From: Telopea speciosissima
Taxonomy: Eukaryota > Streptophyta > Magnoliopsida > Proteales > Proteaceae
Assembly (NCBI RefSeq): GCF_018873765.1
Contig: NW_025317422.1
Coordinates: forward strand, 1-64,000
Direction: 5' to 3'
DNA: 64,000 nt
Shown: in pieces, positions 1 to 64,000 of the stretch
Layout: the number at the start of each line of letters is the position of its first letter
Numbering within the stretch: position 1 is the stretch's first letter
Position numbers and translations under genes: made by a program
The notes under the pieces: generated by a model
Database searches by the model: none
The model's input: the letters and a program-made list of their open reading frames with translations, nothing else
What the model was told of the DNA's origin: nothing

Positions 1-79
1 GAGGTTTCGTTTTTGAGGTGCTCCTTCCCACATACACATAGGCTTGGAAAAAGTAAATAAATCTACATCCATTCTCACT

Positions 80-1722
80 TCAGTTCTTAAAGTACTTGTA
101 TCCGAACTCAGGACTCGTCATACCTTCTTCCCAATCACCCATGCACCGACCACCAAAAACCACCTGTTGAATACCTATATATCTGTCACAAAGTTAAAAT
201 GTAAATTTATGATCAATGGTTAGAAAATAGTGATGACAGGTTATCAAGCTCCAAAAACTAGTTTCAAAGCAATAAAAAGGTAGTTATCTTCTCCAACAAT
301 CAACAACATTCCTTGTACACTTACTCAGAGCTCAATACAGTTAAGCAATTGAGGAGTACATCAACTGCAAAGAAATCAGATGTCCCAAGGTCTACCCTGT
401 TGGACAAGTCCAAATCTTTTAGCTCTTTGTATGCATTAGTATTTAGAAGCACACAACATTTCCATTATGGAAGCAATGGTACAGTCAAGACTCCTACCAA
501 ACCCGGCCCCAGTTCTCCTAAAATTCCACATCACAAATATCGTGGAATGATGATGGCATCACTTTGAATCCTTTATCTGCATCATAGAGAGGATTATACT
601 CCATGGATGTATTTGCCAACTGCAGTGCATAATATGCAAATGTCAGTTTGTTCCATTAACAGTAGGAGGACGAGAATCAAATATTGTTAAGGCTAGGGTG
701 GATGTCAACCTGACCAAGGGATTGGGCTGTCGAGTCTGCTTGACTTGATTCAGTTACATAATATGGTGTAACTCTAAGGGATTTTCTTATTGACACCCTC
801 AAGTTATCAAATAATTTGTGACCTTACTTTTTTGTCCTTTTAGTATAACATATAATTTTTCCAATGAGGGATAAATATTGTCATTTCACATATATAATCG
901 AAAAATGTGTATGACAATGACAATGATATGTCACTTTCAAATTGTTTTTGGAAACTCTATTATACCCTTAACTTAAAGATCTTTTGAGAATAATACAAGG
1001 GGCAACTAAAAAGAAGGTGTCAAGTTCTAAATACTTAAGAGGTGTCATTCAGACACTCCCATAATTAAATGAGTATCTTTGCTTCTAAAAATATATTAAA
1101 AAAAAATATGTCCTCGCAGTTATAGCAGCACCACTCTACAACCAATCAATCCAATTTGGAACGAAGAAAGTCATCACTAAAGCAGATGCTAGCTTCATTT
1201 CCACGTGCAAAATAATGCACTTCATTTATCTGTGGAGTACAAGTGCGTGGTAATGCTAATGGCAGGGTTTAAAAGTGGCACTCAATCTATAGTCGGCAGT
1301 TAGAAGTCACTTCGGTACTTCTGGTCTTTGGGTGCTCTAATTTCAATGAGGGAGCAAAGCAACTATGATTTTGGAAGAATTGCTGACTAATTGTCTTCTC
1401 TAAAAATTATAAAAGCTAGGATTCCAAGTTTTTCAAAGATGACAGAAAGAGAGAAATATTCACAGACCTACAAATTAGAAGAGTTAAATGCTCCCAAACG
1501 TCCCATGACATACCATGACTGAATAACCTGTACAATTATTTAGTTCCTAAATTAGGAAGTCCAAAAAACAGTAGCTATTGTAAACAAAGGGAAAAAAAAA
1601 GGGGGGGCGGAAGGGAAGGGGAAGAATGAAATCAGCAACTTACACTACCAATGATGTCAACATCACGGTCAGATGGAGATCCATATAGTTCAAACCATAC
1701 GAAGGAATCAATGGGATTGAAA
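80..1722 (-). pseudogene. DUF3531 gene fragment, exons 4-8 (unit 1)
   Basis: Reading the minus strand gives five exons homologous to the intact gene at 39469-42589: exon 4 at 1644-1722 (FNPIDSFVWFELYGSPSDRD), exon 5 at 1468-1527 (QSWYVMGRLGAFNSSNL), exon 6 at 498-619, exon 7 at 325-396 and exon 8 at 80-182 (ending GYKYFKN then stop). Exons 1-3 are absent. The splice signals are kept, but exon 5 ends in TAG where the intact gene has CAG, and exon 6 also has a CAG-to-TAG change. It therefore cannot make the full domain and is best read as a duplicated pseudogene. Transcripts from it could still exist. Confidence 0.88.
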
Positions 1723-1929
1723 CTGCAGCTAGAAACTACAGATATTATTTCAAACATCAAATAGTTCTGGACGTACCTAAAATCACTTATAACAATGGGC
1801 CAAATAAAAATCACTCCATAACATGGCCATTACTACCATTTGTCAAGTACTGCAAGCTAATTAGTATTCAGCCCTTTCAGGCTAATCATAATTTTAATAT
1901 ACACAAGCCAACGCCACAAACAAAAAATT

Positions 1930-2050
1930 AATTAATTGAGAGTCAGGGTAGAACTCAAATCAACTCAGCCTTATCCCAACTATATGGGGTCAGCTATTTG
2001 AAAGTCAGTGTATGAAGCATCAAAAAGCTAACCCTGGGTTGACTGGTGGT
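1930..2050. repeat. Possible SINE remnant in intron 3
   Basis: The stretch holds TCAGCCTTATCCCAACTATA followed by TGGGGTCAGCTA, and then GGTTGACTGGTGGTGAGAGC, which resembles a pol III box A region. From memory the first motif recurs dispersed in many plant genomes as part of SINE-like repeats. It recurs near 23170, 30770, 32517 and 41360 because it is carried in the array. I could not define ends or target duplications. Confidence 0.3.
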
Positions 2051-2356
2051 GAGAGCTTCCAATGATTGTATAGCCAATGTGATCTTTGCTTTCTTTCATT
2101 TCATGTATGTGTGTGTGCTTTCTCTTAATAGTTGTTTTCTATTCCAGCCAATGCTCTCTACCATTATATTTTTTCATTTACCTAAATCCTTTTGTTATTG
2201 ATCAAAATAAAATTAAGTGCTAAACTTCATCATAAACTAACAACAGCAAGAGAAAATGGTGAGAGATGCAATCCACAGAATAATGGCATTCCTAATAAAA
2301 GGGAATCCTCCGGATCTGTTTAAAGATAGGGGAAAACAAGTAGAGTGCCTGGTTAC

Positions 2357-3312
2357 TAAGAGACAGCTACCAAGAGACAGCTTCTGGTTGCTGTCTCCGG
2401 CAACTTCTCCGGCAAGCGATCGATTGGGGGAGAAGCACCTTCGTGAGAGAAGAGAGAGGACGAAAAGAAAGAGGCAAAGAGGAGAGATAAATAGGGGAGG
2501 GCTTTTAGGGTTATGGGAGTTCAATTTTAAATATCGGATTTTCAAACTGACCATCGGATTCAAATTAGCCATGTTTCGAGATCCAAGGAAGCACTAGGAG
2601 AGTGACAAAGTGAGAACCACTATTTGGAAAAAAACAGGAAGAAGAGGATTTTTATTCCTACATTTTTACATCTTCCATTTTGCCCCTTAGATGGTTGACA
2701 CATGACATGTTTAAATCCGATGGTCAAAAATAAAGATAATTCAAAACCCAACCAACCCAATTCTAACCATGGTTTTCAAACCCAACCCTGACCCAATCCT
2801 AACCTTAACCATCATCTTGCCCCTTGTCTTTTCCCGCCGGCGTTGGTGTTTGTGGACTTTCTTCTATTTGTGTAATTTACCCTATATTAATTATATATTA
2901 AATTAAAGATTAAAATGTTACAGAATCATCAATTTGGCAATGTGGGTTGTGAGGTTGAAGAAAGGAAGGAAGTACCTTGGGTCGTGGGAGAGAACCATTA
3001 GAGGGGGAGAAGTAAGAGTAAGAGAACAGAGACAATCTGCATTTGGACTTGAGGAGGGAGAAGAAGAAAGGTCACAGGGAGGAGGATGAGGAGTATTCAT
3101 TGAAGTAACGTCGACATCAATTAGTAATTACTGGTCTGAAACTTAATTTTAAAGGAAGTCGGGCATGGATGGAATGGAAGCAAAGTCTTTTTTTTTTATT
3201 TCTTGGTCTTCCTCTTCAACTCCGGTACCCCACCAAATGTTCCCCACATTGCGTTGTTTACTAGTGAGGATCAGATGGCGTACTATATGGGATCCGCGCA
3301 GTTATGGAAATC
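2357..3312. other. Unit-specific DNA between gene break and telomere-like repeats
   Basis: This stretch is not part of the DUF3531 gene and is shared by units 1-3 only. It contains two minus-strand ORFs that stay open in all three units: 111 codons at 2237-2572 (running into intron 3) and 60 codons at 2918-3100. The second could be a first exon, with a GT donor after its codon 41. Neither resembles a family I know. Copies this similar stay open easily, so openness is weak evidence of coding. The rest is AT-rich with no recognisable feature. Confidence 0.4.
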
Positions 3313-3440
3313 TCAGCCTAAACCCTAAACCCCAAACCCAAAAACCCTAGACCCTAAATCCTAAACCCTTAAACCCTTAAACTCTTAACCCTAAACGGCA
3401 AATCTCAAACCCCAAACCCTAAAAGCCTAAACCCTAAACC
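3313..3440 (+). repeat. Interstitial telomere-like CCCTAAA repeats (unit 1)
   Basis: Degenerate runs of the plant telomere unit (CCCTAAA with CCCCAAA, CCCTTAAA and similar variants) fill about 130 bp. The same block lies at about 24530-24640 in unit 2 and 34312-34460 in unit 3. In each case it ends just upstream of a TATA-like TATATAAATCC (about 3453, 24649 and 34471) and the LINE-derived sequence. Short teloboxes upstream of TATA boxes are known plant promoter elements. It could equally be a scar of telomere-sequence insertion at a break. Confidence 0.75.
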
Positions 3441-3600
3441 CTTAGCTTGTAATATATAAATCCACCCATCAACTGACTCGAAACCACAACATGTACTTGT
3501 GTTGTTTTCCTCTCTTCACTCATTTCTATCTTTCCATATTGCATACTTACAAAAACAAAGGAGCATTTTTTACTTGGGTTTGGGCTTGCTGGAACCATAT

Positions 3601-4923
3601 TGTAGTCGCTGATTTTTTGTCACCCCCTAATTGGCGATGATGACAACGGGACATGGACGATGGACGACGCACTCCCCCTCTTTTTAGACCTAAGATACCT
3701 AACCCATAAAGACCAAGAACCATGCTGAGCACAAAATGACCCATTTTAGGCCCAAAAACAAGGAAAAATGGCACTGCGCTCCCACGGCGCCGTGGATTCT
3801 TCCCACGGCGCCGTGAACGCCTTCCCACGGCATCGTGGGCGCCTTCCCACGGCACCATGGGGATGTGTACCAGATTTCCATGGCACCATGAGGGGGTGTG
3901 ACATCAGCCTGCTGACGTCACCCACGGCGCCGTGGAAAAGTCCCCCACGGCGTCGTGGACATCTCCATGGCGCCGTTGAGGACTTATCTGGCCAGGAGAG
4001 AGAAGGGGTCCCTCCCTATAAATAGGAGGGTCCCCTCCCACATTTCCCAAGGAAGATTGGGTGGAGAGACCCTCCCCAAGTGATTCCTAGCCCCTTTTTC
4101 CTCCCTTTTCACCCTCATTTCTCCTCCTTTTCTCATGAGAGTGTGAGTGCTTGAAGTTTTCTTGTGGCGGACAGATCCTTCGATTGTCCCTCTGAGTATA
4201 GAGCCTTTTGCTCCTTAGCATCCCGTCTATGCACGGATAACCATCAAAACTCCTTTATTACAGACGTTATTCTGTCTGTTTACCCCTCTCCAAATCACTT
4301 AAAAGAGCCGTTACTCTGCCGAGAAAGAATCGGCGTCAGTCCATTCGTCTATCTCCCCTGAGCTAGGGGAATACAACCATACAGGTATAATTACTGCATT
4401 TTTGTTGATTCAATGTAGTCCTTTCATATTTCATCGTTTTAGCCCGCATTTTTCATATATGTAGTTTAGTTTATTATGCATTAGTTCAATTCATAGCATC
4501 TGAATGTAGTCCATAATATCCCCCATCCCCGTAATAAAAGAGAGAGAACATTCGTCCTTATGTAGCATCTAACACAGAGAGACCGGCTTCGACCGGGCGA
4601 GGTGGGTGCCTAACACCTTCCCACACTCGTAACCTAACCCCTTGCCCGAACCTTTGGTCGGACCATATGGAGTCACGTAGCCCGATTCCTCTCACAACGG
4701 ATAGGGCTACACTTAATGAGTCCTAGGCCCTAACCCTAGGTGGTGACTTCACATTACATTAGCATACTTTAATTTATGATCCCAATCCCCTATTTATCAA
4801 TATTATACATTGACAATATTATCCATATCCATATACACACACGCATGTATCTCCCAAAACCCTATGTCGCCATATACCATAAGGGCTGAGGAACCCTCGT
4901 CTCAAGGGACCACGGTACTTACA
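3601..4923 (+). repeat. 5' LTR of the Tat element
   Basis: A 1,323-bp LTR beginning TGTAGTCGCTGATT and ending GGTACTTACA. U3 carries repeated GC palindromes of the form CCACGGCGCCGTGG between about 3779 and 3975. A TATA box (TATAAATAG, 4017-4025) is followed by a CT-rich leader. The matching 3' LTR is at 14929-16234. Confidence 0.92.
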
Positions 4924-4924
4924 G

Positions 4925-4942
4925 TGGCGACTTCACTGGGGA
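4925..4942 (+). promoter_or_regulatory. Primer-binding site of the Tat element
   Basis: TGGCGACTTCACTGGGGA lies one base after the 5' LTR. The leading TGG is the complement of a tRNA CCA end. Closely similar sites (TGGCGACTCTGCTGGGGA type, ascribed to tRNA-Arg) are typical of Ogre/Tat gypsy elements. Confidence 0.75.
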
Positions 4943-6208
4943 AATGGTGGACAGATGTCCACCCGAGGTCAAACTCTCTAAATAGGTGCTATCAATAAAT
5001 GACAGAATGTTCTCTCTAAACTTTTATAAAAATAATAATAATAATAATAATAATAAAATATAATAAAAAAAATGTACAAAATAAAATAAAAAATAAATAA
5101 ATAAATAAATACCATAATATGTTTGTCTGTCTAACCCCTGTGCGTACTAACCGCATCATGCATAGTGCTCGAAGTGAAATCAAATGGCGAGGGTACTCCC
5201 TGTCATGCCTTTACCCCCGGGGAGGTGAGGCACGTCATACTAAGTACTCTGAGATCGGATGATAGCCGCTTCCTGTACCACTTTCTTGCACACATACACT
5301 GCATGGGAACCCCTCTTACCCCCGTAGTTAGTCGTTGGACCCCATGAGTAGTCATGGGTAATTCACGGCGAAGCTACAGCCCTGGATATTTACTATACGA
5401 GTTTAGAATCACCAGCGAGGGTATTCACTAGTGTGTTGTGGAGTGCTTTGCCACTCAAAAAAGGCACTAGCTCGATTACTCTGAGTTTGTGTGACCTATT
5501 CTCCATGTATATCAAAAGAACTACGTGCCTACAATTCGCGATCACGAGCGATAGGTATATCGGTTCTGTCAAGCGTGGCCTTGTTCTGTCCTATGGAAGC
5601 CTACCCATTACATGCATCATGTAGGAAAATAGACCACATATGATTAGGGTGCGACACAAACTAACCTTTGTTAACTATAAGAAAGACCGAGTTTAGGGTC
5701 ATTTGACGATTAACCTAGTTTTGATATGAGATGCCACCAAAGATAAGGAATTCCATAGTCCCACGATGGTCCCTCAAAGAAAAATGGAAGTCCACTTCCA
5801 TATAATGGAACCTTACATGTCCCTCGGAAAAAAAAAAAAGAGGGCATCTCATTTTGACTCTAGACATAATCATCAATAACCCGGTAACTAAGATCTTTCT
5901 TTTGTTTGTTTTTTTTGTGTGTTCGAAAATGCTTGGGCAATGACGGCATTCGAAGTCTGGTCTCAGAAGGAGTCTGCTGAAACTCTGATGACCACTCCGA
6001 TTACTTGAGTCGAATAAAATAATAAAATAATATGAAACAAATGTTATAAAATACCAAAAAATCATAAAAACTCAAAAAGAAAAAATGACAAAAATAAAAT
6101 AAAATAAAATTCTTTTTTAGCCTTCTTAGGGTCTAAACCAGGTATTCTTCTCTCTTTTGTAGAAGCACGATTCCGTCCTTATCCATCTGGATTCGACGCG
6201 GCGGAAGG
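4943..6208 (+). other. Untranslated leader of the Tat element
   Basis: About 1.27 kb between primer site and gag. It contains an AT-rich simple-repeat patch (TAA and TAAA units, about 5030-5112) and otherwise no coding signal I recognise. Long leaders are usual in this lineage. Confidence 0.6.
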
Positions 6209-7570
6209 TTGGCTCGAGCCAGCAAGCCATTCTCCTCAAGATCCCTGATTCCTTCTCATTCTTCTAATTCATCTTCTGAGATATCACTTGTGAGTAACAT
6301 GAATCCTCCGGAGGATCACTTGTCTGGAAGTCACGTCGAAGATCGAGTGGATAGGCTGCAAGTAGACATGGCCGAAATGCGGCAACTTATGGCACAACTA
6401 GTTCAGTCGGTCAATGAACTATCTAGAGGCGGATCCATAGCTGAACAAACAGAGCAAGAAGTCCGAAAAATCAACCCCGCAACCCTCAAGACTCCAATCA
6501 TCATACCAGTAGAAGAAGGGGAAGATAGCCACCCTATGGACCCTCCTGAGACTGAACGGGAGAAGAAAATGAGAGAAAAAGTAGCCGAGTTGGAAGTGGT
6601 TGTCAAGGGCAAAGTCAAAGAAAAAGATGAAGAAGACCTGGTGTTCTTTCCCGAGGGGAAAATCCCCGAAGATTTCAAATGGAAATTGGATAAGTTTGAT
6701 GGATCGGGAGATCCTAGGGCTTATCTCAAGATTTTTACCACCATTGCCAGATCATGGGGACTTTTTGAAAATCAAATGGGACAGGCGTTCTTGTATTCTT
6801 TGGCCGGATCTGCTTTGAGGTGGTTAACTCAGCTTGATCACACTCAAACCCAGTCATGGGCCTCTGTGGTTAAAGCCTTCACTAAGCAATATTCGTACAA
6901 CACCGAGATGGATATTACTCGAAGAGAATTGGAAACCTTGAGGCAAGAACCAAGTGAAGAGTTCTCAAACTACATCATGCGGTTCAGGGAGAAGGCCGCA
7001 AAAATGTGGAACCGCCCTACTGAGGAGGAGCAGGTCGAAATATTATTAGAAAATCTGTATGGGGAGTACCGTGAGAAGATATACTACCAACACATCAAAA
7101 CATTTGATGTTCTTATGACGATTGGGAAAAAGATTGAAGACAAGATCTTTAAAGAAAGGCAGAATCAGGGTTTGACCCGTGAAGCCTCAGGAAGCTATTC
7201 GGCAAGGAAAAGCCCAAGAGCCAAAGGAGGAAATACTGTAGGGACAAGCAGCCACGCGGCAGAAGTTCAGGTGGTAGGCGCAGGATCCACCCCTCTTGTG
7301 ATCCAAACTGAATCTGAAGCATCCAGGAGGAATTTCAACTTTGAAGGAATGACACCCTCATTGTTATTCACCAAGCTCAAGAAGCAGGGAATGATCAATT
7401 CAGTTCCTCCTAGGCATGTGGATTTGAACAATCCACCTACCTGGTATAAGCCCAATCTGTACTGTCATTACCACGACCAACAAGGCCATCATATGGATAG
7501 ATGCCTAGCTCTTAAGCATGCGATCCAGGACTTGATTGACGAGGGAAAAATTGAACTTCAGAAGAAGTAG
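6209..7570 (+). CDS. Gag polyprotein of the Tat element
   Basis: An open frame of up to 453 residues; the first ATG is near 6299 (MNPPEDHLSG). It shows a coiled-coil N-terminal part (LQVDMAEMRQLMAQLVQSVN), then a retrotransposon gag domain around residues 150-310 (WKLDKFDGSGDPRAYLKIFT, later ALRWLTQL and MRFREKAAKMWNRP). Near the C-terminus is CHYHDQQGHHMDRCLALKHA, the modified knuckle usual in Tat and Athila gags. It forms the particle around the element RNA. It lies first after the leader, as expected. This is a fossil copy, described only by its parts. Confidence 0.85.
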   Translation: MARASKPFSSRSLIPSHSSNSSSEISLVSNMNPPEDHLSGSHVEDRVDRLQVDMAEMRQLMAQLVQSVNELSRGGSIAEQTEQEVRKINPATLKTPIIIPVEEGEDSHPMDPPETEREKKMREKVAELEVVVKGKVKEKDEEDLVFFPEGKIPEDFKWKLDKFDGSGDPRAYLKIFTTIARSWGLFENQMGQAFLYSLAGSALRWLTQLDHTQTQSWASVVKAFTKQYSYNTEMDITRRELETLRQEPSEEFSNYIMRFREKAAKMWNRPTEEEQVEILLENLYGEYREKIYYQHIKTFDVLMTIGKKIEDKIFKERQNQGLTREASGSYSARKSPRAKGGNTVGTSSHAAEVQVVGAGSTPLVIQTESEASRRNFNFEGMTPSLLFTKLKKQGMINSVPPRHVDLNNPPTWYKPNLYCHYHDQQGHHMDRCLALKHAIQDLIDEGKIELQKK

Positions 7571-7654
7571 CCGCCAAATGTCACCACAAATCCTCTACCT
7601 AACCATAGAGTAAACATGCTTCAAGAGGATGCCGAGTAAGCAGATCCTACCACT

Positions 7655-9943
7655 TTGATTCATCCAGTCGGGAAGAGGAAGCTAATGAAGGCACACGTCT
7701 ATATAACAATGTTGACCAAGAAACTTAAGGAGGAAAAAGAGCCACAGATTCGACAAGAGGTGTCTCAGGAAGTGGATCGGCCCGATTCCCCTTTCTATCA
7801 TCCAAAGTCAGAAGGTGCCACATGGGTAGAATACCAGATACCTGCATGGAAAATCTCACAACCACTGGTGAAGGGGACCCATTCCCCAGAGTCATCTACA
7901 GGGTCAGTAAACATGTTGCAGGAAGAGACACCATTCCAAGATCCTACTACATTGATCCAGTCCATCCCGTGGTATTTAGGAAGAGATGAGCAGTCACGGC
8001 AAGCATGGGCAGAAAGGATGCAGGTTTGCGTTTATTGCGCCCGAACCAATTGTGACGGGAATATCCGAATAGGCGGGCAACCATGTGACCAAGGTAGAGG
8101 TATAGCATCCATCAATCAGCTTCGAAAGTTGGACTTCTTGGAGTATGGATTAGAGGGTCTCGAGACAATGACACCATTGTGTAAGTATGGCTTCTCATCA
8201 TCCGAAATATGTCACCTGGTTCCTGAAGAAGAAGAAGGGAATGAAATCACTAGAGTCACACCTCAGCTCCTTAAAGCAGTCTTAGCACTGGCTATTGGAC
8301 AAGCTTTGACTGAAGAAGTCTCTCTTATCCATATAAGGGGGGACACTAACAACAGCTCAGATGAGGTAGACGACTGAGAAATCCACGAGGGGTGGATAGA
8401 GTGTGCCGAGCAAAGTCCAATGATGGAGGACAAAGGAATAGAAGCGATGGATTGGGTAAATAACATCGGAAGCAATGATAATAATGACCCTACCAGCCTT
8501 ATTCAACCCATATCATCAGATGAGGATGAAAGCAGAGATGATGAGGAGATATCATCTCCAGAGGTCCCCAGAGGCGATTGGACGGTGTCCAAAGAAGATT
8601 TCGAGCGTTGGAGCATGAGCGCTTTCTACCAGGTCGCAGATATACTCGATGTTTCCACCAATACTCAAGAGATCCTGTACAAGGCTACTTCTCTATTTCC
8701 AGATCTGGTGTGTAGTTACTTCGCAGCACGTTGTGAGAGCTTGGTGATGCCAAATGAGAGCGATGTACTCGCTCGAATCCTCCATGAGCTGAAAAACATG
8801 ACTTGGTTAGTCAATGCTTTGGCCTGTGATCTGTTCGGAACTCCTCCAGAAGACCTGGTCTTGTATTCGGATTCATTCTCCTATCCGGATCCACTCCGAA
8901 GAAGTGAAACATGGGACGCATGGATCAATGATATCGGCCTTGGGGAATTTCAGAATGACCCCACCAGGGGTATTTTTCCCATGGACATCGATGTTGAAGG
9001 GGAAGAGCCATTAGAAGAAGAACAATCATCTGAAGAAGATGAAAGTGAGCAAGAATCTGCATCAGAGGAATCCAATGATGAAGTGTCCGAAGGGGAAGAA
9101 GAAACAGAGGATGAGGAACCTTAGCAACCAAGGATGCGTCTGGAGAAGTACGAGAACATTTGCGAACTCGCACCATGGGAATTATCATTCCAGGTGAACA
9201 AGATCCACCGGGATGTGGATAAAATCCAGGAAATGCTCATGAGAATGGTGGTCTTAGATGATAAGTACCAAGAAGAGCTTCAACAGTTGGAACCTGTTAA
9301 AGAACAGTGGGCGCTCCCTCAAGCAATCCATCATTTGGAAAACTCTGTAAAGCTAACTTTAGCTCTGGCACAAGACCTATGTGGGACTCCTCCTTCGTCC
9401 CCAAATCAGGGTAACAGAGAATACCGTGCGTGGGCAAGAGCACATGATGATTTCTATATGTGTCATGTCAATGAGGGAGGAACAATAAATGACCCAACAG
9501 GGAATATCCACCCAGTTATTTCAAGCCCGGAAGAGAGGTCCGAAAGTTCAGTTTCTCAAGGAGAAAAGAAGGATCGTAACTTCTATAAGTCATTGGCGGA
9601 AGCAAGAAAGATGTACCAAGCGGCTTCGGAAGCCTTTCATGCCATTAGCCAATTGGTACCAGAAGAATCTCATATAGTCCAGCAGGTTGCTGAAAAGTAA
9701 GAAACCTTATCAGGAATCCTAAATCAGGCCTGGAAGTCTATTGTGGCCTTATCTGGTGAAGAAGGTAAAACCCGAATTTGTCCCAAGGGTCCTCTTATCA
9801 TCACTGAGAGTGACGAAGAAGATGGAGACTTTTACCCAGTCCGGTTGGTCATCAAAGAAAGAGAGTCAGATGTGGCGGAAACCAGGAGTGGCCAAAACTT
9901 CAAGAATAAAGAGTTGACAATGGAAAAACATCGGTCTAGCTAA
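7655..9943 (+). CDS. Acidic extra ORF region between gag and protease (Tat element)
   Basis: Several consecutive open stretches (7655-8377, 8420-9124, 9134-9700, 9743-9943) fill a 2.3-kb spacer. They include a cysteine-bearing part (CVYCARTNCDGN) and Glu/Asp-rich tails. A recurring module is visible: a helix ending in DLFGTPP or DLCGTPP, then a Trp-rich part, then NDPTRGIFP, NDPTGNIHP or NDPTSLIQP. That means two clear copies and one partial copy of the same diverged module. I know no family for it. It is probably an elongated gag C-terminal region of this lineage, now interrupted in a few places. Confidence 0.55.
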
Positions 9944-9949
9944 TCAACG

Positions 9950-10522
9950 GTGGTTGTTGAGCCACAAAACCAAGTACTAGACCAATTGAAGAAAGCCCAA
10001 GCTAACATCTCAATCTGGGGATTATTAATGGCGTCACCAACCCACCGAGAAGCTGTTTTGAAAGCTCTTACCAAGGTTCAAGTGCCCATAGAAATGGGGC
10101 CTGAGGAATTATCTCACATAGTGGGGGCCACTTATGCCATTCAGTCACTCTTTTTCTCAGAAGAGGATTTACCCCCAGGAGGAAAGAATCACAACCGGGC
10201 GCTTTACATTACGGTGGAATGTAACAACAATCAGGTCCCCCAGGTTCTGATAGACAATGGGTCCGCCCTCAATGTAATGCCCCTCAAAGCAGCCAGATGC
10301 ATGGGTTTATCTCTAGACAAGATGAAGTCATCCAGTCAAACCATCAGGGCATACGACAATTCCAGAAAGGAGGTAATTGGGATTCTTACCACCAATGTCA
10401 AGATTGGACCAGCTTGCTTTACCATAGACTTCCAAGTCATCGACATTCAAGCATCCTTCAATATATTGCTTGGAAGACCATGGCTGCATTCAACGGGAGC
10501 CCAGGCTTGTGGTGGCGAATAA
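9950..10522 (+). CDS. Aspartic protease of the Tat element
   Basis: A frame of 190 residues with a retropepsin-like core: VLIDNGSALNVMPLKAAR (the DxGSxxNVMP form of the active-site loop in Tat and Ogre proteases), then FQVIDIQASFNILLGRPWLH. In active elements it cleaves the polyprotein. Pol normally continues with reverse transcriptase here; instead the sequence passes directly into an antisense gene region. No reverse transcriptase motif such as YVDD is visible downstream on either strand. Confidence 0.8.
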   Translation: MVVEPQNQVLDQLKKAQANISIWGLLMASPTHREAVLKALTKVQVPIEMGPEELSHIVGATYAIQSLFFSEEDLPPGGKNHNRALYITVECNNNQVPQVLIDNGSALNVMPLKAARCMGLSLDKMKSSSQTIRAYDNSRKEVIGILTTNVKIGPACFTIDFQVIDIQASFNILLGRPWLHSTGAQACGGE

Positions 10523-10535
10523 ACCACGAATGATA

Positions 10536-13296
10536 CCCTGGAATGTGGTCATCTGGACCAGTAATCTGCAGGGCTGGAACCTCTCCAGAAGGCCCAACAC
10601 CTGACTCCACCTCCCCTACTCGGGAGGCGCAAGAAGAGCTCCCACCACCATAGACCCCTGGAATCATGGGGCGACCTGGAAACTGTCAAGAAAAGAAACA
10701 CATCAGGATAAAAGCTAACTTAACAATCTGAGGAGAAGAGGAAAAAATGGAGAAAATCTTACCTGAGGTCCCTCGCGGGTGAGGGGGACGCAGACTGTCT
10801 CTCGGAGAAGGAAGTCGATATAGTCCGTCTTGGCTAGCACCAGCCCAGTCGCAGGCTCACCAACCCTCCAGTGCTCGATCTCATCCTGATCCATCAAGGC
10901 TGGCTGATGGACCCGAGCAGGAGGAGGGCAGGGCACCAAGCGAGCCTCAGACCACTGCAGGGACACTCGCTCTCTAAAGTAAAAGGCAAACCCCCATGGG
11001 CCCTCAAAAAGGACCCTGTGGGTGGAGAGAGTTGAGACCCTGTCAAACATGTCCGGCTCTAAAATCATCTCCCCCAAATAAGGGCGGAGAGAAGCCTATC
11101 AAGTAAGAGTCAGGATCAATGCAAAAAAAAAAGAGAGAAAGAAAAGAAAAGAGAAAGTAAGATAAGCAACCACTGTAGATTTACCTCGGTAGGCTGCAGC
11201 TCGTTCAGGAGGCCGCGAATGGACCCAAGGTCCTTATGGCAACCGTTCCTGAGCAAATGGGACTTACGCCATCGCGTAGTCCGAGGAAAGGTGGTTCCGG
11301 GGTCATCTCCAGGTCTGAAAGTGGGGACCCAGAACCGAAGGATCTCATAGCTCCACGTCTGTAATAGGTAACCATAAATGAGCTCAAATAAATAAGAATG
11401 GGATAAAAACAAAAAAAGGGAAAGAGAGAAAGGCAAAGTTGAGAGAACTAACCCATAGGACGTAGCAATCCGATCAGGTTCGACGACCCCACAACCAGAT
11501 AGTCTAGCATATCTAGGAAGTAGGCGTACGCTGAATCCCCCCAATCGTAGCCTGCAGTCACGTCAAAGTGCTCAAAGAAGTGAACATATGCGGCATCGGC
11601 TATCACCGTACCCGTCATATCGCTGAAGATCACCTCCGCCAGCAAGAAGAGGAGGAAGCATCGAGCCTGCTGATCCTGAAGGACGGACGGTGACTGGTCT
11701 GTAACAACCCTCTCATCTCAGGCACCCCTCAGGACCGACGCGGGGATCTCTCTCCTTGTAACGGCAATCCCCAACTGCTGCCTGTTATACTCCAGGCGCT
11801 CTGATGGCTCCGTCGAGGCTATAATCCTCTCCTCCGAAGTCAGTGTCACGGGTACCCCACCAAAGGGTAATCCCGTGATCATGTAGAAATCTAGGGGGGT
11901 GACCGTCACCTCACCAAAGGGAAGGTGAAATGTATGGGTGCTCGGCCACCACCTCTCTATCAGAGCCCTCGCAGTCGGGCTGTCCAACTCGCGGGCTAGG
12001 GATGAGGAGATGTGTCCCAACCCGGTCCGAACCACCAGCGACTGTACAGTCGGGCAGAGTGTGCGGTACCCCTCTAAAACAGCCTCCAACCCACAATACT
12101 TCTTGGGCGAAGGAAGGGGGCTGCCCTGCAAAAGAAAAATAAGGCAAATGGTTAACCAAAATAATTGGGACAATAATTAAATAAATAGTAAAAAAAAAAA
12201 AAAAAGAGAGAGAGGGAGAGACTGTAAAAAGGGGGCGTTACCTCAATTTACATGTCAAAAGATATTTAGGGTAGTGTCTGATGGCCTTGCTTTGATTTGC
12301 TTACTACCAGGTGCCTAGGATGGTATCTAGAGGTGTTACCTAGGTCTATGTGCCAAAAGACACTTAGGGTAGTGTATGATGGCCTTGCTTTGATTTGCAT
12401 GCCACTAGATGCCTAGGGTGGTATCTAGAGGTGTTACCTAGGTTTGCATGCCAAAAGACACTTAGGGTAGTGTTTGATGGCATCGCTTTGATTTACGTGC
12501 CACTGGGTGCCTAGGATGATATCTAGAGACGTTGTCTAGATTTATGTGCCAAAAGACGCTTAGGGTGGTGTCTGATAACCTTGCTTTGATTTGCATGCCA
12601 CTAGGTACCTAGGATGGTATCTAGAGGCATTACCTCGATTTACATGCCAAAAGATATTTAGGATAGTGTCTGATGGCCTTGCTTTGATTTGCATGCCACT
12701 AGGTGCCTAGAAGGGTATCTAGAGGTGTTACCTCAATTTATGTGCCAAAAGATACTTAGGATAGTATCCGATGGCCTTACTTTGATTTGCGTGCCACTAG
12801 GTGCCTAGGATGGTATCTAGAGACGTTACTTAGATTTACGTGTTAAAAGATCCTTAGGGTGGTATCTGATGGCCCTGCTTTGATTTACGTGCCATTAGGT
12901 GCCTAGGAGGGTATCTAGAGGCGTTACCTAGATTTGCATGCCAAAAGACATTTAGGGTAGTGTCTGATGGCCTCGCTTTGATTTACGTGTCACTAGGTGC
13001 CTAGGATGATATCTAGAGGCGTTACTTAAATTTGCATGCCATTAGGTGTTTGGGGTAGAATCTAGGGACGTTACCTCGAATCTATGCGGTGAGGTATGAA
13101 GCTAATATAAATAAAATGCATAAATTGAAAGGGAAAGAGTAAGAGTACTGACCTGGCCCCATATGGAGCGGCAACCATGGCGGGCAGTGTCGGCTAAGGT
13201 AACCCCTGAAGGATACCATGCAGCTCGTGCATCGCAAGCAGTAGTACCGAGTAGTGGCTCCCGGTGAGACTGGCGTCCTCGTCGGCGGAAAGACAT
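10536..13296 (-). CDS. Antisense plant-mobile-domain (PMD) gene inside the Tat element
   Basis: The minus strand encodes blocks of a plant mobile domain, the MAIL1/MAIN-like family also captured by some transposons. It begins at 13296 with MSFRRRGRQSHREPLLGT and shows a donor-like GT near 13152 and an acceptor-like AG near 12131. It then has GLPFGG (about 11860), a block with YVHFFEHFDVTAGYDWGDSA (about 11570), and LLQTWSYEILRFWVP (about 11350). The arrangement suggests a multi-exon gene transcribed opposite to gag. Extra antisense ORFs are known in Tat and Ogre elements. The product's role in the element is unknown; PMD proteins are linked to silencing and transcription control in plants. 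Treated as a fossil; exon structure beyond the first intron was not resolved. Confidence 0.75.
12240..13092 (+). repeat. 98-bp tandem repeats within the antisense gene's first intron
   Basis: About eight or nine copies of a unit of about 98 bp, each with TGCCAAAAGA, then TAGGGTAGTGTCTGATGGCC, TTGCTTTGATTTGC and GGTGCCTAGGATGGTATCTA. The array lies between the donor-like site near 13152 and the acceptor-like site near 12131 of the antisense PMD gene, so it would be intronic. Internal tandem arrays are common in Tat/Ogre elements. Confidence 0.85.
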
Positions 13297-13390
13297 GATG
13301 TGAGTGAATAAAAAGGGAGTGAAGTCAAAAATAAAAAACAGCAAAGCTTCGCAGCAGAAATGAGAGTGAAGAAATGAGGGAGGGAGCCCT

Positions 13391-13600
13391 CTATTTATAA
13401 ACTCTCCATCGCGCCCACGGCGCCGTGGAATTCTCCACGGTCCCGTGGGACAGCGGCCCACGACGCCGTGGAGGTTTGCCCACGGAGCTGTGAAGTCTGG
13501 CACAGAGCCGTGCACGCGGGGCCGTGCACGCCGAGCCGTGCAAGCACGGTGCCGCCCATACACGGGGCCTTGCAGACCCCCACACGGCGCCGTGGACCAA
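13391..13600 (-). promoter_or_regulatory. Antisense promoter resembling the LTR promoter
   Basis: On the minus strand TATAAATAG (about 13391-13399) is followed by AGGGCTCCCTCCCTCATTTC. The LTR has TATAAATAG followed by GAGGGTCCCCTCCCACATTT. Upstream on the minus strand lie palindromes of the LTR U3 type, including CCACGGCGCCGTGG at 13415-13428 and variants to about 13590. I infer that this promoter and the LTR promoter share origin. The antisense ATG at 13296 lies about 95 bp downstream of the TATA box. Confidence 0.7.
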
Positions 13601-13752
13601 GAAAAAAGAAAAAAAAAAGAGAAGAAAAAAAAAAAAAAGAAGGAAAAAGAAAATAAAGAAAATAAAGAAAAAAAAAAAAAAGAAAGAAGAAAAGAAAAGA
13701 AAGAAAGAGAAGAAAGAACATTAAAACAAAAAAAAAAATAAAAAAATAAAAA
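13601..13752 (+). repeat. A-rich polypurine tract in the Tat element
   Basis: About 150 bp almost wholly A and G (runs of AAAGAAAAAG type), just upstream of the antisense promoter in its own orientation. The long ORFs across it are low-complexity artefacts. Confidence 0.8.
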
Positions 13753-13764
13753 ATGCCCAGTGAA

Positions 13765-14712
13765 ATCCCTCAATACTGAATGCTTCGGTCGAGTGGTGCC
13801 TTATCACCCTCCAAACTTAATGGTTTTGGTCGAGTGGCACCTTATAACCATCCAAGTTTGACTTTCGGTTGAGTGGTACCTTATCACCCTCAAATTTGAT
13901 CTTCGGGCCGAGTGGTGCCTTATCTAGATCTTCGATCGAGTGGTGCCTTATCACCCTCCAAACTTGATGGTTTCAGTCGAATGGCACCTTATAACCATCC
14001 GAGTTTGACTTTCGATTGAGTGGTGCCTTATCACCCTCAAATTTGATCTTCGGGCCGAGTGGTGCCTTATCTAGATCTTCGGTCGAGTGGTGCCTTATCA
14101 CCCTCCAAACTTGATGGTTTCAGTCGAGTGGCACCTTATAACCATCCAAGTTTGACTTTCGGTTGAGTGGTGCCTTATCACCCTCAAATTTGATCTTCGG
14201 GCCGAGTGGTGCCTTATCTAGATCTTCAGTCGAGTGGTGCCTTATCACCCTCCAAACTTGATGGCTTTGGTCGAATGGCACCTTATAACCATCCAAGTTT
14301 GACTTTCGGTTGAGTGGTGCCTTATCACCCTCAAATTTGATCTTCAGGCCGAGTGGTGCCTTATTTTGATCTTAGGTTGAGTGGTGCCTTATCACCCTCA
14401 AAATTCTATCCCAGTGGAGTCCCTCATATTCGATCTTGTGGGCCGAGTGGTGCCTTATCTAGATCTTCAGTCGAGTGGTGCCTTATCACCCTCCAAACTT
14501 GATGGTTTCGGTCGAGTGGCACCTTATAACCATCCAAGTTTGACTTTCGATTGAGTGGTACCTTATCACCCTCAAATTTGATCTTCGAGCCGAGTGGTGC
14601 CTTATTTAGATCTTAGGTTGAGTGCTGTCTTATCACCCTCAAAATTCTATCCCAATGGAGTCCCTCATATTCGATCTTGTGGGCCGAGTGGTGCCTTATC
14701 ACCCTCAAAAAT
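13765..14712 (+). repeat. Higher-order tandem repeat (about 147 bp of about 36-bp subunits)
   Basis: The phrase GAGTGGTGCCTTATCACCCT recurs throughout. Four related subunits (CCAAACTTGATGG, ATAACCATCCAAGTTTGACT, CCCTCAAATTTGATCTTC and GGGCCGAGTGGTGCCTTATC) form a unit of about 147 bp repeated about five to six times, with two altered units near the end. It lies between the antisense promoter and the 3' LTR. No function is visible. Confidence 0.85.
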
Positions 14713-14928
14713 TGTTTGAGCAATGCTCACAAGATAAAGATTTGGTTCTTTCGAGTTTTTCTTTTGAGGATTATCGAAAGATTTCATAGTGATTAACCAC
14801 CTGTTTTTAGCAACTCTGTCGCCTTTAAGCAAACCGTCAGTAGTACATGCTCTTGATGATAAAATTAGTCGGTCTTTTGTCTTTACCCTTCGGCTGTTGG
14901 CACAGGCCTCGGCCAAAGAGGGGCAAAC

Positions 14929-16234
14929 TGTAGACGCTGATTTTTTGTCACCCCCTAATTGGCGATGATGACAACGGGACATGGACGATGGACAATGCAC
15001 TCCCCCTCTTTTTAGACCCAAGATACCTGACCCATAAAGACTAAGAACCATGCTGAGCACAAAATGACCCATTTTAGGCCCAAAAACAAGGAAAAATGGC
15101 ATTGCGCTCCCACAGCGCCGTGGACTCTTCCCACGGCGCCGTGAACTCCTTCCCACGGCATCGTGGGCGCCTTCCCATGGCACCGTGGGGATGTGTACCA
15201 GATTTCCACGGTGCCATGAGGGGGTGTGACATCAGCCTGCTGATGTCACCCACGGCGCCGTGGACATCTCCACGGTGCTGTGGAGGACTTATCCATCCAG
15301 GAGAGAGAAGGAGTCCCTCCCTATAAATAGGAGGGTCCCCTCCCACATTTCCCAAGGAAGATTGGGTGGAGAGACCCTCCCCAAGTGATTCCTAGCCCCT
15401 TTTCCTCCCTTTTCACCCTCATTTCTCCTCCTTCTCTCATGAGAGTGTGAGTGCTTGAAGTTTTCTTGTGGCAGACAGATCCTTCGATTGTCCCTCTGAG
15501 TATAGAGCGCTTTTGCTCCTTAGCATTGTTATCCCGTCTGTGCATGGATAACCATCAAAACTCCTTTATTACGGACGTTATTCTGTCTGTTTACCCCTCT
15601 CCAAATCACTTGAAAGAGCTATTACTCTGTCGAGAAAGAATCGGTGTCAGTCTATTCGTCTATCTCCCCTGAGCTAGGGGAATACAACCATACAGGTATA
15701 ATTACTGCATTTTTGTTGATTCATTGTAGTCCTTTCATATTTCATCGTTTTAGCCCGCATTTTTCATATATGTAGTTTAGTTTATTATGCTTTAGTTCAA
15801 TTCATAGCATCTGAATGTAGTCCATAATATCCCCCATCCCCGTAATAAAAGAGAGAGAACATTCGTCCTTATGTAGCATCTAACACAAAGAGACCGGCTT
15901 CGGCCGGGCGAGGTGGGTGCCTAACACCTTCCCACACTCGTAACCTGACCCCTTGCTCGAACCTTTGGTCAGACCATATGGAGTCACGTAGCCTGATTCC
16001 GCTCACAACGGATAGGGCTACACTTAATGGGTCCTAGGCCCTAACCCTAGGTGGCGACTTCACATTACATTAGCATACTTTAATGCATGATCCCAATCCC
16101 CTATTTATCAATATTATACATTGACAATATTATCCATATCCATATACACACACACATGTATCTCCCAAAACCCTATGTCGCCATATACTATAAGGGCTGA
16201 GGAACCCTCATCTCGAGGGACCACGGTACTTACA
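14929..16234 (+). repeat. 3' LTR of the Tat element
   Basis: A 1,306-bp LTR from TGTAGACGCTGATT to GGTACTTACA, preceded by the polypurine tract. TATA box at 15322-15330. It differs from the 5' LTR by scattered substitutions and one block of about 30 bp in the U3 palindrome region. Confidence 0.92.
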
Positions 16235-16810
16235 CATATGCTTTGTGCTTTAGAAATTTGAGGGGGCTGATCTTCTTAGATTTGTTAAAGCTAGCTTTCC
16301 TAAGCCGTATTCTTGGCCATTTTAGATATTATCCTATTTACATCACACTGAAGTGATTTGCAATTTATTCTGTTCTGTGTTAGCTGGTTTCTCTTGGTTC
16401 CTACTGCGGTATTATAGCTATGAATGCAATCTGGTAGTGATAAAGTTTTTTTAAGCTTCTGTTTGTTATAATTGCTAGATCTACATCTAAAAGCTGCTAC
16501 GATCTGTGTTACGTTGATAATAGTAGTGTTTACCTATTTGTTTGTCCGAGATTTGCTCTGCTAACACTTTACTCACATTTGCTCGGTTTTAGTAAGTATT
16601 AGCAATTGCTTACTATTCTGATAGATCTTGAATCTTTACTTTCATTTGTGGTTCCTTATTGTTTATAGGATTTAATACTGCCAGAAACGGCCATGGCTGG
16701 AGTCCTTTGAACCATAGATTTTGTGATCTGGTATCTAAGATCATCCTCTCTGGTCGAGGATATAAGATCCAACTCCTTTTGTTTTCTAGTTTGTGTTGAT
16801 ATCTGTAGGG

Positions 16811-17902
16811 ATGGAGTGGGAACCAGAAATGGATGATCCACCGATTGAAGCTGATGATGACATCTCAGATCGGCTATTGGCTCTACCAGATACAGCCATT
16901 AGCAAACTAGGTCTGAATCTAGGGCCAGTTAATTGGTCTCATGTGATCGTCGGTTGTGTGTTTACCAGTAAGAGAATCACGGCGCCGATGGTATCTAAGG
17001 CACTATCAAGTGCTTGGAACATTAAAAGAGAACTGGTAGTCCAACAAATTGGCCATAAATTGTTCCTGATTCAACTGGAGCATCCGACGGAGGTAAAGAC
17101 AGCTCTCATCCTAGGGCCATGGCTTATTAAACAAGATCTTATTGCTTTTCAGAAATGGATTCCAACTACATCATCGAAGCAACTTCAATTCCATTGGATG
17201 GAGATCTGGATGCACTTGTATGGACTTCCGATGCATCTACACACTCGTGCTGTAGCAGAGCAAATTGCATGTAAGATGGGGATCTTCCATGATGTCCGCC
17301 TACCTATGGGACTAAGGGATTTTGGCCAATCTTTCACAATTCGTGTGTCTATGTGTACTGATATTCCACTGAGAGTGTGTATGCGCATCAACCGAGAGGG
17401 ACTGAATCCTTACTGGGTTGAGATTGCTTATGCGAAGGTGCCATCATTCTGTTTCTTCTGTGGTATTATTGGCCATGACCAGAGGAATTGTCTGGCAAAA
17501 AACTCTAAGGAATCAGGATCCCGATCAGCCTTGTTCCACCAGCTTGAGGATGAATGCCGGCAAGAATGTTTTGCTGCTATGTTCGGAGAATGGCTTAAGC
17601 TTGGAAGCTCTGTTAAACGCCCCCCGGTGGCACTGCAACTAAGGCTAATGGCGAAAACCATTATCATTGAACGAGAACGGGCTTTTGAATGTTTATACTC
17701 ATCAAATGGGGGAGACAAACCTCGTCAGACTGTTCAACCAGATCAACTTGAGGATTGGAGCTACAATCTGAGTGAATTAGTTCACAGCTACCTTCGTCCC
17801 AACGTTGTTGACTTCATGCAATTTGGACCTAGAGGAGTGCAGGTGGCCTTATTGGGAGGTGCTCGGAACTTAAAGCGTGTCGCTAAGGGACTGATGTCAT
17901 AA
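16811..17902 (+). CDS. LINE ORF1 protein: DUF4283 plus CCHC zinc knuckle
   Basis: A 363-residue frame starting MEWEPEMDDPPIEADDDISD; the ATG at 16811 follows an open but non-ATG extension. Residues about 40-180 match the DUF4283 pattern (SKALSSAWNIKRELVVQQIG, ILGPWLIKQDLIAFQKW, WMEIWMHLYGLPMHLHTRAV). Residues about 215-235 form a knuckle, CFFCGIIGHDQRNC (CX2CX4HX4C). Such proteins bind LINE RNA and are the usual ORF1 of plant L1 elements. It ends GLMS then TAA; units 2 and 3 read serine instead of this stop, so the ancestral frame probably ran on toward the zf-RVT part. This is the only one of the three copies whose ORF1 is unbroken. Confidence 0.82.
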   Translation: MEWEPEMDDPPIEADDDISDRLLALPDTAISKLGLNLGPVNWSHVIVGCVFTSKRITAPMVSKALSSAWNIKRELVVQQIGHKLFLIQLEHPTEVKTALILGPWLIKQDLIAFQKWIPTTSSKQLQFHWMEIWMHLYGLPMHLHTRAVAEQIACKMGIFHDVRLPMGLRDFGQSFTIRVSMCTDIPLRVCMRINREGLNPYWVEIAYAKVPSFCFFCGIIGHDQRNCLAKNSKESGSRSALFHQLEDECRQECFAAMFGEWLKLGSSVKRPPVALQLRLMAKTIIIERERAFECLYSSNGGDKPRQTVQPDQLEDWSYNLSELVHSYLRPNVVDFMQFGPRGVQVALLGGARNLKRVAKGLMS

Positions 17903-18117
17903 AAATTATCCCCCTCTCACCGGAGAACTAATGATGCTGATGACGTTGCCTTGCCAAGTCGGTCCACCAAGGACCAGTGTGGGTCCTTTGAGACAGAATC
18001 GGAACCCCTTGACTTAAACAAGGAGGCCCCTAACTCCACTGGAATTGAAAACTGGTTTGGATCTAATCCTATATTTGGACCTTTCCCCCCTCTTGGGCTG
18101 ATCTGTCATTTGGGCCA

Positions 18118-18750
18118 TTGGCTCTGACTGGGTCTAATACTCTGTCGGAGCTTGATACCCTAGCTGGGGCCCCTCGTCCGTTGGTCTTAAATCAGTCAGC
18201 GAGACCACGGCCAAAGCAAGCAATAAGTTCAATACCTTTAACTGAGATAGCTTTGAACAGTCTCACTCACGGCGTTACGACTGTAGGTATGGATTCTAAT
18301 TCCCTCATTGGAGCTATTCCTTCTCCCCCTCGGGCCATGGAATACTTGGAAAGCCCAATCAGTATTTTTGCTATCACTGACTCTTGGTGTTGGTCTGCTG
18401 CTACCAATGGTATGTTCTCTGTTTGGTCGGCTTTTTTCCTGGCACTCCAGGTCCAAGAGACTGTTTCACCTTTAGGTGGACCTTCCACTTGTAAGCTACC
18501 TTGGAAACACCTTTGGAAACTCAAGATTACTCCCAAACTAAAAGTCTTTCTCTGGAAGTGTTGTTCAGATTTAATAGCGGTGAACTGCTTGCTTTATGAT
18601 AGGCGCATATCAACTAGCCCCTTATGTCCCATCTACTTAAACAATGAAGAAACGGTTGTGCATGCACTGTTTCATTGTGATTTTGTGGCCACTTGCTGGA
18701 GGGTGTCCTCTTTTCGCTTTGACACCCTAGCATTCAGGGGAAATCAATGA
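18118..18750 (+). CDS. LINE ORF2 remnant: zf-RVT domain (unit 1)
   Basis: A 210-residue open stretch. After a low-similarity linker (ALTGSNTLSELDTLAGAP) it gives DSWCWSAATNGMFSVWSAFF, then WKHLWKLKITPKLKVFLWKC and CPIYLNNEETVVHALFHC, which is the zinc-binding domain found after reverse transcriptase in plant LINEs. The second cysteine of the CPxC pair is tyrosine here but cysteine in units 2 and 3. There is a frame break relative to the upstream linker and a stop just after the domain. Confidence 0.75.
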   Translation: MALTGSNTLSELDTLAGAPRPLVLNQSARPRPKQAISSIPLTEIALNSLTHGVTTVGMDSNSLIGAIPSPPRAMEYLESPISIFAITDSWCWSAATNGMFSVWSAFFLALQVQETVSPLGGPSTCKLPWKHLWKLKITPKLKVFLWKCCSDLIAVNCLLYDRRISTSPLCPIYLNNEETVVHALFHCDFVATCWRVSSFRFDTLAFRGNQ

Positions 18751-18776
18751 CTGAAGTAACCTAGTAGTTTCTTGCA

Positions 18777-19499
18777 GTGGTTGATCAGTTTCCTTCCTCT
18801 GATGATGCTATTTTTCAGTGGATATCTTTGATTTGGCATATCTGGAAAGCCAGAAACAGTGTGGTCTTTTCCCATACTAACATCTCACCTTACGCTGTCA
18901 TCCAGGGTGCTTATCAATTTGCAATGGAAGGCGGGTTTTACTTGAACTTAAACCAGTGCAATTATCAAGCTGCCCCCCCTCCCCTGACTACTCATCCCCC
19001 TTTACCAGCCTCATGCTGGTCTGTGTACTCTGATGGAACTTGGAAAACTAATTCTTCTTGTGGTGGCAGGGGTGTTATCATTCAAGGTTATCGTGAGGAG
19101 TTTGTGGCTGCCAAATGCAAGACTGGCTGTAGCCTATCTGCTTTACCTATGGAGGTCGAGGCTCTTCTGGACGGTTTATTGCTGGGTAGAAGTCTCTCGT
19201 TACAGCATCTTTGCTACTACTCTGACTCTCTTGGCCTTATCAATTGCCTGAACAATACTTCCAAGGCTCTGGATTGGGCGACTGATGTAACAGTTCAGGA
19301 TATTTTGGCATTATGCCATGGCTTTTCTAGTGTAATGTTTAGGTTTGTGCCCTGTTCTAGTAATGGTGAAGCTCACGTACTTGCTAAAGGAGCTTCTTTG
19401 GTTGGTCTGTCTAAAGTTTGGTGGGTTGACCCACCGGCCTTTCTTGTAAACTCTGCTATTCTTAATAGCAGGGAAAACTTTTTTAGGTTCTTTAAATAA
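18777..19499 (+). CDS. LINE RNase H-like domain (unit 1)
   Basis: A 240-residue open stretch, WISLIWHIWKARNSVVFSHT then SVYSDGTWKTNSSCGGRGVI, MEVEALLDGLLLG, YYSDSLGLINCLNN and EAHVLAKGASLVG. It is an RNase H (RVT_3 type) fold. The acidic residues expected at the active site are present: Asp in YSDGTW, Glu in MEVEAL, Asp in YYSDSL. It ends just before the LINE 3' end. In unit 3 the first Asp is Asn (YSNGTW). The domain would degrade RNA in RNA-DNA hybrids in an autonomous element. Confidence 0.78.
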   Translation: MVDQFPSSDDAIFQWISLIWHIWKARNSVVFSHTNISPYAVIQGAYQFAMEGGFYLNLNQCNYQAAPPPLTTHPPLPASCWSVYSDGTWKTNSSCGGRGVIIQGYREEFVAAKCKTGCSLSALPMEVEALLDGLLLGRSLSLQHLCYYSDSLGLINCLNNTSKALDWATDVTVQDILALCHGFSSVMFRFVPCSSNGEAHVLAKGASLVGLSKVWWVDPPAFLVNSAILNSRENFFRFFK

Positions 19500-19556
19500 A
19501 GCGCGTGGCAGAGGCGTTTCTCCACCTTCTTTGATAAAAAAAAAAAACAAAAAAAA

Positions 19557-21220
19557 CCTCCTCGTCCTAGTCAGCATCATCTCAGCTTGAACGAGCCCCA
19601 TCAAGTTCCACCTATCAATTCACCTGCAGTCACTCCCCGCAAGAGTTGAGGACCCCACTATTACGGAATGAATCACAAGAGAGTTGCGTCCAGAACAGAC
19701 CAAACAGCCCAGACTTTCAACCCAAAATATCATCGATAGGGACTAACGAATAGATTCACGTAGATGAGGATACAAGACCAAGGAAATTAGGGAGAAGAGA
19801 AAGGATGATTGGATTAGGGAAAATGATGGGAGAAAAACTTGAAGAAAAACGTGTCACATTGAAGAAAAAGGCAGACACTTTGTTGAGATGATGCAGGAGA
19901 TATCATAGTGGATAAAGCCCAGCAAGCTCACACCAAAAAAAAAAACCAAACTGATGGAATTGGGTGCACGCTGTTGACTGTTCAGTAGTTGCATGGCCTT
20001 TTGTATTTGTACTGCTCGCAGAGTAGTAGAAGCTACTTGGTTGAAATTGATAGGATTTTATTTTAATGTAAACCATAAACCTCATATTAAAATGAAAGAT
20101 AACAAGGATTCAATGTTAATTACAATATCCATAAATAGTTTTTCCGTGTTTGATTTGTTGGCTAATCGATCTGTTAGCTCTGTATGCATTCTACTTTAGT
20201 GAGATAACCTACAAACAATTTTTAAGTTCTTAAAATAGCAGAGCAAATAAAAAAAAAAAATTAGAAAAAGGGGAAATAACTTCAAGCCAATCAAACACAT
20301 CTGAGAGCAAGTTCACTGTTGTCCCTGACCAGATCAAAAGCCACCTGAATACCCTTTAGTTCTGCTTTGAGTGCACAGGTGCACATCCATCTCTGACTTT
20401 GGCATGGATTTGATTTGAACCTGGAGATAACAAAATAGCACACCATCTAGCATTGCCAGATAAAAGACTATGATCAGAGATGATCAGATATGTATCGTCG
20501 AAGCTATTTTCTTGAGATAGTCTAGGCCATATATATGGGTTAAGCGGCCTCAAATCAGATGTCACAGGCTGGGCAGCTAATAGCTCAATTCTACAAACTG
20601 GTCAAATATAAGGTTGAGGTTTCACATACAGTTTGTTCATAAGCAGGTGATTCCTAGCTTGCCACAAGGAGTAGGCTACAAGAGTCCCATTAGGAAGCCA
20701 GATCTTGTCACTCTTCCTTAAAGTGGGGGGATAAAATAATGGCCTTCATCAGGTCTTTGACTGGCATAGCTTCTAAGAAATTAGTCCGAACTCCCAAAGT
20801 AGGATTTAAAACCTTGTTTTAACATAGTTGTGTTGGAGTTAACAGAGATTAGATCTTGTATTGATTATATCATTGATATTATTGCAATGTTAGAACAAAC
20901 AAAGTTTACAAGTGGAAGGAGCAAAAACGAAAATCAGGAAAGAAACAGGTGAAGGATAATTAACATTTCTCAAATGTTTCAGAAAGCATACATTCTTTCA
21001 GTTTTAGGACAGTGGGTGCTCCTAAGCAAAGCTAAAATTTTAGCAAGGTAAGGTTTCCAAACCCCCAGATGGAATTGCTTGACTTACTGAAGAATCAGCT
21101 ATTCAATGTTGCATGATCTCATTTATTGTGGATTAACTTGTTGAACCCTTTACCACATCTATCAAAGTTCAAGCACCCGATAGAGAAATAAAAAACTTCA
21201 TCTAGGTGTTCAAGAGGATT
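19557..21220. other. Tail of unit 1, with an antisense LINE scrap
   Basis: The tail lies between the LINE poly(A) and the next DUF3531 exon 8 and recurs at 37759-39390. On the minus strand about 20300-20830 encodes broken pieces such as NGTLVAYSLWQARNHLLMNK and RWCAILLSPGSNQIHAKVRD, which look like the C-terminal (RNase H-side) part of another LINE. The remaining stretches (19557-20300, 20830-21220) are AT-rich. The last part should hold the 3' end of DUF3531 transcripts. Confidence 0.55.
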
Positions 21221-21292
21221 CGTTTTTGAGGTGCTCCTTCCCACATACGCATAGGCTTGGAAAAATTAAATAAATCTACATCCATTCTCACT

Positions 21293-22929
21293 TCAGATCT
21301 TGAAGTACTTGTATCCGAACTCAGGACTCGTCATACCTTCTTCCCAATCACCCATGCGCCGACCACCAAAAACCACCTGTTGAATACCTATATATCTGTC
21401 AGAAAGTTAAAAAGTAAATTTATGATCAATGGTTAGAAAATAGTGATGACAGGTTATCAAGCTCCAAAAACTAGTTTCAAAGCAATAAAAAGGTAATTAT
21501 CTTCTCCAACAATCAACAACATTCCTTGTACACTTACTCAGAGCTCAATACAGTTAAGCAATTGAGGAGCACATCAACTGCAAAGAAATCAGATGTCCCA
21601 AGGTCTACCCTGTTGGACAAGTCCAAATCTGTTAGCTCTTTGTATGCATTAGTATTTAGAAGAACACAACTTTTCCATTATGAAAGCAATGATACAGTCA
21701 AGACTCCTACCAAACCCGGCCCCAGTTGTCCTGAAATTCCACATCACCAATATCGTGGAATGATGATGGCATTACTTTGAATCCTTTATCTGCATCATAG
21801 AGAGGATTATACTCCATGGATGTATTTGCCAACTGCAGTGCATAACATGCAAATGTTAGTTTGTTCCATTAACAGTAGGAGGACGAGAATCAAATATTGT
21901 TAAGACTGGGGTGGATGTCAACCTGACCAAGGGATTGGGCTGTCGAGTCTACTTGACTTCACTCAGTTACATAATATGGTGTAATTCTAAGGGATTTTCT
22001 TATTGACACCCTCAAGTTATCAAATAATTTGTGACCTTACTTTTTTGCCCTTTTAGTATAACATATAATTTTTCCAATGAGGGATAAATATTATCATTTC
22101 ACATGTATAATCGAAAAATGTGTATGACAATGACAATGATACGTCACTTTCAAATTGTTTTTGGAAACTCTTTTATACCCTTAACTTAAAGATATTTTGA
22201 CAATAATACAAGGGGCAACTAAAAAGGTGTCAAGTTCTAAATACTTAAGAGGTGTCATTCAGACACTCCCATAAAATGAGTATCTTTGCTTCTAAAAATA
22301 TATTAAAAAAACATATGTCCTCGCAGTTATAGCAGCACCACTCTACAACCAATCAATCCAATTTGGAACGAAGAAAGTCATCACTAAAGCAGATGCTAGC
22401 TTCATTTCTACGTGCAAAATAATGCACTTCATTTATCTGTGGAGTACAAGTGCGTGGTAATGCTAATGGCAGGGTTTAAAAGTGGCACTCAATCTATAGT
22501 CGGCGGTTAGAAGTCACTTCGGTACTTCTAGTCTTTGGGTGCTCTAATTTCAATGAGGGAGCATAGAAACTATGATTTTGGAAGAATTGCTGACTAATTA
22601 TCTTCTCTAAAAATTATAAAAGCTAGGATTCCAAGTTTTTCAAAGATGACAGAAAGAGAGAAATATTCATGGACCTGCAAATTAGAAGAGTTAAATGCTC
22701 CCAAACGCCCCATGACATACCATGACTAAATAACCTGCATAATTATTTAGTTCCTAAAATCAGGAAGTCCAAAAAACAGTAGCTATTGTAAACAAAGGGA
22801 AAAAAAAGGGGGGGCGGAAGGGAAGGGGAAGAATGAAATCAGCAACTTACACTACCAATGATGTCATCATCACGGTCAGATGGAGATCCATATAGTTCAA
22901 ACCATATGAAGGAATCGATGGGATTGAAA
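21293..22929 (-). pseudogene. DUF3531 gene fragment, exons 4-8 (unit 2)
   Basis: Minus-strand exons collinear with unit 1 and the intact gene. Exon 8 ends in GYKYFKI and a stop at 21293-21295; exon 4 starts at 22929. Splice sites are kept. Exon 5 carries a stop at its third codon (the Gln of VIQSW reads TAG), and exon 4 reads DRDDDIIGS for DRDVDIIGS. Exons 1-3 are absent. Confidence 0.87.
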
Positions 22930-25900
22930 CTGCAGTCAAAAACTACAGATATTATTTTAAACATCAAATAGTTCTGGACATACCTAAAATCAGTTATAAC
23001 AATGGGCCAAATAAAAATCACTTCATAACATGGCCATTACTACCATTTGTCAAGTACTGCAAGCTAATTTGTATTCAACCCTTTCAGGATAATCATAATT
23101 TTAATATACACAAGCCAACGCCACAAACAAAAAATTAATTAATTGAGAGTCAGGGTAGAACTCAAATCAACTCATCCATATCCCAACTATATGGGGTCAG
23201 CTAATTGAAAGCCAGTGTATAAAGCATCAAAAAGCTAACCCTGGGTTGACTGGTGGTGAGAGCTTCCAATGATTGTATAGCCAATGTGATCTTTGCTTTC
23301 TCTCATTTCATGTATGTGTGTGTGCTTTCTCTTAATAGTTGTTTTCTATTCCATCCAATGCTCTCTACCATTATATTTTTTCATTTACCTAAATCCTTTT
23401 GTTATTGATCAAAATAAAATTAAGTGCTAAACTTCATCATAAACTAACAACAGCAAGAGAAAATGGTGAGAGATGCAATCCACAGAATAATGGCATTCCT
23501 AATAATAGGGAATCCTCCGGATCTGTTTAAAGATAGGGGACAACAAGTAGAGTGCCTGGTTACTAAGAGACAGCTACCAAGAGACAGCTTCTGGTTGCTG
23601 TCTCCGGCAACTTCTCTGGCAAGCGATCGATTGGGGGAGAAGCACCTTCTTGAGAGAAGAGAGAGGACGAAAAGAAAGAGGCAAAGAGGAGAGATAAATA
23701 GGGGAGGACTTTTAGGGTTATGGGAGTTCAATTTTAAATATCGGATTTTCAAACTGACCATCGGATTCAAATTAGCCATGTTTCGAGATCCAAGGAAGCA
23801 CTAGGAGAGTGACAAAGTGAGAACCACTATTTGGAAAAAAAACAGGGAAGAAGAGGATTTTTATCTGCTACATTTTTTACATCTTCCATTTTGCCCCTTA
23901 GATGGTTGACACATGACATGTTTAAATCCGATGGTCAAAAATAAAGATAATTCAAAACCCAACCAACCCAATTCTAACCATGGTTTTCAAACCCAACCCT
24001 GACCCAATCCTAACCTTAACCATCATCTTGCCCCTTGTCTTTTCCCGCCCGCGTTGGTGTTTGTGGACTTTCTTCTATTTGTGTAATTTACCCTATATTA
24101 ATTATATATTAAATTAAAGATTAAAATGTTACAGAATCATCAATTTGGCAATGTGGGTTGTGAGGTTGAAGAAAGGAAGGAAGTACCTTGGGTCGTGGGA
24201 GAGAACCATTAGAGGGGGAGAAGTAAGAGTGAGAGAACAGAGACAATCTGCATTTGGACTTGAGGAGAGAGAAGAAGAAAGGTCACAGGGAGGAGGATGA
24301 GGAGTATTCATAGAAGTAACGTCGACATCAATTAGTAATTACTGGTCTGAAACTTAATTTTAAAGGAAGTCGGGCATGGATTGAATGGAAGCAAAGACTT
24401 TTATATTTATTTCTTGGTCTTCCTCTTCAGCTCCGGTACCCCACCAAAAGTTCCCCACATTGCATTGTTTACTAGTGAGGATTAGACGGCATACTATATG
24501 GGATCCACGCAATTATGGAAATCTCAGCCTAAACCCCAAACCCGAAAACCCTAGACCCTAAATCCTAAACCCATAAACCCTTAACCCTAAACGACAAATC
24601 TCAAACCCCAAACCCTAAAAGCCTAAACCCTAAACGCTTGGCTTGTAATATATAAATCCACCCATCAACTGACTCGAAACCACAACATGTACTTGTGTTG
24701 TTTTCCTCTCTTCACTCATTTCTATCTTTCCATATTGCATACTTACAAAAACAAAGGAGCATTTTTTACTTGGGTTTGGGCTTGCTGGAACCATATGCTT
24801 TGTGCTTTAGAAATTTGAGGGGGCTGATCTTCTTAGATTTGTTAAAGCTAGCTTTCCTAAGCCGTATTCTTGGCCATTTTAGATATTATCCTATTTACAT
24901 CACACTGAAGCGATTTGCAATTTATTCTGCACTGTGTTAGCTGGTTTCTCTTGGTTCCTGCTGCAGTATTATAGATATGAATGCAATCTGGTAGTGATAA
25001 AGTTTTTTTAAGCTTCTGTTTGTTATCATTGCGAGATCTACATCTAAAAGCTGCTACGATCTGTGTTACGTTGACAATAGTAGTGTTTACCTATTTGTTT
25101 GTCCGAGATTTCCTCTGCTAACACTTTACTCACATTTGCTCGATTTTAGTAAGTATTAGCAATTGCTAAACTATTCTGATAGATCTTGAATCTTTACTTT
25201 CATCTGTGGTTCCTTATTGTTTATAGGATTTAATACTGCCAGAAATGGCCCTGGCTGGAGTCCTTTGAACCATAGATTTTGTGATCTGGTATCTAAGTTC
25301 ATCCTCTCTGGTTAAGGATATAAGATCCAACTCCTTTTGTTTTCTAGTTTGTGTTGATATCTGTAGGGATGGAGTGGGAACCGAAAATGGATGATCCACC
25401 GATTGAAGCTGATGATGACATCTCAGATCGGCTATTGGCTCCACCAGATACAGCCATTAGTGAACCAGGTCTGAATCTAGGGCCAGTTAATTGGTCTCAT
25501 GTGATCGTCGGTTGTGTTTACCAGTAAGAGAATCACTGCACTGACGGTATCTAAGGCGCTATCAAGTGCTTGGAACATTAAAAGAGAACTGGTAGTCCGG
25601 CAAATTGGCCATAAATTGTTTATGATTCAACTGGAGCATCCGATGGAGGTAAAGACAGCTCTCATCCTAGGGCCATGGCTTATTAAACAAGCGCTTATTA
25701 CTTTTCAGAAATGGATTCCGACTACATCACCGAAGCAACTTCAATTCCATTGGATGGAGATCTGGATGCACTTGTATGGACTTCCGATGCATCTACACAC
25801 TCGCGTTGTAGCAGAGCAAATTGCATGTAAGATGGGGATCTTCCATGATGTCCGCCTACCTATGGGACTAAGGGATTTTGGCCGATCTATCGCAATTCGT

Positions 25901-26451
25901 GTGTCTATTTGTACTGAAATTCCACTGAGAGTATGTATGCGCATCAACCGAGAGGGACTGAACCCTTACTGAGTTGAGATTGCTTATGCAAAGGTGCCAT
26001 CATTCTGTTTCTTCTGTGGTATTATCGGCCATGACTAGAGGAACTGTTCGACAAAAAACTCTGAGGAATCCGGATCCCGATCAGCCTTGTTCCACCAGCT
26101 TGAGGATGAATGCCGGCAAGAATGTTTTGTTGCTATGTTCGGAGAATGGCTTAAGCTTGGAAGCTCTGTTAAATGCCCCCCGGTGGCACTGCAACTAAGG
26201 CTAATTGCGAAAACCATTATCATTGAACGAGAACGGGCTTTTGAATGTTTATACTCATCAAATGGGGGAGACAAACCTCGTCGGACTGTTCAACCAGATC
26301 AACTTGAGGATTGGAGCTACAATCTGAGTGAATTAGTTCGCAGCTATCTTCGTCCCAACACTGTTGACTTCATGCAATTTGGACCTAGAGGAGTGCAGGT
26401 GGCCTTATTGGGAGGTGCTCGGAACTTAAAGCGTGTCGCTAAGGGACTGAT

Positions 26452-29400
26452 TGTCACACCCCCATCCCTGAACCACGGGGAATGCAACTGGAGCGTACCA
26501 ATACGCTCTCTAACCACCAGAATCACTGATGCAGTACCCAAGACTAACTCATTCACAACGACAAATAATAGGTAAAAGGAAAGGATTAATATTAATAACA
26601 TCAGAGTTAGCAGAAGCTAGGTGATAGCATATAAAATATTGTCTATTCAAATTTACCCTTTCATATCAATGGGTTCTAATAAGGATCTATGTATTATCAC
26701 TGTATAATAAATACACTTATCAAGAAAGGAATAAAAGAATACACCTTTGAATCAGAAAATAGTTTATCAAAGTGTAACAAAAGATGGCCACCAGCCAAGA
26801 ATCACTGTTCCCTCGTGGAACACATCTCACAGTAGCACTCCGGTCCATGATCCTCATACTCCGAACTCCACCACTCTTCATGACCTTCATCAGGAGTCTT
26901 GAACTCCGTGCCGTCATGCTCGAATGTACCTGCATCAACTAAAAAATATGTTTCCTCGAGGAGTGAGCTCCAACTGAGCCCAATGAGTGGCTAAGCCACA
27001 CAAGCATACACAATAATAATAATGAATGGGGTTGACTGCAAACCATACATGATGGACGGATACCAAGGTGTCCCATACCACCAAGGTAGACCGTACATCA
27101 CATACAATTTACAATCATGCTACATGAATGAATGATGATATATAGTTTTATTGTTATCCACCTAACACACAACTAAGTCAAGTATAGTACTATAGCAACA
27201 CCTTAGGTAGCATCCCCGACATCGGTACCATAAACGGATGGTATACCGCGATGACAAACCCGAGTCGCACCGAAGCCTCGTGTACGGTCTCCACCAAGAG
27301 ATATACGCAAACCCCCGAGTCAAATCCCGTCCTGGCGTTCGGCCCAAAATACGGTTGGCGCCCGAACTTCCCGGGTGGGTATACCCGAATAACGGTCGGA
27401 ACCCACGGATTTGACCGACACCTAACCCCCTGTCGGTAAGGGTCATAGTACTGGGTAAACATTTATCCTAGCCAGCATTCACCTATTGTATGAGTGAGGT
27501 ACGCATGTGCATAGGCCAGAGGCCGAGTCCATAGATACCGAAATACGGTCGGCCGGCTATCCTCTCGCCCCTCTAGCCCATACGACGTATACAAGTACGA
27601 GATGTGAATACCGAAGGCGATCGGTCGGTCACCATCCCGTTTCCACCTAATGCAATGGACAACTCTAATGCAATTTCAAGCACGGCAATCTCAAGCCCAA
27701 GACCCACCGGCACTTGGATCCCGCTCCGAAGCCCTAGATCTACATGCCATGAGTGAGTCCATATTATGGAATCCTCGGGTCCAGCACCAACCGGCACCCG
27801 AGTCCCATAACTAAATCCAACACCATTCGCACCATAGTGCAGTAAAATAAATAATATCGCAAGACAAGAATGTAAAGTCCTATCAACATCTAAACATTTA
27901 TATCGTCCTATATCTTACTAATAATTATATATTATAGCACACATGCATGAATGACATTCGCAAGACACGACACACAAACATTCCATAAATTAAGATGTTT
28001 GCTTAACTCACTCACCTTGATTCTCGTCAATCGTCGACAGCTCTTCAAATCGACGTTCGATGCCAAGTACACTGTCCCACGTACTAATACGCCCCGAGCC
28101 GGGTCACCAACCTAAAGAGAGTGTACAACGTTGGGAGAGATTAGTGCCTTAGGGTTAGAAGAGTTGGGCCCCATAAGTTATCAAACAAGGCTAAAATAGG
28201 GGACCGGCACATACAACAAGGCTATATCATGTGCCTGTCCATGTGCCTGTCCCTCTCGGACTTTCCCACCGCGAGATCTAGGTTCTCGGGATGGCACTTG
28301 CATGTGCCTGTCCATGTGCCTGTCCCTCTCGTACCTCCCACCGGCAGATCTTTCTCAGGACTGGCACTTGCATGTGCCTGTCCATGTGCCTATCCCTCTC
28401 GGACCTCCCACCGGCAGATCTTTCTCAGGACTGGCACTTGCATGTGCCTGTCCATGTGCCTGTCCCTCTCGGACTTCCCACCGGCAGATCTAGTTTCTCA
28501 GGGACTGGCACTTGCATGTGCCTGTCCACGTGCCAGTCTTGCTGTTCATGCCATTCCGAGAATGGTTTTGCAGCCCCAAAGTCTTGGGCTAAAATGGGGT
28601 ATTCTTAGGGGTTTTTAGGGGTCTCTTTGGCCATGAGAACAACTCCAACCAAGGTGCCATAGCACACACCCAACATGGGTTTGTAAACCCCATGATCGAT
28701 TAGGTTTTTCTCCATTAAAATACATATGGAAAGAAAACTCATGGGTTTGGGTATTGGGGTTTTGAAAGGGGCTTTAATCAATGTTATTTAACAACCCACA
28801 AACCACACCTCTATGGTCTTCCATGAGGGTTGGTGAAACCCATAAATGGAGGTGAATCCCCAACTTAGGGTTCATAAATGGAGAAAGGGTGAAAGGGGGT
28901 TCAAGGTAGGATTAGGTGTCTTTATAACTAAGCTTCAAAGATTAGCCATTAATGGCCTTTCCATTAGGGTAGATGAAGCACTCATGGCTCATAAGTCCAA
29001 ACCCTAGGTCTATAAATTAGGAAGTGAGAGAGAGAGAGAGAGAGAGAATGCTCACCAATGTAGGAGAGTAAGCTTGGGTTCCACCTCTCTTCCTTCTTCT
29101 TCTTCTTCTTTCGTTCCTTCTTCCTTCTTCTTCTTCTTCTTTTTCTTCTTCTTCTTTCTTTCCTTCTCTCCTTTCCTCTCCACGATTTAGGTTTTCTATT
29201 GTGAGGTGAATAGTAGATTGACCCCTATTTACCTCACTTTAGTCTTAAGTCATGTTTGGTTGTCTTAGGTCTTTAGGTCCATTTTAAGTTATTGGGCCCA
29301 TTATACTACTAGGCCCATAATATAATTAGAAGGAACATCAGGTCCTAAGCCCATTCTAGTATTTATACTCATGAGTTATTAGGATATTAACTTACTCCCA

Positions 29401-29684
29401 ATCATCTATAAATGGGAACGGGTACACCAGGCGAGGGCCGGGCGGATCCTCAAAATAAGGAAATGCTAGGAATGCACCCTCGAAGACAAACTTTCCCCTA
29501 TCTCTGTCGATGTACCTATCCTCGACGACTTCTCTAGAGTCACGGTCAACAATCTTGTGGGATGGCTTGAGTATCATGGTCCACAGTTCACGAGCGTACT
29601 CCGCTCCCGGTTCTACATAAAAGGTTCAAACTAGACCGGTGGTCAGACCGAGTTTTAAACCGGGTTTTGGGCACGGATTTAACA
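26452..29684 (+). mobile_element. Solo LTR, probable Tekay/Del-type gypsy
   Basis: A 3,233-bp insertion beginning TGTCACACCCCCAT and ending GGATTTAACA, flanked by the 5-bp duplication CTGAT (26447-26451 and 29685-29689) and absent from the matching LINE copies in units 1 and 3. The TGTCACACCCC start and great length fit LTRs of Tekay/Del chromoviruses. No internal region, primer site or polypurine tract is visible, so it is most likely a solo LTR left by recombination. It has a TATA-like CTATAAATT near 29011, a GA microsatellite (29028-29048) and a TTC-rich tract (29087-29165). Confidence 0.78.
28225..28540 (+). repeat. 73-bp tandem repeats in the solo LTR
   Basis: About four copies of a unit of about 73 bp with GGCACTTGCATGTGCCTGTC, CATGTGCCTGTCCCTCTCGG and CCCACCGGCAGATCT. 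The overlapping long ORFs in several frames are products of this periodic sequence, not genes. Confidence 0.88.
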
Positions 29685-31166
29685 CTGATGTCATCAAAAT
29701 TATTCCCCTCTCGCCGGAGAACTAATGATGCTGATGATGTTGCCTTGCCAAGTCGGTCCACCAAGGACCAGTGTGGGTCCTTTGAGACAGAATCGGAACA
29801 ACCGGACTTAAACAAGGAGGCCCCTAACTCCACTGGAATTGAAAACTTGTTTAGATCTAATCCTGTATTTGGACCTTTCCCCCCTCTTGGGGCTGATCTG
29901 TCATTTGGGCCATTGGCTCTGACTGGGTCTAATACTCTGTCTGAGCTTGATACCCTAGCTGGGCCCCCCCATCCGTTGGTCTTAAATCTATCAGCGAGAC
30001 CACGGCCAAACCAAGCAAAAAGTTCAGTACCTTTAACTGAGATAGCTTTGAACAGTCTCACTCATGGCGTTGCGACTGTAGGTATGGATTCTAATTCCCT
30101 CATTGGAGCTATTCCTTCTCCCCCTCGGGCCATGGAATACTTGGAAAGCCCAATAAGTATTTCTGCTATCACTGACTCTTGGTGTTGGTCTGTTGCTACC
30201 AATGGTATGTTCTCTGTTAGGTCGGCTTATTTCCTAGCACTCCAGGTCCAAGAGACTGTTTCACCTTCAGGTGGACCTTCCACTTGTAAGCTACCTTGGA
30301 AGCATCTTTGGAAACTCAAGATTACTCCCAAACTAAAAGTCTTTCTCTGGAAGTGTTGTTCAGATTTAATAGCGATGAACCGCTTGCTTTATGATAGGCG
30401 CATATCACCTAGCCCCTTATGTCCCATCTGCTTAAACAATGAAGAAACGGTTGTACATGCACTGTTTCATTGTGATTTTGTGGCCACTTGCTGGAGGCTG
30501 TCCTCTTTTCGCTTTGACACCCTTAGCATTCAGGGGAAATCAATGACTGAAGTAACCCAGTAGTTTCTTGCAATGGTTGATCAGTTTCCTTCCTCTGATG
30601 ATGCTATTTTTCAGTGGATATCTTTGATTTGGCATATCTGGAAAGCCAGAAACAAAGTGGTCTTTTCGTATACTAACATCTCACCTTACGCTGTCATCCA
30701 GGGTGCTTATCAACTTTTAATCAACTTTTTAAAAAATTAATTAATTGAGAGTAAGGGTAGAACTCAAATCAACTCAGCCTTATCCTAACTATATGGGGTC
30801 AGCTAATTGAAAGTCAGTGTATGAAGCATCAAAAAGCTAACCCTGGGTTGACTGGTGGTGAGAGCTTCCAAGGATTGTATAGCCAACGTGATCTTTGTTT
30901 TCCCTCATTTCATGTATGTGTATGTGCTTTCTCTTAATAGTTGTTTTCTATTCCAGCCAATGCTCTCTACCATTATATTTTTTCAATTACCTAAATCCTT
31001 TTGTTATTGATCAAAATAAAATTAGGTGCTAAACTTCATCATAAACTAACAACAGCAAGAGAAAATGATGAGAGATGCAATCCACAGAATAATGGCATTC
31101 CTAATAATAAGGAATCCTCTGAATCTGCTTAAAGATTGGGGAAAACAAGTAGAGTGCCTGCTTACT

Positions 31167-32393
31167 CTACCAAACCCGGCCCCAGTTGTCCTGAAATTCC
31201 ACATCACCAATATCGTGGAATGATGATTTCATCACTTTGAATCATTTATCTGCATCATAGAGAGGATTATACTCCATGGATGTATTTGCCAACTGCAGTG
31301 CATAATATGCAAATATCAGTTTGTTCCATTAATAGTAGGAAGACTAGAATCAAATATTGTTAAGGCTAGGTTGGATGTCAACCTGACCAAGGGATGGGGC
31401 TATCGAGTCTGCTTGACTTGACTCAGTTACATAATATGGTGTAATTCTAAGGGATTTTCTTATTGACACCCTAAAGTTATCTAATAGTTTGTGACCTTAC
31501 TTTTTTGCTCTTGTAGTATAACATATAATTTTTTCAATGAGGGATGAATATTATCATTTCACATGTATAATCGAAAAATGTGTATGACAATGACAATGAT
31601 ATGTCACTTTTAAATTGTTTTTGGAAACTCTTTTATACCCTTAACTTAAAGATCTTTTGAGAATAATACAAGGGGCAACTAAAAAGAAGGTGAGTTCTAA
31701 ATACTTAAGAGGTGTCATTCAGACATTCCCAAAATTAAATGAGTATCTTTGTTTCTAATAATATATTTAAAAAAAATGTCCCCGTAGTTATAGCAGCATC
31801 ACTCTACAACCAATCAATCCAATTTGGAGTGAAGATAGTCATCACTAAAGTAGATGCTAGCTTCATTTCCACGTGCAAAATAATGCACTTCATTTATCTG
31901 TGGAGTACAAGTGCGTGGCCATGCTAATGGCAGGGTTTAAAAGTGGCACTCAATCTATAGTCGGCGGTTAGAAGTCACTTCGGTACTTCTAGTCTTTGGG
32001 TGCTCTAATTTCAATGAGGGAGCAAAGCAACTATGATTTTGGAAGAATTGCTGACTAATTGTCTTCTCTAAAAATTATAAAAGCTAGGATTCCAAGTTTT
32101 TCAAAGATAACAGAAAGAGAGAAATATTGACAAACCTGCAAATTAAAAGAGTTAAATGCTCCCAAACGCCCCATGACATACCATGACTGAAAAACTGCAT
32201 AATTATTTAGTTCCTAAAATCTAGAAGTCCAAAAAACAGTAGCTATTGTGGGCAAAGGGAAAAAAAAACGGGGGGGGGGGGGAGGGAAGGGGAAGAATGA
32301 AATCAGCAACTTACACTACCAATGATGTCAACATCACGGTCAGATGGAGATCCATATAGTTCAAACCATATGAAGGAATCGATGGGAGTGAAA
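31167..32393 (-). pseudogene. DUF3531 gene fragment, exons 4-6 (unit 3)
   Basis: Minus-strand exon 4 (starting at 32393), exon 5 and exon 6 (at 31167-31288) are recognisable. Exons 7-8 and 1-3 are absent. Exon 5 has lost bases at its start, which breaks the frame. Exon 6 is fused at its donor directly to intron 3 sequence of the duplicated piece. Confidence 0.82.
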
Positions 32394-32703
32394 CTACAGC
32401 TAGAAACTACAGATATTATTTCAAACATCAAACAGTTCTGGACGTACCTAAACACAAGCCAACGCCACAAACAAAAAATTAATTACTTGACAGTCAGGGT
32501 AGAACTCAAATCAACTCAGCCTTATCCCAACTATATGGGGTCAGCTAATTAAAAGTCAGTGTATGAAGCATCAAAAAGCTAACCCTGGGTTGACTGGTGG
32601 TGAGAGCTTCCAGTGATTGTATAGCCAACGTGATCTTTGCTTTCTCTCATTTCATGTATGTGTGTGTGATTTCTCTTAGTAGTTGTTTTCTATTCCTGCC
32701 AAT

Positions 32704-33139
32704 TAGGGATGTAAACGGATCGGATTCGGATCGGATACGGATCGGATGTGATCGGAGCCGGATATTCCCTGGCCGAATACGGATACCTCTAAACGGATTC
32801 GGATGCGGATCGGATTCGGATTTTTGACCATCCGTTTACATATCTGCCTTGTGTAACCCGGACCTTCCTCCCCCTAGCGGATACAATTCTCTCTCAATCC
32901 ATATCTCTTAGATCATGATTCTCTTTTCATCATATTCTAGAACTTGTTTAATCTTCAAAAACCCTAAAAATCATTATTTACTTCATTTTTTATTATTAAG
33001 TATTCGGATTTTTTTTCGGACGGATTTTCATCGGAGTATTCGGATTATTTTCCGGATATCTCTAAACGAATACGGATGCCCCTAAACGAATACGGATGCG
33101 AATTCGGATTCGGATTTCGGTTATCCATTTACATCCCTA
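32704..33139. mobile_element. hAT-like MITE (436 bp)
   Basis: Ends TAGGGATGTAAACGGAT and the inverted ATCCATTTACATCCCTA, flanked by the 8-bp duplication CTGCCAAT (32696-32703 and 33140-33147). The interior is rich in GGATTCGGATCGGATACGG-type subterminal repeats. The other units have the empty site (near 2145, 23352 and 41545), so it entered after duplication. 8-bp duplications point to the hAT superfamily. It has no coding capacity. Confidence 0.87.
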
Positions 33140-34470
33140 CTGCCAATGCTCTCTACCATTATATTTTTTCATTTACCTAAATCCTTTTGTTATTGATCAA
33201 AATAAAATTAAGTGCTAAACTTCATCATAAACTAACAACAGCAAGAGAAAATGATGAGAGATGCACTCCACAAAATAATGGCATTCCTAATAATAGGGAA
33301 TCCACCGGATTTACTTACAGATAGGGGAAAACAAGTAGCGTGCCTGCTTACTAAGAGATAGCTACCAAGAGACAGCTTCTGGTTGCTGTCTCTGACAACT
33401 TCTCTGGCAAGCGATCGATTGAGGGAGAAGCACCTTCGTGAGGGGAGAGAGAGAACGACAAGAAAGAGGCAAAGAGGAGAGATAAATAGGAGAGGGGTTT
33501 TAGGGTTATGGGAGTTCGGTTTTAAATATCGGATTTTCAAACTGACCATTGGATTCAAATTAGCCATTTGTCAAGATTCAAGGGAGCACGGGGAGAGTAA
33601 CAAAGTGAGAACCACTATTTGGAAAAAAGCAGGGAAGAAGAGGATTTTTATCTGCTACATTTTTTACATCTTCCATTTTGCCCCTTAGATGGTTGACACA
33701 TGACATGTTTAAATCCGATGGTAAAAAATAAAGATAATTCAAAACCCAACCAACCCAATGCTAACCATGGTTTTCAAACCCAACCCTGGCCCAATCCTAA
33801 CCTTAACCATCATCTTGCCCCTTGTCTTTTCCCGCCGACGTCAGTGTTTGTGGACTTTCTTCTATTTGTGTAATTTACCCTATATTAATTATATATTAAA
33901 CTAAAGATTAAAATGTTACAGAATCATCAATTTGGCAATGTGGGTTGTGAGGTTGAAGAAAGGAAGGAAGTACCTTGGGTCGTGGGAGGGAACCATTAGA
34001 GGGGGAGAAGTAAGAGTGAGAGAACAGGGACAATCTGCATTTGGACTTGAGGAGGGAGAAGAAGAAAGGTCACAGGGAGGAGGACGAGGAGTATTCATAG
34101 AAGTAACGTTGACATCAATTAGTAATTATTGGTCTGAAACTTAATTTTAAAGGAAGTCGGGCATGGATGGAATGGAAACAAAGTCCTTTTTTTTATTTCT
34201 TGGTCTTCCTCTCCAGCTTCGGTACCCCACCAAATGTTCCCCACATTGCATTGTTTACTAGTGAGGATCAGACGGCGTACTATATGGGATCCGCACAGTT
34301 ATGGAAATCTCAGCCTAAACCCTAAACCCTAAACCCCAAACCCTAAACCCCAAACCCGAAAACCCTAGACCCTAAATCCTAAACCCTTAAACCCTTAGAC
34401 CCTTAACCCTAAACGGCAAATCTCAAACCCCAGACCCTAAAAGCCTAAACCCTAAACCCTTAGCTTGTAA

Positions 34471-34481
34471 TATATAAATCC
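34471..34481 (+). promoter_or_regulatory. TATA-like box before the unit 3 LINE-derived sequence
   Basis: TATATAAATCC directly follows the telomere-like block (34312-34460). It is about 720 bp upstream of the ORF1 ATG at 35190, with no element between. Only in units 2 and 3 does this arrangement remain. Whether it drives transcription is inference. Confidence 0.4.
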
Positions 34482-34613
34482 ACCCATCAACTGACTCGAA
34501 ACCACAACATGTACTTGTGTTGTTTTCCTCTCTTCACTCATTTCTATCTTTCCATATTGCATACCTACAAAAACAAAGGAGCATTTTTTACTTGGGTTTG
34601 GGCTTGCTGGAAC

Positions 34614-37600
34614 CATATGCTTTGTGCTTTAGAAATTTGAGGGGGCTGATCTTCTTAGATTTGTTAAAGCTAGCTTTCCTAAGCCGTATTCTTGGCCATT
34701 TTAGATATTATCCTGTTTACATCTCACTGAAGCGATTTGCAATTTATTCTGCTCTGTGTTAGCTGGTTTCTCTTGGTTCCTGCTGCGGTATTATAGATAT
34801 GAATGCAATCTGGTAGTGATAAACTTTTTTTAAGCTTCTGTTTGTTATAAATGCTAGATCTAGATCTAAAAGCTGCTACGATCTGTGTTACGGTGATAAT
34901 AGTAGTGTTTACCTATTTGTTTGTCCGAGATTTGGTCTGCTAACACTTTACTCACATTTGCTCGGTTTTAGTAAGTATTAGCAATTGCTTACTATTCTGA
35001 TAGATCTTGAATCTTTACTTTCATTTGTGGTTCCTTATTGTTTATAGGATTTAATACTGCCAGAAACGGCCATGGTCGGAGTCCTTTGAACCCTAGATTT
35101 TGTGATCTGGTATCTAAGTTCATCCCCTCTGGCTGAGGATATAAGATCCAACTCCTTTTGTTTTCTAGTTTGTGTTGATATCTGTAGGGATGGAGTGGGA
35201 ACCGGAAATGGATGATCCACCGATTGAAGCGAATGATAACATCTCAGATCGGCTATTGGCACCACCAGATACAGCCATTAGCGAACCAGGTCTGAATCTA
35301 GGGCCAGTTAATTGGTCTCATGTGATCATCGGTTGTGTGTTTACCAGTAAGAGAATCATTGCGCCGACAGTATCTAAGGCACTATCAAGTGCTTGGAACA
35401 TTAAAAGAGAACTGGTAGTCCGACAAATTGGCCATAAATTGTTCCTGATTCAACTGGAGCATCCGACGGAGGTAAAGACAGCTCTCATCCTGGGGCCATG
35501 GCTTATTAAACAAGCGCTTATTACTTTTCAGAAATGGAATCCGACTACATCACTGAAGCAACTTCAATTCCATTGGATGGAGCTCTGGATGCACTTGTAT
35601 GGACTTCCAATGCATCTACACACTCGTGCTATAGCAGAGTAAATTGCATGTAAGATGGGGATCTTCCATGATGTCTGCCTACCTGTGGGACTAAGGGATT
35701 TTGGCCGATCTTTCGCAATTCGTGTGTCTATTTGTACTGATATCCCACTGAGAGTGGGTATACGCATCAATCGAGAGGGACTGAACCCTTACTGGGTTGA
35801 GATTGCTTATGCGAAGGTGCCTTCATTCTGTTTCTTCTGTGGTATTATCGGCCATGACCAGAGGAACTGTCCGACAAAAAACTCTGAGGAATCAGGATCC
35901 CGATCAACCTTATTCCACCAGCTTGAGGATGAATGCCGGCAAAAATGTTTTGCTCCTATGTTCGAAGAATGGCGTAAGCTTGGAAGCTCTGTTAAACGCC
36001 CCCCGGTGGCACTGCAACTAAGGCTAATGGCGAAAACCATTATCATTGAACGAGAACGGGCTTTTGAATGTTTATACTCATCAAATGGGGGAGACAAACC
36101 TCGTCGGACTGTTCAACCAGATCAACTTGAGGATTGGAGCTACAATCTGAGTGAATTAGTTCGCAGCTACCTTCGTCCCAACACTGTTGACTTCATGCAA
36201 TTTGGACCTAGAGGAGTGCAGGTGGCCTTATTGGGAGGTGCTCGGAACTTAAAGCGTGTCACTAAGGGACTGATGTCATCGAAATTATCCCTCTCTGGCC
36301 GGAGAACTAATGATGCTGATGACATTGTCTTGCCAAGTTGGTCCACCAAGCACCAGTGTGGGTCCTTTGAGACAAAATCGGAACCCCCTGACTTAAACAA
36401 GGAGGCCCCTAACTCCACTGGAATTGAAAACTAGTTTGGATCTAATCCTATATTTGGACCTTTCCCCCCTATTGGGGCTGATCTGTTATTTGGGCCATTG
36501 GCTCTGACTGGGTCTAATACTCTGTCTGAGCTTGATACCCTAGCTGAGCCCCCCGTCCGTTGGTCTTAAATCAGTCAGCGAGACCACGGCCAAAGCAAGC
36601 AATAAGTTCAGTACCTTTAACTGAGATAGCTTTGACCAGTCTCACTCATGGCGTTGCGACTGCAGGTATGGATTCTAATTCCCTCATTGGAGCTATTCCT
36701 TCTCCCCCTCGGGCCATGGAATACTTGGAAAGTTACTCCCAAACTAAAAGTCTTTCTCTGGAAGTGTTGTTCAGATTTAATAGCGGTGAACCACTTGCTT
36801 TATGATAGGCGCATATCACCTAGCCACTTATGTCCCATCTGCTTAAACAATGAAGAAACGGTTGTACATGCCCTGTTTCATTGTGATTTTGCGGCCACTT
36901 GCTAGAGGCTGTCCTCTTTTCGCTTTGACACCCTTAGCATTCAGGGGAAATCAATGACTGAAGTAACCCAGCAGTTTCTTGCAGTGGTTGATCAGTTTCC
37001 TTCCTCTGATGATGCTATTTTTCAGTCGATATCTTTGATTTGGCATATCTGGAAAGCCAGAAACAGTGTGGTCTTTTCGCATACTAACATCTCACCTTAC
37101 GCTGTCATCCCGGGTGCTTATCAATTTGCAATGGAGGGCGGGTTTTGCTTGAAACTTAAACCAGTGCAATTATCATGCTGCCCCCGCTCCCCTGACTACT
37201 CATCCCCCCGTACCAGCCTCATGCTGGTCTGTGTACTCTAATGGAACTTGGAAAACTAATTCTTCTTGTGGTGGCAGGGGTGTTATCATTCGAGGTGATC
37301 GTCAGGAGTTTGTGGTTGCCAAAAGCAAGACTAGCTGTAGCCTATCTGCTCTACCTATGGAGGCCGAGGCTCTTCGGGACGGTTTATTGCTGGCTAGAAG
37401 TCTCTTCTTACAGCATCTTTGCTGCTACTTTGACTCTCCTGGCCTTATCAATTGCTTGAACAATACTTTCAAGGCTCTGGATTGGGCGACTAATGTAATA
37501 GTTCAGGATATTTTGGCATTATGCCATGGCTTTTCAAGTGTAATGTTTAGGTTTGTGCCCCGTTCTAGTAACGATGAAGCTCACGTACTTGCTAAAGGAG

Positions 37601-37758
37601 CTTCTTTGGTTGGTCTGTCTAAAGTTTGGTGGGTTGACCCACCGGCCTTACTTGTAAACCCTGCTATTCTTAATAGCAGGAAAAGCTTTTTTAGGTTCTT
37701 TAAATAAAGCGCGTGGCAGAGGCGTTTCTCCGCCTTCTTTGATCGAAAAAAAAAAAAA
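34614..37758 (+). mobile_element. LINE derivative, unit 3 copy
   Basis: Leader, DUF4283/CCHC part (about 35190-36434, with a stop near 35640), linker, zf-RVT part shortened by about 190 bp near 36732, RNase H part (about 37150-37707), and poly(A) at about 37746. The knuckle CFFCGIIGHDQRNC and the zf-RVT CPIC are intact. The RNase H Asp in YSDGTW is Asn. Broken in several places and not able to make a complete protein. Confidence 0.82.
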
Positions 37759-39390
37759 AAACCTCCTCGTCTGAGTCAGCATCATCTCAACTTGAACGAG
37801 CCCCATCAAATTCCACCTATCAATTCACCTGCAGTCACTCCCCGCAAGAGTTGAGGACCCCACTATTAAGGAATGAATCACAAGAGAGTTGTGTCCAGAA
37901 CAGACCAAACAGCCCAGACTGTCAACCCATAATATCATCGATAGGGACTGACGAACAGATTCACGTAGATGAGGATACAACACCAAGGAAATTAGGGAGA
38001 AGAGAAAGGATGATTGGATTAGGGAAAATGATGGGAGAAAAACGTGTCACATTGAAGAAAAAGGCAGACACTTTGTTGAGATGATGCGGGAGATATCATT
38101 GTGGATAAAGCCCAGCTAGCTCACACCAAAAAAAAAACCAAATTGATGGAATTGGGTGCACGCTGTTGACTGTTCAGTAGTTGCATGGTCTTTGGTATTT
38201 GTACTGCTCGCAGAGTAGCAGAAGCTACTTGGTTGAAATTGATAGGATTTTATTTTTATGTAAACCATAAACCTCATATTAAAACGAAAGATAACAGGGA
38301 TTCAATGTTAATTACAATATCCATAAATAGTTTTTCCGTGTTTTATTTGTGGGCTAATCGATCTGCTAGCTCCGTATGCATTCTACTTCAGTGAGATAAC
38401 CTACAAACAATTTTTAAGTTCTTAAAATAGCAGAGCAAATAAAAAAAGGGGAAATAACTTCAAGCAAATCAAACACATCTGAGAGCAAGTTCACTGTTGT
38501 CCCTGACCAGATCAAAAGCCACCTGCATACCCTTTAGTTCTGCTTTGAGTGCACAGGTGCACATCCATCTCTGACTTTGGCATGGATTTGATTTGAACCT
38601 GGAGAGAACAAAATAGCACACCATCTAGCATCACCAGATAAAAGACTATGATCAGAGATGATCAGATATGTATCATCGAAGCTATTTTCCTAAGATAGTC
38701 TAGGCCATATATATGGGTTAAGCGGCCTCAAATCAGATGTCACAGGCTGGGCAGGTAATTGCTCAATTCTGCAAACTAGTCAAATATAAGATTGAGGTTT
38801 CACATACAGTTTGTTCATAAGCAGGCGATTCCTAGCTTGCCACAAGGAGTAGGCTACAAGAGTCCCATTAGGGAGCCAGATTTTGTCACTCTTCCTTAAG
38901 GTGGGGGGATAAAATAATAGCCTTCATCAGGTTTTTGACTGGCATAGCTTCTAAGAAATTAGTCCGAACTCCCAAAGTAGGATTTAAAACCTTGTTTTAA
39001 CATAGATGTATTGGAGCTAACAGAGATTAGATCTTGTATTGATTCAATCATTGATATTATTGCAGTGTTAGAACAAACGAAGTTTACAAGAGGAAGGAGC
39101 AAAAACGAAAATCAGGAAAGAAACAGGTAAAGGATAATTAACATTTCTCCAATGTTTTAGAAAGCTTACATTCTTTCAGTTTTAGGACGGTGGGTGCTCT
39201 TAAGCAAAGGTAAAATTTTAGCAAGGTAAGGATTCTAATCCCCCAACTGGAATTGCTTGACTTGCTGAAGAATCAGCTATTCAATGTTGCATGATCTCAT
39301 TTATTGTGGATTAACTTGTTGAACCCTTTACCACATTTATCAAAGGTCAAGCACACGATAGAGAAATAAAAAACTTCATCTGGGTGTTCA
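37759..39390. other. Tail of unit 3, 3' flank of the intact DUF3531 gene
   Basis: Matches 19557-21220. It carries the same antisense LINE scrap (about 38490-39000). Because the intact DUF3531 gene ends at 39469 on the minus strand, its 3' untranslated region and polyadenylation site should lie here, but I cannot fix the site. Confidence 0.5.
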
Positions 39391-39468
39391 AGAGGTTTCG
39401 TTTTTGAGGTGCTCCTTCCACATACGCATAGGCATGGAAAAAGTAATAAATCTACATCCATTCTCTCT

Positions 39469-42400
39469 TCAGATCTTGAAGTACTTGTATCCGAACTCAG
39501 GACTCGTCATACCTTCTTCCCAATCACCCATGCGCCGACCACCAAAAACCACCTGTTGAATACCTATATATCTGTCACAAAGTCAAAAAGCAAATTTATG
39601 ATCAATGGGGAGAAAATAGTGATGACAGGTTATCAAACTCCAAAAACTAGTTTCAAAGCCATAAAAAGGTAGTTATCTTCTCCAACAATCAACATCATTC
39701 CTTGTATACTTACTCAGAGCTCAATACAGTTAAGCAATTGAGGAGTACATCAACTGCAAAGAAATCAGATGTCCCAAGGTCTACCCTGTTGGACAAGTCC
39801 AAATCTGTTAGCTCTTTGTATGCATTAATATTTAGAAGAGCACAACTTTTCCATTATGAAAGCAATGGTATAGTCAAGACTCCTACCAAACCCGGCCCCA
39901 GTTGTCCTGAAATTCCACATCACCAATATCGTGGAATGATGATGGCATCACTTTGAATCCTTTATCTGTATCATAGGGAGGATTATACTCCATGGATGTA
40001 TTTGCCAACTGCAGTGCATAATATGCAAATGTCAGTTTGTTCCATTAACAGTAGGAGGACGAGAATCAAATATTGTTAAGGCTGGGGTGGATGTCAACTT
40101 GATCAAGGGATTGGACTGTCGAGTCTGCTTGACTTGACTCAGTTACATAATATGGTGTAATTCTAAGGGATTTTCTTATCGATACCCTCAAGTTATCAAA
40201 TAATTTGTGACCTTATTGTTTTGGCCATTTAGTATAACATATAATTTTTCCAATGAAGGATAAATATTGTCATTTCACATGTATAATCGAAAAATATGTA
40301 TGACAATGACAATGATATGTCATTTTCAAATTGTTTTTGGAAACTCTTTTATACCCTTAACTTAAAGATCTTTTGAGAATATTACAAGGGGCAACTAAAA
40401 AGAAGGTGTCAAGTTCAAAATACTTAAGAGGTGTCATTTAGACACTCCCATAATTAAATGAGTATCTTTGCATCTAAAAATATATTTAAAAAAAAAATAT
40501 GCTAGCAATTATAGCAGCACCACTCTACAACCAATCAATCAAATTTGGAGCGAAGATAGTCATCACTAAAGCAGATGCTAGCTTCATTTTCACGTGCAAA
40601 ATAATGCACTTCATTTATCTGTGGAGTACAAGTGCGTGGCAATGCTAATGGCAGGGTTTAAAAGTGGCACTCAATCTATAGTCAGCGGTTAGAAGTCACT
40701 GCGGTACTTCTGGTATTTGGGTGCTCTAATTTCAATGAAGGAGCAAAGCAACTATGATTTTGGAAGAATTGCTGATTAATTGTCTTCTCTAAAAATTATA
40801 AAAACTAGGATTCCAAGTTTTTCAAAGATGACAGAAAGAGAAATATTCACAGACCTGCAAATTAGAAGAGTTAAATGCTCCCAAACGCCCCATGACATAC
40901 CATGACTGAATAACCTGCATAATTATTTAGTTCCTAAAACCAGGAAATCCAAAAAACAGTAGCTATTGTGGACAAAGGGAAAAAAAAAAGGGGGGGGGGG
41001 AAGGGAAAAAAAAGGGAAAGAATGAAATCAGCAACTTACACTACCAATGATGTCAACATCACGGTCAGATGGAGATCCATATAGTTCAAACCATATGAAG
41101 GAATCGATGGGATTGAAACTGCAGCCAGAAACTACAGATATTATTTCAAACATTAAATAGTTTTGGACGTATCTAAAATTAATTATAACAATGGGCCAAA
41201 TAAAAATCACTTCATAACATGACCATTACTACCATTTGTCAAGTACTGCAAGCTAATTAGTTTTCAGCCCTTTCAAGCTAATCATAATTTTAATATACAC
41301 AACCTAACGCCACAAACAAAAAATTAATTAATTAAGAGTCAGGGTAGAACTCAAATGAACTCAGCCTTATCCCAACTATATGGGGTCAACTAATTGAAAG
41401 TCAATGTATGAAGCATCAAAAAGCTAACCCTGGGTTGACTGGTGGTGAGAGCTTCCAGTGATTGTATAGCCAACGTGATATTTGCTTTCTCTCATTTCAT
41501 GTATGTGTGTGTGCTTTCTCTTAATAGTTGTTTTCTATTCCGGCCAATGCTCTGTACCATTATATTTTTTCATTTACCTAAATATTTTTGTTATTGATCA
41601 AAATAAAATTAAGTGTTAAACTTCATCATAAACTAACAACAACAAGAGAAAATGATGAGAGATGCAATCCATAGAATAATGGCATTCTTAATAATAAGGA
41701 ATCCTCCGGATCTGCTTAAAGATAGGGAAAAACAAGTGAAGTGCCAGCTTACTCTCTAAAGCTGACTTTGAAGGCAAGAACGGAACCCGTTTTGGACTTG
41801 CGAAAATCACGACCTTTCTTTCGAACCCTGTCTGCGACCTGTCAAAGCTTTACTTCTTTAAGGTTCATGGTTTTATTCTCCGCTAAGGACAGTGTTTGGG
41901 AACAAAAATCCTCTCTTACCTAAACCACATAAGATGAGAAATTTAGACCATAAGTAACTAAGACAGAGAAATTGAAACATACCCTTTTTCTCATGAGTTC
42001 AGGGTTTCCGATGCTATCGCCGAGCACGACTCGAAGCTCCTCGTCTTCTCTGCAAGCAGTCTCCAGGATTCTGCCACCAAACCCCGACAACGTCCGAGTG
42101 GTTAGACACGAGATACGAGTGAGTGAGAGAGAGAGAGAGAGAAGATGAGTTAAAGAAAGGAGATGATTTTTTTTACAATTACTTGGCCCAGGTGGGATAA
42201 TTATGGAGACGATTATATTCGCGCTTTCTCTTCTCCTCTCTGAGTTTGAGTAATCTACGTCCCCTGGCCGTCGTTCCCGACCCTTTCGCTGTCATTGTCA
42301 TTCCACTTGCATAACTATTATTATCATTGGTGTTGATAGTGCCATTGGTGCTGGAACCATTAACGCTCTCCCCTTCCGAATCGTCCCGAACCATAGCTCG

Positions 42401-42589
42401 AATAGCACTCGGTCCGGTTGAAAAGAAGGGATTGGGTGGCTTCTGCTTCTTCGTGTTCGGAAACACAACCACCGAGAATAGCAGTGATGCTGATGACGAA
42501 AGAACAGAGAAGGAAGAATAAGGAGGAGAAGGAGAAAAGAATTGATTCCACGGAAAATTCCTCACATCGAAGCAATTCATCACCGTCAT
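39469..42589 (-). CDS. DUF3531 family protein, probably plastid-targeted (intact gene, 8 exons)
   Basis: Minus-strand exons 42589-42183, 42070-41983, 41838-41753, 41118-41040, 40914-40855, 40008-39887, 39785-39714 and 39571-39469 have GT-AG borders and matching phases, giving 338 residues. The N-terminus (MTVMNCFDVRNFPWNQF, then Ser-rich with few acidic residues) looks like a plastid transit peptide. A charged helix follows (GRRLLKLREEKRKREYNRLH). The family core then reads ELRVVLGDSIGNPELMRKR, FNPIDSFIWFELYGSPSDRD, SWYVMGRLGAFNSSNLQ, DLGTSDFFAVDVLLNCLTVL and VVFGGRRMGDWEEGMTSPEF. The pattern matches the uncharacterised plant and cyanobacterial DUF3531 family (Arabidopsis At5g08400/At4g29400 type, from memory). 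Function is unknown. Exons 4-8 lie in array-homologous DNA; exons 1-3 are single-copy here. The start is the first ATG in frame; a second lies three codons later. Confidence 0.88.
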
Positions 42590-43183
42590 CTTTGCCGCTT
42601 CGTCTCTCTCTCTCTCTCTCTCTCTCAATTTATGCTAACGAGTGACCTAAAATGTTTACAAAAAAAAAAAAAAATGAACGAAGATGGGAAAAAGAACGCT
42701 GCCAAGCTGAATTCCCTGCACCCACACACAAAAGGGGCAAAATGACCATCCTCTTATTGGTTAAGGGTCGTAAAATGAAACCAAAATCGAATACTGGAAT
42801 CAGAGTCAATCATTTATGATTTGAACCAAACTGTGCCGCATAAAAATGATCCAGTTTTGATTTCATAAGTTCTCTATTCGGTTCGATTTTAATTTGCAAC
42901 GTAAAATTGACGATTCTAAATTAAATAGGAATCGAAAAAATCCGAATAGAAATCGCTACCTCTCACTCGAATATTAACCAATACATCAATTGAGTTAATT
43001 AATAAAATAATAATTAAGAACATAAAATAAGTAAAAACGATGAATGATGATAAAATGGATTAACAAAACCCTATTTACTAATGGAAGAATAGTTTGTTTT
43101 TTCTTTTTCTCGCATGATAAGAAGAAGAAGAAGAAGAAGAATACGAAGTATAATTTATTAAATAGAAAGGGAGAAGAAGAGGG
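42590..43183. promoter_or_regulatory. Divergent intergenic region between DUF3531 and SIP1
   Basis: The two start codons are 594 bp apart on opposite strands, so the promoters share this stretch. It holds a TC/GA microsatellite (42602-42626) in the DUF3531 leader and an A-run. An AT-rich patch with CGGTTCGATTTT and GAATCGAAAAAATCC may be a decayed repeat. An AAG microsatellite (about 43117-43140) lies in the SIP1 leader. I see no clear TATA box for either gene. Confidence 0.5.
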
Positions 43184-46100
43184 ATGGGTGTGGTCAAGGA
43201 GAAAATTATCACCTCCAGTTTACTGACCGGCCCAGTTCCCCAGTTCCTCTAATAGGGGGATGGTGGACCCCACCCGGGCAGGGTGTTTGGGCATGGGTAG
43301 AGAGGTCATTTCAGCCCCCCTTTGTTAGAGGAACTGGGGAACTGGGCCGGTCAGCAAATTGGAGGTGATAAAGATCCGTGGTCAAGGTAGCTATCGGTGA
43401 TGCGGTGTTAACTTTCATATGGACGCTCTGCGCGTCCACACTCGGGATCGCCACCTCCATTATCCAAAATGCGCTAGGATTCCAAAGCAATGCGTCCGGC
43501 CTCGTCATCACCACCTGCCTCATTGCCTTACAAGTCTTTGTCTTAACCTTGCTTAGCGACGCCAGGGGTGGCGCCAGCTTCAATCCCACTGGCACTGCTT
43601 CTTTCTACGCCGCCGGCATCGGTGATGACAACCTTATCTCAATGGCCTTGCGCTTCCCTGCTCAGGTTTGCTTTCATTTTCATTTTGCGACTCCTTTGTC
43701 TTCTCTCTTTTCTTTCCTTTCCTGATTTCATTTCCTGCTGTTTGGGCATTGATATTGCTGCTTCTTTTGCTTCCGCTGAGAGCCTGTCCCAGGTGGATAT
43801 TTGGGGTTTGGGATTTGATATTCATTTGGACTCTCTATGGGCAATGGATTTGATTCTTTTTGTTCTGAATTCCCTTTGCTCTTTCCTTGAATGTCTACCT
43901 TTAAGGTAGAAAGATTTTTTTTTTTTTGAGAGAGGGTTGGGGAGGGATGGATGTTTCACGAAGCAAAATTTTAATAATTTTAGACGCAGATTTGCGTTCA
44001 TGTGGAGCGGAAAAGATTGAACAGTTGAAAAATCGCAAATAAAGGTTACCTTTCTGGTGAATGTGAACAGGCAATTGGGGCAGTGGGCGGTACCTTGGCA
44101 ATTATAGAACTGATGCCGCCGGAGTACAAACACATGCTTGGTGGGCCTTCACTGAAAGTCGACTTGCACACTGGGGCCATCGCCGAGGGGGTCTTGACCT
44201 TCATTATCAGTTTTGCCGTCTTATATATAGTGTTCAAAGGTCCGAACAACCCACTTTTAAAGGTTTCGATGCTTGCTACGTCGACTGTTGCACTGATTGT
44301 TGCAGGATCTAGTTACACTGGACCGTCTATGAATCCTGCCAATGTAAGTAGTTCCCTTTATTTTGCTGCCATTAACTTACCCTTCATTCTCCTGGTGACT
44401 AAGGCTCTGTATGGTAACGTTTCTGTTTTTTTTTAGCGTTTTTGGGTCCGACACACTTTTATGTGTTTCTCTGTGGTTTACCAAAAATTACATAATTGCC
44501 ACCTACACCATGGCTTTTTATACTTATGGTTTTTTAGCAAAAAAAAAAAAAAAGGCAAACATCACAATTAAAAACTACTTAAATTTATTTAGGCAGTACA
44601 ACCATAAGTTTAAACAAGTTATTACAACTGAATTATAGAGTTGAAATAAAACATAAACAAGAACAATTAATATGATCATGTCTTGAATGGCCTTCACGAC
44701 CAGTGTTCAATCACCGGACCAGTGTTCAATCACCGGATCTGTTCTTCCTTCTCTTCGTATTAGGAGACCTATCATGCCTGTGAGTTGGAGGTTGGCTTCG
44801 AGCCGGTGTGTGAGTAAGTTCGGGTCGAGTGCTGAGTATCTCATCTATCCCATCAGCTGAGCTAGACTCATCAACAGACTCATGATCATCCCTCTTCGTC
44901 TCAAGTAAAATAACCTTAAACAGTAAAAAGAATCTTTGTTAGACACTTCTGATTTCATTTTCCTCCAATTCTGATTTGATAACCATAATCTTTTCTAATC
45001 ATAATCAAAATAACATGGTTAAGGAGATCTAGTAGTATGATTTTAACAGCAAGTAAGATCTACTGGTAGTGATTTTTGTGGGTTAAAGAGATCATGCAAA
45101 GGGCATGCCTTCATAAAAATCACCTATTTTCTTCAAACCTAAACTCAACATATAACCATAACATCATTCTTACCCAATACTAACTCAAAATCTGTAGAAT
45201 AGAGCCAAAGAACAACATTATCTAACACTTTATTTTGGGCAAAAAACCTACCCGAGTTACCTACAAAATTTACAAGCAAGAGGTCCACCAACACTCCTTC
45301 ATGATTTGTTCCTTTCTATAAAAGCTCAATTCTTGGAATTCCAGAATCATGTTTTGATATACAAGTTTTGCCCACCAATTCTAACACACACATAATTTGG
45401 AACTTTTATTTGGTTGCCACTAATTCTGCAGATATGTGAATCAATTCTAGACCAAAAAACAGAGGATTTTCTTATCTCAACCCCTGGTTTGTTTTGTTGA
45501 AGAGCCTGATCGTTGGATCTCTCTCTCTCTTTTTCCTTCTTCTTTTTGAAAGGGTTTTGGCTCACCTGATAGTATGTTTCTTTAGCTGTGTTTGTTTTAA
45601 GTTATTGGTAGTGATGATTTTCTGTTGCTGTAGTATCTAAGTAGCATCAAACTCAATATTAATAAAAATGAACCATAACACTACTAGGACTTGAGATTGA
45701 GTCATACATTGACTCAATCCAAATAAACCATTCCAATCCCAACAAAAGTGAGACAGCATTGTGCAACCAAGAAAATGGTTCACCACTTCCATTGAAATTT
45801 CTCTTTCTAGTCTAATGCAAAGCCAAATCTAGGATGATTTAGCCTCACAATACAACCCAATAGAGAATAACTCTAAGCAGATTACTGTAGGATATACCAA
45901 ATTAGTATACTATCCAGCAGCGTATAACAGAATATTCTCTTCCTTGTAACCTCCACAATAATGCCCAACTCAGGTTCAGATATGTAAACACAGCATACAA
46001 ATCAGTAATGAAACCTGACCTCCCGATTATACTTGTTTAAAGGTTCAAATAAAGAAAATCAACAAGTCCAAGATTACTGTCGAGTCAAGATCAGGAATAG

Positions 46101-49100
46101 AAGAACAAACCTTGAGAGTTTCAGATGATTCTGACGAGCCAATCGAAAATTGAGACTTATAACCAGAATTTTTTCATGCATTTGTTGCCAGAAGATGAGG
46201 TAGATTCTTCTCCTTCTCTTCGATTTCTTTTCTTCTTTTTAAACAACAAGTAGGAAGAGATGCGGAGAAGAAGAAAGAAGGGAAAAAAAAAAACCCAAGA
46301 AGAAAGACAAGCAGAAGAAAAGGAAAATGAAAAACGAAAACAAAAAAACACAAAACTTACCGGAGGAAGGGAGGATGCACTCACCGGAAGAATGAAGTTG
46401 AGGAACTTTATTCTGCGACAAAGGTTGAGTGGGATGGAGAGTTGCAAAGGTTGATTGCGCTTCTCTTCGCGCTAGAGGTTTTCTCGGATTTGCAGAGGTC
46501 AAGCGAAGAAGAGCGACAATTGTGAGTTTTTAGGGTAAAAAACCAATATTGTTATGTTTAGATGACAAGTTCCAGTTTTGCCCTCATTAACTTAATTCGG
46601 ACTTGTGTTTCTCCGAAAATTGGTGAAGTGTTTCTACCAAGTGAGAAACACCACTTTGGTGTTTTGCAAATGTGTGCTAAAAGTGTGCCAAGTGTCCGGT
46701 TCGTTTAAAAAAAACAAAAAATCGAACCAGGCATACCACTCAGATTTTAGCGTGTTTCTGTTAAAAAAAAAAAAAAAAAACGAAAAAACACCAGAAACAC
46801 TAAAAAAGAACGTTTCCATACAAAGCCTAAGTTGTCACATGTATGCATCACTGGATAGCTCTGTTTACCATTTTCACTGCACCATCCTTTTGAATGCTGC
46901 TTGTGACTGGCCCTTTCTTTTCTCGAGCCATTGGCTTACAAATTGTTCAGCTGGATCCGATCATTATCTTATTTTCATGTAAAAATTGCCATGAGTTTGG
47001 ACAGCTTAGTAGCTTTCTTGTTGTTTTTCATTTCATGCTTAATATTTATTCTACAGAATTCGGAATTTTGTATATTAATAAATTGGATACATCTACTGAT
47101 TGTTGTCGTCCCAACTGAGCAGCATTATTCTTACTTGTGTAGCAGTTCATATATCAAATTATCAATTATAAACCATGAGAACTTTTCTTCAACACCAACC
47201 AAAGTAAACAACTGGATTGAGTATTCTGATAAGCTTTTTGGACTTGAATCACATTGGGCGGAAGTTTTTGTGACTGTTGGATCTTGAAAAATTCTGCTAT
47301 GTCAAACAAAAATGGAATGTTTTTGTAAACAGCCTTGGAATTAATGCTTAGATGATCTGATCGATCATCCCAACCTCTTATTTATAATAAAAACAAATTA
47401 CAGCAAAGATAGGAATCCCCCCCAATCCTATTCCTACTAGGAATTCCCACTATAACTAGGAATCCCAAATAGGAATCGTATAGGGGAGAAAAACAGGGAA
47501 AAAACAATTAAAAACTAATCAAACTAAAATAAGAAAGGAAAGCCAACTAGGACTAGGTTACCCCTAGTGGGTAACGTAGCGTTATCTCAACACTCCCCCT
47601 CAAGTTGGAGCAAAGATGTCGATCATTCCCAACTTGACTAGATTGGGATGAAACAGCTTCCCAGACAATCCCTTAGTGAAGATATCTGCAAGTTGATCAG
47701 TAGACGTCACAAAGGGAATGCAAATCAACCCTTCTTCTAACTTCTCTTTGATGAAATGCCTATCCACCAACATGCTTGGTACGATCATGCTGTACTGGGT
47801 TATGTGCGATGCTGATTGCAGCCTTGTTGTCACAGTACAACATCATAGGAAGACGAATAGGAACACCAAGATCTTGTAGCAGCCCTTTAAGCCAGAGTAA
47901 CTCACAAATCCCTTGTGCCATAGCTCGAAACTCAGCTTCGGCACTAGAACGAGCAACAACATTTTGCTTCTTACTACGCCACGTGACAAGATTTCCACCT
48001 ACAAAGGAGCAATACCCAGAAATAGACTTGCGATCTGTAGAACCAGCCCAATCAGCATCAGTGTATGCTTCAATCCGTAGATGACCATGTGTAGACAAAA
48101 GAATTCATTTTCCAGGAGCTGACTTCAAATAGTGCAAGATACGAAGAACAGCCTCCATATGTGAAGAGTAGGGATCATGCATAAACTGGCTCACAGTACT
48201 CACGGCGACAGCAATGTCAGGACGAGTGTGTGAAAGATAAATCAGCTTCCCTACAAGTCTTTGGTACCGGCCTTTATCAACAAGCTCACCCTCTTTCTCC
48301 TTGAGTCGAACAGTAGGGTCCATAGGAGTATCTGAAGGATGACAGCCAAGCAACCCAGTCTCAACCAATAAATCTAGGACATACTTCCTCTGGGAGAGAA
48401 AAATGCCTTTAGAAGATCTGGCTACTTCAATCCCAAGAAAGTATCATAGTTTCCCTAGATCCTTGATCTCAAATTCTTGTCCAAGGAAGGTCTTCAACAG
48501 TCTGATCTCATCACCATCATTGGCAGTAACCACTATATCATCAATGTAGACTATAAGAACAGTGAGTTTTTCACCAACCCTCTTTATAAAGAGTGTGTGA
48601 TCAGCATTACTCTGCTTATAGCCCACAGAAATCATGGCCTTGTGGAATCGCCCAAACCATGCTCGAGGTGACTGCTTCGGCCCATAAAGTGCACGCTTTA
48701 ATTTACGTACTTTTCCTTGGTTTCTGTCACAAGAGAATCCTGGTGGAATGTCCATATACACCTCCTCATCCAGTGTTCCATTTAGGAAGGCATTTTTTAC
48801 ATCTAGCTGCTCCAAATCCCATCCAAGGTTGACTGCACAAGATAATAACACACGAACAGTATTTAACTTGGCAACAGGTGCGAAAGTTTCCTGGTAATCA
48901 ATGCCGTATGTCTGAATGAACCCTTTGGCCACGAGTCGTGCCTTATACCTATCCACAGTGCCATCCACCTTCTGTTTCACCACAAACACCCATTTGCATC
49001 CAACGGTTTTCTTCCCAGGTGGAAGAACCACAAACTCCCATGTGTTATTTTTTTTCAGGGCTTCCATTTCTTCCATCATAGCTACCTTCCACTTTTTGTC

Positions 49101-52100
49101 TGATAAAGCTTCCTGCCAATTGTTAGGAATACGAACAGAAGAAAGAGAGGAAACAAAGGCACAAAAGGATGGGGAAAGGGAATCATAAGAAACAACATGA
49201 GATATCGGATGCTGAGTGCAAGATTTGACACCTTTGCGAAGAGCAATAGGTAAATCAGGAACATTACCAGGTGGAGAGGCAGGTTCTGGATATGGGTTCG
49301 GCAATTGGATGGGTACTAGAGCAACAGTTGATTGGACCTGCTTATGTTTCCTTGCATAGGTCTTCATATTACTGGCATCAATCCTCCTCTGAAATTCACT
49401 AATAGTCCTCCGGACAAGAGTCTGGACCGGGGTAGCTTGCTCCCGCTGAATAGAAATGGTCTCCCCCTGTATAGGAACCTCTCCCCCTGACTCAGGGGGA
49501 GTACCAGGGGCAGGCCGAACTGGTTCAGACTCATGGTAAACAGACTGAAGTGGAGGTGGAGAGTCAATAGTCAGCACATCTTTACTAACATTCTCCCCCT
49601 GAAGAGGTGGGGACACATAATATGGAACATTTTCATGAAAGACAACATCTATGCTGACAAAAGTCCTGCGGGATGGAGGGTAATAACATTTGTACCCTTT
49701 TTGGGTAGCAGAGTATCCCAAGAAAATGCAGCGGAGGCCACGTTGGTCAAGTTTACCAGGGGACCTTGTATCGCTGGCATAACAAACGCAGCCAAAAACT
49801 TTAGGTGGGACTATAAAGGAAAAAGAGCCAAGTAATAGCTCAATAGGGGCTTGCGAAACAAGAACACGACTGAGCAACCTATTAATTAAATAGGCTGTAG
49901 TAAGGACAGCATCCCCCCAATAAAGGGAAGGGATATTGCGAGCAAACATAAGAGCCCTAGCCACCTCGAAGAGGTGGTGGTTTTTTCTCTCAGCCACACC
50001 ATTTTGGGCTGGAGTATCGACACAGTTGATCTGATGGAGGATTCCATGTGCAGTAAGGTATTTTTGGAACTGACCTTCCATATACTCTTTCCCATTGTCA
50101 CTCCTTAAAATTTGAAGAGTGGCATTAAATTGGGTCTTAATCATTTGATGAAAGTGCTGAAAACATAAAAAAACTACACTTTTTGTGTGCATAAGGTATA
50201 CCCAAGTGAACCTAGAATAGCAGTCAATAAAAGTGACATACCACCGATGGCCAGTCAGGGTAGCTTTCCTACTAGGCTCCCACACATCAGTATGAACAAT
50301 ATGGAATAAGGAAGAGGATCTTTTATTAGAAATAGGGTAAGTTGAACGTGTCTGTTTAGCCAAGACACAAGGCTCACAAAAAAAGTCTTCCTATTACAGT
50401 CTTTAACTAATGCAGGAAATAAATTGGATAAAGTACCTAAGGGGGGATGGCCTAGTCTAGAGTGCCATTTATGTAAGTCAGAGGAGAAAGATGCCGAAGG
50501 TAAAGTCTGAGTATGTTTAGGATTGCCATCAAGTAGGTACAATCCACCATGCACTTTACCAGATCCAATTGTCTTCCCCGAGTCCAGTTCCTGAAAGACA
50601 CAGTGAGTGGGAAAAAAAGTTACTTTACAATTCAGGGATTTAGTGATACTGCTAATGGAAAGAAGGTTAGTTGTAAATTTGGGAATATGCAACACAGATG
50701 CAAGGTTCGAGAACTCGGGTCTCGGTGGCATCTCGGCTAGGCCAGAAACCGAGTCGAGCCGAGATCTCGCCGAGATCTCGGCGAGTTGGTGCAATTTTTT
50801 TTTTTTGGACTCGGACCCCCAACTCGGTGGGTTGTACACATATTTTGGGTCTGAAACTTGGTATCCAGCCTATTTCAGGCCATTTAAACACAATGGCATG
50901 CCCAGATTTGCCAAAAAACAAGTCCAAATATGAGTTTCACTTTGGACCATAGGTTGGTAGGCGACGAGTCGTACTAAAAGTCTAAAACAACATAATCTAT
51001 ATATAATTTAGTAAAACATAGCAAATTAGCAATCAAAACATTCTAATTAGGGCAAAGATGTTCTAATCCATGGGGCTGTAGAGCATCCCAAGTAGTTTAA
51101 CATATATCAAAATCATTTTCAAACAATCACTATTCATCCTATTTTTTTCATTTTCTTTTTTCAAATAAATCATTTATTTTTCCAGAAATTATAATAAATA
51201 ATTTATTAACTGAAAAAAAAATCCGACTCCATGAAGTGATAGATCGGGCAAAGATGTTCAACATATATTAAAACCACATGAATCTAACAAGGATTACAAA
51301 ATTTTTTTTTGGAAAAAATAGATTTGGGGAAGAAATAGAAAACACCTTTGAAATCTTGCAAATAGGTGATGATGCTCCAAATTGGCACTTGAATCTTCAC
51401 TTTGGCACTTCAATCTAACTCCAAACAGTGCATTCCATCCAACAATCGAAAGAAAGAAGAAGAAATTTGAAGGAGAGGTTTTTTTCCCCTTGGTTTAGAG
51501 CCTAAGAACACGTTCTGCTCTCTCTTATGTTGGAAATGGTTTTTGGGTGAAAATTGGGCTAAATACAACTAACTAGCATCTTTGGGCCCAACCGAGATCT
51601 CGCCGAGATCTCTGCGAGATATTGGTTTTTTTGTACTAAAAAAACCATGATTTTCACCTTCGAGATATCACCGAGATCTCGGCGAGATCTCGAGATCTCG
51701 GCGAGATCTCGGTCGAGAAATTGTAGTTTTTTGTACCGACTAGGAACTCGACTCGGTTTTGCCCAAAACCGAGAAACTCGGCGAGATCTCGGCGAGATCT
51801 CGCGAGTTCTCGAACCTTGCACAGATGACAGTGTAAGAGAAGGAGAACAACCAATGGATCCTTTCCCTGAGATGGAGGAGAGGGACCCATCAGCAATTTT
51901 AACTTTATCCTTACCAGAAGCAGGAGAATATGTATTAAAAAGACTGGAAGAACCTGTCATGTGATCAGTAGCACCAGAGTCTATGATCCATGGAGTGGAT
52001 GCTACTGATGCACAATGACCAGCAAAGGAAATACCTGTACGGGCAAAGAAGGAACCTGAATTGGCAGTAGACGTAGTAGAGGAAGCAGATGTGTTCAGCA

Positions 52101-55100
52101 TACGATGTAGAGCCTGGAGTTCTTCCTGGGAGAACCCGATGTCAGCAGTGGGAGTTGGAGCTATACTTTCAATGTGATTGGCTTTGTTTTTAGACTTAGC
52201 ACGACCACGTTTAGCCTCAAAATCAGCTGGCTTCCCATGTAATTTCCAACACTGAGCCTTAGTGTGATATAGTTTGTGACAATGCTCACACTTAACAGGC
52301 TCTTTGGTAGTAGTAGTAGAAGTAGCAACACTGTCAGCAGAAGCAATAGGAGTGGAACCAGCAGTCTGGAAGGCTGATCTCTCAACTTTGGGAGTAATCA
52401 TCATGGCAGCCCTGCGTGTCTCTTCACTATGAACATAAGAAAAGGTCTCCTTTAGAGTAGGGAAAGGAACCCGTCCAAGGACTTGCACCCGAATTGGGTC
52501 ATAGTCATCATTGAGGCCAGCCAGGAAATCATAGACACGGAATTGGTCTACATAGGTGTGGTAGGCAGTAATATCAGTAGCAGTAGTAGGCTGAAACCGA
52601 GCATAGTGATCCAATTGTTGCCATAAACACTTGAGGGTAGCATAGTATTTGGTGACAGACATCTCCTTCTGAGTAGTGTTTTGGAGTGTCTTCCTAATTT
52701 CATAAACCTGAGCACCACTACCTGAACGACCATAAGTGCCCTTGACAGCTGTCCATATTTGTGTAGCAGTGTCAAGGAGAAGATACTGACTAGAGAGGTC
52801 AGTGGTCATAGAGTTTAGAATAAAGGACATTACCATTGCATCATTGGCAGTCCATGCAGTACGAGCAGCCCCTTCTTCAGTAGGTTGTTAATGTAGTCCT
52901 AGATAGGTAGGAGATCTACTAGGAGCCAAACAACCGGATCAAATAACAAAAGGGGCTGTTGGTTCGAATGGACAGCACTAGGATTTAGGTCAATTCCTAG
53001 GGTTTGGGTGGATATTGGGAAGGGGGTTTATAGGGTATTAATGGGCAGGTCTAGGGGGTCAATATGGTATAAAAAGGTTAGGCTTTGGATGAGTTTTGAA
53101 ATTCTGCAATTCTGGACAGAATTGAGTTGCAGGTTTTGAGCTTTAATGGAGTTAGGGTTTATGGGATTCAAACAAAAAATAAAGGGGATCAATTGGGGGA
53201 AAGGATTAGAGGATTAGAAGAAGAATTTTGGCTTCAAACTTACTGGAGATTCCACTGATAGCAAGCTTCGACAGTTGTAAAGGATAAAGCCACCTTCGAA
53301 TTTGAAGAAGATCCTCCCAGCCGTCACGGCGTAAGGAGTCAACCGGATTCCACCAGTCCCTTTCCACCTTGATAGTACCACAAGGATGCATACTCACAAG
53401 GAGCATAGGATTAGCAACAATGGCAGCCAACAAGCAAAAGCTTTTTTCATTAATCAAATTCGTGTCCAATGCTGGCCTCCCTTACAAACTTATATAGAAG
53501 ACTCAAAAATAGACTTAGACACTAAAAAGGAATGGCCTAATCCTATCCCTAACCTATTAGGTAATTTAAATTGACTAGGAAACTAAAATACTAAAGGAAA
53601 TAGACTCAAAACATGGCTGGACTTATAGAGTCCTAATCCAGCCCAACTTACATCACATGACCACTTATGTTGTCACATGACCACTTAAGTTGTCACATGA
53701 CCACTTAACCAAGTCACATGATCACTTAAATTGAACCAATTGGATGCAACCAATTTGAACCGGTTCAATTAGAAAACATAAAAATAAACTAAGTATTGGG
53801 CTAATCCCGTATGCAACCTATGTACCCCTAGTTTAGGCTCATTAACGTGGCCTAATACATAGAAAACCCTTGGGAACAAAGGCCCAACATGTATATAACC
53901 CAACCCTAGGCCTATTTCTAAAGAAATAAGGCAATATCTATGATGAACTTGCATCAGTTGTTTGGTGGTACCAGTAAGATGGCCAGTGAGTCCCCTTCCA
54001 GCCACTGTTAGGGATAATGATCTGGCTCAAATTAAGTAGTTTGTACCATAAAGCTTGATGGCAGCAGCATAAGGGAGAAAATCAGACCTTGTTTGATCTC
54101 CTCCAGAAGTAGCAATAGTCATCTCTGAGTCACCCATGATTCAGCCAAGTAGTAGTAAAAATCAGATCTTCAAAAAACCTGATTCGAGTGTGAATAATGG
54201 GTTTTGAAATTGCAGAATTTTCAGCCTGCAGAATGGGCTGAAACTGATGTCGAGTTTCCCTCTAATAGCAGGGAAGATATCTGCCAAAAATTAGCTCTTT
54301 CTAATAAGCCAATAAAAAGCCCTAAATTTTTGCCAAATTTAGGAATAAAATTTGATTGCAGAAACCCTGATTGCAGGAAAAGGATGCAGAATTGGATCTA
54401 AACCAATGCTGTAGTCTTCAAACAAGGACTGGTGCAAACCAATAATAGCAGGAACCAAACTCCATAAGTGCAGAAATCAAACTCCAGTTGAAAAATAGTT
54501 CGATCTCCAAGGATGGAAAAAACCTGCCGGCAGAAATAGGTCACACCTCTGTTCTTTGATCTTCAATGAGGTGACATTGAGGGCAGCAACTAAATTTGCA
54601 TTCTATCACCTCATAGTTGCTGCCCTGATGGAGAGAAAGAGGCCGAGAGTGGTGGAGAGGAAGAAAAAAAGAAAAAACTGAGAAATAAGAGAGAGGAGAG
54701 AACCAGAAATCGAGAGTAGCTGTTCCTAGATCAGATTAGGCTCTGATACCATGTAAACAGCCTTGGAATTAATGCTTAGATGATCTGATTGATCATCTCA
54801 GCCTCTTATTTATAATAAAAACAAATTACAGCAAAGATAGGAATCCCCCCCAATCCTATTCCTACTAGGAATTCCCACTATAACTAGGAATCCCAAATAG
54901 GAATCCTATAGGGGAGAAAAACAGGGAAAAAACAATTAAAAACTAATCAAACTAAAATAAGAAAGGAAAGCCAACTAGGACTAGGTTACCCCTAGTGGGT
55001 AACGTAGCCTTATCTCAACAGTTTTTATGTTCCATACTACATCACCATAAACTTTTTTCTTTTTGGATAGAAAGAATCACCTTGTTAATGAACTGTGCTT

Positions 55101-55331
55101 TTGTACTGCTGTGATGCTTCTTTATTTTCTGATTTTTGAAGATACCAAACTTGATATAACTACTGCAAGGTTTTATACATGCAGGCCTTTGGTTGGGCAT
55201 ATGTGAACAACCGCCACAACACATGGGAGCAGTTCTATGTTTACTGGATTTGCCCTTTTGTTGGAGCAATTCTGGCTGCTTGGGTCTTCCGGGTTCTTTT
55301 CCCTCCTCCAGTCAAGCAGAAGAAAGCATGA
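43184..55331 (+). CDS. SIP1-type aquaporin (small basic intrinsic protein), exon 1 interrupted by a MITE
   Basis: Exons are 43184-43199 plus 43388-43665 (exon 1, split by a MITE), 44071-44343 and 55185-55331, all phase 0. Apart from the insertion they encode 237 residues, the usual SIP1 length. SIPs are water channels found mainly in the ER membrane. Diagnostic parts: MGVVK then VAIGDAVLTFIWTLCAS, the first pore motif as NPT (GGASFNPTGTASFYAAG), GAVGGTLAIIELMPPEYKHM, VDLHTGAIAEGVLTF, the second motif NPA (YTGPSMNPAN then AFGWAYVNNRHNTW), and a basic tail (PPPVKQKKA). NPT rather than NPL separates SIP1 from SIP2. As it stands the ATG frame stops after 22 codons inside the MITE, and the downstream frame has no in-frame ATG before the first pore motif. 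The gene may be dead, or rescued by splicing. Intron 2 is 10.8 kb because of transposons. Confidence 0.88.
43200..43377. mobile_element. Mutator-like MITE in SIP1 exon 1 (178 bp)
   Basis: Inverted ends share TTATCACCTCC, then nearly AGTTTACTGACCGG and GGCCCAGTTCCCCAGTTCCT; the right arm is their reverse complement. Flanked by a perfect 10-bp duplication GTGGTCAAGG (43190-43199 and 43378-43387), the length range expected for Mutator-like elements. The duplicated bases encode V-V-K of SIP1. Insert plus duplication is 188 bp, not a multiple of three, and the element brings an in-frame TAA. Confidence 0.88.
44403..46827. mobile_element. PIF/Harbinger-like DNA transposon, internally decayed (SIP1 intron 2)
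   Basis: A 2,425-bp insertion with ends GGCTCTGTATGGTAACGTTT and the inverted partner AACGTTTCCATACAAAGCC, flanked by TAA (44400-44402 and 46828-46830). TWA duplications and such ends suit PIF/Harbinger. I see no DDE transposase. On the minus strand a short frame near 44705-44925 (ETKRDDHESVDESSSADGID through RSPNTKRRKNRSGD) could be the C-terminus of a second protein. About 46180-46520 looks like a leader with pyrimidine-rich sequence. Probably a non-autonomous derivative. Confidence 0.7.
46831..47323 (+). other. SIP1 intron 2 sequence between transposons
   Basis: About 490 bp of AT-rich DNA between the Harbinger-like element and the Copia element. Open frames across it are short and unlike known proteins. 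It appears to be original intron. Confidence 0.5.
47600..50839 (-). CDS. Copia pol region: integrase, reverse transcriptase, RNase H
   Basis: Minus-strand frames give, in order, the pre-integrase motif (HSRLGHPPLGTL), the integrase core (HTDVWEPS, ILRSDNGKEY, NGVAERKN), reverse transcriptase (CKWVFVVKQK, YKARLVAKGFIQTYGIDYQE, QLDVKNAFLNG, VYIDDIVVTAND) and copia-type RNase H (YTDADWAGS, SSAEAEFRAM, LYCDNKAAISIAHNPVQHDR). These parts copy and integrate the element in active relatives. The main frame (48444-50363) is long and little damaged, in keeping with a young insertion. Lineage within copia was not assigned. Confidence 0.88.
50701..51819. mobile_element. hAT-like non-autonomous element nested in the Copia element (1,119 bp)
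   Basis: Perfect terminal inverted repeats CAAGGTTCGAGAACTCG and CGAGTTCTCGAACCTTG with the 8-bp duplication CACAGATG (50693-50700 and 51820-51827). Both ends are packed with CGAGATCTCGGCGAGATC-type subterminal repeats. The AT-rich middle has no transposase. 8-bp duplications and CAAGG ends point to hAT. Confidence 0.9.
51820..54139 (-). CDS. Copia gag region (split by a solo LTR)
   Basis: On the minus strand the N-terminal part (MGDSEMTIATSGGDQTRSDF) begins at about 54139. After the solo LTR the main part continues with SQYLLLDTATQIWTAVKGTY and RVYDFLAGLNDDYDPIRVQV (UBN2-type gag), the knuckle CEHCHKLYHTKAQC, and a protease-like WIIDSGATDHMTG near 51980. Gag packages the element RNA. The tail of this region abuts the hAT element at 51819. 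Confidence 0.82.
52889..53956 (-). mobile_element. Solo gypsy LTR nested in the Copia gag
   Basis: A 1,068-bp insertion; on the minus strand it runs from TGATGCAAGTTC to GGACTACATTA, flanked by ACAAC (plus strand GTTGT at 52884-52888 and 53957-53961). It is homologous to the LTR at 60294-61432, which has the same termini. Its 3' end is therefore TA rather than the usual CA. No internal sequence remains. Confidence 0.82.
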
Positions 55332-55787
55332 GAAGGCAAAAAGAGTACATTATTTTGTCAATTCTGTGTCAAGTGCTTTTATGTGTTAACCGTTTCTCTG
55401 TTACCATTTCTGATGTTAGCCTTTACCAGTCTATTTTCAGAGTACATTCAGTCTGTGGGCAGTTCAGAAATTTTTTTTTCATCTTTTAGTTCTACTACTG
55501 TTGCATAAGTTCATTACATCTGTTTGGGCAGATATATTGTCCTTTGAAACAAATTTATGGAATTTAATTCATAAGATTTAAGACTTTCTGTTCTTTCAAG
55601 CTGCGGGTCAATATTTATTAGCAAGTAAACATTGTTGGGTGTCATATTTTAACCTTTTTTTAAAATAAAAAATACTGAAACGCCAGCAGTAACTCTTGGA
55701 AAACCAAATGTTAGCTTGGTTCTGCTGGCTGGGGTTTGTGCCATTTAGTCGTTCCAAGTTAGGTTTAAGTTGAGATGGCAACACATA
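55332..55787 (+). other. SIP1 3' flank
   Basis: Follows the SIP1 stop codon and should contain the 3' untranslated region. AT-rich, with no further gene. I cannot place the polyadenylation site. Confidence 0.5.
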
Positions 55788-55921
55788 CAAAGGGCATACC
55801 CAGTGCACGAGGCTCCCGTCACTACAGGGTCTGGGAAGGATCATAAGTACGCAGCCTTACCCTTGCTTTGCAGAGAGGCTGTAAATCCCGACTCGAACCT
55901 GCAACCACTAGGTCGCAATGG
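55788..55921 (-). mobile_element. Au-like SINE
   Basis: A 134-bp tRNA-derived SINE on the minus strand. Box A-like CGACCTAGTGG and box B GGTTCGAGTC stand at its head, and the body includes GGCTGCGTACTTATGATCC and GAGCCTCGTGCACTGGGTAT, typical of Au-type SINEs. It is flanked by perfect 16-bp duplications GAGATGGCAACACATA (55772-55787 and 55922-55937). Confidence 0.85.
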
Positions 55922-56137
55922 GAGATGGCAACACATATGACCCGTTAAATAATCGTGAGGGGATATATCTCGTAATACCTGAAAATACTACGGTAAGTGA
56001 GTTTTGTGTGTTCATTGTACTAAGTTTCTTTTTTATTTGTTTTAAAAAGCTACTTTTGGGTGATATGACCTGTTTAATAGACATTACATAATGTTCCTTG
56101 CTAAGCCTGGAAATTACCATTGTAAGCCACTTCACAT

Positions 56138-58800
56138 TGTTGAGATTGGGAAAATATGACTTGTGTCTAATACAACACAAGCCCTCTTTATTTATAATAT
56201 GGAGAAGAACAATCTAGAATAGGGTACAAGACAGTTTTAGCCCTAATAGATAATTTTACCCTTGTACCCATTTACAACACTTCCCCTCAAGTTGGTGCAT
56301 AGATATCACACATGCCCAACTTGGAAACAATAGAATGAAAAATCCTACCACTAAGTCCCTTGGTAAATACATCAACCAACTGATCATGAGAAGGGACAAA
56401 GGGAACACAAATGAGACCAGACTCCAGCTTCTCCTTGATGAAGTGACGATCATATCCATATATTTGGTCCTATCATGCTGAACTGGATTATGGGCAATGT
56501 TGATGGCGGATTTACTATCACAGTAGAGCATCATAAGAAGAGTAGCAGGAATAGACAGATCAAGAAGAAGCCCATGGAGCCGTAAGAGTTCATGAATGCC
56601 ATGTGCCATAGCACGAAATTCTGACTCAGCACTAGAACGAACCACAACAGTCTGCGTCTTACTTCTCCAAGTAACCAGGTTACCACTCGCAAAGGTGCCA
56701 TAAACTGTGGTTGACCAATGATCAGCAGGAGAGCCAGCCCAATCAGCATCAGTAAAACCCTTAACTCGAAGATGATGATGAGGAGAGAAAAGGATCCCAC
56801 AGGCAGGAGCAAACTTCAAGTAACTGAGAATACGATGAACTGCTTCCATATGTGTGGAATATGGGTCATGCATATACTGACTGACTAAGCTAGCAACATA
56901 AGCAATGTCAGAACGGGTTTGAGCAAGATAAATCAATCGGCCAACCAAACGCTGATATCTTCCCGTATCTATAGGCTCATCTTCTTTGCTCAAGAGATGA
57001 ACATTTGCATCAAAAGGAGTATCAGCCGGTTTACAGCCCAAAATTCCTATCTCAAACAAAATTAAGAGTATATTTCCTCTGAGACAAGAAGATACCTCGA
57101 GTAGACCTAGCCACCTCAATGCCAAGGAAATAACGAAGCTGTCCCAAGTCTTTAATTTCAAATTTAGTACCCAGGTAGCCTTTAAGGCGAGTGATCTCAT
57201 ATACATCATCATCAGTGACAAGTATATCATCAACGTAGACAATCATAACAACAATCTTACTAGCAGATCGCTTGATGAACAATGTATGGTCAGCATTGCT
57301 TTGAGTGTACCCAATCGACACCATAGTCTTGTGAAACCTCCCGAACCAGACACGAGGTGACTGCTTCAATCCATATAAGTCACGTTTCAGCTCGAACACC
57401 ATTCCCTGAGTCTTAGGAGAATCAAAACCCAGTGGAACATCCATATTTACCTCTTCTTCAATTTCCCCATGAAGAAAGGCATTCTTGACTTCCAATTGTT
57501 CATCCCATATTAATAGCTATGGATAAAAGAACACGGACAATGTTTAACATAGCTACTTGAGCAAAGGTCTCCTAATAATCTGTCCCATGTGTCAATGTCA
57601 AGCCCTTGGCAACAAGGCTTGCCTTATACCGGTCAACCATACCATCAACCTTCTGCTACACTGTGGAGACCCATTTACAACCAACAATCTGCTTTTGAGG
57701 AGGAAGACTTACGAGATCCCACATATCATTTTTCTTTAGAGCCTGCATCTCTTTAACCATAGTTGCACTGTGACTCCTTAAAAACATCCTGCCAGTTCTC
57801 GGGAATAGAAACAGATGAAAGAGAAGACACAATAGTGAAGTAGGAAGGAGAAAGAGAAACATAAGAGGCAACCTGAGCAATGGGGTAAATAGTGCAAGAC
57901 CGAGTAACTTTGTGGACAACAATAGGTAAATCAAGTGTGGGATCAACCAAAGATTCAATGACTGGAGAGGGAGAAGAATCACCTTTGTTGAAGGGAACTA
58001 GAGCAAGACTTGGATTAGGTTCAAGAGGCAGCGATTGACTAGGTAGAGTAGGTGTGATGGTCACAATGATCTGCATCTGCTGTTTTCGAACATAGACACG
58101 CATCTCTGGTCTAGGCTGAGTAGTGTCCTTTGTAACAATCTCCCGCTATCTTTGAGTATTTGGAACTAACAGTGGCGACACATCAAGAGGCGACTCATCT
58201 TTCAAAGAAATCGAAGGCTCCCCCTAAAGAGGAGTCACAGAGTAGTAAACCACAGAGTCATGAAAAATCACATCCATCGTCACAAACCAATGCTGAGTAG
58301 GAGAATGGTAACACTTGTATCCCTTCTGAGTGGCCGAGTAACCCAAAAAAATGCAGTGGAGGCCACGAGGATCAAGTTTACCATGGGAATGATGATCACG
58401 AGCATAGCAGACGCAGACAAAGACCTTAGCAGGTATGGGAAATGTAGAAGACCCCTAGAGAACGTTAAGAGAAGAACGAGCATCAAGCAGACGAGATGGC
58501 ATGCGATTGATGAGGAAGGCCTCTGTTATCACTCCAATATTGTGGAGGGACATGCATTTCGAACATAAGAGAGCGAGCCACCTCTAAAAGATGTTGATTC
58601 TTCCTTTCTGCAACCCCATTCTGAGCAAGTGTATCAACACAACTGGTTTGATGTAGAATGTCATGGGCAGCAAGGTATGACTGAAACGAGCCCTCTATGT
58701 ATTCACGACCATTATCACCACGGAGCACCTTAACCGTGGCAGTGAACTAGGTCTGAACCATACGATGGAAGTGCTGAAAGTAAGAAAAAACATCTCCCTT
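56138..58800 (-). mobile_element. Old Ty1/copia remnant with 3' LTR
   Basis: On the minus strand: an integrase C-terminal part (MLRGDNGREYIEGSF, NGVAERKNQHLLEVAR), a linker, RT (CKWVSTV, MEVKNAFLHGEIEEEVNMDV, VYVDDILVTDDD), RNase H (FTDADWAGSPADHW, SSAESEFRAM, LYCDSKSAINIAHNPVQHDR), a polypurine tract (GAGGGGAAG) and a short LTR at 56138-56279 (142 bp, TG...CA). The 5' half, including the other LTR, is missing. It is clearly older than the copy in SIP1 and broken in many places (of the order of ten). It belongs to a different copia family from that copy, judging by the LTR. Confidence 0.85.
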
Positions 58801-59459
58801 GGTCAGCATCAAATAATATGGAGAAGAGAAACTTGAATAAGTTGCCTTCTACTTGTGCTTGGAAAGCTACTTTGGGGAGTTTTCTTCTGGAACCATGTTC
58901 ATTAAGATTGCGCCCAGTGGTACTTTTTTGTCAAAACAGCTTAGCATTTTATCTTTCGTTTGCTAGCAACAGATTTTGGTTGTCTAAAACAATGGATATG
59001 GTGCATGTTGAAGGCTTTAACATGCAAAGAGGAAAGTAGCTTTGTACTTGCAGCCATAGGTTAAGGATTGGGTTCGGCCATTCCTTTTTAGAGTCTAAGT
59101 CTAATTTTGAGTCTTTTATATAAGGTTCTAAGAGGGCCAAGCATGGTACACGAATTTGATTAATAAAAATTAGCTTTGTACTTGTAGCCATTGCTACTGC
59201 TTCTCTCTTCAGAGACTGTCTTGTGTGTCATATCAAGGCCCCTTGTGAGTCATATCAAGGTTTAGAGCTGGTGGACTCCGGCGACTCCTTGCATCTTGTA
59301 GATCGGGAGGTCCTTCTTCTTCAATCAAGTTTCTTCAAAGCTGCTGCCATTGAAGACCTGCAACACGTAAATCAAGTCTTCCTCAAAACCCTAATGTTCC
59401 CCCATTAAGGTTTTGGGTTTGGGTTTGTCTTAAGTTGGCACTAGGGAGTTGCAGATGTT

Positions 59460-60336
59460 CTGGACATCAAGGACTGTTTTGAGAAGGCATTGAAGGCTGA
59501 AGAATTATTGGCTGGGAATAGAAGATTTGATTCCTCCACTGAGGGTACTGTCAAAACTTTTTCAGCATTCAAGTCTACTACCACTGGTCACAATCGAGTT
59601 GGAAATTCTACTGCTGGTTCTACTCGATCAGGATACTCTGTTGGTAGTTCTTCCCGCCCTACAGCCCCTCTACGTGTTGATCATAAAGGTAAAGCTCCCA
59701 TGGACAGCAATGCACCTCACAAGTGTTTCCACTGCAATGAACTTGGGCACTATGCCAACGAATGCCCACAAAAGCATAGACTTGTTAATGTGGCTGCCAA
59801 GGCAGAGGAAACCCCTGAAGGGCATGATGAGCAAGGTATATATGCACTACCCCCAGATAGTGATGAAGACTTAGAATATTTCCTTGAAGATATGGATGGT
59901 GGTGCTCAAGGTGTCCATATGATTGCTCCAGTTCTCATGGATGATGTGGTTGATTGTGACGAGGTAATTGGGAACAGTTCACAGGGAGACAATGACAAAA
60001 GTTGCTATTCTTGAAGAGGTGGGGCTGAATGAGAAGGTTATCAATATTGAAGACCCTATGGAGGTTGAACACGTTGACTTTGTGATGCCCCCTTGGTTCT
60101 TCGAAGAGAAGGCCTCACGACTTGAAGACCATATTCCTACTCCTCATTACAAGGTTCGTGGACGAGTTTCTTCACACAAGTATAGTACTTGGACTCCCAC
60201 TCATGATGTCAACAAGCTCAGTCCCAAGTTGCCAGAGTGTTGCATGGATTTCACCCATTCGTCGGAGATGAATGTTTCTAAGTCGGGGAGAGTTGATGCA
60301 GATCCTAGCCTCCTCGAATTGAAGAAGCCACCCTAA
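59460..60336 (+). CDS. Gypsy gag C-terminal region
   Basis: Open stretches read ALKAEELLAGNRRFDSSTEG, then the zinc knuckle CFHCNELGHYANEC (CX2CX4HX4C, about 59720-59765), an acidic part (YALPPDSDEDLEYFLEDMDG) and a downstream part ending at the polypurine tract. Knuckles of this form bind element RNA. Fossil, not whole. Confidence 0.7.
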
Positions 60337-61432
60337 GCCTAGGGTTTCAGTAGGAGCTTTAACTTAGTTTACTTTATTTCTATACTTAGTTTTTATTTTA
60401 TGTTTTTAATTGAACCGGTTTAAATTGGTTGCATCCAATTGGTCCAATTGGTCTAATTTAAGTAAAGTGATCCTATTGGCTAAGATGTTCTTATATCCTA
60501 TTGGCTACTTGGGAATCTTCTTTTCTTTTAAGTGAAGTTATCTTATTGGCTAAGAGGTTCTTATATCCTATTGGCCACTAGGGAATCTTCTTTATTTTGA
60601 GTAGTTTAAGTTGTTTTAAGTCATTAGGATTCTATTTTGAGTCTATTTCAGTTTCCGAGTTAGTTTAAGTTGCCTAATAGGTTAAGGATTGGGTTAGGCC
60701 ATTCCTTTTTAGAGTCTAAGTCTAATTTTGAGTCTTTTATATAAGGTTCTAAGAGGGCCAAGCATTGTACACGAATTTGTTTAATAAAAAGCTCAGCTTT
60801 ATGCTTGCTGCCTTTGCTCCATCGTGAGTGTGCCTTGTGAGTAATATCAAGGTGAAGGGATTGGTGGATCTCCAATCGACTCCTCGCATCGTGAAGATCG
60901 GGAGGGTTGGTACTTATCTCCTTGCATCTTGTAGATCGGGAGACCCCATTGTTCATCTTCAAAGCTGCTGCCATTGAAGACCTGCAACAAGTAAGAAATT
61001 CTGCAACTATTCTTCTTCCTTCTAGAAGGTCACATACAAGGTGATTTTTGAGATCTACCAAACCAGCCATCCGATTGAGCTCAGATTTTCACCATACCTC
61101 TATTAACTCTAATTTGGGAAGTGATTCAAATTTGGCCTAATTCCTGTGGCCTGATTTGAATATATTCTCATATTTCCCATTCTGCCCCTCCCTCCATTAG
61201 GAATTGTCTCCAATAACCTTATCTTGCTGCCCAACTCATCTAACCTACTTCCATTCACTCAAACATCATAAAACCTATACCATTAGACTTCCCTACACCT
61301 GCCTATCATTACCATATAAGACAACCCTAACTTTAACCCTAATTAGCCTAAGCTGTCCCAATCAGCCAGCCTTGTTAAGTGATCCTATTACCTTGGCTCC
61401 TAGTGGGACTATTCCTACCTAGGACTACATTA
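60294..61432 (+). repeat. 3' LTR of the truncated gypsy element
   Basis: A 1,139-bp LTR from TGATGCAGATCC to GGACTACATTA. TATA-like TTATATAAGG near 60737 and an AATAAA near 60783 suggest promoter and polyadenylation signals. Termini agree with the solo LTR at 52889-53956. Confidence 0.78.
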
Positions 61433-61673
61433 CTTCTTCTTTCCCTTTTTCCCCTCTTTCCCTTGGTCCTAGTCTAGCTGTCTAGGCACCTTGACAATCA
61501 AGGCAACCAGTCACCTTGCGCATCAAACTTGGCCTTGTCAGATAGATTGACAACTATGATAGAAAGGTACAATTGGACCTCCCATTCCAAACGAATGGCA
61601 AGAATGTAACCTAGGGGGGCAACTAGCTAAAGTAAAACACAAAAGAACTAGAAAGGGAGATCCATCCCACAAA

Positions 61674-61783
61674 CATAGTTATCAAGGCGGCAAGGCGACC
61701 ATGGAGTTGGAGAGGGTCCAAAATCAAAGCGACACCAACAAGGCGGCAAAGCACCCGCCTAAGCGCCCAAGGCGATAACTATG
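61674..61783. mobile_element. Small hAT-like MITE (110 bp)
   Basis: Inverted ends CATAGTTATC and GATAACTATG, with GGCGGCAAGGCG-type interior. Flanked by near-identical 8-bp sequences CCCACAAA and CCCACATA. Such short elements with TAGTTATC ends are common in plant genomes. Confidence 0.65.
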
Positions 61784-62410
61784 CCCACATACCAGACTAG
61801 GCCTCTTATAATTTGCTATCAGAAAGGGGAACTATTCTTTTCCCCTATAATGATCATCTTGATAAGCTTCTTAGCATGGGCAGTTCAATTTAAGCCATAT
61901 GGAAGGCTAATGTGGTCAATCCAGCCATTGGAAAGATACAGGACCCACACTACTGGCCACAAATCACAAATCAAATTCCAGGCCTTGCCTTGATCATATG
62001 GGCTGCCCATGTATCTGACTTTTCCTCCTGTATTTTCAGCATTCTAGTTGTTGACTTTTTTTGGTGAATAGATGATAAAAAGGGTCCCCGATGCGTTCCA
62101 CTAACCTGTTGGGACAGATTTAGGAAACTAACCCATAGGGCAGAATCTCAATGACCCAGATTTAGAGAACAATAGGAAAGAAATATAGAAGATCAATAAC
62201 TAAAGAACCAGCCAACACATGAGGCTGAAAAACTGGCCGAAGGCTGGACTATACCTGTTGTAATTATGGCTAAAATATCATATGAAACCCACGATTAGAT
62301 TGACAGTAGAGAAGGTGGACAGCAAATAGAAGAAAAAAAAGAGTCACTTTTCAAAACAAGAGTAACTTCCAAGTTCCAGATCTGATGAAACTGCAATACT
62401 GGACAAGTAC
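61784..62410. other. Intergenic DNA, nothing recognised
   Basis: AT-rich sequence with no long frame, splice pattern or repeat I can identify. Confidence 0.5.
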
Positions 62411-62796
62411 AGTCCCAATAGGGAGGAACAGGCGGTGTGTACAAGGCCAGGGAACGAATTCACCTCCGTATGGCTGACAAGCGATTACTATCGATTCTGG
62501 ATTCATGCAGGCAAGTTGCAGTCTGCAATCCAAACTGAGGACAGGTTTTGAAGTTAGCTCACCCTCATGGGATCGTGATCCTTTGTCCTGTCCATTGTAG
62601 CATGTGTGTCGCCCAGGGCATAAGGGGCACGATGACTTGATCTCATCCTCACCTTCCTCCATCTTATCACTGACAGTCTGTTTAGGGTTCCAAACTCAAT
62701 GACGGCAACTAAGCATGAGGGTTGTGCTCGTTGCAGGACTTAACCCAACACCGTATGGCATGAGCTGACGACAGCCATGCACCACTTATGTCCTCG
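62411..62796 (-). pseudogene. Nuclear copy of a plastid 16S rDNA fragment (NUPT)
   Basis: The plus strand reads as the reverse complement of the 3' third of plastid 16S rRNA: GGCGGTGTGTACAAGGCC, GGAACGAATTCACC, CCGTATGGCTGAC, GTGTGTCGCCCAGGGCATAA, ACTTGATCTCATCCTCACCT and GAGCTGACGACAGCCATGCA. The wording is plastid or cyanobacterial rather than E. coli-like or mitochondrial. Many differences are C-to-T or G-to-A changes, as expected when nuclear methylated DNA decays. It is not a functional rRNA gene. Confidence 0.88.
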
Positions 62797-64000
62797 TATC
62801 AAAAAAAAAATGTGCTTGATCCAACAGATGGATTGGCTGGAATCTTTAATGGAAGTCTGAGATCACAAGTGGACAGAAACTGCTATTGCAGGGATTGAAA
62901 CTGAGAAATAGAGTTAGCAGAATATGGAGCGAGTAATAGCTGAACTAAGCCAATGGAAATGGTAGTAATAATGGTAGAATCCAACCGACAAAATTAGAGT
63001 TTCAGAATTCCTTATTAGTCACCCACGCAATCCTTGTATAGCTTGCTGAAACTGAGAATAAGCTGAAGGGAAGAAAGGGGATATGAATTGGGTTTCTGAT
63101 TGGAATAAGTGGAATACTTTTGAATTCTAATTGTTATCTCTGCAAATCAAAGATGATTTCAATCCACCGAAGCTGTTTATCTTTGAGGTCAGATTCATTT
63201 GTTGCAAAGATTTGGAAAAAGCTGGAAGAAAGAAGGTTTTGTCGGCTAAACCATTACAGATTCCTATCAGAAGTGGATAGAAAGAGGAGAAAGATATCTT
63301 ATTTCTTTGAGTGGCTTATGTTCTGAGTATCTAAATTATATGAATTACCCGATTTACAGAGTGTCATGTTTTAGATTTTCATTTGATTATATCGTTATTG
63401 GTTTAGAGTTTTCAGGTTAAAAAATGGCAATCAATCTGAAATATTTATAAAAAATTACAACCCCCCCAACGCATTTTTTGGTTACCCTTTTTTTTTTCTT
63501 GAGAACTCCAAGGTCTCTTTTTGTATAAATTTTCTTCTTTACAATGTATTTGAGAACTTGTGACAATGAAACATGATTCTATACCAAGCTATCAGAATCA
63601 AAGAACATCATTTGTGCTTTCCAAATACAATTCTGAGATTCCTAGAATTGAACTTGAATTCTTGAATCCAGAATTGGCTACAATTTCATAATTAGACTCT
63701 GAACCAAACATGGATTTGAGAAGTTGAACAAGGTGGTATTTATTGAGTTTCCTTCCCCCAAATTTCAGCTAAGTTTTCTGTTAAACTGATGAAGCTAATT
63801 GGGTGCTGCTACTGCTATCGTTGTTTAATCAGTTGGAAGAAGTGATTTCACCAAGACATTGAAGGTAAGACCTTCAAATCATTTATCTAAGGTGTATTTC
63901 AAAAGATGAGGGATCATCATAAGCCGCCATGGTGATCAGAAATCTAAGTTTTTAGAGATCTAAAATTGATTTGTTTGAAGCTACATCCATCAGAGTGGTT
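62797..64000. other. Intergenic DNA, nothing recognised
   Basis: A mostly AT-rich stretch with a homopolymer A run (about 62800), a C run (63463) and a T run (63488). The longest frame (68 residues at 63120-63326) resembles nothing I know. No RNA gene seen. Confidence 0.45.

Follow-up and report, generated by a model that had tools for sequence, protein, structure and literature searches.

When a transposable element lies 16 bases into the reading frame of a SIP1 aquaporin gene, has the plant lost a water channel, has it gained an intron, or is there another explanation? The window considered here is the whole stretch of 64,000 nucleotides, bases 1-64000 of a 124,177-bp contig (C86) in an assembly that totals 822.9 Mb in 1287 contigs. 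Viewed alone, it would be read as the loss of a water channel or the birth of an intron; an intact sister gene elsewhere in the genome, on the chromosome-size contig C11, corrects that impression. We consider the C86 gene most likely to be an ordinary dead duplicate, and neither a lost function nor a newborn intron, because the same genome holds an intact, insert-free SIP1 copy on C11. This explanation and its four rivals are mutually exclusive, and we put a probability of roughly 0.8 on the C86 gene being a duplicated, non-functional copy, hit by a miniature inverted-repeat element (MITE), that would share a recent ancestor with the intact C11 gene. From sequence comparisons we infer its lack of a product, the order of events and its status as a duplicate rather than an allele.

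A MITE in the coding start of SIP1

The features of the locus are as follows, with the evidence for each in parentheses.

42762-43099, plus strand: tail of a dispersed repeat adjoining the SIP1 leader, where C11 keeps native upstream sequence (ends of repeat matches)
43093-43183, plus strand: remnant of the SIP1 5′ leader common with C11; similarity ends at 43093 (blastn)
43184-43199, plus strand: first 16 bases of the SIP1 coding sequence, from the start codon on; they contain the first target-site duplication, 43190-43199 (sequence)
43200-43377, plus strand: MITE of 178 bp with terminal inverted repeats, from a family with Mutator-type 8-11-bp duplications (duplication and genome copies)
43378-43665, plus strand: rest of SIP1 exon 1, from the second duplication at 43378-43387; donor GT at 43666 (frame; no Pfam match alone)
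44071-44343, plus strand: SIP1 exon 2 (Pfam MIP, E 0.00043, below the curated cut-off)
44404-46826, no strand assigned: insertion of ~2.4 kb in intron 2 with CTAAG at both flanks, absent from the C11 copy (comparison with C11)
47324-55020, minus strand: LTR retrotransposon in intron 2, with LTR pieces at 47324-47592 and 54752-55020 identical at 264 of 269 bases; absent from C11
55185-55331, plus strand: SIP1 exon 3 with the stop codon, identical to C11 (Pfam MIP, E 2.5e-6, above the cut-off)

The start codon of the C86 copy is the ATG at 43184, and GTGGTCAAGG occurs at 43190-43199 and again, at a spacing of 188, at 43378-43387 as a perfect 10-bp target-site duplication. The 178 bp between the two copies form the MITE, whose inverted-repeat arms (43206-43259 and 43318-43371) are 91% complementary. 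The initial annotation had reported a 10-bp duplication and a 178-bp element within the coding start, and the exact repeats and matching arms bear this out; its placement of the insertion in codon 5 holds in that the MITE is inside the coding start, and is refined in that the duplication spans codons 3-5 and the first base of codon 6.

As had been claimed, the frame opened by the ATG at 43184, which translates as MGVVKEKIITSSLLTGPVPQFL, ends within the MITE, at a TAA at 43250-43252. The SIP1 frame itself is open from 43372, just past a TAA at 43369-43371, and its earliest ATG lies at 43642, past the NPT motif, in agreement with the annotated lack of an in-frame start. The MITE destroys the start of the C86 SIP1 copy, which is without an intact reading-frame start. 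A hairpin is predicted behind the start codon (-134.5 kcal/mol, z -11.5), and 0 of 200 shuffles were equally stable. A MITE, probably of the non-autonomous Mutator type, has entered the coding sequence 16 bases from its start and left the SIP1 frame with no ATG before 43642; transcripts that begin translation at the old ATG would encode 22 residues and would carry the very stable predicted hairpin just past the start codon.

The rest of the gene had been described as intact, and all three exons (43378-43665, 44071-44343, and 55185-55331) are indeed open: apart from the MITE they contain no stop and no frameshift, and the splice dinucleotides are kept. The refinement is that exon 3 sits 10.8 kb past exon 2, across two large inserts. 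The same annotation offered three interpretations, namely a gene that has just died, a null allele, or an insert removed as a new intron. Loss of function survives from these, but a death that has only just happened is not supported; a new intron is disfavoured, and a null allele is the less likely form of the loss.

SIP1 copies and the relation of C86 to C11

A genome search with 43378-43700 as the query matched four places, C86 itself, C11 (97%), C2 (82%), and C7 (80%). At C11:56925687 the MITE is absent and ATGGGTGTGGTCAAGGTAGCT runs uninterrupted, and the full frame encodes a 237-aa protein that has the NPT and NPA motifs and KQKKA at its end, all of which are likewise present in the C86 translations. 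The C11 gene is intact in sequence, and claims of gene loss made from a single window need such a whole-genome check for paralogues. The start is also uninterrupted in two older paralogues, that on C2, which has three exons, and that on C7. Exon 1 of the latter is open; blastn did not find exons 2 and 3 within 7 kb (C7:15495000-15502000), and this paralogue is perhaps truncated, or else contains a long intron. We take the empty state as ancestral, because no footprint is seen at the C11 site and because the genes on C2 and C7 begin alike.

SIP1 aquaporins have a basic C-terminus. The C11 protein matches Pfam MIP (E 1.8e-19), and the solved relatives among its listed matches all belong to the aquaporins or related MIP channels, the best being Aquaporin-4 (E 1.1e-12). 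It resembles the SIP1 subfamily (small basic intrinsic proteins) in its 237 aa, its NPT followed by NPA, and its lysine-rich end; unlike that subfamily, the C86 copy is broken after 16 coding bases and carries G62S and M65R near the first NPA-type motif. PMC8304918 gives the SIP1 motif criterion as an altered first NPA (NPT) with a conserved second NPA, and describes BpeSIP1;1 as a protein of 239 aa with NPT/NPA. A limited literature search found no paper on Telopea aquaporins, the only match concerning Dendrobium.

The C86 segment 43093-59035 is collinear with C11:56925602-56931004, with identities of 95.5-97.7% in four long pieces and 90.7% in the 107-bp leader piece 43093-43199 (blastn). 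Four insertions in C86 are absent from the C11 block: the MITE, the ~2.4-kb insertion, the 7.7-kb LTR element (Copia-type by eye, from its ORFs), and ~230 bp past the gene. Intron 2 measures 10.8 kb in C86 versus 711 bp in C11, with ~10 kb of inserts in the C86 intron, which later insertions would have enlarged. Non-coding sites differ at 159 of 4594 (3.5%, or ~1.7% per copy, with the 85-site leader left out), the longer stretches ranging from 2.4 to 4.1%.

These figures bear on whether the MITE, or the entire C86 copy, is an assembly artefact, as could be supposed of a small contig that is one of 1287. The perfect 10-bp duplication and the three changes of the MITE from its family consensus (two of them unique among 40 copies) are, however, unlike misjoined or collapsed reads, as is the extent to which the longer non-coding stretches diverge from C11 (2.4-4.1%), and we regard an artefact as extremely improbable.

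A more serious alternative is that C86 represents the C11 region on another, highly divergent haplotype, with the MITE as a segregating null allele and no separate duplicate. C86 is small and has several blocks in common with C11:56.84-56.93 Mb, and the copies may have exchanged sequence over exon 3, where 310 bp carry no differences. However, the non-coding divergence of 3.5% compares with a heterozygosity of 0.76% quoted for Telopea speciosissima in PMC13080361, which also gives 11 scaffolds and 823 Mb; the low-copy blocks that lie 3′ of SIP1 in C86 are 73-87 kb upstream of SIP1 in C11; and outside the SIP1 block there are only short or repeat-like matches of >80% to 39.8 kb of C11. The opposite substitution patterns of the two copies, described below, also fit separate loci better. 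We favour a duplicate over an allele because of the divergence relative to the quoted heterozygosity and because of the block positions, two blocks being displaced and one of them inverted; the null allele of the initial annotation becomes rather unlikely, though still deserving some weight.

The two low-copy blocks are C86 61425-63212, at 93-98% to C11, and C86 85521-92963, at 92-98%, which is inverted and has repeats between the matching pieces. Their arrangement suggests that a segment close to the end of C11 was duplicated and rearranged. A third stretch shared by C86 and C11, upstream of SIP1 in both, is at least partly repeat sequence and was not counted. The other C11 matches (>100 bp, 80%; 39.8 kb) are two C86 stretches at 86-87% to C11:56946740-56947800, together with this third stretch, and are repeat-like. 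C86 64001-70800 has repeat-like matches only, with none to C11 56.8-57.0 Mb among the 42 listed. The C11 counterparts of both low-copy blocks lie at 56.838-56.852 Mb.

Within the collinear segment, the 310 bp at 55022-55331, which take in exon 3 and the last part of intron 2, are the same in C86 and C11, and the neighbouring non-coding stretches differ by 2.4-3.0%; this identity may reflect gene conversion, constraint, or chance.

Upstream sequence, coding change, and splicing

In the leader, 4 of 85 aligned sites differ between C86 and C11. The junction with the dispersed repeat is sharp, as 26 of the 65 other repeat matches listed end at 43098-43099 (query 1399-1400), and none extends beyond query 1403. 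We aligned positions -400..-95 of each copy locally to the C2 and C7 upstream sequences, with 200 dinucleotide shuffles for each. The C11 sequence scores 79 and 86, respectively, reached by 0 of 200 shuffles in either comparison, versus 21 and 18 for the C86 sequence, reached by 147 and 196 of the 200. A shared GA run gives a good part of the C11 score; with GA/CT runs removed, C11 scores 52 and 56 (0/200 each, the top shuffle reaching 50 and 39) and C86 scores 18 and 18 (reached by 200 and 195 shuffles). By this measure, homology of the C11 upstream sequence to C2 and C7 is weak but present. The C2 and C7 upstream sequences gave no blastn match (E 0.01) to those of C11 or C86, and when 841 bases from upstream of the C11 gene were searched against the genome, neither the C2 nor the C7 SIP1 gene was among the best 40 of 600 candidates. 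Because native upstream homology is not seen in C86 and the dispersed repeat meets the leader at 43099, we infer that this copy lost its own promoter; the break with the native upstream region, ~85 bp ahead of the ATG, would coincide with the edge of the repeat.

The coding exons point the same way. C86 and C11 differ at 11 of 708 shared coding bases, and with C2 as the outgroup the C86 branch has seven non-synonymous changes and one synonymous, versus zero and three on the C11 branch (Fisher P 0.024), a small count in which the 7:1 rests on 11 differences. In exon 1, codons 18, 19, 27, 58, 62, and 65 carry differences specific to C86. At least seven non-synonymous changes among eight are expected with a probability of 0.38 under neutrality and 0.027 at dN/dS 0.30, and eight neutral changes would include no nonsense mutation with a probability of 0.76. 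The pairwise ratio is 0.56 (dN 0.013, dS 0.024), not above 1, and this is the value expected if only one branch is free. The C86 coding exons thus appear to drift while the C11 copy would be maintained, and the locus has the look of apparent duplicate-gene decay, with upstream loss, transposon insertions, and relaxed coding change.

Could splicing nonetheless restore a product? We scanned introns of >60 bases from the ATG at 43184 to acceptors at 43372-43420, keeping those that are in-frame and stop-free, and scored them with a dicot matrix, for which only a large gap to real introns is meaningful. Six such pairs span the MITE, all of them weak by this matrix. The pair proposed in the initial annotation, GT 43190 with AG 43386 (giving MGVAIGD), scores -9.07, in keeping with its remark that the sites look weak, and the two introns of the gene itself score 6.78 and 9.03; on the same matrix this donor is at the 23rd percentile and the acceptor at the 42nd of all GT and AG dinucleotides in the window at 36-64 kb. 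Nor is it the best in-frame pair, which is GT 43188 with AG 43390 (giving MAIGD) at -2.92, again by this matrix.

If the MITE were spliced out and C86 still made a slightly shortened SIP1 protein, it would be a nascent intron of DNA-transposon origin in a land plant, with splice sites straddling the duplication, a notable case beside the Introners covered in PMC9860276. The MITE is like these Introners in its small size, its TIRs and duplications, and its position within a coding exon; Introners of Florenciella obtain their two splice sites from the sequence into which they insert, and the remaining C86 exons are open. However, even the best of the six pairs is far below the gene's own introns on this matrix, native upstream sequence is not seen in C86, and the coding changes look unconstrained. 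The MITE differs from Introners in its lack of strong splice sites (by the same matrix), and the large survey in that paper, which spans animals and land plants, records Introners there in only two groups, each of them animal, and none in land plants. A new intron, proposed earlier, is therefore disfavoured and seems to us very unlikely. Among literature titles on MITEs spliced as new plant introns, nothing bore on the SIP1 case.

An in-frame ATG might instead come from a new exon further upstream, perhaps under the control of the repeat, and rescue the C86 copy, the SIP1 frame being open back to 43372 with possible acceptor AGs ending at 43373, 43386, and 43390. These acceptors, however, lie at the 52nd, 42nd, and 62nd percentiles of all AGs (by the same matrix), and the C86 coding changes argue against a working product, such that rescue of this kind is scarcely to be expected.

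The MITE family and the age of the insertion

A genome search with a 217-base query containing the MITE gave 3092 first-look candidates, of which the best-scoring 40, the SIP1 copy included, were examined. Identity to the query is 95-100% over the matched part of the 217 bases in these best 40 of 3092, and because 40 places in the same genome scored with the element, its presence at SIP1 is not a matter of chance resemblance. All 40 copies examined are 178 bp long without gaps, and all 40 are flanked by target duplications of 8-11 bp, allowing offsets of a few bases: 37 are exact at 9-11 bp, two are exact at 8 bp, and one is of 9 bp with one mismatch. The consensus has terminal inverted repeats and no coding capacity, as judged from its termini and six-frame translation.

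The duplications of 8-11 bp and the inverted termini are like those of Mutator-like (MULE) non-autonomous MITEs, and duplications of this size are the criterion for candidate coding-MULEs in PMC3903597; unlike TIR-MULEs, for which the same paper gives TIRs of 100-500 bp, the SIP1 MITE has arms of ~54 nt in a total of 178 bp. The insert is most likely a non-autonomous Mutator-type MITE.

The SIP1 MITE has three differences from the family consensus, the highest number among the 40 copies examined; two are unique, and a change at the first base is common to one other copy. Three of 178 is 1.7%, equal to the non-coding divergence per copy, with an interval of 0.35-4.9%, and this wide interval means that the insertion could be near the age of the duplication or much younger. 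Recent death of the gene was considered as a candidate and set aside, the SIP1 MITE being the most diverged of the 40 best-scoring copies of 3092 and the C86 branch count being 7:1. A gene that has just died, as first proposed, is also unlikely in light of the 3.5% non-coding divergence and the missing upstream sequence, wide as the age interval is.

Copies of the family vary very little: of the 40 best-scoring ones, 17 are identical to the consensus, which suggests a recent burst; because of these 17 copies the family looks recently active. When the empty sites of the 40 copies were joined, nine, including SIP1, had a frame open across 210 bp, versus 4.4 expected by simple shuffling, and this mild excess raises the possibility that insertions of this family fall within or close to genes more often than expected by chance. 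The frames at the other eight sites resemble no known proteins by eye.

Elsewhere in the window, an Rfam search of 41000-47000 and a Pfam search of the minus-strand ORF at 42182-42634 gave no match. Positions 1-41753 form a nested, tandem-like array of repeat segments (18523-23564 and 36730-41753, for example, are 94% identical), with ORFs that by eye encode non-LTR retrotransposon-like proteins.
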